A stretch of DNA of 64,000 nt from Bacteroidales bacterium (GTDB lineage: Bacteria; Bacteroidota; Bacteroidia; Bacteroidales; UBA12077), in contig JANQHE010000004.1 of the NCBI GenBank assembly GCA_028282785.1, positions 1-64,000 of the forward strand. The letters run 5' to 3'. Numbering within the stretch: position 1 is the first letter of the stretch; each line of letters begins with the position of its first letter. The notes below the pieces were generated by a model, which was not told the origin of the DNA, did no database searches, and saw nothing but the letters and a program-made list of their open reading frames with translations. Below, piece by piece: positions 1 to 64,000 of the stretch. A program made the translations under genes and the position numbers.

Positions 1-1
1 T

Positions 2-370
2 AAAGTTATCGAAGTTGAGCCACAAATTTCTTTGGATACAAGCAAGATTTATAATGATCGGGACAATTGGTATCAGGTGTGCGATACCTTTAGGTCAAAG
101 GGAGATGAACAATATATTACGATTGGGAATTTTTTTGATGACTATAATACTGAAATTGAAACATTAGATGTTTCCATTTATCGAGGTACTATTCAGCAAA
201 CCATAAATGAAAATAAATTAGCTTATTATTACATTGATTATGTTACTGTAACACCGGTTCCAGGTACATTATCAAATTATTGTATTAATAAATTTTCAAT
301 AAATAAAAAAAAGGAGTCAAATTGCACAGGTGGTCGGAAGAAATTCCGATCATTTTTTATGCCCTTTTGA
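2..370 (+). pseudogene. 3' remnant of a secreted-protein gene, cut by the IS
   Basis: The frame is open from the first bases of the window, so the 5' part lies outside. It reads (from base 2) KVIEVEPQISLDTSKIYNDR and continues with WYQVCDTF, EQYITIGNFFDD and AYYYIDYVTVTPV. This resembles the beta-sandwich found just before the OmpA domain or sorting tail of large secreted Bacteroidota proteins (a pattern recalled from the family, not searched). No OmpA or T9SS tail follows: at about base 330 the frame enters the left end of the insertion sequence, and the last dozen codons are IS-derived. The matching downstream part of the gene is not found to the right of the IS. The gene therefore looks truncated. 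Which product it made is uncertain. Confidence 0.45.
330..358 (+). repeat. Left terminal repeat of the IS, an inward-facing terminator hairpin
   Basis: Bases 332-339 (GGTCGGAA) pair with 344-351 (TTCCGATC, one G-T wobble) around a GAAA loop and are followed by six T at 353-358. The terminal inverted repeat therefore also has the form of an intrinsic terminator for transcripts entering the IS from the left flank. Confidence 0.6.
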
Positions 371-376
371 TGGCAT

Positions 377-1590
377 TTAGGTTTTAAACATTAGGTCAGG
401 ATTTCCACCGCATTCGACTACTATTAAAGCAATTGTCAGGTTTCTTACTTCCATTGCCATCCTTCTTTTAGCTGTTTTATAACCAATATTATTTGCTTTT
501 TTATGTATAAGAATCAGCATTGCAACTATCAGGGTCATATACATGATCACTTCAATCCCATTTTTATTTAAAGAAACTAAATGACTTACATTCAACTTTT
601 GCTTAATGAATCTAAAAAATACTTCTATATCCCATCTTCGCCTATAAGCTTGAGCAATTTCTTTTGCCGATAAATCAAAATCATTTGTTAAAAACCAATA
701 CTGCTGTTCTTCATTAGTTTTGCCTTTTACAATAACCAGACGAAATTCAGTATCTACTAATTCTTCCCTATAATGAATATTACCTCTTTTGTTTTTAATT
801 GGAACTACTGTATACAACTTAATTTTTGCATCTTTTATTAAAGTAGACTCTCCACAGTCCAAATCTTGCCCTGCTGAAATGAGAGATTTTAATTCTACAT
901 GCTTCCTATCTTCTTTTGCCCTGCAAATAAATCTAATGGTATCATCAGAAAATGCTTTCATTGTTCTTGTAGATTGAAGACCTCTATCTAAGACATAAAT
1001 GTTTTGATGCTTCTTCTCTTTTTTATATGATTCAGAACAACTTCAGGCTGTTCGATATCTTCACTACAATAACTTGATGATGTAAAAGTTTGTTGCTCAC
1101 ACGGTAATATGCCATCAAAAGCAACACTATATTTTACAGCCTTTTTTCCATTGTTACTTAAGCCTTCCATTAATTTCCCAACAGTATCACTTACCATTGA
1201 ACTATCCACACGAATAAGATTATGCTTATGCCTTTCTATTTCTTTATAATGTTCTGAAAACTGTTCGTAGATACATTCGTAAATTTGTTTAAAATAATCT
1301 GGATTTATCATAGAAAGCCTATCAGATATAGAACTTCTACAAACAGTTTCTTCTTTATCTAAATCAAAAAGTAATTTAAACACTGGATCATTAAACGTAT
1401 CTTCCAAAGTACGTTGACTGAGTTTTTCATTTTCAAGTATACCATATTATAGCAAATAAAACACCTTTTTACCATGTAATATCTTTGAGTAATGATCTAC
1501 CTTTGTAGTTGTTGATAAGTTCTCTAATAAGCTTTCAGGTATAATATTTAAGAGTTGATTAACCTGAATTTTGTGTCCCTTAAATTTCAT
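377..1590 (-). pseudogene. IS4-family DDE transposase, broken by a stop and a frameshift
   Basis: Reading leftwards from the ATG at 1590-1588, the frame starts MKFKGHKIQVNQLLNIIPES and runs to an in-frame TAA at about 1448-1446, inside the stretch KKVFYLL*YGILENEKL. It then continues with the first catalytic region (HNLIRVDSSMVSDTVGKL) until it shifts at a run of six A near 1018-1023. The next frame resumes EKKHQNIYVLDRGLQSTRT and holds the YRRRWDIEVFFRFIKQKLN block carrying the catalytic Glu. Restored, it would be about 403 residues, the usual size. The shift site is A-AAA-AAG, and the frames fit a -1 step, so slippage is formally possible. IS4 transposases are normally encoded by one frame and there is an independent nonsense codon, so decay is the simpler reading. 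Confidence 0.8.
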
Positions 1591-1698
1591 TATAAATAAT
1601 TGATTAACAGCATCTAAGATACAAAATACTTATGTAAAAATCAAATTTATTTATCTGAATATCAATAAATTATGTGATTTCTTTAACTAGAAAAGAAC

Positions 1699-1730
1699 AA
1701 AAAAAGTCGGAAGAAAAATCTTCCGACCAC
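1699..1730 (-). repeat. Right terminal repeat of the IS, an inward-facing terminator hairpin
   Basis: GTCGGAAGA (1706-1714) pairs perfectly with TCTTCCGAC (1719-1727) over a four-A loop. On the minus strand the hairpin is followed by a U-run (A-run 1699-1705 on the plus strand), so it would stop transcription entering from the right. Confidence 0.6.
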
Positions 1731-2159
1731 GACTGATTATATCTCTGCATTTGGATGGGCCGTTATATTATGTCTGCCATTTACGAAATGGTTTCTGAAT
1801 GTATCAAGATAATGGTAATGGAGATGTTACCTAAAGCTATACGAGCCTGGTATTGAACCTTTAATAATCAAATTTCTTTACTTAGTGAGAGTATTTTTTT
1901 ATGGTTCTAACTATAAAGACACTAGGTAAAGCCCTACAAAAGAAGGTTTATGCCCTTCTCTTTTTATTTGAGTTTTTTCTTATGTCAGGCTCGTTCTTAA
2001 ATCATAAACGACTGACCAATAGTTTTATAACAAAAACACGAATTAAATATGTTACCTTTTGTTAACCTTATTCATATTTTTTGTTACCTCCCGTTAACCT
2101 GTTTTTTTTCATTTGTATTTAATTGCTTCTCACCTTTGCAACATATAAAAAGACTATAA
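1731..2159. other. Intergenic stretch between the IS and the small peptide gene
   Basis: No credible gene is visible. From 1732 to 1812 a short open frame reads a hydrophobic peptide (AFGWAVILCLPF), which could be a scrap of an older gene but cannot be identified. Bases 1941-1965 hold a short terminator-like hairpin, listed separately. A weak promoter-like CACCTTTG (2131-2138), one mismatch from TANNTTTG, lies 21 bases before the next ATG. Confidence 0.4.
1941..1965 (+). terminator. Possible short intrinsic terminator
   Basis: AGAAGG (1941-1946) pairs with CCTTCT (1954-1959) and is followed by C and five T. The stem is only six base pairs and no intact gene ends just upstream. Confidence 0.35.
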
Positions 2160-2306
2160 ATGAACTTACTTAAAAATAAGATAGAAAAGCTTAAAAAAGA
2201 GCTCGATGAGCAATCAAAGGTGTTAAAGAATTTTACAATACCTGATGAAAAAAAGAATAAAGATCCGAAATTATCAGGAAAAGATAAGCCAGGCAATAAA
2301 AATTAA
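2160..2306 (+). CDS. Small lysine-rich peptide, 48 residues
   Basis: An ATG-TAA frame of 48 codons starts MNLLKNKIEKLKKELDEQSK and ends GKDKPGNKN. The first 25 residues have a heptad-like spacing of Leu/Ile/Val, suggesting a short amphipathic helix or coiled coil. The tail is charged and probably disordered. There is no signal peptide or membrane segment. It lies 46 bases upstream of the giant surface-protein gene, in the same direction, so the two may share a transcript. A promoter-like CACCTTTG ends 21 bases before the ATG. No known family is recognised. It could be a real small protein, a leader peptide, or a chance frame; the well-placed start and the coding-like composition favour a real one. 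Confidence 0.45.
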   Translation: MNLLKNKIEKLKKELDEQSKVLKNFTIPDEKKNKDPKLSGKDKPGNKN

Positions 2307-2352
2307 TGGTTTATCATCAGGTTATTAAAATATTAATATAAAACTCAAGCTT

Positions 2353-5300
2353 ATGAACCAAAAATTTACTTTTATTTTAATTACCCTGTTAATGGCTTTT
2401 TTTAGCAAAGTAGGGTTTGGCCAAACAACCTACACCGTAGGTGCTTCCGGCCAGGATTTTACAACAATCCAGGAAGCTATTGACAATGCATCCGTGGTGG
2501 ATGGAGACATTATTTCTATTGTTGATGCTATACATACCGAATTTGGCATACAAGTTACCAAAAGCCTTACATTTAAAGGGCAAGGTGCCGAAAATACGAT
2601 TGTGCAAGCAGCACAAACCATGAATTTAGCTACGGACAGAGTTTTTACATTAATAAACTCAGTTTCTGTATTTATTGAAGATATGACAATTAGGCATGGC
2701 AATTCTTCAGGATTTGGTGGTGGAATACAAAACCATGGAATGCTGGAAATCAACAGGTGTACCATAGCTGATAATAAGGTTAGTACAGAAGACTGGGCCG
2801 ATGAAGGTGGTGGCGGTATTTATAATTCAGGTAAGCTAACAGTAAAATTCTCAGAGATTTCTGGCAACTATTCTGGTTGGCATGGAGCCGGAATATGGAT
2901 GACAGGCGGTGATGCAGAGTTGTATATCGAAAACTGCATATTTAAAAATAACGAAGCCAATAAATCAGGAGGTGGTTTTGGTGTTTATGAAGGAAACAAT
3001 ATTGAAGTAAAAAACACCTTAATCCATAATAATACTTCCGGGTTAAAAGGAGGCGGAATTCATATAGGTGGTAACTATTATGATAAAGCTACCCTTAATA
3101 GTGTAACCATTACCGGTAACTCAACAGTTGATTATGGTGGAGGAATTTATGTGGATTATGCAAATTTATATGTAGTTAACACAATAATTGCAGGTAACAG
3201 TTGTAGTGATAATAATAATTATTCTGACATTGCGATATGGGGGAGTGAGTACTCTCTTGGACATAATATTATAGGAATAGACGATGGTGATTTTAATGAA
3301 ATTGAAACTGATTTTGAAGGTACGCCATCCGAACCTTTTGACCCTGAATTTAATGAAGAATATGTTCCACTTTTAACTTCCTCTATTATTAATTACGGGC
3401 CCAGCAATTTTGCCAGCTTAAACCTTGAAAATGTTGATGTTTATGGTAACCCCAGGGTTTATGATGGAGATATAGATATAATTGATATTGGAGCAGTTGA
3501 ATTCCAGGGTGAACCATTACCTACTTATTTAATATCTGTTCCTGAAACATCCGTTAATTTTGGGGACGCACCAGCAGGTTCAAATACATATTACGGAATT
3601 AACCTGGAAAATACGGGACAGGCAGATTTAACTATTGATTCAATCTTCGCTTCGGGCGGGTTTGAAATTTATATGAATTCAAAATCAGCCATTGATACTG
3701 CCCTTTACGGCAAAACAATAGCAGCACATGATATTGAAAAACTATTTATTTCGATTAACCATGATACGGATAGTTTGTTTACCGGCGATATTGTAATATA
3801 TAGTAATGCAACGAATAAGCCTGAAGTAACAGTTTCTGTTACTGCGAACATATTAAGCGGGCAGGATTATTTTACTGGAGATATCATCACCAATACCACT
3901 TGGTGCCAGGATACTGTGCATATTGGTGGAGATATTAAAGTAGATAAAGATGCGACACTAAGCATTTGCGCAGGTACCGTTATTGATTTTCTTGGAGATT
4001 ATAAGTTAACCGTTAATGGTAATTTACAGGTAAATGGAACAGTTGATGATACAGTAATATTTACAAATAGAACGGGCGATTGGGCAGGTATCCGGTTCGA
4101 AGGTATTGAACATACTAACGAAATTGTTTCAACCATATCATATGCAAGAATTGAAAAAGCAAATGCAAATGGAAATGATGAATATGATAAAGGTGGTGGA
4201 ATCTATTTAGATTATACAGCATCCGTTCAAATTGAGAATAGTGAGATTATTAATAATAATGCTCATCATTTTGGTGGTGGTGTATACAATGGAGGTAATT
4301 TAGAAATAACAACATCTTTAATAAGTGGCAACTCCACATCTTATTCGTCAAGCAATTATGGTGGTGGAGGAATAGCCAATGCCGGAACTTTAAGAATTCT
4401 AAACTCTGGAATTCATAATAATTCTTCTGCTTATCATGGTGGTGGTATCTTAAACGTTGATGATAATGCAATGCTTTATCTTGAAAACGATTCAATTACT
4501 AATAATACCGCCAGTAGAGCTGGTGGTGGTATAGGAAACTCCTATGTTAACCAGGTTGATATTATAAATTGTTTAATAGCCAATAATACTGCAACCAGCA
4601 GGAAAGGCGGAGGTATTCAAAACGGGGATAATTCTACAGGAACTATTAATATTACTAGTTCTACAATATTTGGTAATATGGCTAGTGGTTCATATTACGG
4701 TGGCGGTATTCAAAATGAAAAGGGTACTTTTAATATCATAAATACAATTATTGCAGGTAATTCAGCCGGTAGTTACGATGATGTATATAATACAGGTACA
4801 TTAAACTCTTTGGGCTATAATTTAATTGGAAATGAAGACGGTTATAGTTTTCCTGCAGCAGATGGTGACCTTATAGGAACCAGCAGTAATCCGTACGATG
4901 CTATGTTAAAGGCAGATTATTTGTTACAAGACTCATCTTTAGCAATTAACCATGGTATTGCCGACACAACAGGCTTGAACATCCCAGCCCTTGATATTAA
5001 AGGCAACAGCAGAATTTACGATGGCAATACAGATGTAATTGATATAGGGGCATTTGAGTTCCAAAACAACCCATCAATTAACTATAGCCTTAACATAAAC
5101 CAGGACGGTTTGGATTTTGGTTTTGTTAAAGTTGATTCTTCAAAATATGTTGAAGTAGAATTAATTAATACCGGGTTTGGTATTATTGAAATTGATTCAA
5201 TTATTGCACCAGATGGTTACGAGGTTTCAGTATCGGGTTCTGAATTTAATGATACCTTAACTGATATAGCAATTACAGCTTATAACCAGTCAACAATGGA

Positions 5301-8300
5301 GGTTAAATTTATCCCATCTTCGACAGCTACGTTTTCGGGCAATATTGAAATCCAGAGCAATGATACAGATGAACCTCAGCAAACTATTTCTGTAACCGGC
5401 GATGGGACAGATGATTTCATATTGTCTGGAGATATTACTGAAAATACATCATTTTGTGTTGACACTTTAAAAGTAATAGATGATGTAACTATTCATGATG
5501 GAATTACACTAGAAATTTGCCCGGGAACAGTAATTGAATTCCAGGGCAACTATACATTAAATGTTCAAGGGCAATTGTTAGCAGAAGGTACATTAACAGA
5601 TACTATCGTATTTACATACCTTAATGGAGCTGATACATGGGGAGGTATTCGTTTTGACAACACACCTTCTGGGAACAGCTTTTCTAAAATAAGTTACAGC
5701 ATAATTGAATATGGCGAGAATAACAGAGGAGGAGCTATTTATATTGATAATTACCATAAACTTGGTTTTAATAATAATATTGTAAGAAATAATACCGCAG
5801 GTGACTATGGTGGGGGAATTTATAATAATGGGACCTTAACCATTGAAGAATGTATTATTGATAATAACACTGCAGACTGTGCTTGGGGAGAAGGCGGCGG
5901 CGGTATAGCTAATGGAGGCAGCCTAACTATTATCAATTCTGTTATTTCCAATAATAGCTCATCCTGGCATGGAGGCGGTATTATGAATATAAGTGGTGAT
6001 GCAAGTTTAACTGTCCTTAACTCAAAAATAATTGATAATACAGCGGATCAAGGAGGTGGAGGTTTAGGTAACTATTACGCATCAAGTATTCATATCCAAA
6101 ATACCTTAATCGCTGGAAATTCAACTAATTGGTCGAAAGGAGGAGGAATTCATGCTGGTTCAAATTTTAATGGAACCGTAAACATTGAAAATTCTACTAT
6201 TACCGGTAATCATTCAGGTTATAATGGCGGCGGAGTTTTTAACGAGGCAGCAACTTTCTATTTTTCAAATACAATCATCTCAGGGAATTCAGGAGATGGG
6301 AATCATGATGATTTATATATTAATGGAACAATTAATTCTGAAGGGTATAATTTCATTGGTAATACAGGAGCGTATGATTGGAAATTATCCGAAGGGGACA
6401 TTATTGGAACATCGGATAATGTTCGGGATGCATGGTTGGATTCTGATTATATGCCAACTGACTCATCATTGGTTGTTAACATGGGGAACCCTGTTGGAGA
6501 TTACCCTGAAACCGATTTGGGTGGAAATACCAGGATTTACGAAGGAAGAATTGACATTGGAGCCTATGAGCTGCAATCGGGCAAAGTTTTAACAAATCTT
6601 TTAATGGATGTTGATACCCTGGATATTAATTTTGATTACCAGCAGGTGGGAGAAGCATCCTATGCAGTGAAAAGAAACCTAAGCTTTGTTTCAGGAAACG
6701 GTAATATTACAATTTCATCGATAAGTGCACCCTCTGGTTATACTTTATCAATTTCGGAAGACAGTTCATTTACAAATACATTGTCAGGTCTGGAGCTCTT
6801 ATTTAATGATGAAATGAACCTTTATGTCAGAATGGAACCAGGGGCAGAACAAGAATATACGGGTTCTATCCTAATTAACAGTAATGCAGAACCATCGGTA
6901 ATTGAAATACCGGTTTCCGGTTTTGGTGTAAACGATATTACTCCATCTTTTTCATTTATAAATGCTGCACCTGCAATTGACGGATTGGTAGATGATTTAT
7001 GGAATAGCATCTCACATGAACGATTGAATTTAGCCGGCCAGGGTGATAATAGCAGGCACGATTTGAATGCAAACTTTAGGGGAGTTTGGGATGCAGACAG
7101 CCTTTATTTATTGGTTAAAATAACCAATGACACTTTATACAGCGGAAATACCGACAGCTCATTAAATGATAACCTGGAATTATTCCTTGATTTTAATAAT
7201 TCAAAAGGAGAATCGTATGATAGCGACGATTACATGATTCGTTTTTCATACGGGACGGAAACAGCAGCATTTGTTGTTGGTGATGCTTTTGATATCAATT
7301 TTGTTCAATATTCTCCTGATGCAGGTACCTTGATATACGAGATAGCCATTCCATGGGATGTTGCAACGGAAGTAACTCCGGCAGAGGGTGTTGAAATGGG
7401 TATTGAACTGAATATTAATGACAATGATGGTGCCGGTATTGAGGACCAGGTAACCTGGTATTCTAATTCGGAAAATAAAAGTTCAGAACCTTCGGTTTTC
7501 GGAACAATTATCCTGTTGGATGAAAATGGTGTAGATACTCAAGCCCCGGTTTTTGAATTAAGTTATAACGAATCGGATTTCACTGTTGCCTGTGAGGATT
7601 CCGTATATATTCCGTTTACCATTACTAACAATGGAAATGGTAGGGGACTGGAATATACCCTGTTTAATGGTATATATGATTTTACCAGTGAACAGCATTT
7701 TAGTGGGGATGGGGCAACTACCTGGCATAGTTTTACTGGGTTAAGTAGCTATAGTAGGTCGTTACAATTGGTGATATACATCGAGGGAGATTTTGGCAAT
7801 TCTAGTGAATATGCCACCCTGGAAATTGAAGGAATGGATTACGGACAAATTGAGAAGGGCGGTGAAGATTTTAACGGAGGCGATGGTGACCCCTTTACTA
7901 GTACCTACACTTTTGGAAAAAGTGAAATTCAGGATTGGTTATCTGATGGACAATTGGATATTTCAATAACAAATTCTTCAGGAGTAGGAGACTGGGCAGG
8001 TGCGCTTCATCAGGTACAACTACTTATAGATAAAGGACCTGGTAACCAGGGCGAAATTAACCAGGGAGGTTCATTAAACATTGAAATACCTGTGGAAGTT
8101 GGTTCGTTTCCGGAAGGAATAACAGAAGACTTAATAATTATTTCATCCAATGATCCTTCTAATCCGTCCGATACCATTTTGTTTACTATTAATAAACAGG
8201 GATATCCAATTTTAGAAACTACCCAAACCCAATTTGATTTTGGAGAGGTAAAGGCCAACCATTATGGTAAAGAAACATTGTTCATTACAAATACAGGTTG

Positions 8301-11300
8301 TGATACATTATTTGTTGATTCGATCACATCAAGCCATGAGTATTTCTTTGTAGAAAGCGGTAATTTTGTAATTGAGCCAACTGAAACTGTTGAAGCTTAT
8401 GTATACTTCTTGCCAACTGATATAGGTGAGTTTAATGAATTCATGACAATCTATAGCAATGATGAGAATAAAACAATAAATGTAAAAGGGGTAACAGCAG
8501 ATACCATCGCGCCACAAGTAACGGCTGCTTATGTAAGCAATGATAATCCTGGTATTTTAGTTGTTGAATTTGATGAAGAAATACAAGCTTCAGGTTATAA
8601 TGGATTTTCAGTAAGCGGGATTTCTGCTTCGATTACCGGCTACACATCCAATTCAAATATTATTGAGCTGGAGCTTTCAGGCGATGTAATTTTTGGAGAT
8701 GTATTAAGCCTGGATTATGAAGAAGATTCGCTGAATGTAAAAGACATAGCTACCCTTGAGAATACATTGTTGAGTTTCACAGGTTTACTTGTAGCTAATA
8801 ATGTTGAGTATGTTGATGATGTTCCACCAAGCATTATAAGTGCAAAAGTTGAAAATGAAAACCCTGATCAGGTTATCCTGGTATTTGACGAGGCAGTAAC
8901 TATATCAAGTAAAAACAACTTTACGGTTAATGGAACCACAGGCAATATTGAATATTACGACCAGCTAGGTGATGAAACCATTGTACTTGTATTAGAAAAT
9001 AATGTGTTGTACGGAGAAGTACTTACCCTGGATTACGTAAGTGGAAGTGGGCATGTAGAGGATAATGCAGAAAATGAACTGGAAGAAATAGAAGGTTTAA
9101 CAATCCTTAACTATGTAGAATATGTAGATATTTTTGCACCAGAATTTGTATCTGCTGTAGTTGAAGATGCAAATCCTGATCAAATTGTTATAACATTTGA
9201 TGAGCCAGTAACAACGTCTGATGAAACAGGGTTCTCCATAATTGGTACATCAGGATCAATTATTGGTGTAACCGGTTCAGGAACTTCAACTTTAACATTT
9301 ACACTTGATGCGGATGTTGCATTTGGGGAAAATATTACAATTACGTATAGTAGTGGAAACGTAACCGATACAGCTGCTTCACCAAATAACTTGTTAGATT
9401 TTGGCCCTGAAACGGCCGTAAATAATGTTTTATACTCCGGTGGCGGTGGGTCTGATCCTATAGTAATTGGCTTATCCGTAGAAGATGCAAATCCGAATCA
9501 AATTATTGTTGCATTTGATGAAGATGTTACTTTAACAAATGAGACAGGGTTTAGTGTTTCCGGAATTACAGCGGGTATTACAGGAGTTACTGGTTCAGGA
9601 AATGATACATTAATTTTTACACTTGATGTTTCAGTAGTATATGGCGATATAGTATTATTAAGCTATAATGCAACTGGCGACGTTCAGGATGGAGATACAA
9701 ACCCATTAGCTGCATTCTCAAATTATAATGTTGTTAATAACGTAGCTTATATTGACTTAACAGCACCAATATTATCGAGTGCCAAAGTGGAAAATGCAAC
9801 ACCAACAGTTGTAAACCTCGTATTCGATGAAAATGTAGTATTTACCGATGCTTCAGGATTTACAATTAACGGAACATCCGGTTCGATAACAGGAGCAACA
9901 GGTAGTGGTACGAATACGATGTTAATTTTATTAGATGCAGCAGTTGTTTATGGTGAATCATTAACCGTTGATTATGATCAACCATCAGGTAATGTTACCG
10001 ATGAAGCAACAAATGATTTAACATCATTTACGGGCGTTGTTGCTGTAAATTATGTTGAATATGTAGATGAAACAAAACCTGAAATTATAGCAGCTGTTGT
10101 AGAAAATGATAGCCCGTTTGAAGTTGTGGTTACCTTTACAGAAGAAGTAACGTACGATGATTTCACAGGGTTAACTGTGAATGGGTCACTTGGTTCAATA
10201 ATAAGTATTTCCGGTGATGGAACGGATGTTATCACACTTACACTTGATGAAGAAATTGTTTATGGAGATGTAGTTTCGTTAGATTATTCAGGAGGAAACA
10301 TAACTGACCTGGCAACTTTGCCAAACAGCCTGGATAATTTTACCGGAATAACAGTTATTAATAATGTTGAAGCAGAAACTATTAATCCGACAATTGTAAG
10401 TGCGGTTATAGAACATACTTCACAGGATGATATTGTTGTAAATTTTGATGAAATGGTATACATAACAGATGTATCCGGTTTCTCAATTTCAGGAACATCA
10501 GCATCCATTTCAAATGTAGATGGTTCAGGAACAACAGTATTAACATTTACATTGGATGCTAATGCATTATATTCAGATATACTTACATTAAGCTATGATG
10601 GATTAGGAAATACTGAAGATAGGGTAGGAAATATTCTAATGCCAGTTGATTTCAGTGTTATTAATAATATCTTAAATGATGATGCCTCATTATCTGACCT
10701 AAAAGTAGATGATGAAACAGTAAGCGGATTTGATTCGGGTACTACAACTTATACAGTTGAATTACCATATGGAACAACAACGGTTCCAGCTGTTACGGCT
10801 ACACCTACAGATGCAAACGCCGAAGTTGTTATTACTGATGCTACCGTATTGCCAGGAATCACTACAGCTACCGTAACTGCAGAAGATGGAACAACAGAAC
10901 AGGTTTATACCATTAATTTGACTGTTGCACCAAATGATGATGCAACCTTAGCGGACTTGAAGGTTGATGGCACAATAATAACAGGATTTAATGCTGTTAC
11001 ATTAACTTATGAGGTAGAATTACCAGCAGGAACAACAGTAGTTCCAACGGTTATGGCTACAGCAACAGATGTAAATGCTTCTATTATGATTACTGATGCT
11101 ACCGCATTACCTGGAACAACAACTGTAACAGTTACCGCTGAAGATGGCTCTACGGAATTAGTTTATAGTATTAATTTCACTGTAGCTGTTGGTATAAATG
11201 ATTTAACATCTGAATTCGGTGTTTCTATTTATCCGAACCCTTCAAATGGATTATTTTATCTTGAAATTATGGACCTTACAAATGAGTCTATAGATATTGA

Positions 11301-11454
11301 AATTTTGAGTGCAGAAGGAAAAGTGGTTTATAAAGATCAATTTATATACAATGACAGAGAGAAATTAGATATTTCAGGCCTGCCAACAGGAATGTATATT
11401 ATAAAAATAGTTAATGATAAAAAAGTAACTATTAATCAAATCATAATTAAATAA
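2353..11454 (+). CDS. Giant T9SS-secreted surface protein with beta-helices and tandem repeats
   Basis: A 3033-residue protein with a signal peptide (cut near GFG-Q, about residue 23). Domain order by residue: beta-helix block 28-385, full of GGGI motifs and ending in a GAVEF closing strand; choice-of-anchor-D-like sandwich 393-502; second beta-helix 583-913; second sandwich 916-1019; third beta-helix 1023-1406; third sandwich 1416-1533; CBM9-like domain 1536-1729 (APAIDGLVDDLW, DNLELFLDFNN); a sandwich region to 1953; fourth anchor-D domain to 2053; seven ~104-residue SwmB-like repeats 2053-2774; two cadherin-like beta-sandwiches 2775-2946; T9SS type A sorting domain from about 2955 (YPNPSNGLFYLEI to the IIIK end). 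It is probably exported by SprA and anchored on the cell surface, where it may bind polysaccharide or act as an adhesin. No catalytic residues were recognised. It follows a 48-residue gene and ends at a strong terminator. Confidence 0.85.
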   Translation: MNQKFTFILITLLMAFFSKVGFGQTTYTVGASGQDFTTIQEAIDNASVVDGDIISIVDAIHTEFGIQVTKSLTFKGQGAENTIVQAAQTMNLATDRVFTLINSVSVFIEDMTIRHGNSSGFGGGIQNHGMLEINRCTIADNKVSTEDWADEGGGGIYNSGKLTVKFSEISGNYSGWHGAGIWMTGGDAELYIENCIFKNNEANKSGGGFGVYEGNNIEVKNTLIHNNTSGLKGGGIHIGGNYYDKATLNSVTITGNSTVDYGGGIYVDYANLYVVNTIIAGNSCSDNNNYSDIAIWGSEYSLGHNIIGIDDGDFNEIETDFEGTPSEPFDPEFNEEYVPLLTSSIINYGPSNFASLNLENVDVYGNPRVYDGDIDIIDIGAVEFQGEPLPTYLISVPETSVNFGDAPAGSNTYYGINLENTGQADLTIDSIFASGGFEIYMNSKSAIDTALYGKTIAAHDIEKLFISINHDTDSLFTGDIVIYSNATNKPEVTVSVTANILSGQDYFTGDIITNTTWCQDTVHIGGDIKVDKDATLSICAGTVIDFLGDYKLTVNGNLQVNGTVDDTVIFTNRTGDWAGIRFEGIEHTNEIVSTISYARIEKANANGNDEYDKGGGIYLDYTASVQIENSEIINNNAHHFGGGVYNGGNLEITTSLISGNSTSYSSSNYGGGGIANAGTLRILNSGIHNNSSAYHGGGILNVDDNAMLYLENDSITNNTASRAGGGIGNSYVNQVDIINCLIANNTATSRKGGGIQNGDNSTGTINITSSTIFGNMASGSYYGGGIQNEKGTFNIINTIIAGNSAGSYDDVYNTGTLNSLGYNLIGNEDGYSFPAADGDLIGTSSNPYDAMLKADYLLQDSSLAINHGIADTTGLNIPALDIKGNSRIYDGNTDVIDIGAFEFQNNPSINYSLNINQDGLDFGFVKVDSSKYVEVELINTGFGIIEIDSIIAPDGYEVSVSGSEFNDTLTDIAITAYNQSTMEVKFIPSSTATFSGNIEIQSNDTDEPQQTISVTGDGTDDFILSGDITENTSFCVDTLKVIDDVTIHDGITLEICPGTVIEFQGNYTLNVQGQLLAEGTLTDTIVFTYLNGADTWGGIRFDNTPSGNSFSKISYSIIEYGENNRGGAIYIDNYHKLGFNNNIVRNNTAGDYGGGIYNNGTLTIEECIIDNNTADCAWGEGGGGIANGGSLTIINSVISNNSSSWHGGGIMNISGDASLTVLNSKIIDNTADQGGGGLGNYYASSIHIQNTLIAGNSTNWSKGGGIHAGSNFNGTVNIENSTITGNHSGYNGGGVFNEAATFYFSNTIISGNSGDGNHDDLYINGTINSEGYNFIGNTGAYDWKLSEGDIIGTSDNVRDAWLDSDYMPTDSSLVVNMGNPVGDYPETDLGGNTRIYEGRIDIGAYELQSGKVLTNLLMDVDTLDINFDYQQVGEASYAVKRNLSFVSGNGNITISSISAPSGYTLSISEDSSFTNTLSGLELLFNDEMNLYVRMEPGAEQEYTGSILINSNAEPSVIEIPVSGFGVNDITPSFSFINAAPAIDGLVDDLWNSISHERLNLAGQGDNSRHDLNANFRGVWDADSLYLLVKITNDTLYSGNTDSSLNDNLELFLDFNNSKGESYDSDDYMIRFSYGTETAAFVVGDAFDINFVQYSPDAGTLIYEIAIPWDVATEVTPAEGVEMGIELNINDNDGAGIEDQVTWYSNSENKSSEPSVFGTIILLDENGVDTQAPVFELSYNESDFTVACEDSVYIPFTITNNGNGRGLEYTLFNGIYDFTSEQHFSGDGATTWHSFTGLSSYSRSLQLVIYIEGDFGNSSEYATLEIEGMDYGQIEKGGEDFNGGDGDPFTSTYTFGKSEIQDWLSDGQLDISITNSSGVGDWAGALHQVQLLIDKGPGNQGEINQGGSLNIEIPVEVGSFPEGITEDLIIISSNDPSNPSDTILFTINKQGYPILETTQTQFDFGEVKANHYGKETLFITNTGCDTLFVDSITSSHEYFFVESGNFVIEPTETVEAYVYFLPTDIGEFNEFMTIYSNDENKTINVKGVTADTIAPQVTAAYVSNDNPGILVVEFDEEIQASGYNGFSVSGISASITGYTSNSNIIELELSGDVIFGDVLSLDYEEDSLNVKDIATLENTLLSFTGLLVANNVEYVDDVPPSIISAKVENENPDQVILVFDEAVTISSKNNFTVNGTTGNIEYYDQLGDETIVLVLENNVLYGEVLTLDYVSGSGHVEDNAENELEEIEGLTILNYVEYVDIFAPEFVSAVVEDANPDQIVITFDEPVTTSDETGFSIIGTSGSIIGVTGSGTSTLTFTLDADVAFGENITITYSSGNVTDTAASPNNLLDFGPETAVNNVLYSGGGGSDPIVIGLSVEDANPNQIIVAFDEDVTLTNETGFSVSGITAGITGVTGSGNDTLIFTLDVSVVYGDIVLLSYNATGDVQDGDTNPLAAFSNYNVVNNVAYIDLTAPILSSAKVENATPTVVNLVFDENVVFTDASGFTINGTSGSITGATGSGTNTMLILLDAAVVYGESLTVDYDQPSGNVTDEATNDLTSFTGVVAVNYVEYVDETKPEIIAAVVENDSPFEVVVTFTEEVTYDDFTGLTVNGSLGSIISISGDGTDVITLTLDEEIVYGDVVSLDYSGGNITDLATLPNSLDNFTGITVINNVEAETINPTIVSAVIEHTSQDDIVVNFDEMVYITDVSGFSISGTSASISNVDGSGTTVLTFTLDANALYSDILTLSYDGLGNTEDRVGNILMPVDFSVINNILNDDASLSDLKVDDETVSGFDSGTTTYTVELPYGTTTVPAVTATPTDANAEVVITDATVLPGITTATVTAEDGTTEQVYTINLTVAPNDDATLADLKVDGTIITGFNAVTLTYEVELPAGTTVVPTVMATATDVNASIMITDATALPGTTTVTVTAEDGSTELVYSINFTVAVGINDLTSEFGVSIYPNPSNGLFYLEIMDLTNESIDIEILSAEGKVVYKDQFIYNDREKLDISGLPTGMYIIKIVNDKKVTINQIIIK
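8509..10674 (+). repeat. Seven tandem SwmB-like repeats coding for ~104 residues each
   Basis: Units begin near 8510, 8824, 9139, 9453, 9765, 10075 and 10384, a period of 309-315 bases. Each opens with a strand like SAVVEDANPDQIVITFDE and closes with a LDYxxGNVTD-like strand. The units are clearly related but diverged, so the array is not freshly amplified. Confidence 0.8.
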
Positions 11455-11490
11455 AGGCTTATTTAAAGATAAAATTTAACTCAGAAAGTT

Positions 11491-11525
11491 GAACCAGCAA
11501 TGAATTTATTGCTGGTTCTTATACT
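11491..11525 (+). terminator. Terminator of the giant surface-protein gene
   Basis: GAACCAGCAA (11491-11500) pairs with TTGCTGGTTC (11509-11518) around an eight-base loop, 37 bases after the stop codon, and is followed by a short T-rich stretch. Confidence 0.7.
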
Positions 11526-11587
11526 TTACCGGATATTATTTAATATCAATATTCATTAAGTATTAATTCATAAAAAATAAAACAGGA

Positions 11588-12451
11588 ATGGTAAACTTCG
11601 AAGAATATAAGTTTCGAAAATTAGATAAAAAAGGGCTAAAAACTTTAGTCGAATGGGCTAAAATCGAGGGATGGAACCCGGGCCCATATGATGCAGAGGT
11701 TTTTTGGGAAACGGACCCTGATGGTTTTTTGGGGTTTTATTATAATAATTCTTTGGTTGCGGGAGGCTCAATTGTTTCATATAATGGAGAGTTTGGGTTT
11801 ATGGGGCTTTTTATTGTTAAGCCTGAGTACAGAAATAATGGAATTGGTAGAAAACTTTGGTATTTGAGACGAAATGAATTAATAAAAAGACTTAAAGACA
11901 ACGCTCCAATAGGCATGGATGGTGTGGTTGATATGCAACCGTTTTATCAAAAAGGAGGATTTGAGATAGTTTTTATTGATAAAAGATACGAAAAATTAGG
12001 ACTTAAATTAGAAGTAAGTTATAATATTTCATTAATAGAAGATTCCGATTTTAATAAAATTGTTGAATATGATAAGCAATGTTTTGGATATTTAAGATCC
12101 CGGTTTTTGAAACCATGGTTAAATATTCCTGGAAATAAAAACTATAAATATATTGAGAATAACGACATAAAAGGTTTTGTTGTCCTCCGAAAAGCATCAT
12201 CAGGCTTTAAGATAGGCCCATTGTTTGCAGATAATGATGAAATTGCGGAAGAATTATATAGAGCTTGCTTGAACTCGGCTGTTGGTGAGCCAGTTTATTT
12301 TGATATCCCAATGATTAACCAGGGAGCTGTAAATATCGTACAAAACTATAACGCACAGTGTATATTTGAATGTGCGAGAATGTATTATAAAAGCCTTGCC
12401 AATTTTAATATTGATAAAGTTTATGGGGTAACAACTTTTGAACTTGGGTAA
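11588..12451 (+). CDS. GNAT-family N-acetyltransferase
   Basis: 287 residues. The N-terminal half (about 8-140) is a GNAT fold: the acetyl-CoA pyrophosphate loop is visible as RNNGIGRKLW, after the strand FGFMGLFIVKPEY. The C-terminal half (about 145-285) looks like a second, degenerate GNAT-like domain, the layout of the Acetyltransf_1 plus Acetyltransf_18 proteins. It should transfer an acetyl group from acetyl-CoA to an amine; the substrate cannot be read from the sequence. It stands alone, between the giant-gene terminator and a convergent kinase gene only 15 bases away, with an A-rich leader before the ATG. Confidence 0.75.
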   Translation: MVNFEEYKFRKLDKKGLKTLVEWAKIEGWNPGPYDAEVFWETDPDGFLGFYYNNSLVAGGSIVSYNGEFGFMGLFIVKPEYRNNGIGRKLWYLRRNELIKRLKDNAPIGMDGVVDMQPFYQKGGFEIVFIDKRYEKLGLKLEVSYNISLIEDSDFNKIVEYDKQCFGYLRSRFLKPWLNIPGNKNYKYIENNDIKGFVVLRKASSGFKIGPLFADNDEIAEELYRACLNSAVGEPVYFDIPMINQGAVNIVQNYNAQCIFECARMYYKSLANFNIDKVYGVTTFELG

Positions 12452-12466
12452 TAAAAAGGATAAGCA

Positions 12467-15400
12467 TTAATTATCAGGTACTTTGGGTAGAGTAAATTTA
12501 AACGAACTTCCTTTACCAACCTCACTTTCTACAAATATTTCACCACCATTTTGTTCAATAAAATCCTTACAAAGTATCAATCCTAATCCAGTTCCTTTTT
12601 CTTTGTTTGTTCCTGTTGTTGAGTAATAAATATCTTGTCTAAATAACTTAGAAATGTCATCTCTTGAAATTCCAACCCCTGTATCTTTAATATGAATTTC
12701 AATAAAATTATTCTTTTCTTTTGCACTAACTGAAACTTTTCCTCCGTTGTCTGTAAATTTTATAGCATTTGATAATAAATTTCTAAAAACTGTATTGATC
12801 ATGTTCTCATCAGCAAAAGCGTACTGATTTTCATTGACATTATTTATCAGGGTAAGTTCTTTTAAATTTACATTGTTTTCATATAAATTGAAATTTTCTT
12901 TTAGAATTTTATTCAAGTTTATTTTTTGTGGTTGGCATTTGAGTCCTCCGGTTTGAGATCTGGACCATACCAATAGGTTTTGCAGCAACTCATAAGCTGA
13001 ACTGGATGATTTGTAAATACTTGAAATTGAAGTTTTTATTTCGTCTGTCATCTGATCACTATATTCATCAATTAAGAATGATGAATACCCGATTATAATA
13101 TTAAATGGATTTTTAAGATCATGTGCTATAATCGAGAATAGTTTATCTTTTGTCGCATTAAGAATTTCTAATTCTTTATTTATTTGTTTTAACTCTTCTG
13201 CTTTTAACTGAATTTCTTCTTTTTGTTTTGATACCTCAACAGTACGTTCTTTAACTTTTTGTTCTAAAGTTCGATAAACATGTGCGTTTTCTAATGATAC
13301 TGCTATTTGTGTACAGAGTATTGTTAAGATATTTACGCGATCTTCAGTAAACACATATGCTGATAAATTATTTTCAAGATATAAAATACCATAAAGTTTA
13401 GATTGTTTTAAAATCGGTATAGCTATCGCAGATTTTACTTTATTTCTTTTTATATATTCATTGCTTGTAAAATCGCCTTCATACGCGGCATTATGTAAAA
13501 TTAAATTCTTTTTGCCCCGCTCAACAAATCTTATAATTGGTATTGGAAGATTGTTTTCCAGTATGTTCTTATTTTCAATATTAACCTGAATTTCCCCTTT
13601 ATGAAGCTCTCCTTCTGCTTCAATAACAAGTTCATTAGTTGTTAAGTCAGTAATTAATAAAGAGCCTTTTTGTGCACCAGCATTTTCTAATATGATAATT
13701 ATTGTTTTTTTAAGTAGGTCGCCTAACACTATTTCTCCGGATATAGTTTTTGCAGCTTCTAAAACTGTTTCCATATCAATGCCCATCATATCTTGAGTAG
13801 ATGAAGAAGTGTAGTGTTTGTTTTGAGAATTATTTATAAAAGTAGGGTTGGGCATGTATTCAGAATATTTTTCCTTTATGGTTTTTACTTTTGCTTTTGC
13901 TCCCCAGTTCTTGTATAACAAGTAAGCAGAATTTATATAAAAAGAGGCAATCTTATTATTATCTAATTCAATCCAGAACTTTGCTGCCAATTCGTTTGCA
14001 AGTGCTTCTTCGTGTATAAAACCATTTTTCTTAGAATTATTTATTGCCTGGTTGTATAGCTTTTGTGCTTTTGTTATATTTCCTAATACCCTTTCTTTTT
14101 CAGCTTCAATAAGCTTATACTTACCTAGGAAGTTCATTGGAGCTTGGCCCGCCCACTTTTTAAACTTTTTTAATATTGATATAACCTTTTTCCTGGCCTT
14201 TCGTTTTTCTGCAGGCGTTAAATTATCATATTTAGATAGAAGTGTTAGTGCTTCGAAATAGTGATAGTTTGCAAACATTAATAAACCAGCCACTCCTTTT
14301 AAATATTTTTTCGACTTTTTTAGAATGCTGATGGCTTTTTCATATCGTTCGAAATAATAAGCGAGAGTTAATTTGTTTAGATGAATCATGAATAATGAAG
14401 TCTCATCTTTACCTTTAAGATGATATTCTATCATCTTCCTCTCATCATATCTTTCACTTATTAATTCTTCCGGTTTTTTCTTCGTTTCAACAAAATTTGT
14501 GAACATCTCAATGAGAACATCGAACTGGCTATAAGTTATATTTTTATAGACATGAGCAATGGAATGTTTATACTTTTCCGTATTATCGATTAATTCTGTT
14601 AATTCACTTCCGGCTCTGAATAAGTAATGTGCCCTTGCTGCAGCTGAACTCATCATATATTCAAAATCGCCACTTTCTTTAGCTACTTTATATGCTTTAA
14701 GTAAATTATCATTTGTTTCGTGTAATGATTTCTTCCAAAAGTTTATAGCTACATTGTATAAATAATAGGCTTGAGCCCAATAGTTTATGTCATTTAACCG
14801 GTCGAAGAGTTTCAAACCTAATTGTCCTAATTCGTAGGTTCTGGGAATATTACCAAATACTGCATTAACTAATAAGCCAAATGTGATGAAACCGACAGGT
14901 GAGATAGGAGCTACTCCAAAATCGATGGTTAATTGTATTTGTTTAAAAACAACCAACGTAAAAAGATTAGGATCTGTGCGGTACAGAACAGATATAATAT
15001 TTGCCATGTTTTGCATAGCTATTAATGCTTTAGGGTCTTCCATTTTTGGAAGATTGGAAATATTATCTGCACTAACCTTTTTTAATAAAGATTTAGTCTT
15101 AAATAAATTAAATAAAACATGGTGTGTTCCTATTTTTTTTGGAAATTTTATACCTAGCAAATGAAGTAAAAACAAGGTTTCTTTAATTGCTTTTTGTTGT
15201 TCATTTCTGGCTATTAATGATTGAGTCCTTATTTCATGTACTTTAGCTTTATCAAAAAGGCTCCTGGCTTTTTGAAATAAAATTTCAAGCAATCTTTCCA
15301 TTACCCAATAATTCCCAATTAAAGAAGCTGTTTCTGCGCCTTCATAATGGAGATTTATAGTTAAGGTATAATTATTTTCCCAATCATCACCTTTAAGTAA

Positions 15401-17722
15401 TTTAAGACCGTTATCTGCATAATTAAATGCAAGGTTAAATGCACCTGATGCTTTTGCTTTCCTACACGCCTTAAGATTATATTCAGCCAATAATTTTTTT
15501 TCTTCTACTTTTAAATGATTTATTCCTTTATTTAAATGTCCGATAATGGTAAAAAGGTTATCTTCAATTTCTTGTTCCGATGATTTTTCAAGAAGTAAAC
15601 GCCCAATCTTTATATGGTTACTGATTTTTTCATCTTTATTAAGCAATTCATATGAACTTTGTTGTACCCTATCGTGAATAAATTTATATACAACATGCAG
15701 ATTTTCGGTAAATTCAACATATAGGTAATTTTCAGTAAGTGGTAGTATGAGAGATTCGTTTAAAGGTTGATTAAGGCTTTCGAGAACTTGTTTCCAGGGT
15801 TTGTTACTTACCTTAACTAACGAATGTAAATTGAACTGAGAACCAAAACAAGCTGCAAGTTTTATTATTTCCTGAGAATGTTCTAAAAGACCCAAAATTC
15901 TTTGACTAACTAAGCTTGCAACGTTTTCTGTTACGTCTTCTTTTTTTATTTGTTCAATATCCCAAATCCATTTACCTTGTTTTACTTCAAAATATATGTG
16001 TTTATTTCTTCTTAATTTTGAAATAAATTCAATTAAGAAATAAGGGTTTCCCTGGGTCTTTTCAAAACAAAGTTTAGAAAGTTTTATTGCTTCATCAATT
16101 TCGCATTTAAAAGTTTCTTGTAACAAATGAGTAATATTCTCTGACCTAATTGGTCCAAGTTCAATTTCAAAAAAATCAACTTCTGATTTTAAAAGGTTGC
16201 CAGTAAGGTGCAAAACAGGATGTCCTTGGTTTATTTCATTATCTCTATAAGCACCAATTAACATAATGGGTTTTTCCTCTGTACTTTTTAGAACCTTTTC
16301 AATCATATCAAGAGAGGCAGAGTCTGCCCATTGCAAGTCGTCAAGGAATACAACCAATGGTTGTTCTTTATTGGCAAATAGTTGAAAAAAACTTTGAAAT
16401 GCTATGTCAAACCTGTTTTGTGTTTCTGCTGTGGGAAGGTTAGGAGGGGTATCTTGTTTCCCAATAATTAATTCCAGTTCCGGGATAACATCAATTAACA
16501 GCTTAGCATTTGTTGGAATTTCAGATAATATTTTTGTTTTCCAACTATCAATTTCTTCCTGGCTTTCAGTGATTAATTGATTAATTAAATGAGTTAAAGC
16601 CTGAATTAGTGCATTGTAAGGAATATCCCTGCCTAGTTGATCAAATTTTCCGGTTATGAAATTTCCTTTTTTCTGGATTATCGATTGTTTTAGCTCTCCA
16701 ACCAAAGAAGTTTTTCCAATACCGGAGTATCCTTTAATAAGAACGCAAGTAGGGTTTCCTTTGGTTGCATTTCTAAAACTAGTTGTGAGTTTTTGCAACT
16801 CAATTTCTCTTCCATATAGTTTTTGCGGAATTTGAAATTTTTGGGATACATCATCTTTCCCGATTTCAAATTTTTCTAACAGCTCAGGTTTATCAAGTTT
16901 CTCAATACAATACTCTAAATCTTTTATTAGTCCATAACTGCTTTGATATCTTGCTTCAGCTGTTTTTTTCATTAATTTCAAAACAATTTCGGAAACAGGC
17001 CTTGGAATATTGTTTTGAATTTTATCTAAAGGAACCGCTTCTTTCGCAATATGACTATGAATCCATTCTCTTGAAGTTTCTGCATAAAATGGTAAATTTC
17101 CGGAGAATAGCTCATATAATGTTATGCCTAAAGAGTAATAATCGGTTCTATAATCAATATCCCTATTTATTCGACCTGTTTGTTCCGGAGATATATAAGC
17201 ATAAGTGCCTTCAAAATGAATATTTCTCTTTTCAATTCGTTCAAATGACAATTCTGTTGCTAAACCAAAATCAATTATTTTTAACTGGTTTTGTTCTGAG
17301 TTGTATAAGATATTCGTTGAGTTAATATCTTTATGGATAATTCCATTTGAGTGAATGTCATTTAATGCCAAAGCTAATTCCTTAGATAAACTTAAAGATT
17401 TTATCAGATATGCATTATCTGTTGCAGGGTTTTGCGTTTTAATATATTCCTTTAACGATATTCCTCCAAAATCTTCTAAAACCATTACGTGGCTATTCCC
17501 ATCTTTGAGTAAATCTATTGCTTTGATAATAAATTCGGAATTTATAGAGGTAATTATTTCAAATTCTCTATTAAATCTTGCAATACTTTCCGGATTGGAA
17601 TGTTCCTCGTTTAGAACCTTTAATACAACCGGATTTTTATTTTTATCTAAGGCTTTATAAACTGTGGTTTTAAAGCCATTAGCTAACTGATTTGATATCT
17701 TATATCCGGCTATGGTATCCAT
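12467..17722 (-). CDS. Ser/Thr kinase-AAA ATPase-GAF-histidine kinase hybrid
   Basis: 1751 residues. A Pkn2-type Ser/Thr kinase domain covers about 1-270: Lys35 in VVLKVL, HKDINSTN at 130-137 (HKD instead of HRD), DFG at 151-153, SPE in the activation loop. An AAA_16-type ATPase follows, with Walker A GYSGIGKTS at 331-339 and a Walker B FLDDLQWAD. A long helical, TPR-like region (about 640-1250), a GAF domain (about 1290-1450), a coiled coil, and a HisKA/HATPase module with His1534 in FSIIAHDLKNPFN complete it. All kinase motifs needed for activity are present. This is the cyanobacterial HstK-like plan, thought to sense signals through GAF and the helical region. There is no transmembrane segment. 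It is the last gene of a tight three-gene unit, four bases after the membrane-protein gene. No response regulator is adjacent. Confidence 0.88.
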   Translation of the reverse strand: MDTIAGYKISNQLANGFKTTVYKALDKNKNPVVLKVLNEEHSNPESIARFNREFEIITSINSEFIIKAIDLLKDGNSHVMVLEDFGGISLKEYIKTQNPATDNAYLIKSLSLSKELALALNDIHSNGIIHKDINSTNILYNSEQNQLKIIDFGLATELSFERIEKRNIHFEGTYAYISPEQTGRINRDIDYRTDYYSLGITLYELFSGNLPFYAETSREWIHSHIAKEAVPLDKIQNNIPRPVSEIVLKLMKKTAEARYQSSYGLIKDLEYCIEKLDKPELLEKFEIGKDDVSQKFQIPQKLYGREIELQKLTTSFRNATKGNPTCVLIKGYSGIGKTSLVGELKQSIIQKKGNFITGKFDQLGRDIPYNALIQALTHLINQLITESQEEIDSWKTKILSEIPTNAKLLIDVIPELELIIGKQDTPPNLPTAETQNRFDIAFQSFFQLFANKEQPLVVFLDDLQWADSASLDMIEKVLKSTEEKPIMLIGAYRDNEINQGHPVLHLTGNLLKSEVDFFEIELGPIRSENITHLLQETFKCEIDEAIKLSKLCFEKTQGNPYFLIEFISKLRRNKHIYFEVKQGKWIWDIEQIKKEDVTENVASLVSQRILGLLEHSQEIIKLAACFGSQFNLHSLVKVSNKPWKQVLESLNQPLNESLILPLTENYLYVEFTENLHVVYKFIHDRVQQSSYELLNKDEKISNHIKIGRLLLEKSSEQEIEDNLFTIIGHLNKGINHLKVEEKKLLAEYNLKACRKAKASGAFNLAFNYADNGLKLLKGDDWENNYTLTINLHYEGAETASLIGNYWVMERLLEILFQKARSLFDKAKVHEIRTQSLIARNEQQKAIKETLFLLHLLGIKFPKKIGTHHVLFNLFKTKSLLKKVSADNISNLPKMEDPKALIAMQNMANIISVLYRTDPNLFTLVVFKQIQLTIDFGVAPISPVGFITFGLLVNAVFGNIPRTYELGQLGLKLFDRLNDINYWAQAYYLYNVAINFWKKSLHETNDNLLKAYKVAKESGDFEYMMSSAAARAHYLFRAGSELTELIDNTEKYKHSIAHVYKNITYSQFDVLIEMFTNFVETKKKPEELISERYDERKMIEYHLKGKDETSLFMIHLNKLTLAYYFERYEKAISILKKSKKYLKGVAGLLMFANYHYFEALTLLSKYDNLTPAEKRKARKKVISILKKFKKWAGQAPMNFLGKYKLIEAEKERVLGNITKAQKLYNQAINNSKKNGFIHEEALANELAAKFWIELDNNKIASFYINSAYLLYKNWGAKAKVKTIKEKYSEYMPNPTFINNSQNKHYTSSSTQDMMGIDMETVLEAAKTISGEIVLGDLLKKTIIIILENAGAQKGSLLITDLTTNELVIEAEGELHKGEIQVNIENKNILENNLPIPIIRFVERGKKNLILHNAAYEGDFTSNEYIKRNKVKSAIAIPILKQSKLYGILYLENNLSAYVFTEDRVNILTILCTQIAVSLENAHVYRTLEQKVKERTVEVSKQKEEIQLKAEELKQINKELEILNATKDKLFSIIAHDLKNPFNIIIGYSSFLIDEYSDQMTDEIKTSISSIYKSSSSAYELLQNLLVWSRSQTGGLKCQPQKINLNKILKENFNLYENNVNLKELTLINNVNENQYAFADENMINTVFRNLLSNAIKFTDNGGKVSVSAKEKNNFIEIHIKDTGVGISRDDISKLFRQDIYYSTTGTNKEKGTGLGLILCKDFIEQNGGEIFVESEVGKGSSFKFTLPKVPDN

Positions 17723-17726
17723 TGAA

Positions 17727-18911
17727 TTAATAGGCTTTCTTAATTAATTCTTCATCATCAAATTGTGTGGTAATTTTAAAAAAGTATGCAAATGCTATCC
17801 AAACAATCCAATTATAAATACCATATGGTAAATAACCAAATAAACCTTCAAGTGGCATTTCGAAAACATGAAATTTGTCTACATATGGGATGCTATATTT
17901 CCAGTATCCGGGAACAAATGTATGAAAAGGATTGTGATTTGCACTTAAGAAATTAGTGCCTTCACAAATTAATCCGGAAATAAAGTTTCCTAATCCGATT
18001 AAGGCTAAAGGTGTCCAGTTTCCCTCTTTAACTATTGGCCTAAATGGGGTCCACAAACCAACCATATCAAAAATGATACTTAAAATTAAAACAGGGCCAA
18101 TCCAAAGTAAAGGATATAGAATAAAGGGGAAAAAGCTTATTAAGAATAATGAAATTATTCCGATAATTAAAAGAATGATTTGAACGGATTTTGATAGTGA
18201 AACTTTAGGGCCATAAGAGTATCTTCGATTTAATTTTTTAAATGTATATAACAACATAAAAATCTCGAATACAAAAGGAACAAGAGCTGCTCCTCCAACA
18301 AAAGCATAAATATAAAACTCAAATGTAGATAACATATGTGCTTCGGGATAATACCAGTTTACACCTACATATAAACTTAAATATTCAAAGTAACCCCAAC
18401 CAAAAGCAGAACAAATTCCAATCCATAACAAATTAATAGGCCTGTCTTTAACAATTGAATGCCCACCGGAACGTTTGTATACGATTCCATCAATGGTAAA
18501 TACCAGCCCCCAGATTATAGGTATAAATCCTAAGTTAATTATAAATCTTGGTCTGCTAAAATGTCCCCATAGGATTACTGCATCAATAATAGCAACCGTT
18601 AAACCAATCCAAAACCATATAGGATATTTAACTTTGGTAATTTTCGGAGTTTCTCTTTGTTCAGGTTTTTTAAATCCGAAAATCCAAGGATATAAATAAA
18701 GTACTACAAAAAAAGCACATGCAAAAAATAAAACAATAAATACAGTTAAATTGAATCCAGGCTTGGGAGTAGCAGCTGTTGGCGGAAACGTAAAAAAATG
18801 AGATGCTAAATCACCTTTGTAATTTATAAGAGCCCCGATAAGTGGCGCCACTATTATTATAATTACTGATAAGGTGATAAATAATCGGCGATTTCTTTTA
18901 GTCTTGTTCAT
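17727..18911 (-). CDS. Polytopic membrane protein of unknown function
   Basis: 394 residues with about ten hydrophobic segments, starting with one at residues 10-28 (LFITLSVIIIIVAPLIGALI) and ending near residue 380. Conserved-looking polar loops include GWGYFEYLSLYVGVNWYYPE and CEGTNFLSANHNPFHTF, rich in aromatic residues, His and Glu. I do not recognise the family; no transporter or enzyme signature is evident. It lies two bases after the 365-residue gene and four bases before the hybrid kinase gene on the same strand, so the three are almost certainly co-transcribed. It could be a membrane partner or input for the cytoplasmic kinase. Confidence 0.7.
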   Translation of the reverse strand: MNKTKRNRRLFITLSVIIIIVAPLIGALINYKGDLASHFFTFPPTAATPKPGFNLTVFIVLFFACAFFVVLYLYPWIFGFKKPEQRETPKITKVKYPIWFWIGLTVAIIDAVILWGHFSRPRFIINLGFIPIIWGLVFTIDGIVYKRSGGHSIVKDRPINLLWIGICSAFGWGYFEYLSLYVGVNWYYPEAHMLSTFEFYIYAFVGGAALVPFVFEIFMLLYTFKKLNRRYSYGPKVSLSKSVQIILLIIGIISLFLISFFPFILYPLLWIGPVLILSIIFDMVGLWTPFRPIVKEGNWTPLALIGLGNFISGLICEGTNFLSANHNPFHTFVPGYWKYSIPYVDKFHVFEMPLEGLFGYLPYGIYNWIVWIAFAYFFKITTQFDDEELIKKAY

Positions 18912-18913
18912 AT

Positions 18914-20011
18914 TTATTTAGGTTCTTGTTTAATTAACTCTTTTAGTGCTTTTAGAAATATTTCAAGTAACAAATCTAATTTCAATGTTTTTTCATAACA
19001 TCTAATCCATGTTTTAAATGCCAGCCATATACTTGCAGGTTTTTCAAAACGTGTGTAAACATAAAATGCAGTCGTATTTCTTAGTTCTTTCTTATTGTAC
19101 TTTAACCATTTTTGTTCATTACTAAACTTTTCACCGTCCCAACCTTTTAAACCTACAACAGAACAGAAATAAGAATATCTTCTTTGCATAAAATAATACC
19201 CCATTCCTCCTTCATTATAATAATCGTGTAGCATTTCACTTACTCTTAGGCCTTCTTGAGTTGATAAATTATAAATGTTGCTAACCACAAAAGAATCAAT
19301 ATTTCCAAGCATATCAGGTCCGGAGGCAAATACATTAATAAGTTTTTGCATTTCTTCCTCTTTAACTTCATGTTTATTCTTTAATTTTTGAAAAAGAAAC
19401 TCCCCTGCAGAACTTGAGATGTCTCCTAACCAAGTGGCACAACTCATATTATTATCAACATGAGGTAATAGTTCGTGCATCCATAGTAACCAATTTGGTA
19501 ATGGAGCTACCGGTTCAGGGTAGTTGGAGGCATCCATTCCTGCAATTACATGCCCTAAATCACAATACAATCCATTAGGTAAAATTACTTCTTGGTTGTC
19601 GTTGGCATAAATTTCCGGAACGGTCCCAACGTTTGGGTTCATCCAATCTCCTTCTTTAACTGTTACTAAACGTTTTTTATGGTCTGTTTCGAAAGCTTTT
19701 TTTCTTTTTACTCCACCGGAAGATTTTTCCGGATAGCTGGCTACATCATCATCCACAACTTCTACATTGTATCTACCCTTAATTTTAGCTGTACCTCTTA
19801 TAAGTTCTTTATTCCATCCGTATTTGTCGTAGAAAATCTTGCGTAAACGCGTGACCATTAATTTTGTTTGGTGTTGTTCACCTTTGAAGTAATCTTCTTC
19901 ATTTTTTAATAAATCAAGGAACTTCGTAAGATTAATCGCTTTTTCCTTTTGCGGAGTGGGAACAAATTCATTTTCAATTGGTTGAAACAAACTATTAAGA
20001 TGATTGGGCAT
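18914..20011 (-). CDS. Unknown 365-residue protein, first gene of the kinase unit
   Basis: Soluble-looking protein without signal peptide or membrane segment. The central part holds a striking block, LYCDLGHVIAGMDASNY, followed by MHELLPHVDNN and CATWLGDISSSAGEFLF, a spacing of Asp, His and Glu residues that could bind metal or form an active site. I do not recognise the family. The start at 20011 has an A-rich leader. It heads the unit with the membrane protein and the hybrid kinase; upstream, a terminator at 20147-20169 separates it from gcvH. Function unknown; a signalling effector or an enzyme regulated by the kinase are both possible. Confidence 0.65.
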   Translation of the reverse strand: MPNHLNSLFQPIENEFVPTPQKEKAINLTKFLDLLKNEEDYFKGEQHQTKLMVTRLRKIFYDKYGWNKELIRGTAKIKGRYNVEVVDDDVASYPEKSSGGVKRKKAFETDHKKRLVTVKEGDWMNPNVGTVPEIYANDNQEVILPNGLYCDLGHVIAGMDASNYPEPVAPLPNWLLWMHELLPHVDNNMSCATWLGDISSSAGEFLFQKLKNKHEVKEEEMQKLINVFASGPDMLGNIDSFVVSNIYNLSTQEGLRVSEMLHDYYNEGGMGYYFMQRRYSYFCSVVGLKGWDGEKFSNEQKWLKYNKKELRNTTAFYVYTRFEKPASIWLAFKTWIRCYEKTLKLDLLLEIFLKALKELIKQEPK

Positions 20012-20143
20012 AGTAACAAGTTTAAAATAAGGAATAAAAGTTATAAAAAAAAAGCTAGATAAAAAACTTTGATTTAATTTAATGATTACAAAATATTAAA
20101 ATTTTTATAACATAGTGGCACTTATAACAACCATTTTTAAATA

Positions 20144-20172
20144 AAAAAAGCTGCAATAAATGCAGCTTTATC
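20144..20172 (-). terminator. Terminator after gcvH
   Basis: AAAGCTGCA (20148-20156 region) pairs with TGCAGCTTT around a short ATAAA-type loop, with an A-run on the plus strand that gives a U-run on the minus strand. It lies just after the gcvH stop and ends the ruvA-sprA-gcvH unit. Confidence 0.75.
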
Positions 20173-20191
20173 TATAATCGATTTCTAAAAT

Positions 20192-20572
20192 TTAAGCTTC
20201 CAATAAGTTTTTATATGCGGCAGCATCTAATAATTCATCTAACTCAGCGGTATTAGTTAATTTTACTTTAATTAACCAGCCTTCTCCATAAGGATCTTTG
20301 TTAACTATCTCTGGAGTTTCTTCAAGTTTTTCATTTACTTCAACAACCTCACCGCTAACCGGCATAAACATATCAGATACCGTTTTTACAGCTTCTATAG
20401 TGCCAAATACTTCTTCCTTAGCTAAATCTTCACCTTCAGTTTCAATTTCTAAAAAGACTATATCTCCAAGTTCACCTTGAGCATAATCCGTAATACCAAC
20501 ATATGCTTCTTCACCTTCAACGCGGATCCATTCGTGATCCTTAGTGTACTTTAAGTTTTCTGGGATGTTCAT
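20192..20572 (-). CDS. gcvH: Glycine cleavage system H protein
   Basis: 126 residues, the normal length, when started at [15 protein letters not shown] (ATG at 20572-20570). An upstream in-frame ATG at 20635 would add 21 residues without family support. H protein carries the aminomethyl group on a lipoyl-lysine between the P, T and L proteins of glycine cleavage. The lipoylation site is seen in [12 protein letters not shown] (the Lys), and the [16 protein letters not shown] and EGWLIKVK blocks are typical. It lies 77 bases downstream of sprA, an association known in many Bacteroidota; no other gcv gene is in the window. Confidence 0.95.
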
Positions 20573-20649
20573 AATATTTTTATTTTTAATTAAATAACTT
20601 GACTGTAATTTAAATTTCAAGCCAAAATTAATCAAATTTTATTAAAATA

Positions 20650-23600
20650 CTATTGAGTTAAAGTAAATCTTAGACTAAATCCCACATCAGTATTTGATAT
20701 ACGATAGGGATTGGTTCCCACTTTTGGATCCGAGATATTTTGATCATAGAAGAGCCGTAATGTTAACCTGTTGCTTAATAAATAATCGGCTGAAACACCT
20801 ATTATTGTATTAGTTTGATCTGCAGATGGAATATCATCATCTTCCACTATTTTTCTTAGAATGGTTGAATTTTCTCGAATCTTTAAATTAGCTCGAACGT
20901 TTAAATCACTCTTGAAATTTTCTTGACCTTCACCGAAATTGAAAATTAAGTTGAAATCATCAAAGCGGTAACCCAGACTAAAACCTAATTCATCAGTAAA
21001 TACCTCTGTAACCTGGTTATTGGTAAAACTTAAGGAAACTGTTCTACTTTTCTTAATTTCAAAACGCGTTGTTAAATTATTTACCCAAGTAAGGTCAATA
21101 TTAATTAATGGGCTAAACTGTTCATTTATAGAAACACTGTTAAAATCGAACTGTGGAATAAAATTGTTTGCACTATCAACCGCTATTCCAAACGAAAAAT
21201 CATCATTGTTTATAAAAGAACCTATATTATATGAAGAACGATAAGCATGACTTAAATTAATAGACTTAAAAATTTTCTTTAAGAAGGGAATTTCTTTTAA
21301 GCCATCGTACCGAATACTCCAGTTTGGTAAAGGAATACTTTGGAACATGTCGAGTGGAATATTATCCGCATCATAATACCATCCATATGCTGCTAGAAAG
21401 GCTGGCCCCATAACATCTTGTGATAAGCTACCATATCCATAAGTATAACCGGATTCATCAATGTGTGTTCCTTCTCCCAAACGACTTGAAATAATTGCAC
21501 GATTTTCTTTAAATTTTTCAAAGGCTTCAGAATAATAGTTGTTTTTATTTGAAATATCTTCAAAAGCACTACCAATAGTAATATAGGTCATTGAGAAGTT
21601 ACCGGTTATTTGTTCAGAATATGGTTCTGTTGAAGTATGGTAGTAATAACGATTATTATTTTCAGATTTTAGACGGTTGGCTGTTAAGTCGATTTTTAAA
21701 CCTCTAATTGGTTCAAGAGTAACTCTAAAGTTAAGGTTTTGATTTTGTGTCATTAAATAAGGTAGATTTAGTGAATCCTGTAGGAACCAATTATTTCCTA
21801 TTACTTCTGAAGCAAACTGATCATCTTGCCATCCTAGAACGAATGGCCAGCCCGGAGCTTCAAAACCAGAATTCATACCTAACATATGAGTATTTTGTGT
21901 ATATCCTGCAAGACTTGATCCTTGTGTTAATGTATAAGATGCAGAAACATTTTTTACTGACATAAATAATCTTGCTGTATTTTCAGCTACAAATATCAAA
22001 GGATTTTCTTTCTTTTCAATTCGTCCTTCAACCAAAATCTGGGCTCCATCAATATCTTTTTCAGCCTTAAATCTAATTTTTCTTTTAGTTGATACTTCCC
22101 ATTCACCACGAACTTCAGCACCACTGGCATCTGTCACGCTAACACGAGTTATATCTTCTGTATTTAGGTCGTGATAGATGGAACGAAAGCGGCCTTCTCT
22201 AAACCAGATATCTTGTTGTTGATAACTTACATCTTCGTACTCAACCTTTTTGCTTGATCTTCCTCTACTGTATTTCTGGTTAATGGTTTTAAGGAAACCA
22301 ACTTTATTATAAAGATTTACCATATTGGCTTGCGCATTAAACTGGATGGTGTTTGAATTACGCAACGTATTTCCAAGAATAGATTCTCCATCAGCATTTC
22401 TTGGCCCGGCTTCCCAATTATAAGTAGCATTGTAACGGGTAGTTAAGTTTGTCCAATCTAATAGTGGTAATTTATTTATTGGAACACGATATGTAACATT
22501 TATGTTATGATTATATTGGGTATTTCGACCACCTTCTAAAATATTATTCCATACTTCTCTTTTCCAGGCATTATAAACAGAATCTACGCCATGTCTGTTA
22601 ACCTCACCGTAAGGTTCATCTATTTTAGCAATGTTAGTAGCAGAGAAATCAACTTTTAACGATCTGGACAGATCCCATTTTATATCATAATACCTGTTCC
22701 AATTAAATTCTTTTATAAAGGTTGGTTCAAAGACTGTATTAGGATCATAAATATTTCTGGTTTTATTTGCCTGGTATTTTCTATCTACGTCCGTTCTAAA
22801 CGAAATACTGGTAGGAGCATAATAAAAGTTAAAATCTTTTATAATTGCAAATGCTTTTTTACTTAATAATCCTCTTGATTTTCTGAAAGGCGCAACATTT
22901 TTTGGTCGCGTATTATAAATGTAGTTAAATGCGCCACGATAGTTTTTGATTATATCGTATTCAGTATTAATGTCTCTCGAATAAGTCTCATTAAATGAAT
23001 AGCTTACAGAAAAGTTTGAAACATCATAAAAGCGAGGTTTTTGGCTTTGTTTGTTTATTTTAACATTGGTAAAATTGATGCTTTTTCTTCTTGTATAATC
23101 CTGAGCTACGTTTTTTATTGAATCTCTTTCAGCTTTTGAATCAGCATCTTTTAAAGCATCTTCTAATCTTACATCAGGATCTAACGGATTATATTCAGGA
23201 TTAATGAATGTCTCCGAATAACCTGCATAAACAGGAATGCTTACTTTTGTTTTTTCCGGGAAGAATTTTCCAAGATCAAGATTCGTTGAGACATCATATT
23301 GGATCGTTTCTTCCTTATTTCGTTCACTTACACTCTGGTCTATACTACCAAAACCCGGAGTGCTAATGCTACCGGCAAAATTAACAGAACCTAAATCAGC
23401 TAATTGAGTGGAAAGTCGACCACGAGCTGCCCAACCTCCTTCTTCTCTAAAGTCGGTTAATCTAAGTTCATTTACCCATATTTCTCCAGACTTTGGCATT
23501 CCATCATCTCCTGAAGTTGTATTATTTTGTTTACTTGGGTTTCGAATACCGATCATAATTGTAACTACATTACTTAAGTTAGGATTTCCTCGTACTGAAA

Positions 23601-26600
23601 TTCTACGATCACTTTCCTGATAAACAGAGTAAATGGAGTTATATGTAAATACTGTATTTGCTTGACGAAGTTCTTCGTTTCTGGCTCTTTTTACATCAAC
23701 CAGATCATCCAGATTTATCTCGATATTATTTTCTTCGGGCCATACTATTTCGCGGTCGCCATCATCATAATTTCCTTCAGGTGTAACTTTTACAGGAATT
23801 TCATATTCGTAATAGTTACTATTATTATCTGTTCCCAACCTGATAAATACTCGTAAATCATCGTCTCTTAAAATATTACTTTCCAATTGCTCAGCATGGA
23901 CATACATCTTTAATTTTTCATATTGACGTATATCTAAATTTAACGTTTTATAAGCTGCACGAGCATCTCCATCATCCAAATTATTTACCTTTAATACCAT
24001 CGACTGTTCATTTAACTGTCGAAGTTGAGGATTAGTGGGATCAATTACACGGTCTACCCCAGGTGGTAATACGTAATTATCATTTTCCTCAATGTTAACC
24101 GACGCTATCTCGAACGTTCCATTTGTTGTTTCCGGGGATGAAAGCCCCTCATGACCTTCCATTAATGAAAGCTCATATTTTCTCCAGTCACTGCGTACTA
24201 ACTCCAGCTTAGCAAATCTTAATATTACAGTATCTTCAAATTCTTTTAAAAACATTCTCATAAAACGAATAGAAGAAAAATCTTGTATGGACCCAACTAT
24301 TCTCTCTGGTTGGCGAATTGGAATTCTAAACTGGTACCAGGCTATTTTCACATTTTGTTGTCCATTAGCCAGATCAACATCATGTCCCCACACTTTATCA
24401 ACAATAAAGTTTTCACCAACATTCATATTGTTTGGATCAAGTTCAACTTTATATTGGAAATAACTTTCAGTTCGATCTAATGTTTTATTATTGTTAATGT
24501 CCTCAGAGTCAGGAGCTTTGGAATATAGGTAGCCAGCGCCACCTGTTGAATTCCCTTCCAGGTCATTATAACGTTTATACCTGTCTAAAATACTTAGCTG
24601 AAGTTCTTCATAGCCACCCTCTCGATAGTAGTGATAATTATCGTTTGAAGGATCGGCTGCAAATTGATCTTTAATTTCTTGATCGGTTACAATATTATTT
24701 ACCTTATTTAAGTAAGATCTAAAAAAGGATTCCTCTTCTATGTCATTTAACCCATCTAAACCAACATCTTGATTCTCATTTGGGTTGGTATTTACCGAAA
24801 AATCATTGCTCGGAACTCTTCCCCAATCAGTTGTATCTACTTTTTCAATAACTTCCGTACTAGGTAAGCCATCTTCAAATGCTTTTCTTGAATCTTGTAA
24901 AATATCTTCGGAAATACTACCCAAGTTAAAATATAAGTCTCCATTTATGTTTCCGGTTGAATCATAAACAAATGGGTCCATTAACCAGAATTCGATGTAT
25001 TCAACATTGGCAGCCTCAAAATCTGTAGTTGGAACTTCACGCATAATTCCTCCCCAGCGAGTTTCAGGATTTTTTAATGTTCCATCTTCACTTAATCCAT
25101 AAATATTCAGAGTATCATCTGAAACATAGTTGTATGGACCTCTTTCGTCTGGATAGTATGCAACATTTAATACTTGTAAAGCAGTAGGTACCGACGTTTC
25201 AGACTGTTTATTCGGGAAAATTTCTCTCTCGTAAATTTCACGAACGAAATGATTTGATTGATCTTCGCTCGTAAGATGGTCAGGTGTTGTTGAAGTATTT
25301 CTTAAAAATAGAGGATCAATTTTATACCAGGCTATTTTTGCCCTATTAAAACCATAAACAATTTTGTTCTGGATACCAGATGTAGTTTCAGGAAACAGGT
25401 CTTCTTGATTTTGCGGTGTGCTGGCAATTACCCATGCGTTATAACTTTTCATGTCCATGGACGTTTCGCTTCCCTCAAAATCATCAATATAAGCATTACC
25501 TTCTTCTCCAATAGCTTTAGAATGTCCGGGAATTAAATGAGCAAATTCTGCATCTACTAAAACAGAAGATTTTTCTTTAGTCTCAATAAAAGGCAATTTA
25601 TCAACCAATGAAGTAATAAGCTGAGATTCTGTTCGATAAGACGTGTTTAATCCCCAAATAGTATTAGATATTGGTTCTTCACCAATGGCAACCTTTTGTG
25701 TTAATGGTCGCTCTGTTAGATTCATTACCGTAGCTCCGATATTAAAATTATCTGAGAATTGATAATTAAAGTGTGTGCCTAGCAAAGTTTTGGTTTGTAT
25801 GCTATATAAGGCTTGACTTTCCAGTGAAATTTGTAATGGTGTTCCTGATTCTAACAAGCCTTCATTCAGAATTCTCACCCGGCCTAAATTATAGTCTACT
25901 GTGTAATCAATGTTTTCAGTAAGAATTGATCCACCGGCCATTACCTTCACAGAACCTTGAGGTATATTAATGGCATTTAACATAATCTCTGAGCTCGATG
26001 CCGATTTATATTGACCTTGTAACTTAAATTTATTTTTTTCAGCTAATAAACGAGCATAGGTCAGGGTTGTATCATAAAGTTCCTGGAAAATATAATTTTC
26101 TGCAATATTACTATCCGTAAACTGATCTTTTAGATAACTGCCAAAAGGTTCGAGTACCGGAAAAATAACTTGTCCGTTTGAGGCATTTATAGTTACTCCA
26201 TCGATAAAATCAAAACGACCATCCGGTTGCGCATCCAACTGAGAATTTAAATTATCAAGATTAAGAATTTTAACTAAATGTGTTTTATTTATATTACCTT
26301 CCGGTATATAGGTTAAAGCATTTCCGGTTTTATCATCCTGGTATAAAACATTCAGAATAAAGTCTTCGCTATTAACCTGGTAAGCTCCAATAGAATAAAT
26401 ATTTTTCATCATTAAATCCCATGTAGGAACACTTGGCGATAAATTAGTTCCCTTCAATAGCTTTGCAACTATATATGGACTTTTATCCTGGTCTTCTGAC
26501 GTACCTATTCCATCCGTCGAAAATTCACCTACCTGATACCTGGTTCCTGCTACATCAATCTCAAAAGCAACAGCTAAAACTTCATCCGATTTTAATGAAA

Positions 26601-27954
26601 TATTAAGGGAAATATATCCTAATCGCTCATTTAAATTATATTCATTGGATTTTAATTTTCTTGCACTACCAATTAGTTCGTAATCTTGTCCCAACTTAAA
26701 ATTTTCAGAACCCCATTGTAAATCTATATCATCACTAATTTCATCAAATACTTTATTAGGATTAAGAGCATAAACCTGGTTATATAAAGTATTTGTAGTA
26801 TTACTAGGATATTGTCCTCCTGGCGAATAAGGAATAACATTTTCTGACGCAAACACATTATTTCCACTTTCTCCTAAATCAAGTAAAGCAAGAATATTTC
26901 TATATTCCTCATTGTTATTAACAGAATTTGTTACCCAAACTTCAACTTTGGTTACGGTAACAGATGATTTAATAACAGGTAATTCTTCGAGCGATTCTTC
27001 GTAAGTATCTCTAAAGTATTGCGATAAGAAAAAGTGTCTGTTGGCATCATATTCATCTCCTTGTATTTCAAACTGTTGCGTTTGAGCACCTCCTCTTACT
27101 TCAATTACTTTAGTTTCACCCTTTTGTTGTGAGAAAACACTAGTCATGGTAAGTTTTCCGAACTGCAATTCAGTTTTAATACCAAACAAACTTTGGCTAC
27201 CGGTAATTAAACTACCGGGTAGCGGTAATGTAACATTACCGGCTTCAATTCTTTTTATGATTTCATCCTCTTTTCCAACATATTCCAGTTTAGTTTGATT
27301 CTCAAAATCAAATGTGGCCTCTGTATTATAATTTACACCAAGTTTTATTTTATCACCAATATTACCGGTTACATTCATCATGATTTTTTCTTCAAAGTCG
27401 AATGTAGTAGTTTTTCTTAGGTTTTCAGATATCGTTGGATTTTCGTTGTTGTTTACATTAATCTTAAAAATTAGCTCAGCAGATCCCATTGGAACAATGT
27501 TGATTGCATTATCTCCAAATATTTTATCAAATGCTTCACCTCCGAGTCGCAGATTTGGAAACAATCCTGTTTGCGCATCCATACTGTGGCCTCGGGCTCT
27601 ATTTCGCCAATAATTTCTTAAAGCCTGTTCGAACTGATAATCTTGATATTCTTCAAGAGTCATTCTTTTGCTAGCTCTATAATCATAATTTCCTATTTTT
27701 TTAGAAATTATATATTCATTAGTAGTAGGATCGTATTCAACAGTATCTTTTATATTTGCTGGATCTTCAAGGTATAATGGAGATTCATCCGGTTTATCAT
27801 ATTCATATTTTCCTTGATCCTGAAATTCAAATTTTAAGGTATCTTCTTGTTGAGTGTTGACTTGTTGTAAAAATAAAAAGTTAGCTTGTACGTTATTTAC
27901 ACAAACTAAACTTAGAAGAAGGAATAAAACTTTGTATATATTTATATTTCTCAA
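20650..27954 (-). CDS. sprA: SprA/Sov, outer-membrane translocon of type IX secretion
   Basis: 2434 residues, close to the ~2400 of Flavobacterium SprA. A signal peptide (to about VNNVQA) is followed by the characteristic N-terminal region FPNLRLGGEAFDKIFG and AINIVPMGSAELIFKIN, and by the ITGSQSLFGIKTELQFG block. The whole length is made of alternating amphipathic strands and ends in a short beta-strand with a terminal aromatic-poor FSLRFTLTQ. SprA forms the very large 36-strand barrel through which T9SS cargo leaves the periplasm. It should export the three sorting-domain proteins in this window. It is 16 bases after ruvA on the same strand, and probably transcribed with it. No frameshift or interruption was seen. 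Confidence 0.96.
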   Translation of the reverse strand: MRNINIYKVLFLLLSLVCVNNVQANFLFLQQVNTQQEDTLKFEFQDQGKYEYDKPDESPLYLEDPANIKDTVEYDPTTNEYIISKKIGNYDYRASKRMTLEEYQDYQFEQALRNYWRNRARGHSMDAQTGLFPNLRLGGEAFDKIFGDNAINIVPMGSAELIFKINVNNNENPTISENLRKTTTFDFEEKIMMNVTGNIGDKIKLGVNYNTEATFDFENQTKLEYVGKEDEIIKRIEAGNVTLPLPGSLITGSQSLFGIKTELQFGKLTMTSVFSQQKGETKVIEVRGGAQTQQFEIQGDEYDANRHFFLSQYFRDTYEESLEELPVIKSSVTVTKVEVWVTNSVNNNEEYRNILALLDLGESGNNVFASENVIPYSPGGQYPSNTTNTLYNQVYALNPNKVFDEISDDIDLQWGSENFKLGQDYELIGSARKLKSNEYNLNERLGYISLNISLKSDEVLAVAFEIDVAGTRYQVGEFSTDGIGTSEDQDKSPYIVAKLLKGTNLSPSVPTWDLMMKNIYSIGAYQVNSEDFILNVLYQDDKTGNALTYIPEGNINKTHLVKILNLDNLNSQLDAQPDGRFDFIDGVTINASNGQVIFPVLEPFGSYLKDQFTDSNIAENYIFQELYDTTLTYARLLAEKNKFKLQGQYKSASSSEIMLNAINIPQGSVKVMAGGSILTENIDYTVDYNLGRVRILNEGLLESGTPLQISLESQALYSIQTKTLLGTHFNYQFSDNFNIGATVMNLTERPLTQKVAIGEEPISNTIWGLNTSYRTESQLITSLVDKLPFIETKEKSSVLVDAEFAHLIPGHSKAIGEEGNAYIDDFEGSETSMDMKSYNAWVIASTPQNQEDLFPETTSGIQNKIVYGFNRAKIAWYKIDPLFLRNTSTTPDHLTSEDQSNHFVREIYEREIFPNKQSETSVPTALQVLNVAYYPDERGPYNYVSDDTLNIYGLSEDGTLKNPETRWGGIMREVPTTDFEAANVEYIEFWLMDPFVYDSTGNINGDLYFNLGSISEDILQDSRKAFEDGLPSTEVIEKVDTTDWGRVPSNDFSVNTNPNENQDVGLDGLNDIEEESFFRSYLNKVNNIVTDQEIKDQFAADPSNDNYHYYREGGYEELQLSILDRYKRYNDLEGNSTGGAGYLYSKAPDSEDINNNKTLDRTESYFQYKVELDPNNMNVGENFIVDKVWGHDVDLANGQQNVKIAWYQFRIPIRQPERIVGSIQDFSSIRFMRMFLKEFEDTVILRFAKLELVRSDWRKYELSLMEGHEGLSSPETTNGTFEIASVNIEENDNYVLPPGVDRVIDPTNPQLRQLNEQSMVLKVNNLDDGDARAAYKTLNLDIRQYEKLKMYVHAEQLESNILRDDDLRVFIRLGTDNNSNYYEYEIPVKVTPEGNYDDGDREIVWPEENNIEINLDDLVDVKRARNEELRQANTVFTYNSIYSVYQESDRRISVRGNPNLSNVVTIMIGIRNPSKQNNTTSGDDGMPKSGEIWVNELRLTDFREEGGWAARGRLSTQLADLGSVNFAGSISTPGFGSIDQSVSERNKEETIQYDVSTNLDLGKFFPEKTKVSIPVYAGYSETFINPEYNPLDPDVRLEDALKDADSKAERDSIKNVAQDYTRRKSINFTNVKINKQSQKPRFYDVSNFSVSYSFNETYSRDINTEYDIIKNYRGAFNYIYNTRPKNVAPFRKSRGLLSKKAFAIIKDFNFYYAPTSISFRTDVDRKYQANKTRNIYDPNTVFEPTFIKEFNWNRYYDIKWDLSRSLKVDFSATNIAKIDEPYGEVNRHGVDSVYNAWKREVWNNILEGGRNTQYNHNINVTYRVPINKLPLLDWTNLTTRYNATYNWEAGPRNADGESILGNTLRNSNTIQFNAQANMVNLYNKVGFLKTINQKYSRGRSSKKVEYEDVSYQQQDIWFREGRFRSIYHDLNTEDITRVSVTDASGAEVRGEWEVSTKRKIRFKAEKDIDGAQILVEGRIEKKENPLIFVAENTARLFMSVKNVSASYTLTQGSSLAGYTQNTHMLGMNSGFEAPGWPFVLGWQDDQFASEVIGNNWFLQDSLNLPYLMTQNQNLNFRVTLEPIRGLKIDLTANRLKSENNNRYYYHTSTEPYSEQITGNFSMTYITIGSAFEDISNKNNYYSEAFEKFKENRAIISSRLGEGTHIDESGYTYGYGSLSQDVMGPAFLAAYGWYYDADNIPLDMFQSIPLPNWSIRYDGLKEIPFLKKIFKSINLSHAYRSSYNIGSFINNDDFSFGIAVDSANNFIPQFDFNSVSINEQFSPLINIDLTWVNNLTTRFEIKKSRTVSLSFTNNQVTEVFTDELGFSLGYRFDDFNLIFNFGEGQENFKSDLNVRANLKIRENSTILRKIVEDDDIPSADQTNTIIGVSADYLLSNRLTLRLFYDQNISDPKVGTNPYRISNTDVGFSLRFTLTQ

Positions 27955-27970
27955 GTGATAAAAATACCTG

Positions 27971-28552
27971 TTAAATTCTCTTAAGGGCTTCTTTAATAAG
28001 CTCTTCTACAGAAAGTACCTTATTCTGCTTAAGAATTTCGTTAATAATTTTGTCGACTTTTACTTTAGGGAATCCTAACATTACTAAAGCTGATAACGCT
28101 TCGTCTTTAATTGTATTGTCTATACGAGCAATTATTTGTTCTCCATCCGAAATTTTTCCTACTTTATCTTTTAAGTCTACTATTATTCTCTCCGCAGTTT
28201 TCGCTCCAATACCCTTTATACTTTTTAAAATATTTACATTGCCAGTTGAGATTGCGTTTTGAATTTCAGTTGGTGCCAAAGAAGAAAGCATTACTCTGGC
28301 CGTATTAGCTCCTACACCGGAAACAGAAATTAGATGCAGAAATATTTCGCGCTCCTTTTTTTCAAAAAAACCAAAAAGGTGATGTGCATCTTCCCGGATA
28401 ACTTCATAAATATATACTAACGCATTATCTTGGCCTGATAATTGTGAATAGGTATTAACAGAAATATTAATAAAATAACCTATTTGGTTATTTTCGATAA
28501 TTAGGTGCGCTGGTGAAATTTCTTTTATCTCTCCTTTAATATATTCGAACAT
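27971..28552 (-). CDS. ruvA: Holliday junction DNA helicase subunit RuvA
   Basis: 193 residues, normal length. It starts MFEYIKGEI, with the OB-fold first, then two helix-hairpin-helix motifs (SVSGVGANTARVML and SIKGIGAKTAERII), and a C-terminal three-helix domain (DEALSALVMLGFPKVKVD) that contacts RuvB. RuvA binds four-way DNA junctions and loads the RuvB motor for branch migration. It is the first gene before sprA; the malic-enzyme gene that usually neighbours it in Bacteroidota is here separated from it by the protease gene at 28723. Confidence 0.95.
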   Translation of the reverse strand: MFEYIKGEIKEISPAHLIIENNQIGYFINISVNTYSQLSGQDNALVYIYEVIREDAHHLFGFFEKKEREIFLHLISVSGVGANTARVMLSSLAPTEIQNAISTGNVNILKSIKGIGAKTAERIIVDLKDKVGKISDGEQIIARIDNTIKDEALSALVMLGFPKVKVDKIINEILKQNKVLSVEELIKEALKRI

Positions 28553-28586
28553 TATAAATATAATCTAAATAATCCTTAAAAATAAA

Positions 28587-28594
28587 CAAAAATA
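28587..28594 (-). promoter_or_regulatory. -7 element of the likely ruvA-sprA-gcvH promoter
   Basis: On the minus strand the sequence TATTTTTG matches the Bacteroidota -7 consensus TANNTTTG exactly, about 35 bases upstream of the ruvA ATG. The -33 region is T-rich but lacks a clear TTG. Confidence 0.4.
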
Positions 28595-28707
28595 AGCTAT
28601 CCGAAAATTTGAGAAAAATATTTATTATTAAAAATTAACAAATAATAAAATACGAAATAAAATTCAGGTTGGTGAAGAATTAAAATTAATTTGGTATTTT
28701 TGAATTA

Positions 28708-28715
28708 TACGTTTG
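28708..28715 (+). promoter_or_regulatory. -7 promoter element of the T9SS protease gene
   Basis: TACGTTTG matches TANNTTTG exactly and ends only seven bases before the ATG at 28723. A TTTG lies 14 bases upstream, shorter than the usual -33 spacing. If used, the transcript would be almost leaderless. Confidence 0.45.
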
Positions 28716-28722
28716 GGACAAT

Positions 28723-31530
28723 ATGAGATCTTTTTTATTAATAATCTTATTAATAGGGTTTTATCCCTTTTTGAGCGCAGGACAAATAAATCACAAAGGA
28801 AAGCCGGTTTTTGATTTTGAGTTAAAGCAAGAAATTCCTGTTGAGATTTTACCGGAAGTAAAAGTCAGAAAATTAAATAGAGAAGATAAACAAATTGAAT
28901 CAAGATTAAAGACCTTAAGATTCGCTGAATTGTTAGATGTGGATTTTGGTCCTGAAACTCATGGCATATGGGTAGAATCAAAAAACGAGCGGATTTGGTA
29001 TTTGAAAATAAAATCACCCGGAGCGTATTCATTAAGTTTATTATTTGACAGTTACAGATTACCCATAGGTTCCAAATTATATATTTATAATTCAGATAAA
29101 AACCATGTAAGGGGAGCATTTACTTATAAAAATAATAAGATCAACAATATTTTACCAATTGCTCCTGTAAAAGGTGATGAGGTTGTACTGGAGTATCATG
29201 AACCTTATGATGTTGATTTTAAAGGAGAACTGCATATTTCAACGGTAGCACATGATTATAAAAACGTTTTTAATTATTTATCAAAAAGCGAAAAAGGATT
29301 TGGTGATTCGGGTAGCTGTAATGTCAACATTAATTGTGATGATAATGAACTTTGGCAATTGTTAAAACACTCGGTATGTAAAATTACTTATAATGGATGG
29401 CTTTGTTCCGGAGCGTTAATAAATAATACAAAAGAAGACGGGTACCCTTACTTACTAACAGCAAACCATTGCATTAATAATGCCTCAGAGGCTACAAATG
29501 CAATTTTTTACTTTAACTATGAAAGTCCAGGTTGTACTAGCGAAGATGGAAACCAGGATATGACCATCTCAGGATCAACAATTATTGCCACCCCACCTCA
29601 AAAAACAATAGATTTTAGCTTATTGGAATTGAGTGTTAAACCACCTCCGTCATATAAGCCTTATTATGCAGGATGGAATAGAGATATAAGGGATCCTGTT
29701 AGTGTTACTTCAATTCATCACCCCAGCGGAGATATTAAGAAAATTACTAAATCTTATGATGGTGCTACAACAGGTGATTACGGAGAAGGTTATGATGTTA
29801 ACAAGCATTGGTGGATTGATGAATGGGATGAAGGTACTACGGAAGGAGGGTCCTCAGGTTCACCATTATTTGATCAGGATGGAAGAATAATAGGAGATTT
29901 AACCGGAGGTGATGCATATTGTGGATATAATTTCAATGATTATTATCAGCAATTTCATCACTCATGGCAGGATTTTGAAGATTCGAGTTATCAGTTAAAA
30001 CCCTGGCTGGATCCTTTAGATTATGGAATTGTTTCGTTAAATGGTTATTTACCTTATGATACAATACCAACTAATCTCAATGCTTCTATTCAGGATACTA
30101 TTGTAAACGTAAAGTGGAACCATGTTGAAGATACAGCAAATATTGAGTTTTATTATATTTATAGAAATTCTGTAAAGCTGGATTCTATTAACGAACCTGA
30201 CTATAGCGATACCTTAAGTGGTACAAATTTATTATACAATTATTTTGTTACAGCGAAATATAATTCACCTGAAGTATTGGAATCCAATCCATCAAATACA
30301 GTTTATATTCATATTATGGATACAATCATTTTACCATTTTCTGAAACATTTGTTGACGGATTAATTCCTACAGATTGGTACGAAGAGCGATCAAATGACA
30401 CTGTTGGTTGGGAATATAAAGCAGGAGGATTTAACGGAGTTTTGGATACTGCATTTGAAGGTAGTTATAACGCTTATTTTTATAATGAAAATAATGAAAC
30501 ATCGAAATTAGTTTTACCGAATTTTAATTTCTCTTCATACTCCAATTTGAAACTTTCCTTTTATATGCATATGCAGGAATATAATGATGAAGTACATGAA
30601 CTAAGAATATTATATAAAGATGTCGATACAGTTGAATGGAAGACACTGAGAACATATAATACAAACATTGAGACTTGGGAGAAAAAGGAAATTCCGCTTC
30701 CTGAATTGAGTGATAAATATAAAATTGCATTTGAGGGAGTTGGTTTGAAAGGATATGGAATATGTATCGACAGCATATCCGTTATCGAAGATGGAACGTT
30801 TATAGAACCTACCATTTTTGTTAATAAGGACACCATATGTACTACTGACAGTTTACAATTTTCGACAACATTAGACAATACATATAATTTTTTATGGGAA
30901 TTTGGAGATAGTGCAAACCCGCAAGCAGCAGTTGGGAAAGGGCCTCATTGGGTGAAATATAACAGTTCTGCTTTAGTACCTGTGAAATTAACTGTAAATG
31001 GTACTTATATAAAACAGGTTTTTGATATTGCAATAGTTTATGAATCTCCGGCTTTGCCAACTTTTATTAATAATAATGATACCTTAATATCAAGTTCAGA
31101 AGTTGGTAATCAGTGGTATTTCGAAGGAGAACCTATAGAAGATGCTACTGATAATACGTATATAATTACAGAGGATGGAGACTATTATGTGGAAGTTTCT
31201 AACGGTTTTGATTGTGTTTCTGTTTCGGAAGAGAAAAGTTTACTTGTAACAAATATACCAGAGATTCCTAAAGAAAATAACACAGTACAATTTAAAGTTT
31301 ATCCTAATCCTAATAATGGTTCATTTACAATTGAAATTGTGAATTTTGAATCAGAGATATTTGATTATAGGATTTATGATATTACGGGTAAATTGAGACA
31401 GGCAGGAAAACTGGATTCCGAAGAGAAGATTAGAAATATTGAATTAACAAATATTGCAGATGGAGTTTATTTTCTTCAAATATCTTCTATGAAAGAAAGT
31501 TATACGAGCAAGTTACTAATAAAAAAATAG
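28723..31530 (+). CDS. Lysyl-endopeptidase-like serine protease, T9SS cargo
   Basis: 935 residues with a signal peptide (to about LSAGQ). A propeptide-like region (30-195) is followed by a trypsin-fold domain (about 196-440): His249 in YLLTANHC, Asp297 in KTIDFSLLEL and Ser378 in EGGSSGSPLFD form the triad, and paired cysteines (for example C228/C250) fit the disulphides of Achromobacter lysyl endopeptidase. After it come a fibronectin-like segment, a MAM/adhesion-like sandwich (about 540-690), a PKD-like domain (FLWEFGDSANP) and a T9SS type A sorting domain from about 865 (YPNPNNGSFTIEI, ending KLLIKK). It is likely secreted to degrade proteins, by family cutting after Lys, though substrate choice is unproven. 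It sits inside the otherwise conserved malic enzyme-ruvA-sprA block, in the opposite orientation. Confidence 0.88.
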   Translation: MRSFLLIILLIGFYPFLSAGQINHKGKPVFDFELKQEIPVEILPEVKVRKLNREDKQIESRLKTLRFAELLDVDFGPETHGIWVESKNERIWYLKIKSPGAYSLSLLFDSYRLPIGSKLYIYNSDKNHVRGAFTYKNNKINNILPIAPVKGDEVVLEYHEPYDVDFKGELHISTVAHDYKNVFNYLSKSEKGFGDSGSCNVNINCDDNELWQLLKHSVCKITYNGWLCSGALINNTKEDGYPYLLTANHCINNASEATNAIFYFNYESPGCTSEDGNQDMTISGSTIIATPPQKTIDFSLLELSVKPPPSYKPYYAGWNRDIRDPVSVTSIHHPSGDIKKITKSYDGATTGDYGEGYDVNKHWWIDEWDEGTTEGGSSGSPLFDQDGRIIGDLTGGDAYCGYNFNDYYQQFHHSWQDFEDSSYQLKPWLDPLDYGIVSLNGYLPYDTIPTNLNASIQDTIVNVKWNHVEDTANIEFYYIYRNSVKLDSINEPDYSDTLSGTNLLYNYFVTAKYNSPEVLESNPSNTVYIHIMDTIILPFSETFVDGLIPTDWYEERSNDTVGWEYKAGGFNGVLDTAFEGSYNAYFYNENNETSKLVLPNFNFSSYSNLKLSFYMHMQEYNDEVHELRILYKDVDTVEWKTLRTYNTNIETWEKKEIPLPELSDKYKIAFEGVGLKGYGICIDSISVIEDGTFIEPTIFVNKDTICTTDSLQFSTTLDNTYNFLWEFGDSANPQAAVGKGPHWVKYNSSALVPVKLTVNGTYIKQVFDIAIVYESPALPTFINNNDTLISSSEVGNQWYFEGEPIEDATDNTYIITEDGDYYVEVSNGFDCVSVSEEKSLLVTNIPEIPKENNTVQFKVYPNPNNGSFTIEIVNFESEIFDYRIYDITGKLRQAGKLDSEEKIRNIELTNIADGVYFLQISSMKESYTSKLLIKK

Positions 31531-31556
31531 AGTGATTATAAATCACTCTATTTTTA
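31528..31556. terminator. Bidirectional terminator between protease and malic enzyme
   Basis: TAGAGTGATT (31528-31537) pairs perfectly with AATCACTCTA (31541-31550) over a three-base loop, flanked by an A-run on the left and a T-run on the right. The stem begins with the protease stop codon. It serves both convergent genes. Confidence 0.85.
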
Positions 31557-31576
31557 TTTATACTATATTTAATTTA

Positions 31577-33031
31577 TTAGGATACTTTATCAATAGCTGT
31601 TTTTAATGCTTGTTCAAGCATTGCTTCATCTGGTTTCGGGATATAATTATGTTGCATCATTAAATCAATAGATTCGCGAGTTTGTTTTATATCATGTAAT
31701 GTTTTGTTAAATACTTCATCCCAGGTTAAGTTAACACGGGCAACTCCATTTTTAATTGCTTCCATAGCAACATCAGCAGCTTCGTATGCAAACATTTCAG
31801 TTTCATCCATTTTTGGCATAATATAATCAGGATTTAATCCATTCTTTTCAGCATAATTTGCCATAGAATATGCAGCCTGGATTGCCATTTCATCGGTAAT
31901 TTTTCTTGCTCTGACTAATAATGCTCCTTTAAGAATTCCCGGGAAACCTAATGAGTTGTTAACCTGATTTGGAAAGTCACCACGGCCAGTTGCAACAATA
32001 TAAGCTCCGGCTTCTTTTGCGGCATAAGGATAAATTTCAGGTACAGGATTAGCACAAACAAAAACAATAGGTTTGGTTCCCATGTTTCTGATCCATTCCG
32101 GTTTAACAACATCCGGCCCTGGTTTACTAAGTGCAATAAGAACATCGGCATCTTTACATGCTTCTTGAACATCATCAATTTTATCAGGATTAGTTTGTTC
32201 GCAAAGCTCCCATTTTCTATAGAATCTAGGATCAGCTTTAATATCATCCCTACCTTTATGTAATCCTCTTTTTGAATCGAACAACATCATTTTTTCAGGA
32301 TCTGCTCCTGCCTGTATTATTAAACGCGCAATTGTTGTGTTTGACGCGCCGGCTCCATACAGAACCACTTTGATATTATTAAGGTCTTTACCTACTATCC
32401 TTAAGGCATTAATTAATCCTGCAACTGTTACTGATCCAGTTCCCTGAGCATCATCATGCCAAACAGGAATGTCACATTCTTCTCTTAATGTATCAAGTAC
32501 TTTATAGCAATTTGGTTGTGCAATATCTTCAAGGTTTATAGCGCCAAAACTTGGCTGAGCCATTTTAACAAAGTCGATAATTTTATCCGGATCATGTTCG
32601 CCTTTCTCGTTGTAACTGTCAACACACATTGCAACAGCATCAACGCCCGCTAAATACTTCATTAAGTATGCTTTACCTTCCATAACTCCCATTCCTCCGG
32701 GAGGTGTACAATCACCATCTCCTAAAACTCTTGTAGAATCTGAAACAACTGCAACCATATTACCCCGGTTAGAAATTTCGAAAGAAGCATCGTTGTTATC
32801 TCTAACTGTTGTAGATATTTTAGAAACACCAGGCGTATAATAAACATTGAACCAGTTAAACCCATAGATTCCGGCTTTTGGTAAGGTTTGCATCTTACCA
32901 CCATAAAATTTATGACTTAATAAAGCCAATTCCTTTAAAAAAACCGTTTTTGCTGTAGCAATTTGTCCTTGGGTAAAGTTACTAGGGAATAATTCATCCA
33001 GATTTTTTAAGGAAAGATCAATTTTTGACAT
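31577..33031 (-). CDS. Malic enzyme (malate to pyruvate, decarboxylating)
   Basis: 484 residues, the short bacterial form without the phosphotransacetylase-like tail. Visible motifs are YYTPGVSKIS, the catalytic region AVVSDSTRVLGDGD, the metal-site stretch GAINLEDIAQP with WHDDAQGTG, and the nucleotide-binding VVLYGAGASNTTIARLI. It oxidises malate to pyruvate and CO2, supplying NAD(P)H; cofactor choice is not decided here. The start follows a real Shine-Dalgarno sequence, unusual for this phylum. In many Bacteroidota the enzyme lies directly beside ruvA-sprA; here the protease gene stands between them. Confidence 0.93.
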   Translation of the reverse strand: MSKIDLSLKNLDELFPSNFTQGQIATAKTVFLKELALLSHKFYGGKMQTLPKAGIYGFNWFNVYYTPGVSKISTTVRDNNDASFEISNRGNMVAVVSDSTRVLGDGDCTPPGGMGVMEGKAYLMKYLAGVDAVAMCVDSYNEKGEHDPDKIIDFVKMAQPSFGAINLEDIAQPNCYKVLDTLREECDIPVWHDDAQGTGSVTVAGLINALRIVGKDLNNIKVVLYGAGASNTTIARLIIQAGADPEKMMLFDSKRGLHKGRDDIKADPRFYRKWELCEQTNPDKIDDVQEACKDADVLIALSKPGPDVVKPEWIRNMGTKPIVFVCANPVPEIYPYAAKEAGAYIVATGRGDFPNQVNNSLGFPGILKGALLVRARKITDEMAIQAAYSMANYAEKNGLNPDYIMPKMDETEMFAYEAADVAMEAIKNGVARVNLTWDEVFNKTLHDIKQTRESIDLMMQHNYIPKPDEAMLEQALKTAIDKVS

Positions 33032-33036
33032 AAAAA

Positions 33037-33042
33037 CCTCCG
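33037..33042 (-). promoter_or_regulatory. Strong Shine-Dalgarno site for malic enzyme
   Basis: On the minus strand CGGAGG lies five T before the ATG at 33031. Most starts in this window show only A-rich leaders, as expected for Bacteroidota, so this canonical site is exceptional. Confidence 0.65.
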
Positions 33043-33085
33043 TATTTAATTTTAGTTATTTAGTTTGTTTAATTTAGGTATCTAA

Positions 33086-33093
33086 CAAAATTA
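33086..33093 (-). promoter_or_regulatory. -7 element of the malic-enzyme promoter
   Basis: The minus strand reads TAATTTTG, an exact TANNTTTG match, about 55 bases upstream of the start codon. No clear -33 TTG is present. Confidence 0.4.
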
Positions 33094-33169
33094 CTAAATA
33101 ATTTACCTTAAAAACAGAGCTAAGAGTCTAGTTAATGGCTTATTATTATGTTGTGCAACATTCAATAAA

Positions 33170-33326
33170 AAAGGGGCTGTCCAAAAAGTATAAAAGTTGT
33201 TCATATTTCGACAGGCTCAATATGACAACATGATGATAATCAATCTGTCACGCTGAACCTGACTGCCGTCAGGCAGGCTTGTCGAAGTGTAGACAGTAAC
33301 AAAGGGGCTTTTGTGACAGCCCCTTT
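33170..33326. repeat. Palindromic REP/MITE-like intergenic element
   Basis: A 157-base unit bounded by the perfect 12-base inverted repeat AAAGGGGCTGTC (33170-33181) and GACAGCCCCTTT (33315-33326). Inside, TTCGACAGGCTCA (33207-33219) opposes GGCTTGTCGAA (33276-33286), and a further palindrome CCTGACTGCCGTCAGG lies between. Its GC-rich arms differ from the surroundings. Sequences around CTTGTCGAAGTG are a familiar dispersed motif in Bacteroidota genomes (recalled, not searched). An alternative local hairpin, AAAGGGGCT with AGCCCCTTT at 33301-33326, lies just after the pdxA stop and could act as its terminator. Confidence 0.7.
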
Positions 33327-33332
33327 AAGTTT

Positions 33333-34400
33333 TTATTCCTGATCCGGTTCCTTATCGGAAATTTCATAATGTTGTAAAGGTTCAGCACTTATTTCCTTAA
33401 ATTCTTTTCTGCTTCTGAAAATATCACAAGCCAGGTATATCGCATTTCTAAACGAAAGTTCAGAAGCTTTGCCTAAACCGGCAATTTCATAAGCTGTTCC
33501 GTGTCCGGGCGATGTTCTTATAAAATCCAAACCAGCTGTATAGTTTACACCGGAGTTAAAAGCTAATGCTTTAAAAGGAGTTAGTCCCTGATCGTGATAC
33601 ATTGCTAAAATTGCATCTACCTTTTTGAAATTATCACTTCCAAAGAATCCGTCCGAAGGATAAGGCCCAAGAGCTAATATATTTTCTTCTCTTGCTTTAT
33701 TTATTGCAGGAATTATAATATCAACTTCTTCTTTTCCTAAAAGACCATTGTCTCCCGCATGTGGATTTAAACCAAGAACTGCAATTTTGGGTTTTCTTAT
33801 TCTAAAATCCTGAATAAGGCTTTTATTCATTATTCTGAGTTTAGATAAAATCAGCTCTTCAGTGATAGCTTCAGGAACTTGAGAAAGAGGTAAATGTGTA
33901 GTAGTGACTCCTACTTTTAAATTTTCACTTACCATGAACATTAAAGATTCTTTTGATTCGGACTCTTTGGTAAGATATTCGGTATGCCCCGGGAAATTAA
34001 ATTTATCGGATTGAACATTATCTTTATTAATCGGAGCTGTAACTAAAACATCAATTTTTCCTTCTTTTAAATCTTTAACAGCATGCTCTAATGATATTAG
34101 TGAAGATTCCCCGGCAATATTAGTTGATTTTCCAAGTTCAACTCTAACATTATCATCTAAACAATTAATTATATTAGCTCGCTTAATGTTGGCCTCTTCT
34201 GCCGATTTTACATTGTTGAAACTAAAGTTTGCAATGTTTAAAGCTTTGCGGTGATAAGCTGCTACTTTAGCCGAACCATATACAACAGGAATACAGAAAT
34301 CGAATATTCTGTTATCCATTAATGCTTTTATTATTACTTCGTAACTTACTCCATTTATATCTCCATGCGAAATTCCAACAACTATCTTATTTTGAATCAT
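33333..34400 (-). CDS. pdxA: 4-Hydroxythreonine-4-phosphate dehydrogenase
   Basis: 355 residues, slightly longer than the usual ~330 through a charged C-terminal tail. PdxA oxidises 4-phosphohydroxy-L-threonine with NAD(P) in the DXP-dependent route to pyridoxal phosphate. Seen: the start region VVGISHGDINGVSYEVI, the metal-binding LGLNPHAGDNGLLGKEE, YHDQGLTPFKAL, and TSPGHGTAYEIAG. Metal ligands (His residues in these blocks) are all present. It is in the same direction as the aminopeptidase gene upstream, 83 bases apart, so they may be co-transcribed. No pdxJ is in the window. Confidence 0.95.
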   Translation of the reverse strand: MIQNKIVVGISHGDINGVSYEVIIKALMDNRIFDFCIPVVYGSAKVAAYHRKALNIANFSFNNVKSAEEANIKRANIINCLDDNVRVELGKSTNIAGESSLISLEHAVKDLKEGKIDVLVTAPINKDNVQSDKFNFPGHTEYLTKESESKESLMFMVSENLKVGVTTTHLPLSQVPEAITEELILSKLRIMNKSLIQDFRIRKPKIAVLGLNPHAGDNGLLGKEEVDIIIPAINKAREENILALGPYPSDGFFGSDNFKKVDAILAMYHDQGLTPFKALAFNSGVNYTAGLDFIRTSPGHGTAYEIAGLGKASELSFRNAIYLACDIFRSRKEFKEISAEPLQHYEISDKEPDQE

Positions 34401-34483
34401 ATATATTGTATTATTCTGTCAAACAATTGATTTTATTTAACACAAAATTAACTATAATATTTTAATAATAAGGATTTAGGAGT

Positions 34484-35917
34484 TTACAATTGATTATTGA
34501 AAAAATCAAAAAGTAAACGAACTCCAACTCCGGTGGCTCCAATCCCCCTATAATTATCTTTTTTTGTAAGGAATGCACATCCGGCTATATCCAAATGAAT
34601 CCATGGGTAGTCCGTAAAATGTTCAAGAAATTTTCCGGCGGTTATAGCTCCGGCTTCTTTTCCTCCAAGGTTTTTAATATCTGCAATATCCGATTTTAAC
34701 ATTGTGCCATATTCTTCCCAAAGAGGAAGTTCTACTATTCTTTCGTACATGTTGTTGCCAGACTCTTTTAGCTGTTCAAACAGGCTGTTTTTAACATTTG
34801 TCATGGCAATTATTCCTAAATTACCTAAGGCCATTTGGGCCGAACCAGTTAATGTGGCAAGATCAATAACAAGTTCAGGGTTATATTTTTTAGCAAAACT
34901 TAAAGCATCTGCCAGAATTAACCTTCCCTCAGCATCGGTATTTCTTATTTCAACGGTAGAGCCATCATGCATTACAATAATATCATCGGGAACAATGGCG
35001 TTTGCGTTTAAGCGATTATCGGTTATTGGTATAAGCCCGATTACATGGCTGGGTATTTTAGCTTTCGCCAAAGCATGAATGGTCCCAACTACGCTTGCTG
35101 CCCCTGCCATATCTGATTTCATCGTATCAAGATAATTTTCAACTTTAATATTCATTCCTCCAGTATCGTATACTACGCCTTTGCCGACCAAAACATATGG
35201 GTTTTGGTTTACTACATTTGGTGGTTTCCAGGTTAAAATGCAAAACGATGGAGGGTCAACACTTCCCTTATTTACGGCAAGTAAACCACCTAATTTTAAA
35301 GATTCTATTTTGGTTTTATTAAATACTTCCACTTCAAATCCTGCCTCCTTACCAAGTTTTTTAATTTCGGCGGTAAATTGCTCAGTATTTAAAAAAGAAA
35401 CAGGCTCATTTACTAAATCCTTTGTTTTATGAATAGAATCAATCAATATATTTAATTCGGAAACTTGTTCATCTTCAATTTCGGAATTAACGATCAAAAT
35501 TTCTTTGAGGTGATTTTTATTTTCGGCACCCTTTGTAAAATACTTTAAAAACTGGTAGTTGCTAAGTGCTAATCCTTCTGCAAAAGCCAGGACATTTTCC
35601 ACATTATTTGACAGGTCATTCAGAATGATCTTCTGATGTTTATTTTCTCTTATTTTATCAAACAGATTTCCGGCAGCTCTTCTTAGTTTATCTTTAATTA
35701 TGTGTTGTTCTTTTTCAGTTTCAATCCATACTATATATTTCCATTTTGTAAACGCATTAAGCAAAACACTCTTTTTCTTATGATTAAATTGATCGGTAAT
35801 ATATGCCAGTTCTTCATTTGAAAAATCATGTTTTTCAATTTTATCCGGATTTTCGGTGATATAAATAGTAGATAATTCAGGATTTATTTCATTTGTTTTT
35901 ATTATATGAGTATTCAT
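34484..35917 (-). CDS. Leucyl aminopeptidase, family M17
   Basis: 477 residues. The C-terminal catalytic domain has the M17 signatures: VLVGKGVVYDTGG (catalytic/metal Lys and Asp), DTMKSDMAGAASV and NTDAEGRLILADAL, which together hold both divalent-metal sites. The N-terminal half is the variable macro-like domain. No signal peptide, so it acts in the cytoplasm, removing N-terminal residues in peptide turnover. It is transcribed towards pdxA and divergently from mqnC. Confidence 0.92.
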   Translation of the reverse strand: MNTHIIKTNEINPELSTIYITENPDKIEKHDFSNEELAYITDQFNHKKKSVLLNAFTKWKYIVWIETEKEQHIIKDKLRRAAGNLFDKIRENKHQKIILNDLSNNVENVLAFAEGLALSNYQFLKYFTKGAENKNHLKEILIVNSEIEDEQVSELNILIDSIHKTKDLVNEPVSFLNTEQFTAEIKKLGKEAGFEVEVFNKTKIESLKLGGLLAVNKGSVDPPSFCILTWKPPNVVNQNPYVLVGKGVVYDTGGMNIKVENYLDTMKSDMAGAASVVGTIHALAKAKIPSHVIGLIPITDNRLNANAIVPDDIIVMHDGSTVEIRNTDAEGRLILADALSFAKKYNPELVIDLATLTGSAQMALGNLGIIAMTNVKNSLFEQLKESGNNMYERIVELPLWEEYGTMLKSDIADIKNLGGKEAGAITAGKFLEHFTDYPWIHLDIAGCAFLTKKDNYRGIGATGVGVRLLFDFFNNQL

Positions 35918-36010
35918 AGTTTAAACATATTTAGTTTTGAATTGTAAAGTTAATAAATTTGATAAGCCATCAATTTATTGGTTGGTTATAATAACCGGAC
36001 TTATTTTAGT

Positions 36011-36018
36011 TAGATTTG
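36011..36018 (+). promoter_or_regulatory. -7 promoter element of mqnC
   Basis: TAGATTTG, an exact TANNTTTG match, ends four bases before the ATG at 36023. No well-placed -33 element is seen. If used, mqnC mRNA would be leaderless or nearly so. Confidence 0.4.
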
Positions 36019-36022
36019 TAAT

Positions 36023-37135
36023 ATGAATTTTAGAGAACTATATAAAAAAGCGTTAAACCTTGAATTCTTAACAATAGAAGAAGGACTTTTGTTGTATGAA
36101 GAAGCTCCTTTAGAAGAGTTGATATTTATTGGGAATCAACTTAGAAAAAAGCATAAGCCTGAGAATATTGTAACATGGCAGATTGATCGAAATGTAAATA
36201 TTACAAATGCGTGTATATCCCAATGTAAGTTTTGTAACTTTTATAAAAGGCCAAAAGATGAAGGAGTTTATATAACTTCAATGGAAGAATATAAAACTAA
36301 AGTCGAAGAGTTATTTAAATTAGGAGGGGAGCAACTTTTATTGCAAGGCGGACTGCACCCTAAGTTAAAACTCGATTTCTATACAAACTTATTCAAGGAT
36401 TTAAAATCTGAGTTTCCAAATTTAAAGTTACATGCACTTGGACCTCCTGAAATTGTACATTTGGCCAGATTAGAGAAAAAATCATACAAAAAGATATTAG
36501 AAGCATTAGTTAATGCAGGGTTGGATAGTTTACCAGGTGCAGGAGCTGAAATTTTATGCGATAGAGTGAGAAAAAGTATATCACCTGCAAAGGCAAGCAC
36601 TGAGCAATGGTTGGATGTGATGAAGGAAGCTCATAAATTAAATTTGGTAACATCAGCAACCATGATGTTTGGACATGTTGAAACAAAAAAAGAACGAATT
36701 GAGCACCTTGTTGCAATAAGGGATGTGCAATCACAGAAACCAGAATTAGCCTATGGGTTTTTAGCTTTTATACCATGGCCCTTTCAGGACGAAAATACGT
36801 TTTTACAAAGAGAGTTTGGTATAAAAAACGAAGTTAGATATGAAGAATATATTAAAACCATTGCAATAAGTAGAATTATGCTTCCGAATATTCAGAATAT
36901 ACAAGCTTCTTGGTTAACAGTTGGAAAAGATGTTGCACAAGTGTGTTTGCATGCCGGAGCAAACGATTTTGGTTCCATAATGATTGAGGAAAATGTGGTT
37001 TCCTCGGCAGGAGCAAATTATAAGTTTGATGCGGAAGGTATACAAAATGCGATTCGCGAAGCAGGATTTGAACCTAAACTAAGAAATCAGAAATATGAAT
37101 TACAAAAGTATAAATTAAACAGCTTCCAGAACTAA
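36023..37135 (+). CDS. mqnC: Cyclic dehypoxanthine futalosine synthase (radical SAM)
   Basis: 370 residues. The radical-SAM cluster motif is CISQCKFC (CxxxCxxC) after the MqnC-like WQIDRNVNITNAC. The downstream LPGAGAEIL and the end motif GANDFGSIMIEENVVSSAG favour MqnC over its relative MqnE. MqnC closes the ring of dehypoxanthine futalosine in the futalosine route to menaquinone, the likely respiratory quinone here. Its 3' end overlaps the convergent beta-lactamase-fold gene by 21 bases. No other mqn genes are in the window, as is common, since they are scattered. Confidence 0.92.
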   Translation: MNFRELYKKALNLEFLTIEEGLLLYEEAPLEELIFIGNQLRKKHKPENIVTWQIDRNVNITNACISQCKFCNFYKRPKDEGVYITSMEEYKTKVEELFKLGGEQLLLQGGLHPKLKLDFYTNLFKDLKSEFPNLKLHALGPPEIVHLARLEKKSYKKILEALVNAGLDSLPGAGAEILCDRVRKSISPAKASTEQWLDVMKEAHKLNLVTSATMMFGHVETKKERIEHLVAIRDVQSQKPELAYGFLAFIPWPFQDENTFLQREFGIKNEVRYEEYIKTIAISRIMLPNIQNIQASWLTVGKDVAQVCLHAGANDFGSIMIEENVVSSAGANYKFDAEGIQNAIREAGFEPKLRNQKYELQKYKLNSFQN

Positions 37136-38215
37136 ACGAATAAATTCTTCAGGCTTCCAACTGTTCGGAGTATAAAGGTCTTGTCCTAATCGTACAATAA
37201 TTAGGTTTTTGGAGGGAACAATTACGAGATATTGTCCGAATGCGCCGATTGCCATGTATAGATCGTCCGGTAAATCAACTGTACTTTCAAAAAAAGCATC
37301 TTCTCCTAACCACCATAGGTAACCATAAAATGGATAATCATCACTAAAAGCAGATGTTGATTCCATAATCCATTCTTCCGAAATGATTTGTTTTCCATCC
37401 CAATTTCCATTATTTAAAAATAAATACCCAAACTTTGCAAAATCATGCATGGTAGCATCAATTCCCCAGCCGGCAACTGTATGGTTTTTTGAGTCAGCGA
37501 TCCAGTTTATGTTATCTATCCCAATCGGATTTAGTAAGTTTTTTTCTGCATATTGAAGCAAACTTTTCCCGGTTAATAAGTTTATTAATCCGGATAAATA
37601 CATAGATTCTCCACTATTGTATGACCAATCTGTTCCGGGCTTATTTTTTAAAGGTTTATTCATTACATATTCAAGGTAATCTTCGGAGCGAGACATTTGA
37701 ATAATATCGTTTGAAAAAATACCTTCTTCTGTCCAATCAATTCCGGATGTCATAGTAAGCACATGCGATATTCCAAGCTCTTTCTTCCACTGTTGAGTGC
37801 TATCATTATTAAGTTCGTCAAAATAATCAGAAAACTTATCATCAACACTTTCAATATAACCCTGATCGATCGCAATTCCAATAATTGCTGAAGTAAAACT
37901 TTTTGCAATTGAATAACTTGAATGCTTTATTTCTGAGGTTAAATCGTTAAAATAATCTTCAGCAACTACATAACCATCTTTGATAATCATGTAACCATCC
38001 GTACCAAAGTTGGAATTTGATATATACGTGTGCGCTTCAGATAATGCTTTTGTGTTTACTCCAACTTCTTCGGGACTACAGTATCTCCATTGATTTGTGG
38101 GAAAGTATTTTCCATCATATGTTCCTTCGCCGATAAAATTGGGATTAACAGTTTCTTTTGAACATGAAAAGGAAAATATAGTGATAACAGCGTATATATA
38201 CTTTATTAATCTCAT
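37115..38215 (-). CDS. Serine-hydrolase lipoprotein of the beta-lactamase (S12) fold
   Basis: 366 residues with a lipoprotein signal (lipobox FSFSC, Cys at about 19). The active-site Ser and Lys are in YSIAKSFTSAI (SxxK), and the second motif appears as WSYNSGESMYLSG. This is the class C beta-lactamase/CubicO/esterase superfamily, whose members hydrolyse esters, D-amino-acid peptides or beta-lactams; antibiotic resistance should not be assumed. Probably anchored in the outer or inner membrane facing the periplasm. The start codon directly abuts the sfsA stop (TAAATG), so it is co-transcribed with sfsA. Its 3' end overlaps mqnC. Confidence 0.85.
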   Translation of the reverse strand: MRLIKYIYAVITIFSFSCSKETVNPNFIGEGTYDGKYFPTNQWRYCSPEEVGVNTKALSEAHTYISNSNFGTDGYMIIKDGYVVAEDYFNDLTSEIKHSSYSIAKSFTSAIIGIAIDQGYIESVDDKFSDYFDELNNDSTQQWKKELGISHVLTMTSGIDWTEEGIFSNDIIQMSRSEDYLEYVMNKPLKNKPGTDWSYNSGESMYLSGLINLLTGKSLLQYAEKNLLNPIGIDNINWIADSKNHTVAGWGIDATMHDFAKFGYLFLNNGNWDGKQIISEEWIMESTSAFSDDYPFYGYLWWLGEDAFFESTVDLPDDLYMAIGAFGQYLVIVPSKNLIIVRLGQDLYTPNSWKPEEFIRLVLEAV

Positions 38216-38908
38216 TTAAAGTTCAAACGTTAATTCTTTTACCAGGTTAATCTTCTCTGGTGTTACTTTTGCCTGTACGGGAATTATTTCAACACCACTA
38301 TGATAGGCTACTTTTAAAGTTTCTGCATATTCCGGATCAATTTCTTTAGCAGCAGCAAAAATCGAAATATCCATTCTTTGGATTATGTACAGCATAACTG
38401 CTCGCATGCCATTCTCTTTAACCTTTACCAGGGTTTCCAAATGCTTTTTTCCGCGACTTGTAACTGCGTCCGGGAAAAGAGCATAATCTCCTTCCTTTAG
38501 GGTAACATTTTTAACTTCAATAAAGCAGGTTTCAGTTTCGTTTTTAGCCATTATATCAAATCGGCTATCTCCAAATTTAATTTCCCGTTTAACTTCAGAA
38601 TATCCTTTTAATTTTTCGATTTCATTATTTACAACAGCTTCAAAAGCTAGTTTATTTGGATTTCCTGTGTTTATTCCAATCCAGTCATTATTAATTTTGA
38701 TCATCTCCCAGGTAAATTTTGTTTTACGTTTCGGATCATTTACCGGAGATAAGTAAACTTCCGCATTATGTTCCAAGCAGCTTTTCATAGATCCGGAATT
38801 GGTGCAATGTGCGGTTACGATTTCTCCATTATCTAATATAATATCGGCCAAAAAGCGTTTGTATCGTTTTATTAACCTGCCATGAATGAGTTTTTCGACA
38901 AAAATCAT
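38216..38908 (-). CDS. sfsA: SfsA-family protein
   Basis: 230 residues, the usual length. Family features visible are the N-terminal OB-like region VEKLIHGRLIKRYKRFLADI, HCTNSGSMKSCL, the nuclease-like FGDSRFDIM and CFIEVKNVTL, and FPDAVTSRGKKHLETL. The Asp-Glu-x-Lys pattern resembles a PD-(D/E)xK nuclease core. SfsA was named for stimulation of maltose metabolism in Escherichia coli and binds DNA; its true role is unclear. It sits between the lipoprotein genes, one base from the upstream stop region. Confidence 0.9.
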   Translation of the reverse strand: MIFVEKLIHGRLIKRYKRFLADIILDNGEIVTAHCTNSGSMKSCLEHNAEVYLSPVNDPKRKTKFTWEMIKINNDWIGINTGNPNKLAFEAVVNNEIEKLKGYSEVKREIKFGDSRFDIMAKNETETCFIEVKNVTLKEGDYALFPDAVTSRGKKHLETLVKVKENGMRAVMLYIIQRMDISIFAAAKEIDPEYAETLKVAYHSGVEIIPVQAKVTPEKINLVKELTFEL

Positions 38909-38909
38909 A

Positions 38910-39410
38910 TTATTTTCTGGTCATTGGAAATTTAACCGATTTTTCTTTACCATTTGAAATACCGGATATTTCAGCTAATATAGAGTCGTTTGAAATTTTG
39001 CTATAGCTTATTTTTTGGGGGAAATCATGTTGCGGATTTTCAAAAACCAACATTCTTCCGCTTTTATAGGAAAGTTTAAATTCAACCGGATTTCCTTCAT
39101 TTTGATTTATAACTGTGGGAATATAATAGAGGCCCTCCTCACGTTGAACTATCATTATATTTTCAAGTAAAAGAGAATCGTTCTCTTTAATAAAGATGCT
39201 TTTTCCTACTAAAACAGAATCATTAAGTTTTTGCCATTTTTCAATGGTTTTGCCTTCAGGAACGGTATTTTCCCAGCTGCCAATTAGCCAACTAACTTCT
39301 CCTAAAAGTGAATTGCTATTAATTTTAGAAGATGAATTATTTAAAAAATTACATGAAATAACACTGGATAAAAAAACGAAAAAGAGACATATTTTCAGAA
39401 ACAATTTCAC
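38910..39410 (-). CDS. DUF6265-like lipoprotein
   Basis: 166 residues with a lipoprotein signal ending in SSVISC (Cys at about 20). The domain starts VSWLIGSWENTVPEGKTIE and holds the FENPQHDFPQKISY motif, both typical of DUF6265, a lipocalin-like beta-barrel family of unknown function. It is probably attached to a membrane and could bind a small ligand. It precedes sfsA with one base between them and is likely co-transcribed with sfsA and the hydrolase. Confidence 0.8.
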   Translation of the reverse strand: MKLFLKICLFFVFLSSVISCNFLNNSSSKINSNSLLGEVSWLIGSWENTVPEGKTIEKWQKLNDSVLVGKSIFIKENDSLLLENIMIVQREEGLYYIPTVINQNEGNPVEFKLSYKSGRMLVFENPQHDFPQKISYSKISNDSILAEISGISNGKEKSVKFPMTRK

Positions 39411-39457
39411 GATACATTCAATTCAAATGGGAACCAAATATAATAAAAAAGACAATT

Positions 39458-41311
39458 CTAAAGTAGTTGATTCATAATTAATAAAAGTTCATTTTGATTA
39501 ATAGGCTTTGTAATATATCCATTGCATCCGGCCTTAAAAGCTTTTTCTTTATCACCGGACATTGCATAAGCAGTTTGGGCAATGATGATAACATCTTGAT
39601 TATACTGTTTTATCATTCGGGTTGCTGTATAACCATCCATAACAGGCATTTTTATATCCATCAATATCAGGTTAATATCTTTTTCCCCGTGTACCATATC
39701 TACGGCTTGTTTACCATTACGCGCATGTAATACTTTTTTGCATTTACCTTCTAATATCTCTTCTAAATATATGTTTGCAGTTTCATCGTCATCAGCAATA
39801 AGCACAGTGATTTCACTTAATTTTTCTATGCTATCAATTTTCTTTTCTCGAGCTACAACTTTGTCAACAACTTTTTTACCTTTAACTGGTATTGTAAAAT
39901 AGAAGCTCGACCCTTTGTTTTCTTGTGATTCTACTCGTATTTCTCCTTTTAGTATTTCTACATAAGCTTTTGCAATGGACAACCCCAAACCCGCTCCTTC
40001 GTATGGTTGGACTATTTTTAGATCGGCCTGAACAAAACGTTCAAATATTGCATCTAAACGATCTTGTGGAATTCCTATTCCAGTATCTTTCACATAAAAC
40101 TCAAACTCATTTTCTTTTAATTCATAACCAAATTCAATTTTACCATTTGTAGTATACTTAACAGCGTTTTTAATTAGATTGGTAAATATTGCAGTGATTT
40201 TTTCATTATCACTAAAAACATATGCTTTATTATCCGGTAGACTTGTTACGTACAATAACTCATTCTTTTTTTTCTTTGCTTGCGGTTCAAAGAAATTAAA
40301 TAAGGAAGCAAACATTTCATGTATGTTTATATTACTATAATTAACTTCCATGTTACCAGATTCAATTTTTGAAATGTCAATAATATCATTAATAAGGTTT
40401 AGCATTCTTATGCCTGACTGTTCAATGATTGATATGTATTTTTGTTGTTTTTCAACCGGTAGATTTGGTTTTTTAAGAAATCTTGTAAAGCCAAGTACAC
40501 CATTCATTGGAGTTCGGATCTCATGGCTCATATTGGCTAAAAATGCTGATTTTAATTTGTCGCTTTCTTCAGATTTTACTAAAGCTTTTTTTAGTTCCTC
40601 TTCAATTTGTTTATGGTGTGTTATATCTCGTATTGATATAAGAAACGTTTCTTTATCATTCCAGTCAATGTCAATGGTTCGCATTTCGCCAACACGCTCT
40701 TCTTCATCTTGTCTAACAATATTAATTTCTGTATGCTCGCCCTGAATAACAGGATAACCAAATACTCTGCTAAGTAATTCATCAATCGTTAATTTAAACA
40801 TATCTTCTGCTGATGGATTGGCAAATGATATCTTTCCATCAGTATCAACGACTAAAATGGCATCCGGATTACGAGCAATTATTTTTCTTAAACGACTTTC
40901 GCTTTTACGAAGAGAGTCTAATGTGCGTTTGTGCCGCATAAATGCTTCAACTCGTGCTATTAATTCCCGATCATCTATTGGCCGTACTATATAACCATCC
41001 GCGCCTTGCTCTAAAGCAGCGGCTTGTTGTTGCGATGAGGTAAATGCACCGGTTATCATCACAATATACATGTAGGGATGCTGATTGTCAGTTTTAATTT
41101 TTTCCAGAATATCCAGCCCTAATTCATTATGGAGTATTATATCCAAAAGCAAAAGATCGGGTTCATTCTTTTTTAATATTTCGAAAGTTTCATGTGAGTT
41201 AGAAGCGGTAAAAACTTCATAACCTAAATCAGAAAATATTTCAGAATAGATTCCCAAGTTGAAAGGTTCATCATCAACAAGTAATATTTTGTCTTTTGCG
41301 TTTTCTGCCAT
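39458..41311 (-). CDS. Hybrid histidine kinase REC-PAS-HK-REC of the kai operon
   Basis: 617 residues: receiver 1 (Asp57 in LLLLDIIL; the usual phospho-site Lys is replaced by Arg110 in IVRPI), PAS (about 140-235), HisKA with His263 in NMSHEIRTPMNG, HATPase (AVKYTTNGKIEFG, DTGIGIPQD, GAGLGLSIAKAYV), and receiver 2 with Asp552 in LILMDIKMP and a normal Lys in ITKPI. No membrane segment, so it is cytoplasmic. It is the last gene of the operon, two bases after kaiC, which suggests it reads or transmits the KaiC state. No DNA-binding output is fused; a phosphorelay through receiver 2 to an unlinked regulator is the natural guess. Confidence 0.9.
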   Translation of the reverse strand: MAENAKDKILLVDDEPFNLGIYSEIFSDLGYEVFTASNSHETFEILKKNEPDLLLLDIILHNELGLDILEKIKTDNQHPYMYIVMITGAFTSSQQQAAALEQGADGYIVRPIDDRELIARVEAFMRHKRTLDSLRKSESRLRKIIARNPDAILVVDTDGKISFANPSAEDMFKLTIDELLSRVFGYPVIQGEHTEINIVRQDEEERVGEMRTIDIDWNDKETFLISIRDITHHKQIEEELKKALVKSEESDKLKSAFLANMSHEIRTPMNGVLGFTRFLKKPNLPVEKQQKYISIIEQSGIRMLNLINDIIDISKIESGNMEVNYSNINIHEMFASLFNFFEPQAKKKKNELLYVTSLPDNKAYVFSDNEKITAIFTNLIKNAVKYTTNGKIEFGYELKENEFEFYVKDTGIGIPQDRLDAIFERFVQADLKIVQPYEGAGLGLSIAKAYVEILKGEIRVESQENKGSSFYFTIPVKGKKVVDKVVAREKKIDSIEKLSEITVLIADDDETANIYLEEILEGKCKKVLHARNGKQAVDMVHGEKDINLILMDIKMPVMDGYTATRMIKQYNQDVIIIAQTAYAMSGDKEKAFKAGCNGYITKPINQNELLLIMNQLL

Positions 41312-41313
41312 GA

Positions 41314-42849
41314 TTATGTTTCCTTATTAAATAAATCATCTAAGCGGTCAACTTCTCCTCTTAAAACCAAATGGGGATTACCGGAAATTATTCCGGAAAC
41401 ATTTCGGAATGGTTTGCCAATATGCATTCCATTTTCATCAATTGTTAATTCTTTGATGTCTTTATTATGTTTTGATCCGCGCATTTTTAATACGGTTAAA
41501 CCTCTTCGCATTTCACCATAAGCCTCAACATAACGAAGAAGGATAATTGAATCTGTAATAGTTGAAATATGGCCTTCTGTAATAGAAGATCCACCCATTA
41601 GGGATGTAGTTGTTGAAGTAAATAATCCGGCAATCTCTTTATGTTTAATAAAAGAAGTTAAACCAATAATAAACTCTCTGAAACTTTTTAGGGTTGAGAC
41701 TCTTTCCAATGCCGAAAGGCTGTCAACTGCCACACGCTGTGGCTTATATTCTTCAATTATTTCTTTCATTTTAATCAGGTGATCCTCTAATCCCGTAACT
41801 TCAGGATATTCGCAAACCACTTTTAGCAATCCATCTTTTTCCGCCCTTTCAAAATCGATACCCCAACCAGATGCATTTCTAAACAATTGTTCTCGGCTTT
41901 CCTCAAATGCAAATAATAAAGAACGTTCTTTCTTAGAAGTACCTCCTTCCATAAATTCAGTTGCCATTAAAGTTTTTCCGGTGCCGGTGGCTCCGGATAC
42001 CAATATGATTGAATCGCGAAAAAATCCTCCATTACACATTTCATCTAATTCCTGACTTCCTGAGGTTATTCTAATGTTGGATGATTTTTGTTTTAGCTCA
42101 ATAGCTGAAAGTGGTATTATTATTAATCCGGATTCGTGTGAAATAGAAAATGGGTATTCTCCTTTTTGATGGTTTGTACCTCTGTACTTCAATATCTCAA
42201 TCGTTCTTCTTCGCTTTTCATCTTCCAGGATATTCCTTAAAATAACTACATTGTCTGTAACGAACTCTTCAACACCAAACCGGGCAATTTCTCCATATTC
42301 ATCAATTCTTTCTGCTGTCATTAATGATGTTACATTCATTTTCTTTAAAGCATAAGCAATTCTGAAAAGCTCGCTCCGAACAATAAAGGTATCTGTAAAC
42401 TGTGTGAAAATTGCACCAATGGAATCCATAGAAAGCCTTTTTGCACTTGTTTTTTTTACGGCATTTTCGATTCGGGCCAAAAGAGCTCCCAAATCATAAT
42501 CGCCGGTAACAACATACGCTTCATTTGGTTGTGGAGAAGCATCAACAAATGCCCACTTGTTTTCTTTTTCCCATTTTTCAATAGGCCAACCAAAACTTAA
42601 CATATTTTTCCTAATATCTTCAATTGGTTCCTCAAATGTTATAAAAACACCATTTTGATTGAACTGAGAAATTCCTTCGGCTAAAAATTGTGTTGCAAAA
42701 ACTGTTTTTGCACTACCGGCGGAACCGGATAATAAAGTTGTTCTGTTTATGGGCAAACCACCTTTTGATACATGGTCGAATCCAGGAATTCCGGTTTGTA
42801 GTTTTTTTATTGAATTTATTTTTTCATTCATAGTTGTAATTTTATGCAT
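41314..42849 (-). CDS. kaiC: KaiC, double-domain clock ATPase/autokinase
   Basis: 511 residues, against 519 in Synechococcus. Domain CI has Walker A GSAGSAKTV and the catalytic Glu pair in FITFEEP; CII has GATGTGKTL and FAFEES. The CII phosphorylation loop is kept as ITEGHISTITDS, putting Ser429 and Thr430 where cyanobacterial Ser431 and Thr432 lie, with Thr424 for Thr426. The A-loop region FRNVSGIISGNP is also recognisable, with a shorter C-terminal tail. KaiC hexamers cycle slowly between phosphorylated states under KaiA and KaiB. The first ATG overlaps kaiB by eight bases; an internal ATG at 42831 is an alternative start. Coupled with kaiB by overlap. Confidence 0.95.
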   Translation of the reverse strand: MHKITTMNEKINSIKKLQTGIPGFDHVSKGGLPINRTTLLSGSAGSAKTVFATQFLAEGISQFNQNGVFITFEEPIEDIRKNMLSFGWPIEKWEKENKWAFVDASPQPNEAYVVTGDYDLGALLARIENAVKKTSAKRLSMDSIGAIFTQFTDTFIVRSELFRIAYALKKMNVTSLMTAERIDEYGEIARFGVEEFVTDNVVILRNILEDEKRRRTIEILKYRGTNHQKGEYPFSISHESGLIIIPLSAIELKQKSSNIRITSGSQELDEMCNGGFFRDSIILVSGATGTGKTLMATEFMEGGTSKKERSLLFAFEESREQLFRNASGWGIDFERAEKDGLLKVVCEYPEVTGLEDHLIKMKEIIEEYKPQRVAVDSLSALERVSTLKSFREFIIGLTSFIKHKEIAGLFTSTTTSLMGGSSITEGHISTITDSIILLRYVEAYGEMRRGLTVLKMRGSKHNKDIKELTIDENGMHIGKPFRNVSGIISGNPHLVLRGEVDRLDDLFNKET

Positions 42850-43120
42850 TTTTAACTAAATCCAGCCCAATAAGTACTTTTTCTATATCTGTTAAATCAC
42901 CAATAATACGTTTAATGGGAGCGGGGAGAGATTTTATTAAAGTTGGTGTAGCTAATACCTTATCGTCTTCAGCTTCTTGCGGAGATTCTAATACATCAAT
43001 TATATTTAATTCGTATTCATTTCCTAACTCTTTTGCACAAATTTTTTTTAAGGTATGTATCGCGCGGTCTGATCGCGCTGTTTTTCCTGTTATGTAGAGT
43101 TTTAGTAAGTATTTAGCCAT
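42842..43120 (-). CDS. kaiB: KaiB, clock protein
   Basis: 92 residues, a little shorter than cyanobacterial KaiB because the acidic C-terminal tail is missing. The thioredoxin-like core is very well kept: YLLKLYITGKT, DVLESPQEAEDDKVLATPTL, and the fold-switching half with SLPAPIKRIIGDLTDIEKVL and GLDL. The Gly and Asp whose mutation traps the switch state (Gly88/Asp90 in the Thermosynechococcus protein) are present. By homology it binds phosphorylated KaiC on the CI ring and drives dephosphorylation. It overlaps kaiC and lies 73 bases after the receiver-KaiA-like gene. Confidence 0.94.
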   Translation of the reverse strand: MAKYLLKLYITGKTARSDRAIHTLKKICAKELGNEYELNIIDVLESPQEAEDDKVLATPTLIKSLPAPIKRIIGDLTDIEKVLIGLDLVKNA

Positions 43121-43193
43121 AATATATATGATTTTTTTAATTTTACCTTTACCTTATGAATTATCGATTATTATAAAATATTGCAAATACAAA

Positions 43194-43961
43194 TTATATT
43201 TTGTTTCGATAAAAATTAAGTAAATAACCCATTATTTCAAGTAAAACAATTCTTGATTCTTCTTTAATTAAAAATGCCCTTTTGGCAGAGTCTTCATTTA
43301 ACATGTATTTTAATGCTTCTTTGTGTACATCGATTATATCTCTTGCGCCTGCTTGTAAAAAGCCTAATTCATTTGTTATTTTTTTAGTTGGATCAGAGTT
43401 GTTTTCATTGTTTTTAAACATTCTTTGCTGAATGGCTTCATTTAAAATAACCGTATATTCTTTAATTATTCTTTTGAACTCATTTGGGTATGCATTTTTT
43501 ATAAGTTCCTGTTCATAAATTTTAGTAGTTTGCTCTGTACTTTGTTGGTCGAATGGTTCAAAGGTCGTTTCTCGTAACTTTACAATAGAATCTTTGAACC
43601 TGATGATAGATTTAATTCGTGCAATTAATTCACGAGCTTCAAATGGCCTGCTTAAATAATCATCAGCACCTATTTCTAAACCAAAAATGTAATCGTCTTT
43701 CGTAACTTTAATCCCTGATAATAAGATGATGATAACATCAACAAATTTGGGATTGTTTTTTATTTGAACACAGACGTCTGTTCCTAATTTATCAGGAAGC
43801 ATAACATCCAATAAAATTAAATCAGGTTTATTCCTTTTAAGATATTTGAGGCATGCATTACCAGAATCTACAGTATCCACATTATAATCTTTTTCTAAAA
43901 TGTTAGAAATAATTTCAAGGTTTATATGGTCATCGTCAACAATTAGTATGGATTTACTCAT
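43194..43961 (-). CDS. Receiver domain fused to a KaiA-C/RsbU_N-like helical domain
   Basis: 255 residues. Residues 1-120 are a CheY-like receiver: acidic pair Asp10/Asp11, phospho-Asp52 in LILLDVMLP, but Arg105 in place of the nearly invariant Lys (LSRPF). Residues about 145-255 are all-helical. They hold ARDIIDVHKEALKYM and end SRIVLLEIMGYLLNFYRNKI. By eye this matches the end of cyanobacterial KaiA, where VEIHMELM is followed by a helix ending in an MYRRSI-type motif. The related RsbU N-terminal four-helix domain has similar spacing (ISIHRKVLKEL). KaiA itself is a pseudo-receiver plus this helical domain, so the layout is KaiA-like. Its place directly before kaiB supports a role in setting KaiC phosphorylation. 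The homology is a visual judgement and not computed. Confidence 0.75.
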   Translation of the reverse strand: MSKSILIVDDDHINLEIISNILEKDYNVDTVDSGNACLKYLKRNKPDLILLDVMLPDKLGTDVCVQIKNNPKFVDVIIILLSGIKVTKDDYIFGLEIGADDYLSRPFEARELIARIKSIIRFKDSIVKLRETTFEPFDQQSTEQTTKIYEQELIKNAYPNEFKRIIKEYTVILNEAIQQRMFKNNENNSDPTKKITNELGFLQAGARDIIDVHKEALKYMLNEDSAKRAFLIKEESRIVLLEIMGYLLNFYRNKI

Positions 43962-43968
43962 AACAGTT

Positions 43969-45156
43969 TTATGGGTTTAATGGTAAACTAAAATAAAATG
44001 TTGAACCTTTTCCAACTTCGCTTTCCACCCCTATGTGGCCATGATGTGCCTCAATGATTCTTTTAACAATGTACAATCCTAATCCGGTACTTTTTTCTCC
44101 GGCAGTACTCATAGTACTGGTTTTTTGAAATGGTTTGAATAAAGTAACGACTTCATCTTTTGCAATACCTTGTCCTTGGTCCTTAATATTAACAAGAACT
44201 TCAGTTTCATTTTGTATTAACGACACCAAAATTTGTGTGTCATTATTTGAATATTTTATTGCATTCGTCAATAAATTACTTATTACCTGGTCAATTTTAT
44301 TATTATCGATTTTTAATATCAAAGAATCTACATTGGTTTCGAAATGAATTTTAATATTTTTTTTCTTTGCAAGCTCCTTATTTAAATCGATGTTGGTTCG
44401 AATTAAAAGGACTAAATTAGTGGGAGTACTATTAATCTTAATATTGCCAGACTCAATAGCAGATACATCGAGTAACTCATTAACTAACTCAAGCATGAAA
44501 CTACTTAATGTTTTTATGAGGTTTACAAAACGTTTTTGTTTCTCATTAAGGTTATCGCCTTTTTTTTCTAAAAAATCTGATAAGGCATTAATGTTACTTA
44601 GCGGGTTTCGTAAATCGTGGGCAGCCATTCCTAAAAAACGGTTTTTAAGGCCGTTTAACCTTTCCAGTTCCGCATTTTTGCGATTTAATTCCCGCTGCAA
44701 GTTAACTAATTCGTTGTTAACCCGTGAAAGTTCATCAAAAATTGCTTCATTTTCTTTATCTCGAATCAGAATTTTTTCGCTTTGACTTTTTAAAAGTTTC
44801 CTAATCTGATTCGATTGTTCGTTATTAATTTGTTGAAGGAGGTTTGTAAATTCAACCGCTTCTTTATGGTTATCGGCTCCAATTAATAATATTTGTTTAT
44901 TTAAAAGAACTCCCATAAAATATAAGGATTTGAACTTATCATTGTAGTATATGTTTAAACGGTAATCAAAAGCTATATTTTTACTTTTAACCTCTAAAAT
45001 CATGTTTAGAGATTTATTATGCGAATGTTTATCGATGATGGTAGTAAATAACTTTCCTTCACAACCATTTTTAGAGAAACCGAAATCATCTTTTAAAACT
45101 TGCTTTATTACTCCATTTTCATCACACAGAAAAGCACATCCTTTTATTTTATTCAT
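43969..45156 (-). CDS. Histidine kinase of the kai operon
   Basis: 395 residues, soluble. The N-terminal ~100 residues look like a PAS-type sensor (CAFLCDENGVIKQVL), followed by a coiled coil (110-170), HisKA with His180 in LGMAAHDLRNPLSN, and HATPase with ISNLLTNAIKYSNN, DQGQGIAKD and STGLGLYIVKRII. Key residues are intact. It lacks the KaiB-like domain of SasA, so it is not a SasA orthologue, although it could have the same job of reading KaiC. The receiver protein seven bases downstream is the obvious phospho-acceptor candidate. Five bases separate it from the cobalamin-binding gene upstream. Confidence 0.88.
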   Translation of the reverse strand: MNKIKGCAFLCDENGVIKQVLKDDFGFSKNGCEGKLFTTIIDKHSHNKSLNMILEVKSKNIAFDYRLNIYYNDKFKSLYFMGVLLNKQILLIGADNHKEAVEFTNLLQQINNEQSNQIRKLLKSQSEKILIRDKENEAIFDELSRVNNELVNLQRELNRKNAELERLNGLKNRFLGMAAHDLRNPLSNINALSDFLEKKGDNLNEKQKRFVNLIKTLSSFMLELVNELLDVSAIESGNIKINSTPTNLVLLIRTNIDLNKELAKKKNIKIHFETNVDSLILKIDNNKIDQVISNLLTNAIKYSNNDTQILVSLIQNETEVLVNIKDQGQGIAKDEVVTLFKPFQKTSTMSTAGEKSTGLGLYIVKRIIEAHHGHIGVESEVGKGSTFYFSLPLNP

Positions 45157-45161
45157 AGTTT

Positions 45162-46220
45162 TTATTTTTCCATTAATTTGTTTGCAAAAGTTACTGCTTT
45201 TTGAGCGTCCTCTGCATAACCATCGGCATTAAATTCCTGCCAGTTTTGTCCAATACCTCGTAATGCATATCCTCCAATTAATATTTTTACCTTCCCACTC
45301 ATCTTTTCACGAATGCGCTCGATAGTGCTTTTCAGTAATCCAATTTGATATGGTATAGCAATGGATAACCCAACTATATCTGCATTATTTTCTTCGATTG
45401 AATAGAGAATAGAATCGGCCGGTGTATTAGCTCCAAGGTAATAAGTATCCCAGCCATTCATTTCGAAAAAATCTGCAACCATTCTAATTCCAATCTCATG
45501 TAATTCTCCACCTACACTTGCAGCTATCATTTTACGCCCAATGCGTTCTGTTGTAAATATATAAGGATAAAGCTGGCTCATAATCTGCTGAGTTGCAGCG
45601 GAACAGAAATGTTCTTTAGCAACGGTTATTTTATTATCGAGCCATAATCGTCCAATCTCATACTGCGATTTTTGAAAAACATGCATATAAATGTCTTCAA
45701 CGGAAGTTCCATTTTTTACTGCATCTAAAATGAGTTTACCGGCAGTTTTTCTGTCTCCTTCCAGAAGGGCTTTATTATAGTTCATGGCCAGTTTACCAAG
45801 AGGATCGAGAACATTGATATAAGGTTTTGAATCTTCAATAGGAATTTTCATTTGTTCCAAACCTGCTTCAATGTATTTAGTTACCAAATCGGATTGCTCT
45901 TTAGGAAACTCTTTTTCAATAACATCTTTTGTGCATTTTAAGGTTTCAATCATTGCTTCATCAGGAAATTTCAAACCCCGAAAAAGTTTTTTAACCCAGA
46001 TTACATAATCTGTAAAAATGGTTTTATTACCCGTTTCAATAGATTCAGCAAGAAAAGGTAGGTGGTATGCTGCATCTCGAAGACTAAGTTGTTTGCCTCT
46101 TTTCCCAAACTTGTTCCAGAATTTAGGTTGGCGTTGATATTGAAGTTCTACAATTTTTTTAGCTAGCTCACCTGCTTGTAATGAAAGTTCATTTTTTATT
46201 TTTGCACCTAAAGTTTCCAT
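45162..46220 (-). CDS. Cobalamin-binding protein with CarH-type light-sensor motif
   Basis: 352 residues, first gene of the kai operon. Residues 1-140 are a helical N-terminal domain (RQPKFWNKFGKRGKQLSL, then AAYHLPFLAESI) instead of the MerR DNA-binding domain of CarH. Residues 140-225 are a four-helix cobalamin cap with W193, nine residues, E203-H204 (WLDNKITVAKEH), exactly the W-x9-EH signature of CarH/AerR photoreceptors. The Rossmann-like B12 domain follows, with the lower axial ligand His241 in GELHEIG and the later LSIA and LIGGYA motifs. In CarH these residues bind adenosylcobalamin, and light breaks the Co-C bond and changes assembly. Light or B12 sensing as input to the Kai proteins is inferred from the motif and operon position. 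Corrinoid methyl transfer is a less likely alternative. Confidence 0.85.
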   Translation of the reverse strand: METLGAKIKNELSLQAGELAKKIVELQYQRQPKFWNKFGKRGKQLSLRDAAYHLPFLAESIETGNKTIFTDYVIWVKKLFRGLKFPDEAMIETLKCTKDVIEKEFPKEQSDLVTKYIEAGLEQMKIPIEDSKPYINVLDPLGKLAMNYNKALLEGDRKTAGKLILDAVKNGTSVEDIYMHVFQKSQYEIGRLWLDNKITVAKEHFCSAATQQIMSQLYPYIFTTERIGRKMIAASVGGELHEIGIRMVADFFEMNGWDTYYLGANTPADSILYSIEENNADIVGLSIAIPYQIGLLKSTIERIREKMSGKVKILIGGYALRGIGQNWQEFNADGYAEDAQKAVTFANKLMEK

Positions 46221-46252
46221 GAGTTTTTGAGTTGATACTGATTGTAACTATA

Positions 46253-46283
46253 CAAATTACAAAAAGTTAGGGTATAGTACAAA
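46253..46283 (-). promoter_or_regulatory. Candidate promoter of the kai operon
   Basis: On the minus strand TTTG (46283-46280) is followed after 19 bases by GTAATTTG (46260-46253), close to the TTTG-N19-TANNTTTG pattern. It lies 33 bases upstream of the first operon gene, in the region shared with the divergent cysteine-cluster gene. Confidence 0.4.
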
Positions 46284-46325
46284 GGATTCATAAATCTTTT
46301 TTATCATTGCAGGAAACTTTTAAAA

Positions 46326-46577
46326 ATGGAATGTCGCCCGGGTTGTGCAGCATGTTGCATATATCCTTCCATATCTTCATCAATTCCAGGTATGCCCAAT
46401 GGTAAACCTGCAGGGGCTTCTTGTATTCAATTAAAAGAAGATTTAAGCTGTAGTATCTTTGGTTCACCCGAACGTCCAAAAGTTTGCGCAGGGTTTAAAC
46501 CAGAAAAGCTAGTTTGTGTTGATAGCGCTGAAGAAGCTTATAAAATTATCGCTTCGCTGGAGGGAATAATTTTGTAA
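46326..46577 (+). CDS. YkgJ-like cysteine-cluster protein
   Basis: 83 residues. It starts MECRPGCAACCIYPS and keeps further cysteines in SCIQLKEDLSCSIFG and PKVCAGFK, the CxxxCxxCC-type cluster of the YkgJ family, thought to bind zinc or an Fe-S cluster. The PERPKVCAGF stretch is typical. Function of the family is not established. It is divergent from the kai operon and shares the 105-base upstream region with it. Confidence 0.8.
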   Translation: MECRPGCAACCIYPSISSSIPGMPNGKPAGASCIQLKEDLSCSIFGSPERPKVCAGFKPEKLVCVDSAEEAYKIIASLEGIIL

Positions 46578-46683
46578 ACCGTAATACTTCTAAATTGGAA
46601 AAATTCTTGATAAGTTTATATCATCATAATGTTCAGTTAAAACATTAGTGCTATTTTTTTGTTGTAATTAAATAGAATAACTA

Positions 46684-46950
46684 ATGAGTTTTGATATGAC
46701 AAGGGAGGAATTTAAAGAAATGTCACTTGCCGAGCAAGGGATGTTGCTAATAAGTAGGGGTAAACATTTAACTCAAGTTAAAAAAGGGAACCAACTATTG
46801 AATCTTTATTCAATAGATGATTTTTTTGTAGAGGTCTTTTATTCGGTTTTATCTGACAAAATTGATAAAATTGAAATTATGACTGATCTTTCACGGATAG
46901 ATCATTATATTGATGAAAAACAAAAGGAAGAAAAGCCGCATATAGATTAA
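46684..46950 (+). CDS. Small unknown protein, 88 residues
   Basis: A soluble, charged protein starting MSFDMTREEFKEMSLAEQGM, with a middle VKKGNQLLNLYSIDDFFVEV and a C-terminal helix (DHYIDEKQKEEKPHID). I do not recognise the family; the pattern of a short strand-rich core framed by helices would fit a small DNA- or protein-binding domain. A decayed copy of its 3' half is found at 54778-54888, which shows the gene belongs to a duplicated or mobile small family and supports its being real. It stands alone after the cysteine-cluster gene. Confidence 0.65.
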   Translation: MSFDMTREEFKEMSLAEQGMLLISRGKHLTQVKKGNQLLNLYSIDDFFVEVFYSVLSDKIDKIEIMTDLSRIDHYIDEKQKEEKPHID

Positions 46951-47007
46951 TGTAATGTATTTTATGCCGAAATAATTAAATCATCAAGAAAATTATTATC
47001 ATTAATA

Positions 47008-47754
47008 TCACAAGACGGGAATTCTTAAGGTCTTGTTGTTTGGAGGAGTAAATAATTCTTCCTTTAACGGAATATTGAATTCGATTTCTAAAATTCGATT
47101 TTTATGTTTATATGGACCATTAGGCCCTTCTCCTTTACCAATAGTTTTGTGAGCAATAAGTATATTTTTTTCTTTTTTATAATCTAAAAATCTTATGGTA
47201 GTGGTTTCAGTTGGTTTTAACTGATATATCAAATTGGTTTTAGCATCTAAATAGTATTCCCAACTTGAACCATCAAACCATTTTACTTTAATAACGTTTG
47301 TTTTGATTCCATTAACTAATTTTGTGCCGGTGTATTCCAAATTCATTTTGTCATTGGGTTCCATAACAAATACCCCTAAAAACCAATAGAAACTTCCATT
47401 AATTATTAAAGCGTTTGAGTATTTTTCCGAAAGTTTTGACCATTTATAGACATTATCGGTAGAGTCAAATTCTGCTTTCCATGAGTTTGTTCCATCTGTT
47501 GTCGTAAACCTGGGGGCAGTTAAATTCCCGAAGATTCTATAATTTGGTTTTTTCTGATAACTATAGTTCAAACGAGAAGAGTTATTTTCTTCGTGAATTA
47601 ATTTTCTTTTGATATAAACAGTATTGATATTGTCCAGATTATCTTTTCCTCCTATCGCATCAATATATTTATTAATTATAAGGTTTAGAGAGTCGGTTTG
47701 ACTAAAAATACCTGCAGATAATAAAATCAAAGGAATTATAAAAAAATATTTCAT
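47008..47754 (-). CDS. LolA/LppX-like periplasmic protein
   Basis: 248 residues with a signal peptide (to about GIFSQ). The opening LNLIINKYIDAIGGKDNLD, then repeated strands such as YQKKPNYRIFGNL, GTNSWKAEF and WEYYLDAKTNLIYQ, is the pattern of the outer-membrane-lipoprotein-sorting (LolA-like) fold in Bacteroidota, a half-barrel that carries a lipid or lipopeptide. Its ligand is unknown. It follows the DJ-1 fusion gene on the same strand with 15 bases between, so they are likely co-transcribed. The stop codon is TGA. Confidence 0.7.
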   Translation of the reverse strand: MKYFFIIPLILLSAGIFSQTDSLNLIINKYIDAIGGKDNLDNINTVYIKRKLIHEENNSSRLNYSYQKKPNYRIFGNLTAPRFTTTDGTNSWKAEFDSTDNVYKWSKLSEKYSNALIINGSFYWFLGVFVMEPNDKMNLEYTGTKLVNGIKTNVIKVKWFDGSSWEYYLDAKTNLIYQLKPTETTTIRFLDYKKEKNILIAHKTIGKGEGPNGPYKHKNRILEIEFNIPLKEELFTPPNNKTLRIPVL

Positions 47755-47769
47755 AGAACTTAATATTAA

Positions 47770-49794
47770 TTATTTAACTATAATAAACTTTTTATAAGAA
47801 ACCATATTTTTAATACGTAACCTGCAATAATATACTCCTTCATTTAAATTTCCATCAATACTCCATTGTTTAGTTTTATTTTCACCGGATATTTTTCCAA
47901 ATGAATGAACAATTTGCCCCTGAACGTTAATTATATCAAGATAGCCATACTCATTATTTTCTAAATTATATGTTACATTTATATGATTATTAGCAGGTAT
48001 AGGAAAAACTTTAAGAGGCTCTTTGCGTGGCAGTTTGTTTGTATTAATATTTGTTCCTCTTTCGATTATATATTCGGATAACGTAAAATCTAAAGAGGAA
48101 TCTTCTTTAGACTTGTTATGCCCGGTATATATGACTTTATTGTTAGTATACACCATTGAACTAATCCAACTATTACCTTCATGTGTAAATTTTTTTGTAT
48201 TAGTTTTTTGACCATTGCTGTTTAAGTGATAAAAAATGACATCATTATTAAGTGTTGTTGACTTTGTAACACCTGCAACTAAGTACTCGTTGTTTAACTC
48301 AAGAGCAGCAATTCCATAATCGTAATAGCTACTTTCTCCGAGATCTTTTCGCCAAATTTCTTTTCCTTCTGAGTTGGTTTTTAATACAATTATATTACTT
48401 ACGTCATTATATGTAATTGCATGTGAGCCTGTTATTAAATATCCACCTTCGGAAAGTTCTATAATATCCACACCTCTTTCGTGATAGGCATTAGATCCTG
48501 TTGAGGTATATGTTTGTTCCCACAATAATGTTCCATCCAGGTTGATTTTAATTACATAAATGTCTCTATCTCCGGATGAAACAAATTTTCCAGTATTTCC
48601 AATAACTAAAAGATTATTATCACTGGTATGAATAATCTTAAATCCCATTTCGGAATTTGGTGTTCCAAAAGTTTTTTCCCAAATAATGTTACCATCAGTA
48701 TTTATTTTTACTAAATAAATATCATCCTCTCCTAAGCCAATAGATTCCGTATAACCGCACATATATAAATTATCATTATTATCTTGGCAAACGGAGTTAA
48801 AAATGTCCCAATTCTCGCCACCAAAAGTTTTTTCCCAGATTAAATCCCCATTTCTATCAATCTTTATAGCATAACCATCTACATTCTTAGAAGTAAAGGA
48901 TGTAGTAAATCCAACACTTATAAAATTATTACCACTTGTTTCAATTATTGAGTTACTGTAATCCCAACCGGAACCTCCAAAAGTTCTTTGCCAGGAGGAA
49001 TTTCCTAAGCTATCCGATTTGATTATTAATACGTCAGACTTCCCATTACCTTGTGAAAAAGTATACCCACTTGTAATTAAACTATCTGAACTGGTATGAA
49101 TAATAGATTTACCGCCATCGTTATGTTGATCAGTGGAATTAAGCTTATCAGATAAATTTTGATATTTTGCTGTAAAGTTGTTTAAGATTTCTAATATTGC
49201 ATTACAGTTTTGTTTATTGTAATGGTCACCTGCAGAACAGGTTATGATGTTTCCATCAATTACTGGTAATATATTTTTTCCAAGATAATTTGCCCCTGCA
49301 TTGGAATATTCATTACTATAATTTGGATTGCCGGTTACGTTTTTTCCGCTTATAACAGCAGCTGCAGCTAAAACTCTTACTCCTGTGCACCAGGCAGCAA
49401 CTGGAATATTTTTCTTGACTGCTTCCTGGATTAATTTTATTGTTGTAGTATTAGAAATAAAATCTCCACACGGATTTCCAGCCCAATGACTACCGGACAT
49501 TATTGTTATACAGTCGTAATTACTAATATCTATGATTTCTGATACAAGAATATCCGGGACAATAGCTGGACACCCTAAAGGTTGAGCATAAACCGGACAT
49601 GGAGAAATGTTAGCTGAAGTTCCTGCAACAATTACTTCCCAACCAAAATTTTCAAAATTATCTTTATTTAAATGGTAGTTTGCACCATAATTTTCAGGCA
49701 GTAAAATAAGAATTTTAGTCTGTTGAGAGTAAACATTTTTATTGATAACAAATATTAAAATCAGAAAAGAAATAAAATAACGAGAAGTTTTCAT
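47770..49794 (-). CDS. DJ-1/PfpI domain fused to a beta-propeller and T9SS tail
   Basis: 674 residues with a signal peptide (to VYSQ). Residues 25-210 are a DJ-1/PfpI (class I amidotransferase-like) domain: the nucleophile elbow is PVAAWCTGVRVLA with Cys136, and VIDGNIITCSAGDH is the usual closing strand. The His after the nucleophile in many members is Thr here. Residues about 225-570 contain repeated units such as GDLIWEKTFGGENWD and GNIIWEKTFG, each about 50 residues, as in SBBP-type beta-propellers. A T9SS sorting domain ends the protein (FPIPANNHINVTYNL, MVSYKKFIIVK). A secreted DJ-1-type domain is unusual, since relatives are mostly cytoplasmic. Catalysis (protease, deglycase, hydratase or none) cannot be told. 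Confidence 0.8.
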   Translation of the reverse strand: MKTSRYFISFLILIFVINKNVYSQQTKILILLPENYGANYHLNKDNFENFGWEVIVAGTSANISPCPVYAQPLGCPAIVPDILVSEIIDISNYDCITIMSGSHWAGNPCGDFISNTTTIKLIQEAVKKNIPVAAWCTGVRVLAAAAVISGKNVTGNPNYSNEYSNAGANYLGKNILPVIDGNIITCSAGDHYNKQNCNAILEILNNFTAKYQNLSDKLNSTDQHNDGGKSIIHTSSDSLITSGYTFSQGNGKSDVLIIKSDSLGNSSWQRTFGGSGWDYSNSIIETSGNNFISVGFTTSFTSKNVDGYAIKIDRNGDLIWEKTFGGENWDIFNSVCQDNNDNLYMCGYTESIGLGEDDIYLVKINTDGNIIWEKTFGTPNSEMGFKIIHTSDNNLLVIGNTGKFVSSGDRDIYVIKINLDGTLLWEQTYTSTGSNAYHERGVDIIELSEGGYLITGSHAITYNDVSNIIVLKTNSEGKEIWRKDLGESSYYDYGIAALELNNEYLVAGVTKSTTLNNDVIFYHLNSNGQKTNTKKFTHEGNSWISSMVYTNNKVIYTGHNKSKEDSSLDFTLSEYIIERGTNINTNKLPRKEPLKVFPIPANNHINVTYNLENNEYGYLDIINVQGQIVHSFGKISGENKTKQWSIDGNLNEGVYYCRLRIKNMVSYKKFIIVK

Positions 49795-49841
49795 ATAAAG
49801 CTTTTTAGGATTTACATAAAAATATTAAGAGGTAACAAATC

Positions 49842-49921
49842 AAATGTCTTGAATAATGATTCTGGACAAGTTCTATTTGGTTTAATATTTAAAAAGTCCC
49901 GGATCATTATTTAAGACATTT
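49842..49921. repeat. Large imperfect palindrome, 26-base arms
   Basis: AAATGTCTTGAATAATGATT plus CTGGAC (49842-49867) is matched by the reverse complement of 49896-49921 with three differences, around a 28-base loop. It lies in the 416-base divergent gap upstream of the DJ-1 fusion gene. Confidence 0.6.
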
Positions 49922-49978
49922 AAAACAATCCATAATGTTATTTTGGAACCGTCAATTGCTTAACAAATTAACTAAATA

Positions 49979-50069
49979 CCGACGTTGTGAACTATTTAAT
50001 GGAATGACTATTTATAATTATTGCCTTACTAATATTAATTATTAGAATGAATATTCACGACGTTGGTTA
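49979..50069. repeat. Second palindromic element, about 90 bases
   Basis: CCGACGTTGTGAA (49979-49991) opposes TTCACGACGTTGG (about 50054-50066) as an imperfect inverted repeat with two differences, around an AT-rich core. Together with the first palindrome it fills most of the divergent gap at 49795-50210, which otherwise shows no gene. Confidence 0.5.
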
Positions 50070-50210
50070 AATGTATTTGGAAAAAGATATTAAAAGAAGA
50101 CTTAATTTTTTTATCAAAAAGCTTTTGATAAACACGAGAGGGTAAGTAGTATAAAAATAGAATATTTTCTAAAAGAATAGTGATTATAAATAAACTTTAA
50201 AACTTAATTT

Positions 50211-51110
50211 ATGAAAAAAGTAAAAAGCGGATTAATAAATTTTAAAATAGTATTTACATTTATTATAACACTATTATTTTCCTGTGATAATGAGAAAGAT
50301 ACATTTATATGGCCAGAACTTTTAGAAACAGGTGAATTAATACAAATAACAACAACAAACGCAAGTAGTTGGGACTTCCACTCCCGTTGGTCAAATGATG
50401 GCTCCAAGGTTGCATTTGCTCGTTTTAATTCTACAAATTCAGATTTAAGTTTAAATATATGGAATAAGCCAACAAATGAAATAAAAAACGTTGTTTCCGG
50501 TTTATGGGGAGATTGTGCTCCGAGTTGGAGTCCGGATGACATGAAAATAGCTATCGATGTGAGAGATGAAAATGATGTATCACAGATATATATAGTTAAT
50601 GTTAATGATGGACAATTGGAAAAGTTAACTACAACCGATTCAAATAAGTTTCGCCCATGCTGGTCAAAAGATGGTAATAAAATAATTTTTACAAGTTCGG
50701 GTAATTTATATACTATGCCTGCTGAAGGAGGTTCCGGTGTGATTATACCAAATACCCAGCATGCATCAAACGCTCAGTGGAACTTTGATGACTCTCAGAT
50801 TCTTTTCGTAAAAGATTCTCAAAATGATGATATTTATATTGTAAATAATGATGGAACCGAGCTTACACTCGTGGCAGAGGGCAAAAGTGGAACAAATGAG
50901 AATTGGGCATCGTGGTCACCAGACGGAACAAAAATAATTTACCAATTATACCATAAAGGAACACCCCGGCTAATTATGAAAGATTTAAAACTTGATAAAG
51001 AATATCTACTACTGGATAAGGACGACTGTAGATTTGCAGATTGGTCTCCCGATGGAAATTCAATTGTTTTTGCACATGATGAAAATTTATGGTTACTTAG
51101 TTTAAATTAA
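50211..51110 (+). CDS. TolB/WD40-like beta-propeller lipoprotein
   Basis: 299 residues with a lipoprotein signal (ITLLFSC, Cys at about 25). The body is repeated PD40 units: FHSRWSNDGSKVAFARF, APSWSPDDMKIAIDV, RPCWSKDGNKIIFTS, ASWSPDGTKIIYQL and FADWSPDGNSIVFAHD, about six blades, as in TolB or the N-terminal propeller of S9 peptidases. Likely a membrane-anchored binding protein in the periplasm or on the surface. The broken S9 peptidase gene follows immediately in the same direction, so the two may once have worked together, as the propeller and hydrolase halves do in DPP-IV-like enzymes. Confidence 0.78.
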   Translation: MKKVKSGLINFKIVFTFIITLLFSCDNEKDTFIWPELLETGELIQITTTNASSWDFHSRWSNDGSKVAFARFNSTNSDLSLNIWNKPTNEIKNVVSGLWGDCAPSWSPDDMKIAIDVRDENDVSQIYIVNVNDGQLEKLTTTDSNKFRPCWSKDGNKIIFTSSGNLYTMPAEGGSGVIIPNTQHASNAQWNFDDSQILFVKDSQNDDIYIVNNDGTELTLVAEGKSGTNENWASWSPDGTKIIYQLYHKGTPRLIMKDLKLDKEYLLLDKDDCRFADWSPDGNSIVFAHDENLWLLSLN

Positions 51111-51959
51111 GTGTTTAAAGAGTTATGGTTATGTCAATTATCAATCCTCGGATCATTTATGGCGTATTCTCAAATTTCATTAACATGAAAACATAATCCA
51201 AGAAAAGCAGAAAAACAAAAATTAACTCTTCAAATTGACAAAATAGATGATAATAATTTCATATTTCAAATCGATTCAGTAAAGTATATTTATAATCAAT
51301 CATTAAGTTCAATTAATATTTATAATGAAACACCTCATGAAATTAGCGCAATATGGGTTTATTGTGGTATGTGCGATATAAGAGGGAGTTCTTATAACAG
51401 ATCGGTTCAGTTTAGTAAGTATTTCCCTATTAACCTTAGAGATTATCCTATAGATAATAATAAGTATATGATCGAACAACTTGCTCGTAGACATTCTTTT
51501 ATTGATATTGACAGAGTGGGTATTTGGGGAGGTTCAAGTGGAGGGTTTATGGCAGCAACAGCAATGTTAAAATATCCTGAATTTTATAAAGTTGGTATAA
51601 GTAGGGTGGGACAGCATGAATCTAATATTTTTCATGGTTGGTGGACAAATATTTTTAATTTAGATGTAAACCTTGGTGTAAATGATACAATTTATACAAA
51701 TATTTTTCTAGTAGAAAATCTAAAGGATAAGCTGTTTATTATTCATGGTGAAATTGATACAAATGTTCACCCTTCAAATTCAGCACGTTTGGTAAATGAA
51801 TTAATGAAAGCTGGTAAATATTTTGATTATTTGTTTGTTCCCGGAGGAGATCATGGTTGGAGTGAAAATCGAGAGTATGTCCGGAAAAGAATTTGGCTCT
51901 ATTTTGTTGAGAATTTGATGGATAACAGAATTAGTAATATTGAAATTATGAGTTATTAG
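51111..51959 (+). pseudogene. S9-family peptidase, broken by a stop and an internal deletion
   Basis: The frame can be followed from a GTG at 51111, directly after the preceding stop, through a signal-peptide-like stretch (LCQLSILGSFMAYSQ), an in-frame TGA at 51186-51188 (SLT*KHNPRK), and then to the catalytic domain. That domain keeps Ser in IWGGSSGGFMAATAM, Asp in IHGEIDTNVHPS and His in PGGDHGW, the prolyl-oligopeptidase triad. Relatives have 700-800 residues with an N-terminal propeller; here it is missing, as if deleted between WVYCG and MCDIRGSS. From the internal ATG at 51369 a 196-residue product could still be made. TGA is a normal stop here (for example at 47008 and 62990), so recoding is unlikely. 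Confidence 0.7.
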
Positions 51960-51962
51960 ATT

Positions 51963-54575
51963 TTAATTATATTTTTTTCGATATTCTGTTGGTGTATAAC
52001 TGGTATATTTTTTAAAAGCGTTATTAAATGCAGACTTTGAATTAAAACCAACTTCAAAACCAATTTCAAGAATAGAACTAAAGTTTCCATTCTTATTTTT
52101 AAGCAAGTATTCGGCTTCTTTAACCCTATATCTATTAATTAAGGAATTAAAATTTTGTTTGAATTCAGTATTTATAACTTGAGAAATATATTCTTTCGAA
52201 CAATTAAGCTTTTCAGATAGAGTATTTAAAGACAAGTCAGGATCTGAATATATTTTATCATTTTCAATTAAAATAATTAACTGTTTAATAATATCTTTCG
52301 CTTTATTTTCAGAAAGAGAACTGGTTTTATACTTATTTTGCTTTCTTTGTTTTCTCAAATAATATATGATAAGAACTAATGAAGTAAGTATTATGATATA
52401 AGTAAAATAGGCAAGTATTGTGCTATACCATTTAGGCTTAATTTTAAAATTCATTGTATAAAGTAGTTCCCAATTTTTTGTAATAGTATTCGTTTCTAAC
52501 TCTACGTGATAATAACCCGGCTCAAGGTTTTTAAGTACAATTTGCGGTGATTTAACTTCCTTCATTTCCTTTAATTCATTGTTTATGAGCATTTTATATC
52601 GTAGTTTTTTATTTAAATCCCTAAAGTCAATAATACCAAAGAAAAAACTTAAATCATTTTCATTGGCAGAATAAGATAAATCTTGGAACTCATTTGTTTT
52701 ATTTAGTGTAACCGTATCTTTATTGGTCGCAATTTTATTAAGATGACAAATAGGCCTTAACTTCTTATCAAAATACCTTAATTCAAATGCCGTGAAACCA
52801 TTTTTTGTGCCAATGTAAGCCAAATGGTTTTCAATAAATTCGATCTTACCTTCTGAAATGCTGTTGCTAATTAAACCTAAATTGGCAGTAAACTGATGGA
52901 ATTCTTTATTATAGTAAATAGCCAGTCCTTGTTCGCTTCCTATAAAAATTTTATCATTTAAAGCCGCAATGGAGTTAATGTTGTTATTTATTAATCCATC
53001 AAGGGTAGTGAAATGAGTTGTTATAGAATCATTTTTTATTACATAAATACCATTATCTGTACCAATCCAAAATACATTGCTATCTGGTTGGCACATTGTT
53101 GTTGCATCTTTTATAAAATATCTTTTTTCAATTATTTCTTCTGAATAAGTGTAAACGCCTTGGTTCGAACATAACCAAATAACATTATTAGAATCATTGT
53201 AAAGATTATTAATTTTATACAGTTCGGGAGGAACTACTTTTTTTACCCACGTGTTTGTATTATATTCCCATAGTTCTGATTTATTGATCAATGCTAACAG
53301 ATTGCCCGAAGATGTTAATTCCAGGTTTGTTATCAAAAAATCCGTAGGTAATCCTTTACGGTTAAAGTTAACAAAATTGCCTTCTTTAAACTCTAAAAGA
53401 ATATTTTTCCCTCCAAAAATTAGTAAAGAATCGTTTTTTGTGCCACAAAGAATATCAGGCTGCGGGTATTTATCACGTAAATCATATTTTTTAAGAGAAT
53501 ATGGATGAAGTTTTACAATACCATAGTTTTTGGCACCAAACCAAATATCATCGTAATCATCCTTAAATAAAACAGTTGCTGATGTTCCGGGGAAACCATA
53601 CGGAAATAAATAGTTCACAAAACTGGTCCGTGTAAATTGGTATAATCCTTTACCAAATGCCCCAATCCAAAGAATATCATTATTATCAATCAAAGTTGAG
53701 GTGATTTTCTTTTGCCGAAGTTCGGTGTATAAATATCCATAATCTGGGTTTGAGAAAATTAAACGAAACATTCCTATTAATGTTGAAGCCCATACTTCTC
53801 CATACGAATTATAATTTAAATCGGTAAACCATGAGTTCTCGTCACCGGCATAATGTTCCCAGAAATTGTCATAGTTGATAAATATTCCATGTTCTTTAGT
53901 TGTATGCCAGTGTACTTCTTTGTTATAATGATTCCCGTACCAACTTGTATCTATTGGTTGTATTAGATAATCCCTGTATATAACCGTGTCGTTTATTAGC
54001 AAAGGTAAAACAGAGTCATTTTTGTATTGAAGAATCCCTTTGTCTGTAGTAATAAAAATGTTGTTGTTGCGGTCTTGTTTAAGCTTTAAAACTCTATCAT
54101 TTTTTATTTCGTTGGCAGTAACGATTAATGAATCTTCAAGCAATTTATATAATCCAGGCTTATTATAAAAAGATACTAATAATTGATTATTATAGTTTTC
54201 AATATTAGTGAATCGATGGTTAAGAAATATTTCTTTATCTGAGTACTTTAATATGTTTACCCGGTTAAATTTCCATAGACTCCCGTCCTTTGTTATTAAT
54301 AAAAACTTATCATTATTGGTTTGTACAATATCTATAATTGGATTATTTATAATTTCTTTTGGTTCCGAATAATTAATAAACTCATAACCGTCAAAACGGC
54401 TTAAACCTTGATCTGTTCCAATCCATATATAACCTTTTGAATCTTGATAAATTGAAAATATATTGGTACTAGGCAAACCATCACTTTTATCGTAAAGTTT
54501 TTTTAAATAACTATGTCCAAATAACAGGTTAGGTATAATTGTGAAAAAACAGAGCGTTAAAAATACTTTTTTCAT
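51963..54575 (-). CDS. HTCS-like membrane regulator: propeller, Y_Y_Y, AraC, no kinase
   Basis: 870 residues. After a signal peptide (to LLFG) come two-component-regulator propeller repeats over about 25-620, with the signature SIYQDSKGYIWIGTDQGLSRFDG repeated in weaker forms such as NDILWIGAFGKGLY. A Y_Y_Y-type sandwich follows (about 640-725), then one membrane helix (TYIIILTSLVLIIYYL, near 740-757) and a cytoplasmic AraC helix-turn-helix pair (LSLNTLSEKLNCSKEYISQV and ILEIGFEVGFNSKSAFNNAF). This is the layout of Bacteroides hybrid two-component regulators with the histidine kinase and receiver removed. It should sense a periplasmic ligand, often a glycan fragment, and activate neighbouring genes directly. 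The S9/TolB region is the nearest candidate target. Confidence 0.88.
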   Translation of the reverse strand: MKKVFLTLCFFTIIPNLLFGHSYLKKLYDKSDGLPSTNIFSIYQDSKGYIWIGTDQGLSRFDGYEFINYSEPKEIINNPIIDIVQTNNDKFLLITKDGSLWKFNRVNILKYSDKEIFLNHRFTNIENYNNQLLVSFYNKPGLYKLLEDSLIVTANEIKNDRVLKLKQDRNNNIFITTDKGILQYKNDSVLPLLINDTVIYRDYLIQPIDTSWYGNHYNKEVHWHTTKEHGIFINYDNFWEHYAGDENSWFTDLNYNSYGEVWASTLIGMFRLIFSNPDYGYLYTELRQKKITSTLIDNNDILWIGAFGKGLYQFTRTSFVNYLFPYGFPGTSATVLFKDDYDDIWFGAKNYGIVKLHPYSLKKYDLRDKYPQPDILCGTKNDSLLIFGGKNILLEFKEGNFVNFNRKGLPTDFLITNLELTSSGNLLALINKSELWEYNTNTWVKKVVPPELYKINNLYNDSNNVIWLCSNQGVYTYSEEIIEKRYFIKDATTMCQPDSNVFWIGTDNGIYVIKNDSITTHFTTLDGLINNNINSIAALNDKIFIGSEQGLAIYYNKEFHQFTANLGLISNSISEGKIEFIENHLAYIGTKNGFTAFELRYFDKKLRPICHLNKIATNKDTVTLNKTNEFQDLSYSANENDLSFFFGIIDFRDLNKKLRYKMLINNELKEMKEVKSPQIVLKNLEPGYYHVELETNTITKNWELLYTMNFKIKPKWYSTILAYFTYIIILTSLVLIIYYLRKQRKQNKYKTSSLSENKAKDIIKQLIILIENDKIYSDPDLSLNTLSEKLNCSKEYISQVINTEFKQNFNSLINRYRVKEAEYLLKNKNGNFSSILEIGFEVGFNSKSAFNNAFKKYTSYTPTEYRKKYN

Positions 54576-54648
54576 TAAAAAAATTTAATTGGCTCTAATT
54601 TACAAGAAAATTGACTTATTTTAAACTGATTTAAGCAATAATTACATT

Positions 54649-54656
54649 CAAAACTA
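54649..54656 (-). promoter_or_regulatory. -7 element for the HTCS-like regulator gene
   Basis: The minus strand reads TAGTTTTG, an exact TANNTTTG match, 74 bases before the ATG; a TTG lies 23 bases further upstream. Confidence 0.35.
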
Positions 54657-54777
54657 ACGAAATAAGTTCTGCAGTCCTCCAATCTAAATCACCTGTTGGA
54701 ACAGGTGTAGGAAGGTTTTTAGAAAGAATTACAATTAGATATTGTAAATATATCCCAAAATACAAACGTGTCGAGAA

Positions 54778-54888
54778 GTAGGTTATTCAATTTTATCCGG
54801 TAAAATAAAAATTATTACATGCATTTTATAAATTATGAATACATTGATGAAAAATAAAATGAAGAAAAGCCACATATAAATTTAATGT
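54778..54888 (+). pseudogene. Decayed copy of the 3' half of the 88-residue gene
   Basis: The end of this stretch closely matches the end of the small gene at 46684-46950: YIDEK, a stop, then NEEKPHI here against YIDEKQKEEKPHID there, with most bases identical over some 50 positions. Further left VGYSILSGKIKIIT matches VFYSVLSDKIDKIEI. The part between is eroded and frameshifted. It is a dead fragment, in the gap between the regulator gene and the thioredoxin-fold gene. Confidence 0.65.
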
Positions 54889-54896
54889 AGCTTTTT
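54866..54896 (-). terminator. Terminator after the cytoplasmic TCNHCPY protein
   Basis: AAAGCCACAT (54866-54875) pairs with ATGTAGCTTT (54885-54894), one G-T wobble, with T-rich sequence on both sides. It is built from the decayed gene copy and serves the gene at 54901. Confidence 0.6.
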
Positions 54897-54900
54897 TGTT

Positions 54901-55479
54901 TTATACCAAATCGCATGCTTCAGGTGGCATCCAGTGTTTATCTTTTCCTTCCCATTTAATGTTACACCCAATAGGATTTGTTATTTTTGGGCAGATTTCT
55001 TTCCCGTCAAGATGTTTATCCAAAATATTCTCTAAATCATTAACAGTCATTTTGGATGGATCCTTTGGGTTATCAATTGCCCGCCCTGTATAAATTAAAT
55101 GCCTTGATTCATTGAAAACAAAGAAGTGTGGTGTTTTTAATGCACCGTAATCTAAGGCTATATCTTGCGATTCATCATACAGGTAAAGCCATGGAAAATT
55201 GTTTTCTTCCATGCGTTTCACCATATTAGGGAAACTATCTTCTTCGTAAGTATTTTTACTATTTGAGTTTATTCCAACAAACCGTACTCCTTTAGGGCTG
55301 TATTTTTCAACAGTTTTCCTTGTCGTTTCATCAGAACCAATCACATAGGGACAATGGTTACAAGTAAAAAAAACAACCAATACTTTCTCATTAAAGTCAG
55401 ATAATCGATATGTACTACCATCCGTTGCCAGTAAATTAAAATCCGGCGCTTTATCTCCAATTTGTAACGTAAAAGCCAT
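54901..55479 (-). CDS. Thioredoxin-fold (AhpC/TSA-like) protein, cytoplasmic
   Basis: 192 residues, no signal peptide. The start [20 protein letters not shown] and [14 protein letters not shown] (CNHC, a CxxC active site) place it in the thioredoxin-like family near AhpC/Res[18 protein letters not shown] is the usual closing region with a cis-Pro. A C-terminal pair of cysteines ([13 protein letters not shown]) is shared with the protein at 61371, which is the exported version. It probably reduces disulphides or peroxides; the substrate is unknown. Confidence 0.82.
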
Positions 55480-55803
55480 AATTTAAAGTTTTATTAGAAA
55501 ACAGTTTAAATAAAAAAATGTTTATTGAGGTAGGGTAAAGAAGATTTAGATTATCATAATGGTAAGAGCAATATATAAGGTAGAGTGGTTAAGTTGGAGT
55601 TAGGAACTTTATATATGCCTTTAAAGATTAAGCCGAGATTTAAATCTAATGAGCCTAATTCTTAGAAAACCTCTCTGCCTCTTTGTATTAATGTAAATTT
55701 AGCATCTGTTGTTTCTTCGTAGGGTTCATATAGGACTCTTGCAATGCTAGATTAGGGTTATTTATAAACAATTTCAGGATAATTGTTATAATTTGCAAAA
55801 GGG
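55480..55803. other. Intergenic gap, no gene seen
   Basis: About 320 bases with no credible coding frame on either strand. The stretch near 55660-55730 (AACCTCTCTGCCTCTTTG) recalls dispersed intergenic sequences of the CTCTGCGCCTCTGCG type found in other bacteria, but is too diverged to call. Promoter signals for the gene at 54901 should be here; none is clear. Confidence 0.4.
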
Positions 55804-58023
55804 TTAACTCTCGGGAAAGCGAGGGTTTTTTGTTGGTAATGTAAAAATAAATTTTGACCCAAAACCTACTTTACTTTCGACCCAGATTTCACCACCATTT
55901 TTCTCAACAAATTCTTTACAAAGAATTAATCCTAATCCAGTACCCATTTCTTCTTCAGTTCCTTCAGTAGTAAAACCTTCATCTAATTTAAAAAGTTTTT
56001 TTAAATCTTCACGTTCAATTCCAATTCCAGTATCTCGAACGGTAATTTCTTTAAATTCTTCAAGATCTTTATCAATAATTTCAACTGCTCCACCACGATC
56101 AGTAAATTTTAAAGCATTAGACACCAAATTTCGCAAAATTGTTTTTAGCATGTTTTGATCGGCATATACATTTGATCCTTCCTGTACACTATTCGTTAAT
56201 GTTATTTCCTTTTGAATTGCTTTTCCATTATATAATGAAAAAGTTTCTTCAGCCATTGCATATAAATTGATTTCTGCTTGTTTAAATTGCATTGTTCCCA
56301 TTTGGGATCTTGACCATTCCAAAAGATTTATTAAAAGTTCATAGCCGTTTTTTGAGATTTGGTATAAATTGCTATGATAGTATTTTACTTTTTCAGGACT
56401 TAATCGATCATAACCATGAACCAAAAGTTGGGCTAATCCCATAATGGAGTTAAAAGGGTTTTTTAAATCATGGGCTATAATTGAAAAGAATTTATCCTTG
56501 GTTATTAGAAGTTTTTGTAATTCTTCCTCAACTTCTTTTAATTTGGTTACATCCGAATCAATTGCAATTAGCCTTATTACCTTATTATTTTTATCCAAAA
56601 TAGGTGTTAGTGTCGTATTTATTCGATATGTTTTTCCATATTTTGAGTCCACATTTGTTTCAAAAATTTGGGATCTTTTTTCGGTTATTACATTTTCAAT
56701 GATTGCATGAATATTAGTATTTGATATGGTTTGTTTGTAAGTTTTTCCTTTCTCTTGTATAAGTTCATCAAGGGAATATCCATATAAACGTGTGTATCCT
56801 TCGTTTATCCATTCAATTTTGCCATTTGGATTTGTAATAAGTATAGCATTATCTGTTTGACTTGCAGCAATACTCAATTTTTCTAATTCACGATTAACTT
56901 CTGTAAGATGATCTGTTTTTTGTTTAATCTCAATATTATTTGTTCTGATAAGTTCATTTTGTTTCTTTAATATTTTATTTGCTTTTTGTTTTCCTTTGAA
57001 TAGCAAAACCAGAATTACAATAAGTAAAATAAAAATAAAAGATACAGCTATAAGAATGAACTTATTTTTTCTTTGTTTTGAAATATAAGTTTTTTGATTT
57101 TCGTTTGTTTTTGATAATGAATTTATTGTATTTATCCTCTTACGCGAATCTATGGTAGTTTTTAAATTTGCAACATTTTTAATCATTGGTGAATGCAGTA
57201 CTGAATCTTTTAAGCTTACATATTTTTGATAACTCTGTAAGGATTTCTTATAAAATCCTCTGGTTTGGTATATTTTTGATAATACCTTGTATACTTTATA
57301 CTCATTTAAAAGGGTATTATTATCCAGAATTTCCAAGCACTGGTTAATGTAAGTTTCTCCCTCTTCAATGTTTTCTAAAAGTAAATATGTTTCACTAAGT
57401 GAAATAAGATTTTCTACCAACAGGAGTTCATTATTTTTATATTTACAAATTTCTATCGATTTTTTAAACGAATTAATTGCATCTTCATATTTATTATTAT
57501 ATCTAAATAACTGGGCCTGATTGTGTAAGGTATTGGCAAAATTATCTCCATTATCATTAATGTCATAATTCAATAAAGCAATGTTTGAATATTTATAGGC
57601 ACTGTCGATCTCATTAATTTCATAATAGAACTTTGTAAGATTATTAACCGAATTGATTTTTAATTCTGGTTTTTCTGTTTCCAAGGAAATAAGATAAGCC
57701 CGGTTAATATAATAATATGATTTTTCGTAATCTCTGAGAACTAAATAAATTTTACCCAGATTAACGTATATTTTGTATAATAATTCAATAGAATCATTAC
57801 TTTCTATTATTGATAAAGCATCGAAATTAAAAACAATAGCTTTGGTTAAATTTCCTCTTGTAAAATGATGTTCAGATAAATTAACTAATTCAATAGCATC
57901 ATCTAAAGTTCTTGACTTTAAACTAAAAGGCGAGAGACTGTCTTGTTTGTTTTGAGATTGGACATTACAATTTAATGTAACTAAAATCAGAATAGCAATA
58001 TGTTTCCACTTCTTTAAATTCAT
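55804..58023 (-). CDS. TPR-PAS sensor histidine kinase
   Basis: 739 residues when started at MNLKKWKHIAILILVTL (ATG at 58023), which gives a clean signal peptide; an ATG 16 codons upstream does not. A periplasmic TPR-like region (about 40-300, for example ANTLHNQAQLFRYNNKYEDA) is followed by a coiled coil, one membrane helix (KFILIAVSFIFILLIVILVL), another coiled coil, a PAS domain (NPNGKIEWINEGYTRLYGYS) and HisKA/HATPase modules with the His in FSIIAHDLKNPFNS, and DTGIGIERED and GTGLGLILCKEFV. All catalytic motifs are intact. The kinase part is close to that at the end of the 1751-residue hybrid. No response regulator is adjacent, and the signal is unknown. Confidence 0.88.
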   Translation of the reverse strand: MNLKKWKHIAILILVTLNCNVQSQNKQDSLSPFSLKSRTLDDAIELVNLSEHHFTRGNLTKAIVFNFDALSIIESNDSIELLYKIYVNLGKIYLVLRDYEKSYYYINRAYLISLETEKPELKINSVNNLTKFYYEINEIDSAYKYSNIALLNYDINDNGDNFANTLHNQAQLFRYNNKYEDAINSFKKSIEICKYKNNELLLVENLISLSETYLLLENIEEGETYINQCLEILDNNTLLNEYKVYKVLSKIYQTRGFYKKSLQSYQKYVSLKDSVLHSPMIKNVANLKTTIDSRKRINTINSLSKTNENQKTYISKQRKNKFILIAVSFIFILLIVILVLLFKGKQKANKILKKQNELIRTNNIEIKQKTDHLTEVNRELEKLSIAASQTDNAILITNPNGKIEWINEGYTRLYGYSLDELIQEKGKTYKQTISNTNIHAIIENVITEKRSQIFETNVDSKYGKTYRINTTLTPILDKNNKVIRLIAIDSDVTKLKEVEEELQKLLITKDKFFSIIAHDLKNPFNSIMGLAQLLVHGYDRLSPEKVKYYHSNLYQISKNGYELLINLLEWSRSQMGTMQFKQAEINLYAMAEETFSLYNGKAIQKEITLTNSVQEGSNVYADQNMLKTILRNLVSNALKFTDRGGAVEIIDKDLEEFKEITVRDTGIGIEREDLKKLFKLDEGFTTEGTEEEMGTGLGLILCKEFVEKNGGEIWVESKVGFGSKFIFTLPTKNPRFPES

Positions 58024-58113
58024 TATATAAATATAAAAATTATAATGCATTGTACGAAAAAAACAGACCAAAGTAAATACAAAGGCCTGTTTCTTAATGT
58101 AAATTTTATAGTT

Positions 58114-60702
58114 TTATAAAAATAATGAATTAAACAATAGTTTATAACTAACAGGTGTTGATGCTCTAAATTGTGGATTAAAGCTAAATAATACAATTTC
58201 ACCTTTACCTTTTTTCATCCAAACAATTGAAGTTTTATTTCCAATTTTTTCTTCATTTTCAATAAAGCCACTTAACAAAATATCTTTTTCAGGAAAAGTA
58301 GCAATAACTCGTCTATCTACATCAAAATATGGTTGCCAAGTTCTGAAAACCGGTCCGCTTCTGTGAAAAACACCTATTTCATCTGGCATTCCATAAGTAA
58401 TAGGGTGGTCTGCTCTAAGTTTAATTCTAAGCAATGAGCCAGGAGAAGAAAAACCATCTTTAACAAGTTGTTTTGAAACATCTTTTACAGGAAATTCAAA
58501 CTCTTCTTTTTCTTTATCATTTATAGAGTAATTTTGAACTCCAGAGAATAATTCTGTTGCTTCACGCCATGCAACCACCTTGCCACCGTTATGAATGAAT
58601 TTCAAAATTTTCTCAAACCCCTTTTGTTCCATCCCTTTCGTGTATTCAGGTGGATATTTTAAGAAATATCTACTTCCGTTTGAATTATAATTTCCATTTA
58701 TTAATGCCGATTTACTCTCATCAGGAATAATTAGAACATCACAATTTTTTTCAAAATCAATACTTTTAACATCTGTAGGCTTAATGGTTTTAAATGGAAT
58801 ATGATATGAGTCAAAAATAAATCTTGTCCAGCCTGCATCCATGGCATGGAAATAGGTTTCCAGCAAATATATTCTTGGTAATTTTAATTCACGCGTTTTC
58901 AAATTTATTTTTTGGTTAACATATGCTGGAGTAAAATTGATTTCGTCTAAAACCTGATTTATATTTTTAGATTTATCGATTACAAAACTTCCAACGGGGT
59001 AATCCAAATAAGGTTCTTGTAATTGCCTAACATTTAATCCTATTTCAAGGGCTTTAAAAGCAGCTTTATAACTGTTGTTGTTTTGTGCACTTAAGATAAC
59101 CGAATTATAATCGTTAATTGCAGGGTTATACAAACTATATGGTAACTTTACCTCCGAAAAATTTCCCTGAAATACTTCAGGATTTTCGTTAATTTCATAA
59201 ACATGAATTCCTTTATGCAGAGGGAGAGACCATGAGGTAATATCATAAGGTTTTATCATTTCTCCTCCAGGAGTATAATGTCTGGCAGGGAAAACTTGTT
59301 TTTCAAGAACTTCTTTGATAAAAGCTCTGAAAGGTTGTGCTAAAGGAACAATCACATCGCCTTTTTTAAAAATCGTATTTTTTATGTTTAAATCTTTGGT
59401 AAGCTCAAACACATTTACTCCATGCTCATCCAAAAGGTTTACTAAATTTACTAATTCACTTTGATCATGTTGTTCCTTTGGAAATATGTAAAAATACGGA
59501 GCCTCATTTAAACCTTTATTTACTTCCTTTTTACAAATTTCATTTCTAAATTTTAAAATTTCTTCTTTATGCAGGGAAGCAGTTTCAAGATATGCTATTG
59601 TAGAAACGGTTTCATATTCAACAAGGTCACTTAAACGCCACCATCCTCCTTCCCATGGTTCAACTAAATTGATACTCTTTTTATATTCTCCTAAACCTTT
59701 ACCGATGACACTTAATTCGTTTGGTTCGATGTAAATGGGTGTAGCATGTTTTACACTGGCACCTTCTGAAAGCATACCAATAACATTTTTCCAAATACAG
59801 GTTTGGGTAGCACCTGGCCAATAATCATCAAAAAGGTAGTTTTGTGCAATTCCGGTTAAGCCTGCATCTGTCATTTTAGTTATCGTGTTTGAACCGAATA
59901 TTTTCATCCAATTCCATAAACCTGCATCAATATTCTCAGCAATTGGATCATGAGGTGGTGATATGAAATATCGAGGGCCACGTGAACCCATTTGATGTTT
60001 TTCCACCATAACTTGGGGGAACCAATCTTTATTGTATAAATTAGCAATGGCCCTGGTGTCACTTTGAGTTAATGCAACAAAATCACGATTGTTATTATGA
60101 CCAACATACTTATGATAAACTCCCGGCATTGAAGAACCTTCATGTTTAGTTCCTTTGTATTTGTTATAATGATTAACTATCATATCCATTCCATCAGGAT
60201 TGTGATTTGGTACAACCATATAAACTACATTATCCAGCATGTCTAAGGTTTTTTTATCAGTAGCCTTTAATAAACCATAAGCTATGTTTGGAAGTGCTTG
60301 CGTTGGTCCAACTTCTGTTGAGTGCATCGAAAGGGTAAATAAAAAGAATACCTTACCTTCTTTAACATATTCACTATATTTTTCCGGACTTAAATTATAG
60401 TTTAATGCAAGTTCTTTATTTATCTTTTTTAGTTTTTCCAGGTTGTTGATATTCTTTTCAGAAGAAATGAAAGTAACATACATTGTTTTTCCCATTGGCG
60501 AAACTCCGATTTCTTCCGTTTTGATTTTTGATGAAACATTTTCGAGCTTTTTTAAATAATCTATTAGAGGGTCGTAATTAAAAAGCATTCGATCAGTTCC
60601 GGGAACAAATCCAAAATGACTTTCAGGTGTAGGAATTGCATTTTGAGCAAATAAATAGGTTGAAGAAAAAATAAAAATTAATGCAATAAATAAGTTACGC
60701 AT
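58114..60702 (-). CDS. M14-family zinc carboxypeptidase, exported
   Basis: 862 residues from MRNLFIALIFIFSSTYLFAQ (ATG at 60702); an upstream ATG would place nine residues before the signal peptide. The M14 domain has zinc ligands His and Glu in FTLSMHSTEVG, the substrate-binding stretch VPNHNPDGMDM, and a third ligand His in VMVEKHQMG. The long C-terminal part includes a glutamine-amidotransferase-like fold (DVLIIPDESKSALINGNY, WREATELF). Such proteins release C-terminal residues or cut amino-sugar peptides outside the cytoplasm. It has no T9SS tail, so it is likely periplasmic or outer-membrane-associated. It precedes the TPR kinase by 90 bases on the same strand. Confidence 0.85.
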   Translation of the reverse strand: MRNLFIALIFIFSSTYLFAQNAIPTPESHFGFVPGTDRMLFNYDPLIDYLKKLENVSSKIKTEEIGVSPMGKTMYVTFISSEKNINNLEKLKKINKELALNYNLSPEKYSEYVKEGKVFFLFTLSMHSTEVGPTQALPNIAYGLLKATDKKTLDMLDNVVYMVVPNHNPDGMDMIVNHYNKYKGTKHEGSSMPGVYHKYVGHNNNRDFVALTQSDTRAIANLYNKDWFPQVMVEKHQMGSRGPRYFISPPHDPIAENIDAGLWNWMKIFGSNTITKMTDAGLTGIAQNYLFDDYWPGATQTCIWKNVIGMLSEGASVKHATPIYIEPNELSVIGKGLGEYKKSINLVEPWEGGWWRLSDLVEYETVSTIAYLETASLHKEEILKFRNEICKKEVNKGLNEAPYFYIFPKEQHDQSELVNLVNLLDEHGVNVFELTKDLNIKNTIFKKGDVIVPLAQPFRAFIKEVLEKQVFPARHYTPGGEMIKPYDITSWSLPLHKGIHVYEINENPEVFQGNFSEVKLPYSLYNPAINDYNSVILSAQNNNSYKAAFKALEIGLNVRQLQEPYLDYPVGSFVIDKSKNINQVLDEINFTPAYVNQKINLKTRELKLPRIYLLETYFHAMDAGWTRFIFDSYHIPFKTIKPTDVKSIDFEKNCDVLIIPDESKSALINGNYNSNGSRYFLKYPPEYTKGMEQKGFEKILKFIHNGGKVVAWREATELFSGVQNYSINDKEKEEFEFPVKDVSKQLVKDGFSSPGSLLRIKLRADHPITYGMPDEIGVFHRSGPVFRTWQPYFDVDRRVIATFPEKDILLSGFIENEEKIGNKTSIVWMKKGKGEIVLFSFNPQFRASTPVSYKLLFNSLFL

Positions 60703-60860
60703 TTGTTGATTAAGTAATTTTTCCGGCATAGTAATAAGATTTTAGAGTATAAATTAAAATTTAACAATTAGACTAATCTATATTTTAGAAAGTTTAAACA
60801 ATAATTCGTAAATTAAAACAATTTAATTATAAATCTGTTATACATTGAAAATAGGTCAGG

Positions 60861-61343
60861 ATGAGATTAAAAAAAAATATAATACTTTTCTTTTTATTAT
60901 GTGGAATGTTCAATGTTTATGCTCAGAATTTTCCTGTTTATGAAGGTTTCGAATCATTTAAACCTGTACTTGAAAATAAAGACAACAAAGTTTATGTAAT
61001 AAATTTTTGGGCAACTTGGTGTAGGCCATGCGTTAAGGAGATGCCAGCTTTTAATAAGTTGTATGAAGAATATCATAATAAAAACGTTGAAATTATTTTA
61101 GTAAGTCTTGATTTTGGTAAAAACATACAGGGCAGAATTTCTGAATTTAAGAAAAGGCATGGTATTAAATCGAAAATTGTAATTCTTGATGATCCCGATA
61201 GTAATTCCTGGATTAATTTGGTTAATAATAATTGGTCGGGTGCAATTCCCGCAACATTAATTTATAATAATTCAAAGAGAGCTTTTTTCGAGCAGGAATT
61301 CGAGTATGAAGATTTAGAAACTGAATTAAAAAAATTCTTATAA
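60861..61343 (+). CDS. TlpA/ResA-like periplasmic thioredoxin
   Basis: 160 residues with a signal peptide (to MFNVYAQ). The active site is NFWATWCRPCVKEMPAF (CxxC), and cis-Pro is in GAIPATLI. It should reduce disulphides in the periplasm, for example in cytochrome c maturation or protection of exported enzymes. It is followed after 27 bases by another exported thioredoxin-fold gene, so the pair is co-transcribed, and ends before the strong terminator at 62007. It is divergent from the M14 peptidase gene. Confidence 0.9.
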   Translation: MRLKKNIILFFLLCGMFNVYAQNFPVYEGFESFKPVLENKDNKVYVINFWATWCRPCVKEMPAFNKLYEEYHNKNVEIILVSLDFGKNIQGRISEFKKRHGIKSKIVILDDPDSNSWINLVNNNWSGAIPATLIYNNSKRAFFEQEFEYEDLETELKKFL

Positions 61344-61370
61344 ATAAGTGTTTAACTAAACTAAAAAACG

Positions 61371-61988
61371 ATGAAAAAAATTTTAACGACTGGTTTGTTT
61401 TTAACGTTAGCCATTTTAGGTTTAAATGCACAAGATGGATATAAAGTTGGAGATAAAGCAGATGACTTTAAACTTAAGAATATTGATGGTAAAATGGTTT
61501 CGCTTTCCGAATTTGATAAAGCAACCAAAGGAGCAATTTTAATTTTTACTTGTAATCATTGTCCTTATGCTATTGCATATGAAGATAGAATAATTGATCT
61601 AGATAAGAAATTTAGTAAGAAAGGATATCCGGTTATTGCTATAAATCCGAATGATCCTGAGATCCAACCTAAAGATTCTTATGAAAATATGATTGTTAGG
61701 GCAAAGGAAAAAGGATTTACTTTTCCGTATTTATTTGATGAAACTCAGGAAGTATACAAAATGTATGGTGCTAAACGTACTCCACATGTATACTTATTAA
61801 GTAAAGAAGGAAAAGGTTTTGTTGTTTCGTACATTGGAACTATAGATGACAATTATAAAGATGCAAGTGCTGTTGAGAAAACGTATTTAGCAGATGCTGT
61901 AATGGCAGTTCTTGATGGAAAAAAGCCTGATCCAAACTTTACAAAAGCAATTGGTTGCACCATTAAAGATAAAGAATACAAAAAATAA
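61371..61988 (+). CDS. Exported thioredoxin-fold protein with CNHC active site
   Basis: 205 residues with a signal peptide (to LGLNAQ). The body starts YKVGDKADDFKLKNIDGK and holds [15 protein letters not shown], then RTPHVYLLSK with the cis-Pro, and a C-terminal IGCTIK cysteine. It is the exported relative of the protein at 54901, sharing TCNHCPY. Family members act as thiol-disulphide oxidoreductases or peroxiredoxin-like reductases. It follows the TlpA-like gene, suggesting the two are a donor and acceptor or work on the same substrates. Confidence 0.82.
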   Translation: MKKILTTGLFLTLAILGLNAQDGYKVGDKADDFKLKNIDGKMVSLSEFDKATKGAILIFTCNHCPYAIAYEDRIIDLDKKFSKKGYPVIAINPNDPEIQPKDSYENMIVRAKEKGFTFPYLFDETQEVYKMYGAKRTPHVYLLSKEGKGFVVSYIGTIDDNYKDASAVEKTYLADAVMAVLDGKKPDPNFTKAIGCTIKDKEYKK

Positions 61989-62006
61989 AACGATAAATGT
62001 TAGTAA

Positions 62007-62042
62007 AAGAGAGGGAAAAATTATTTTTCCCTCTCTTTTTTT
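62007..62042 (+). terminator. Strong terminator after the thioredoxin pair
   Basis: AGAGAGGGAAAAA (62007-62019) pairs perfectly with TTTTTCCCTCTCT (62023-62035) over a three-base loop, then a run of T to 62042. Confidence 0.9.
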
Positions 62043-62071
62043 GCAAATTGGTATAACAGAATTTTATAATT

Positions 62072-62992
62072 ATGCGTTTCTTGATTAATTTCGTAGAAAT
62101 GCAGTCTTTTTTTTCAACATATCTTTTACCCCTATCTCTGTCAATTATAATGATGGGAATGGGATTGTCTCTCGAAAAAGGAGATTTTAGAAATATATTA
62201 CGTTATCCAAAGCCAGTTGTAACCGGAATTATAAGCCAGGTATTTATTCTCCCACTTGTTACTTTTTTATTATTTGGATTTACAAACTTAAACCCATATA
62301 TTAAGGTAGGATTTATACTTATTACTGCATGTGCGGGAGGCTCAGCTACAAATGTTATAACTCACATGTTAAAAGGCAATCTTGCTCTTTCTATTTCATT
62401 AACTGCAATAAATAGCCTAATTATACTTGTTAGTTTACCTTTCATGGTTAAGTTGGGATTGGAAATATTTTTAGGCGAGGGAAAAACAATACATTTGAAT
62501 GTTTTCAATACAATACTGAATATTCTTTTAACAATTATTATACCCACTTTTTTAGGAATGTTTATCAGGCAATACTTTTTTAGGTTTGCAATTAAGGCTC
62601 AGAAACCTTTAAGAATAATTTTACCTCTTATTCTTTTTTCTGTCTTTATTGTTATGATATTTTTTGATGATAACGGTTCTGAAAATGGATTCTATGATTT
62701 CTTATACATTGCACCCTGGGCCTTACTGTTAAATTTTGTTTCAATGCTTATTGTTTATTTTATTTCCAAATATCTACGATTAGGTGGGAAAAATAATTTT
62801 ACAATAAGTATCGAAGTTGGATTAAAAAACAGTATTGTTGGAATTTATGTAGCAGAAAGCCTTTTAAATAATTACGAAATGGCAATGGTATCGGTAGTTT
62901 ATGGGTCATTTACTTTTTTTTCAACCTTATTATTCGGATATCTTGCTAAACGAATAGAGCTTTGGGGCTTTGGTTATAGAAAATTATTCTGA
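62072..62992 (+). CDS. BASS-family (bile acid:sodium symporter-like) transporter
   Basis: 306 residues with about nine or ten membrane helices. The opening LPLSLSIIMMGMGLSLEKGD, then ITACAGGSATNVITHMLKGN and the late VGLKNSIVGIYVAESL are the conserved sodium- and substrate-binding blocks of the BASS family. It takes up organic anions (bile acids, pantoate, pyruvate or others) with Na+; the real substrate cannot be read here. An in-frame ATG at 62096, eight codons in, is an alternative start. It is read through from no obvious operon, standing just after a terminator, and ends in TGA. Confidence 0.86.
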   Translation: MRFLINFVEMQSFFSTYLLPLSLSIIMMGMGLSLEKGDFRNILRYPKPVVTGIISQVFILPLVTFLLFGFTNLNPYIKVGFILITACAGGSATNVITHMLKGNLALSISLTAINSLIILVSLPFMVKLGLEIFLGEGKTIHLNVFNTILNILLTIIIPTFLGMFIRQYFFRFAIKAQKPLRIILPLILFSVFIVMIFFDDNGSENGFYDFLYIAPWALLLNFVSMLIVYFISKYLRLGGKNNFTISIEVGLKNSIVGIYVAESLLNNYEMAMVSVVYGSFTFFSTLLFGYLAKRIELWGFGYRKLF

Positions 62993-63097
62993 TTTTAGAA
63001 TTGATAATAAGCAAAAAAACTGTAAATTTCCGGTGTTAAAAAAATCACTTTTTTCGGGAAAGTAATTAAAAGAAATAGAATTAAAAAATAAGGATCA

Positions 63098-63943
63098 ATG
63101 AAAACATTAAAATCTTTCATCAAAAAATCAGTAATAGTATTAGTATCAGGAATGTTGTTGGTGTCTCTTACGAACTGTACAGGAAGTAAAAAAGGAGATA
63201 ATTCAAGTGAAGTTTCATCAGAATCAAAACTTGATAAAGAAGAATTGGAAGAAAAAGTGAGAGAGATAGTATATCCATTACCTACAGCTTTTGAAGTAAC
63301 TGAAATGATTAACAAAATAGAAGCTAGTTATATCATTGGTATTACTAATAAAACGGAAAGTATAGACAAGTATTTTACAGATAAAGATCAGGCAATTAAT
63401 CTAGGTGTTTATAGTGCAGATTTAAGTTATGCAAGTACTTATAACATGAAACAAGAAATCATGACTTATATGGAGGCATTGGAAAACTTAGTTGTTGAAC
63501 TTGGAATTACTGGTGCTTTTTCAATAAGCTTCATCGATGAAGTTGAAGAAAACATTGATAACAAAGATGTTTTAGTTGATTTAATTACGGGATCTTTTTA
63601 TGATACTTATGAATATCTGGTAAAAAATAATAAGGAAGATTTATCATTGTTGGTATTAGCTGGTACATGGATCGAAGCGATGTACATTTCTTGCAATATT
63701 TCGGAAACTGTTTATCATAATCCTGATTTAGTAAAAGTTATATTACACCAAAAATCTTCACTGGATAAACTCGTTGAAATGTTAGAAGAACATAAACAAC
63801 ATGAATCTGTACAGTCGGTATTATCGGATCTTAACCCGATAAAAGAAGTATATGATAGTATAGAAGAAACAGGGATCACTGAAGCACAACTAAACAGCAT
63901 AATTGAACAAACAAATGCGTTAAGAAAAAAGATAATACTTTAA
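63098..63943 (+). CDS. Conserved helical lipoprotein of unknown function
   Basis: 281 residues with a lipoprotein signal (SLTNC, Cys at about 27), followed by a short Ser-rich linker. The domain starts VYPLPTAFEVTEMINKIEA, with AINLGVYSADLSYASTYN as a striking conserved-looking block, and is almost entirely helical after that. I have the impression this family is widespread in marine Bacteroidota, but it has no named function I can give. It is probably anchored to a membrane. An A-rich leader with AAGGA precedes the ATG, and the gene ends at a terminator. Confidence 0.72.
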   Translation: MKTLKSFIKKSVIVLVSGMLLVSLTNCTGSKKGDNSSEVSSESKLDKEELEEKVREIVYPLPTAFEVTEMINKIEASYIIGITNKTESIDKYFTDKDQAINLGVYSADLSYASTYNMKQEIMTYMEALENLVVELGITGAFSISFIDEVEENIDNKDVLVDLITGSFYDTYEYLVKNNKEDLSLLVLAGTWIEAMYISCNISETVYHNPDLVKVILHQKSSLDKLVEMLEEHKQHESVQSVLSDLNPIKEVYDSIEETGITEAQLNSIIEQTNALRKKIIL

Positions 63944-63966
63944 ATTAAAGTACATAATTAATCATT

Positions 63967-63999
63967 AGCTCATGTGTTTTAATGCATGAGCTTTTTTTT
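63967..63999 (+). terminator. Terminator after the lipoprotein gene
   Basis: AGCTCATG (63967-63974) pairs with CATGAGCT (63985-63992), with a ten-base loop and a run of T to the end of the window. Confidence 0.85.
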
Positions 64000-64000
64000 A

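Follow-up and report, generated by a model that had tools for sequence, protein, structure and literature searches.

A photocobilin-type protein and its histidine kinase encoded beside a KaiA3-KaiB3-KaiC3 set in a Bacteroidales genome

Introduction

What feeds the receiver of KaiA3, and how could a Kai timer outside cyanobacteria see light directly? Six proteins encoded in a 64,000-nucleotide stretch of a Bacteroidales genome (contig JANQHE010000004.1; hereafter the window, meaning this whole stretch) bear on both questions, the first of which was left open by the authors who described KaiA3 and who noted that an as yet unidentified cognate histidine kinase could in theory supply its input (PMC11372060). 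Fused receiver-KaiA proteins encoded upstream of kaiBC, also outside cyanobacteria, have already been published as KaiA3, and the KaiA3-KaiB3-KaiC3 set that makes up the core of this locus was published in 2024 (PMC11372060). The original prediction that the combination was undescribed is therefore superseded for that core, but holds for its union with a photocobilin-kinase pair, of which we found no description in the open-licence literature searched. The cluster suggests how light could set a KaiA3-type clock outside cyanobacteria. For photocobilins, whose wider targets have been predicted from networks (PMC10979010), it would supply a concrete pathway and, in a conserved kinase, a concrete partner.

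Results

Six open reading frames, all on the minus strand, follow one another with gaps of 5, 7 and 73 bases, an overlap of 8 and a gap of 2, and both this spacing and the gene order had been predicted correctly. Pfam recognized in turn B12-binding domains (gene 1, 45162-46220), HisKA and HATPase domains (gene 2, 43969-45156), a receiver (gene 3, 43194-43961), KaiB (gene 4, 42842-43120), two KaiC ATPase stretches (gene 5, 41314-42849) and a REC-PAS-HisKA-HATPase-REC architecture (gene 6, 39458-41311). The transcription unit may exceed six genes, since three more same-strand genes follow gene 6 with gaps of 47, 1 and 0 bases. The first of them, encoding a DUF6265 protein (38910-39410, minus strand), is possibly on the same transcript as gene 6, and no minus-strand terminator-like site was listed between the two. 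The single candidate promoter proposed for the operon found no support: positions 36500-47500 held 41 sigma-70-like sites on both strands versus 50.9 in shuffles, none above chance, and a Bacteroidota-type promoter pattern had 0 matches in the window. Rfam at gathering scores gave no RNA element match over the window. A defence-system reading was rejected because PADLOC matches were weak and confined to receiver and P-loop parts. A misbinned contig was likewise unsupported, as both the GC of the operon (0.328) and its tetranucleotide profile correlation (0.85; mean 0.816, sd 0.086 among the pieces) fell inside the range of 33 same-size pieces from 18 other stretches of the window genome.

We assign gene 1 (352 aa) as a photocobilin-type protein, with a phycobiliprotein/photoglobin-like globin at approximately residues 1-130 followed by B12-binding helical and Rossmann domains. 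Pfam placed Phycobilisome (PF00502) in the N-terminal part at 1.1e-06, above cut-off, and also listed PF02607 and PF02310; the best two PDB sequence matches were the photocobilins 8j2x and 8j2w, the match running through the B12 part. A profile built from 16 globin domains reached allophycocyanin at 1.2e-07 and the globin part of 8j2x at 8.7e-05. The B12 motifs read W193-x9-E203-H204 and E239-x-H241; D49, W75, W193, E203, H204 and H241 were invariant in all 16 sequences, window included, while position 239 was E or D. D49 and W75 stand opposite Asp270 and Trp296 of SasPcob, its biliverdin-contact residues, in a gapless alignment that scored −0.8 bits and is not significant alone (the SasPcob numbering offset was derived here from His108), and a significant alignment sets D49 against the Asp of the allophycocyanin CxRD motif. 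In a fold comparison, methionine synthase and CarH-like proteins scored about as well as photocobilins, and there was no phycobiliprotein among the best 50 matches. The predicted CarH-type cobalamin protein is thus an apt description of the B12 part but not of the N-terminus: besides the PF00502 match, no HTH family was listed by Pfam at E up to 1, the globin occupying its place, and the NCBIfam CarH model scored 52.1 bits, short of its cut-off of 400. A plain CarH was rejected accordingly.

Gene 2 encodes a histidine kinase of 395 aa with HisKA and HATPase_c domains and H180. Pfam listed no PAS family at E up to 1, contrary to the PAS histidine kinase first proposed; the N-terminal domain of approximately 100 aa and its linker are instead common to kinases that follow photocobilins elsewhere, as seen in an N-terminal alignment. 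A related kinase was the next gene downstream in 14/14 other full-length globin and B12 genes (L003-L016), and none was listed next to L019 and L020, two longer B12 proteins in which the globin match was not clear. In 13 of these 14 pairs the sequence read around them showed no kai gene (at L040 and L043 the contig ends within 300 bases of the kinase), so the photocobilin-kinase pair is not clock-specific. In genome G373 the pair adjoins KaiB and a REC-first hybrid kinase, and the same holds in G184, where the photocobilin is split over two frames. KaiC was matched in neither genome at E up to 1e-15, and some of the module may therefore work in the absence of an oscillator.

Gene 3 (255 aa) lies directly upstream of kaiB and kaiC3, and we identify it from its sequence as KaiA3, a receiver followed by a KaiA-like domain. 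The receiver matched Response_reg (PF00072) at 6e-25, and its D52 aligned with the Asp of the KaiA3 receivers compared. The KaiA-C-like domain suspected at the C-terminus was confirmed by a KaiA3 C-domain profile, which gave 95 bits and an E of 1.1e-28 among 793 window ORFs. Resemblance to canonical KaiA was weak (hhalign E 2.3e-04, probability 44, 104 columns). A profile search of the PDB with a ten-sequence KaiA3 set returned KaiA at 0.09, with an unrelated protein ranked ahead of it (0.042), and with a five-sequence set KaiA was not found; PF07688 was not listed on gene 3 by Pfam. The AF2 model had a mean pLDDT of 82 and a helical C-terminal domain, and KaiA was not among the best 50 matches of a fold comparison swamped by receiver domains.

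The labels KaiB and KaiC were upheld by Pfam and NCBIfam scores. Gene 4 (92 aa) matched PF07689 at 94.7 bits (cut-off 27) and reached NF006798 (112.6 versus 110), but not TIGR02654 (106.5 versus 145.3). Gene 5 (511 aa) scored 734.7 bits against NF006799 (cut-off 408) and 653.4 against TIGR02655 (cut-off 546.25). The catalytic Glu pairs E73/E74 and E316/E317 and the phosphosites S429/T430 were invariant in the 10 aligned sequences, all of which also carried the Walker A GS[AS]KT; in gene 5 the CI Walker A reads GSAGSAKT and the C-terminal tail is present. Gene 5 was 71-72% identical to five cyanobacterial proteins, four of them from KaiA3 loci, and our use of the name KaiC3 for those proteins follows from their locus. 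By alignment and tree, gene 5 groups with KaiCs of KaiA3 loci; more distant KaiCs lie far off, and the order of the older splits among KaiC1 and KaiC3 sequences was not settled by the tree. The tail and a kaiA neighbour do not always go together, since the KaiC of L086 has a tail and no kai neighbours.

Gene 6 (617 aa) proved to be the REC-PAS-HK-REC hybrid kinase that had been predicted, with H263 and an Asp in both receivers, the C-terminal one reading LMDI. REC-first kinases also follow the kai genes in L082, L089, L045 and L047, the kinase of L082 being cut by the contig end.

The combination of a B12 light-sensor-like protein, a kinase, a KaiA-like receiver protein, KaiB, KaiC and a hybrid kinase is genuine and was seen one further time: the identical six-gene order was found in one Ignavibacteriaceae MAG contig, so the arrangement is not due to chance. 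Absence of synteny in all relatives, which the original prediction had named as a result that would count against it, was not what we found. The KaiC kind of gene 5 was absent from 24 other family genomes searched (one encodes a KaiC of 37% identity), but the distant Ignavibacteriaceae genome has the order. The same KaiC kind was absent from 19 other genomes of the same genus, leaving vertical inheritance within the genus unsupported. Gene 1 had no match at 1e-10 in three cyanobacterial KaiA3 genomes, a Kuenenia genome or the Bacteroidales MAG of L089, and nothing matching a photocobilin, a gene 2-type kinase or a hybrid kinase adjoined the kai genes in the cyanobacterial loci L083, L084, L085 and L090. 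The window and L082 were sisters in the KaiC tree (support 91/92, not starred), and were not sisters in the gene 1 tree (AU p 0.017); a clade of the two was not rejected in the gene 2 tree (p 0.149).

Discussion

We propose, at roughly even confidence, that the locus is a light-input cassette joined to a KaiA3-KaiB3-KaiC3 timer. The part identities, the residues that accept and donate phosphate, and the repeated gene order can be read directly from the sequences; we infer that the cassette would sense light, transfer phosphate from gene 2 to gene 3, keep time and use gene 6 as its output. The photocobilin-type protein would hold adenosylcobalamin and perhaps a bilin, and its quaternary structure would shift in light, altering the activity of the partner kinase. 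Gene 2, which we place as a candidate for the missing cognate kinase of KaiA3, might then phosphorylate KaiA3 at its receiver, gene 6 at its N-terminal receiver, or both. KaiA3 would in turn raise, or stop raising, KaiC autophosphorylation, KaiB would oppose it, and the REC-first hybrid kinase would read out the state. Speaking for this cassette are the photocobilin hallmarks, the 14/14 kinase pairing, a KaiA3 with D52, the KaiC phosphosites, Glu residues and tail, the recurrent order, and the arrangements in G373 and G184. Several observations count against it: Arg replaces the conserved Lys in the gene 3 receiver and in the first of the two gene 6 receivers; the gene 1 and KaiC trees disagree; the window genome has no PF01126 heme oxygenase; 13 of the 14 other pairs show no kai neighbour; this KaiC kind is absent from the 19 other same-genus genomes; and gene 1 had no match in the three cyanobacterial KaiA3 genomes, the Kuenenia genome and the MAG of L089. 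A further claim, which we consider doubtful, is that the locus is a circadian oscillator outside cyanobacteria that is self-contained, transferable and entrained by light, in which a two-chromophore photocobilin directly sets a KaiA3B3C3 clock through a dedicated histidine kinase that phosphorylates the KaiA3 receiver. If it were true and the host non-photosynthetic, a Kai clock would share an operon with a photoreceptor of its own, would have no photosynthesis as time cue, and would have been assembled more than once.

The same parts might work without a clock, with KaiA3-KaiB3-KaiC3 serving as an hourglass, or as a switch gated by light or energy, for a stress or lifestyle response and sustaining no rhythm of its own, a reading to which we give slightly less than an even chance. 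KaiBC systems without self-sustained rhythm are known, and the in vitro oscillation driven by KaiA3 was damped in the Synechocystis system (PMC11372060); G373 and G184, with the photocobilin, kinase, KaiB and hybrid kinase kept and KaiC missing at the threshold used, point the same way. Nevertheless, the locus has the complete trio of core proteins that oscillates in Synechocystis, with phosphosites and KaiC tail kept.

It is rather unlikely, in our estimation, that gene 1, its globin free of bilin, instead senses cobalamin or redox levels, so that B12 or oxygen status would tune the kai genes. Biliverdin supply is unaccounted for, since heme oxygenase (PF01126) was found neither in the window genome nor in the other 14 full-length-photocobilin genomes sampled (0/15, versus 43/380 among other genomes; Fisher p 0.39, no enrichment), and gene 1 has Ser where phycobiliproteins have the CxRD cysteine. 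However, published photocobilins also do without this Cys, and with no cofactor but AdoCbl they respond to green light (PMC10979010). The CarH-type Trp and Glu-His that surround the adenosyl group do not vary in 16/16 sequences, nor do the Asp and Trp aligned with the biliverdin contacts, in the alignment that is not significant alone. That a transferred kai cluster merely landed beside a photocobilin-kinase pair, leaving neighbours with no functional link, fits the patchy distribution (this KaiC kind in 0/24 other family genomes searched) and the discordant gene 1 and KaiC trees, but is highly improbable given the identical order in the Ignavibacteriaceae MAG, the pair beside KaiB in G373 and G184 and an operon composition inside the range of the genome; indeed, if the trees are right, joining or swapping of the pair at kai loci happened on more than one occasion, which favours function.

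Comparison with known systems

Returning to the proposed cassette, its sensor resembles photocobilins in combining a phycobiliprotein-type globin with a CarH-type B12 domain (PMC10979010; PMC10151467), and in its motifs and stand-alone form without an enzyme domain (PMC10979010). The order is globin before B12 in gene 1 and B12 before globin in SasPcob, and both orders are noted in the photocobilin paper (PMC10979010). Gene 1 differs in its two-gene pairing with a histidine kinase and its linkage to kai genes, and the word kai is not present in the main text of that paper (PMC10979010). With CarH it shares the W-x9-EH and E/DxH motifs of the B12 part, and differs in having a globin and no MerR-type HTH match.

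The prediction that input, modulator, oscillator and output lie together was right in that the parts stand side by side, whereas Pfam gave the two kinases no marks of SasA or CikA. SasA is distinguished by a KaiB-like N-terminal sensor domain; gene 2 resembles it as a histidine kinase beside Kai genes, but PF07689 was unmatched at E up to 1, and we rejected this identity. CikA has a GAF domain and a C-terminal pseudo-receiver without the Asp. Gene 6 is similarly a histidine kinase near Kai genes, yet no GAF domain was matched and the Asp is retained in the C-terminal receiver, so that CikA was rejected as well. Distant kaiC-kaiB clusters in the same phylum also have kaiC, kaiB and often kinase neighbours, but their KaiCs are 34-37% identical (three compared) and far off in the tree, kaiC precedes kaiB, and no KaiA3-type match was found at either of the loci L109 and L119.

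A close likeness is to the KaiA3-KaiB3-KaiC3 system of Synechocystis (sll0485) and relatives, in which a receiver and KaiA-like protein with the Asp kept is likewise encoded upstream of kaiB and kaiC3 (PMC11372060). The receiver there is called NarL-type (PMC11372060), while the best 25 of 92 NCBIfam matches of gene 3 are led by PleD and PhoB and include no NarL.

Results

Six open reading frames occupy positions 39458-46220 on the minus strand of the window, separated by 5, 7, and 73 bases, then by an 8-base overlap and a 2-base gap, and our ORF calls agreed with the originally predicted coordinates. In order of transcription, they encode a globin-B12 protein, a histidine kinase, a receiver with a KaiA-like tail, KaiB, KaiC, and a REC-PAS-HK-REC hybrid kinase (genes 1 to 6). 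The single promoter once proposed ahead of all six received no support from consensus scans. In composition, the cluster matches the host genome. Downstream of gene 6 follow three further minus-strand genes with gaps of 47, 1, and 0 bases (37115-39410), encoding DUF6265, SfsA, and a serine-hydrolase-like protein (the last assigned by eye), which may share the gene 6 transcript. Elsewhere in the window, an SprA-type secretion/motility protein and two further proteins bearing type 9 secretion tails (20650-27954, minus strand; 2353-11454 and 28723-31530, plus strand) are consistent with a Bacteroidota host, and a single 1751-aa chain (12467-17722, minus strand) combines domains of the Ser/Thr kinase, AAA_16, TPR-like, GAF, and histidine kinase types.

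By homology, gene 1 encodes a photocobilin-type protein. Pfam recognizes B12-binding domains toward the C-terminus and, above its cut-off (1.1e-06), the phycobilisome globin family in the N-terminal third. The two highest-ranking PDB sequence matches of the protein, via the B12 part (2.2e-17), belong to photocobilins (8j2x and 8j2w). A profile of 16 N-terminal globin domains (the window, L082 from an Ignavibacteriaceae MAG, and loci L003-L016) retrieved allophycocyanins (1.2e-07) as well as the 8j2x globin part (8.7e-05). Only D49, F69, and W75 are invariant in this alignment. D49 lies opposite the CxRD aspartate of phycobiliproteins in the profile alignment, and D49 and W75 lie opposite Asp270 and Trp296 of the published photocobilin SasPcob (numbering offset derived by us from His108), in a single-sequence stretch that is gapless but non-significant alone (-0.8 bits). 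These SasPcob residues are described as biliverdin contacts in the crystal structure (PMC10979010). In the B12 part, W193, E203, H204, and H241, a CarH-like light-sensing-domain motif, are kept in 16/16. An AlphaFold model built from two sequences only (mean pLDDT 76) has an all-helical N-terminal and a Rossmann-like C-terminal domain; the 50 rows listed from its fold search included CarH-like proteins and photocobilins among the B12 proteins, and no phycobiliprotein. Since published photocobilins carry the B12 domain either N- or C-terminally (PMC10979010), the domain order in gene 1 is not new.

At the Cys position of CxRD, the window has Ser, and seven of the 16 aligned proteins (L003, L004, L005, L007, L008, L011, and L014) carry Cys at this phycobiliprotein chromophore-attachment position (C-x-x-D). 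Published photocobilins are said to be without an attachment Cys (PMC10979010); covalent bilin attachment is conceivable in these seven relatives. PF01126 heme oxygenase was not found in the window genome or in any other sampled genome with a full-length photocobilin (0/15, window included, versus 43/380 others; Fisher p 0.39), a difference that gives no sign of avoidance either. Counting G387, the heme oxygenase-bearing genome of L020 with its unclear globin, the contrast became 1/16 versus 42/379 (p 1.0). Given the absent PF01126, the bilin would come from other enzymes or from uptake, or else the globin would bind a different ligand. Green-light sensing would still be possible with AdoCbl alone (PMC10979010).

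Judged by gene order, genes 1 and 2 form a pair. Gene 1 has matches at 1e-30 in 34 of the 395 phylum-sample genomes, with globin and B12 parts in one frame at 14 loci besides the window (L003-L016), and a gene 2-related histidine kinase is the next downstream gene in 14/14. Gene 2 can be aligned with these kinases and that of L082 over the N-terminal region and across a linker that bears an NNEQ-like motif, the kinase part being divergent in four (L005, L007, L011, and L014). In genome G184, the globin and B12 parts occupy two overlapping frames, followed by a gene 2-type kinase. Two loci with B12 proteins of similar length and no clear globin match (L019, none; L020, 0.0038) yielded no gene 2-type kinase, and two with B12-only frames (L017 and L021) have a kinase next. 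At L025 (1007-1459) and L026 (947-1420), a small separate frame beside a B12-only gene weakly matches the globin profile (7.4e-05 and 0.0019), possibly a two-gene form of the sensor. In the stretches read around the 14 pairs, where contigs end 286 (L040) and 119 (L043) bases past the kinase, a kai gene occurred only at L045 of genome G373.

Genes 3-5 are, by similarity and gene context, a KaiA3-KaiB-KaiC3 set. Gene 3 was the sole match among 793 window ORFs to a KaiA3 C-domain profile of five sequences from cyanobacterial and Competibacteraceae loci (95 bits, E 1.1e-28). To canonical KaiA it shows a weak though detectable similarity (hhalign E 2.3e-04, probability 44); PDB KaiA was matched at 0.09 by the larger KaiA3 profile and not by the smaller one. 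The receiver of gene 3 keeps D52 and has Arg for the conserved Lys, as does the first receiver of gene 6. What precedes the KaiA-like domain N-terminally differs by locus: a receiver in the window, in L083 and L084 (the cyanobacterial ones scanned), and in Competibacteraceae L088, a receiver-PAS in L082 (7465-8667), Cache-HAMP-PAS in L087 (6608-8590; Cache below cut-off), and none convincing in L064 (1764-2735) and L068 (480-1457), as if KaiA inputs were swappable across loci.

The window KaiC (41314-42849) is 64-76% identical to nine KaiC proteins from nine loci, found in one pattern-based scan of genome contigs, described as covering 84,980 species, that misses divergent copies. Phosphosites S429-T430 and both Glu pairs are kept in 10/10. 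The CI Walker A is altered in all ten (GS[AS]KT, the Gly before Lys being Ala or Ser), which may alter the slow, pace-setting ATPase. We infer the KaiC3 label from the presence of a receiver-KaiA gene next to kaiB and kaiC in cyanobacterial L083, L084, L085, and L090; in three of these genomes, the canonical KaiA loci carry a separate kaiB and kaiC (L112, L113, and L115). The KaiC C-terminal tail is kept in nine proteins and absent in L089, a kaiA-less Bacteroidales MAG cluster (550-878, 1148-2614) where no long ORF was found between kinase and kaiB. This would fit KaiA acting on the tail, as one case at locus level; contrary to such coupling, the L086 KaiC keeps its tail without a kaiA neighbor.

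The gene order recurs at L082, where the six genes are arranged and oriented as in the window, with a KaiC 77% identical and gene 6 cut by the contig end, no kinase domain being visible in what remains of it. Nearer to the window, this KaiC kind was not found in any of the 19 other same-genus genomes, several of them < 90% complete. KaiC was present in 2/25 genomes of the window's family and, at 1e-40, in 2/99 of its order (in both counts the window genome itself plus one with a KaiC at 37% identity), and such a KaiC in 1/294 of the class of L082 at 1e-150 (L082's own). The cluster is thus rare and patchy. Partial versions include kaiA3-kaiB-kaiC3 in the four cyanobacterial loci and L088, a KaiA-C protein, kaiB, kaiC, and PAS-HK-REC kinase in L087, and a cut kinase, kaiB, kaiC, and REC-first hybrid kinase in L089, whose genome yielded no gene 1 match.

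KaiB occurs in 39/395 phylum-sample genomes. Across the short KaiB loci of 30 of these, window included, this KaiC type was seen besides the window at G005 and G087 only; the other nine fell outside that reading, among them G373, which was read otherwise. G373 and G184, of one genus, hold photocobilin, kinase, KaiB, and REC-PAS-HK-REC kinase (the latter including a GAF-like stretch that stays below cut-off) together, KaiB lying between the photocobilin-linked kinase and the REC-first hybrid kinase (L045, 4094-10570; L047, 5657-12133). No KaiC was found in either genome at 1e-15, which may reflect KaiB working without KaiC, or else loss.

The KaiC tree placed the window sister to L082 (91/92, not starred). 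This sisterhood was rejected for gene 1 (AU p 0.017) and not rejected for gene 2 (p 0.149), and L082 genes 1 and 2 fell beside those of G373 (88/81 and 88/84). Deep forks stayed open in the KaiB and hybrid-kinase trees, the window hybrid kinase grouping with L089 (91/92). These placements hint at repeated joining or replacement of photocobilin-kinase pairs at kai loci, short of proof given the long branches.

Discussion

Gene order and residues, supported by the 14/14 pairing, suggest that gene 1 would signal to gene 2. In photocobilins, light states are reported to alter the quaternary structure and to switch on enzyme domains associated with them (PMC10979010). Gene 2 could plausibly act on the receiver of gene 3, gene 6, or both. 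The KaiA3 receiver could in theory take input from a cognate kinase, described as not yet identified (PMC11372060), and gene 2 is a candidate for this role. Gene 3 would then act on KaiC, as supported by homology: KaiA3 binds to KaiC3 and stimulates autophosphorylation of the latter, with damped in vitro oscillation when KaiB3 is added (PMC11372060). Gene 6, from its position, might serve as output.

The KaiA3-KaiB3-KaiC3 set (PMC11372060), photocobilins (PMC10979010), and kaiBC homologues in Bacteroidetes (PMC5953948) have all been published. Neither the photocobilin paper PMC10979010 nor PMC11796333 mentions "Kai" in its main text, and literature searches on kaiC and kaiB with cobalamin, or kaiC with B12-binding, returned no such locus in titles or abstract openings. 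The parts of this cluster are known; the union of a photocobilin-kinase pair with a kai set appears to be new.
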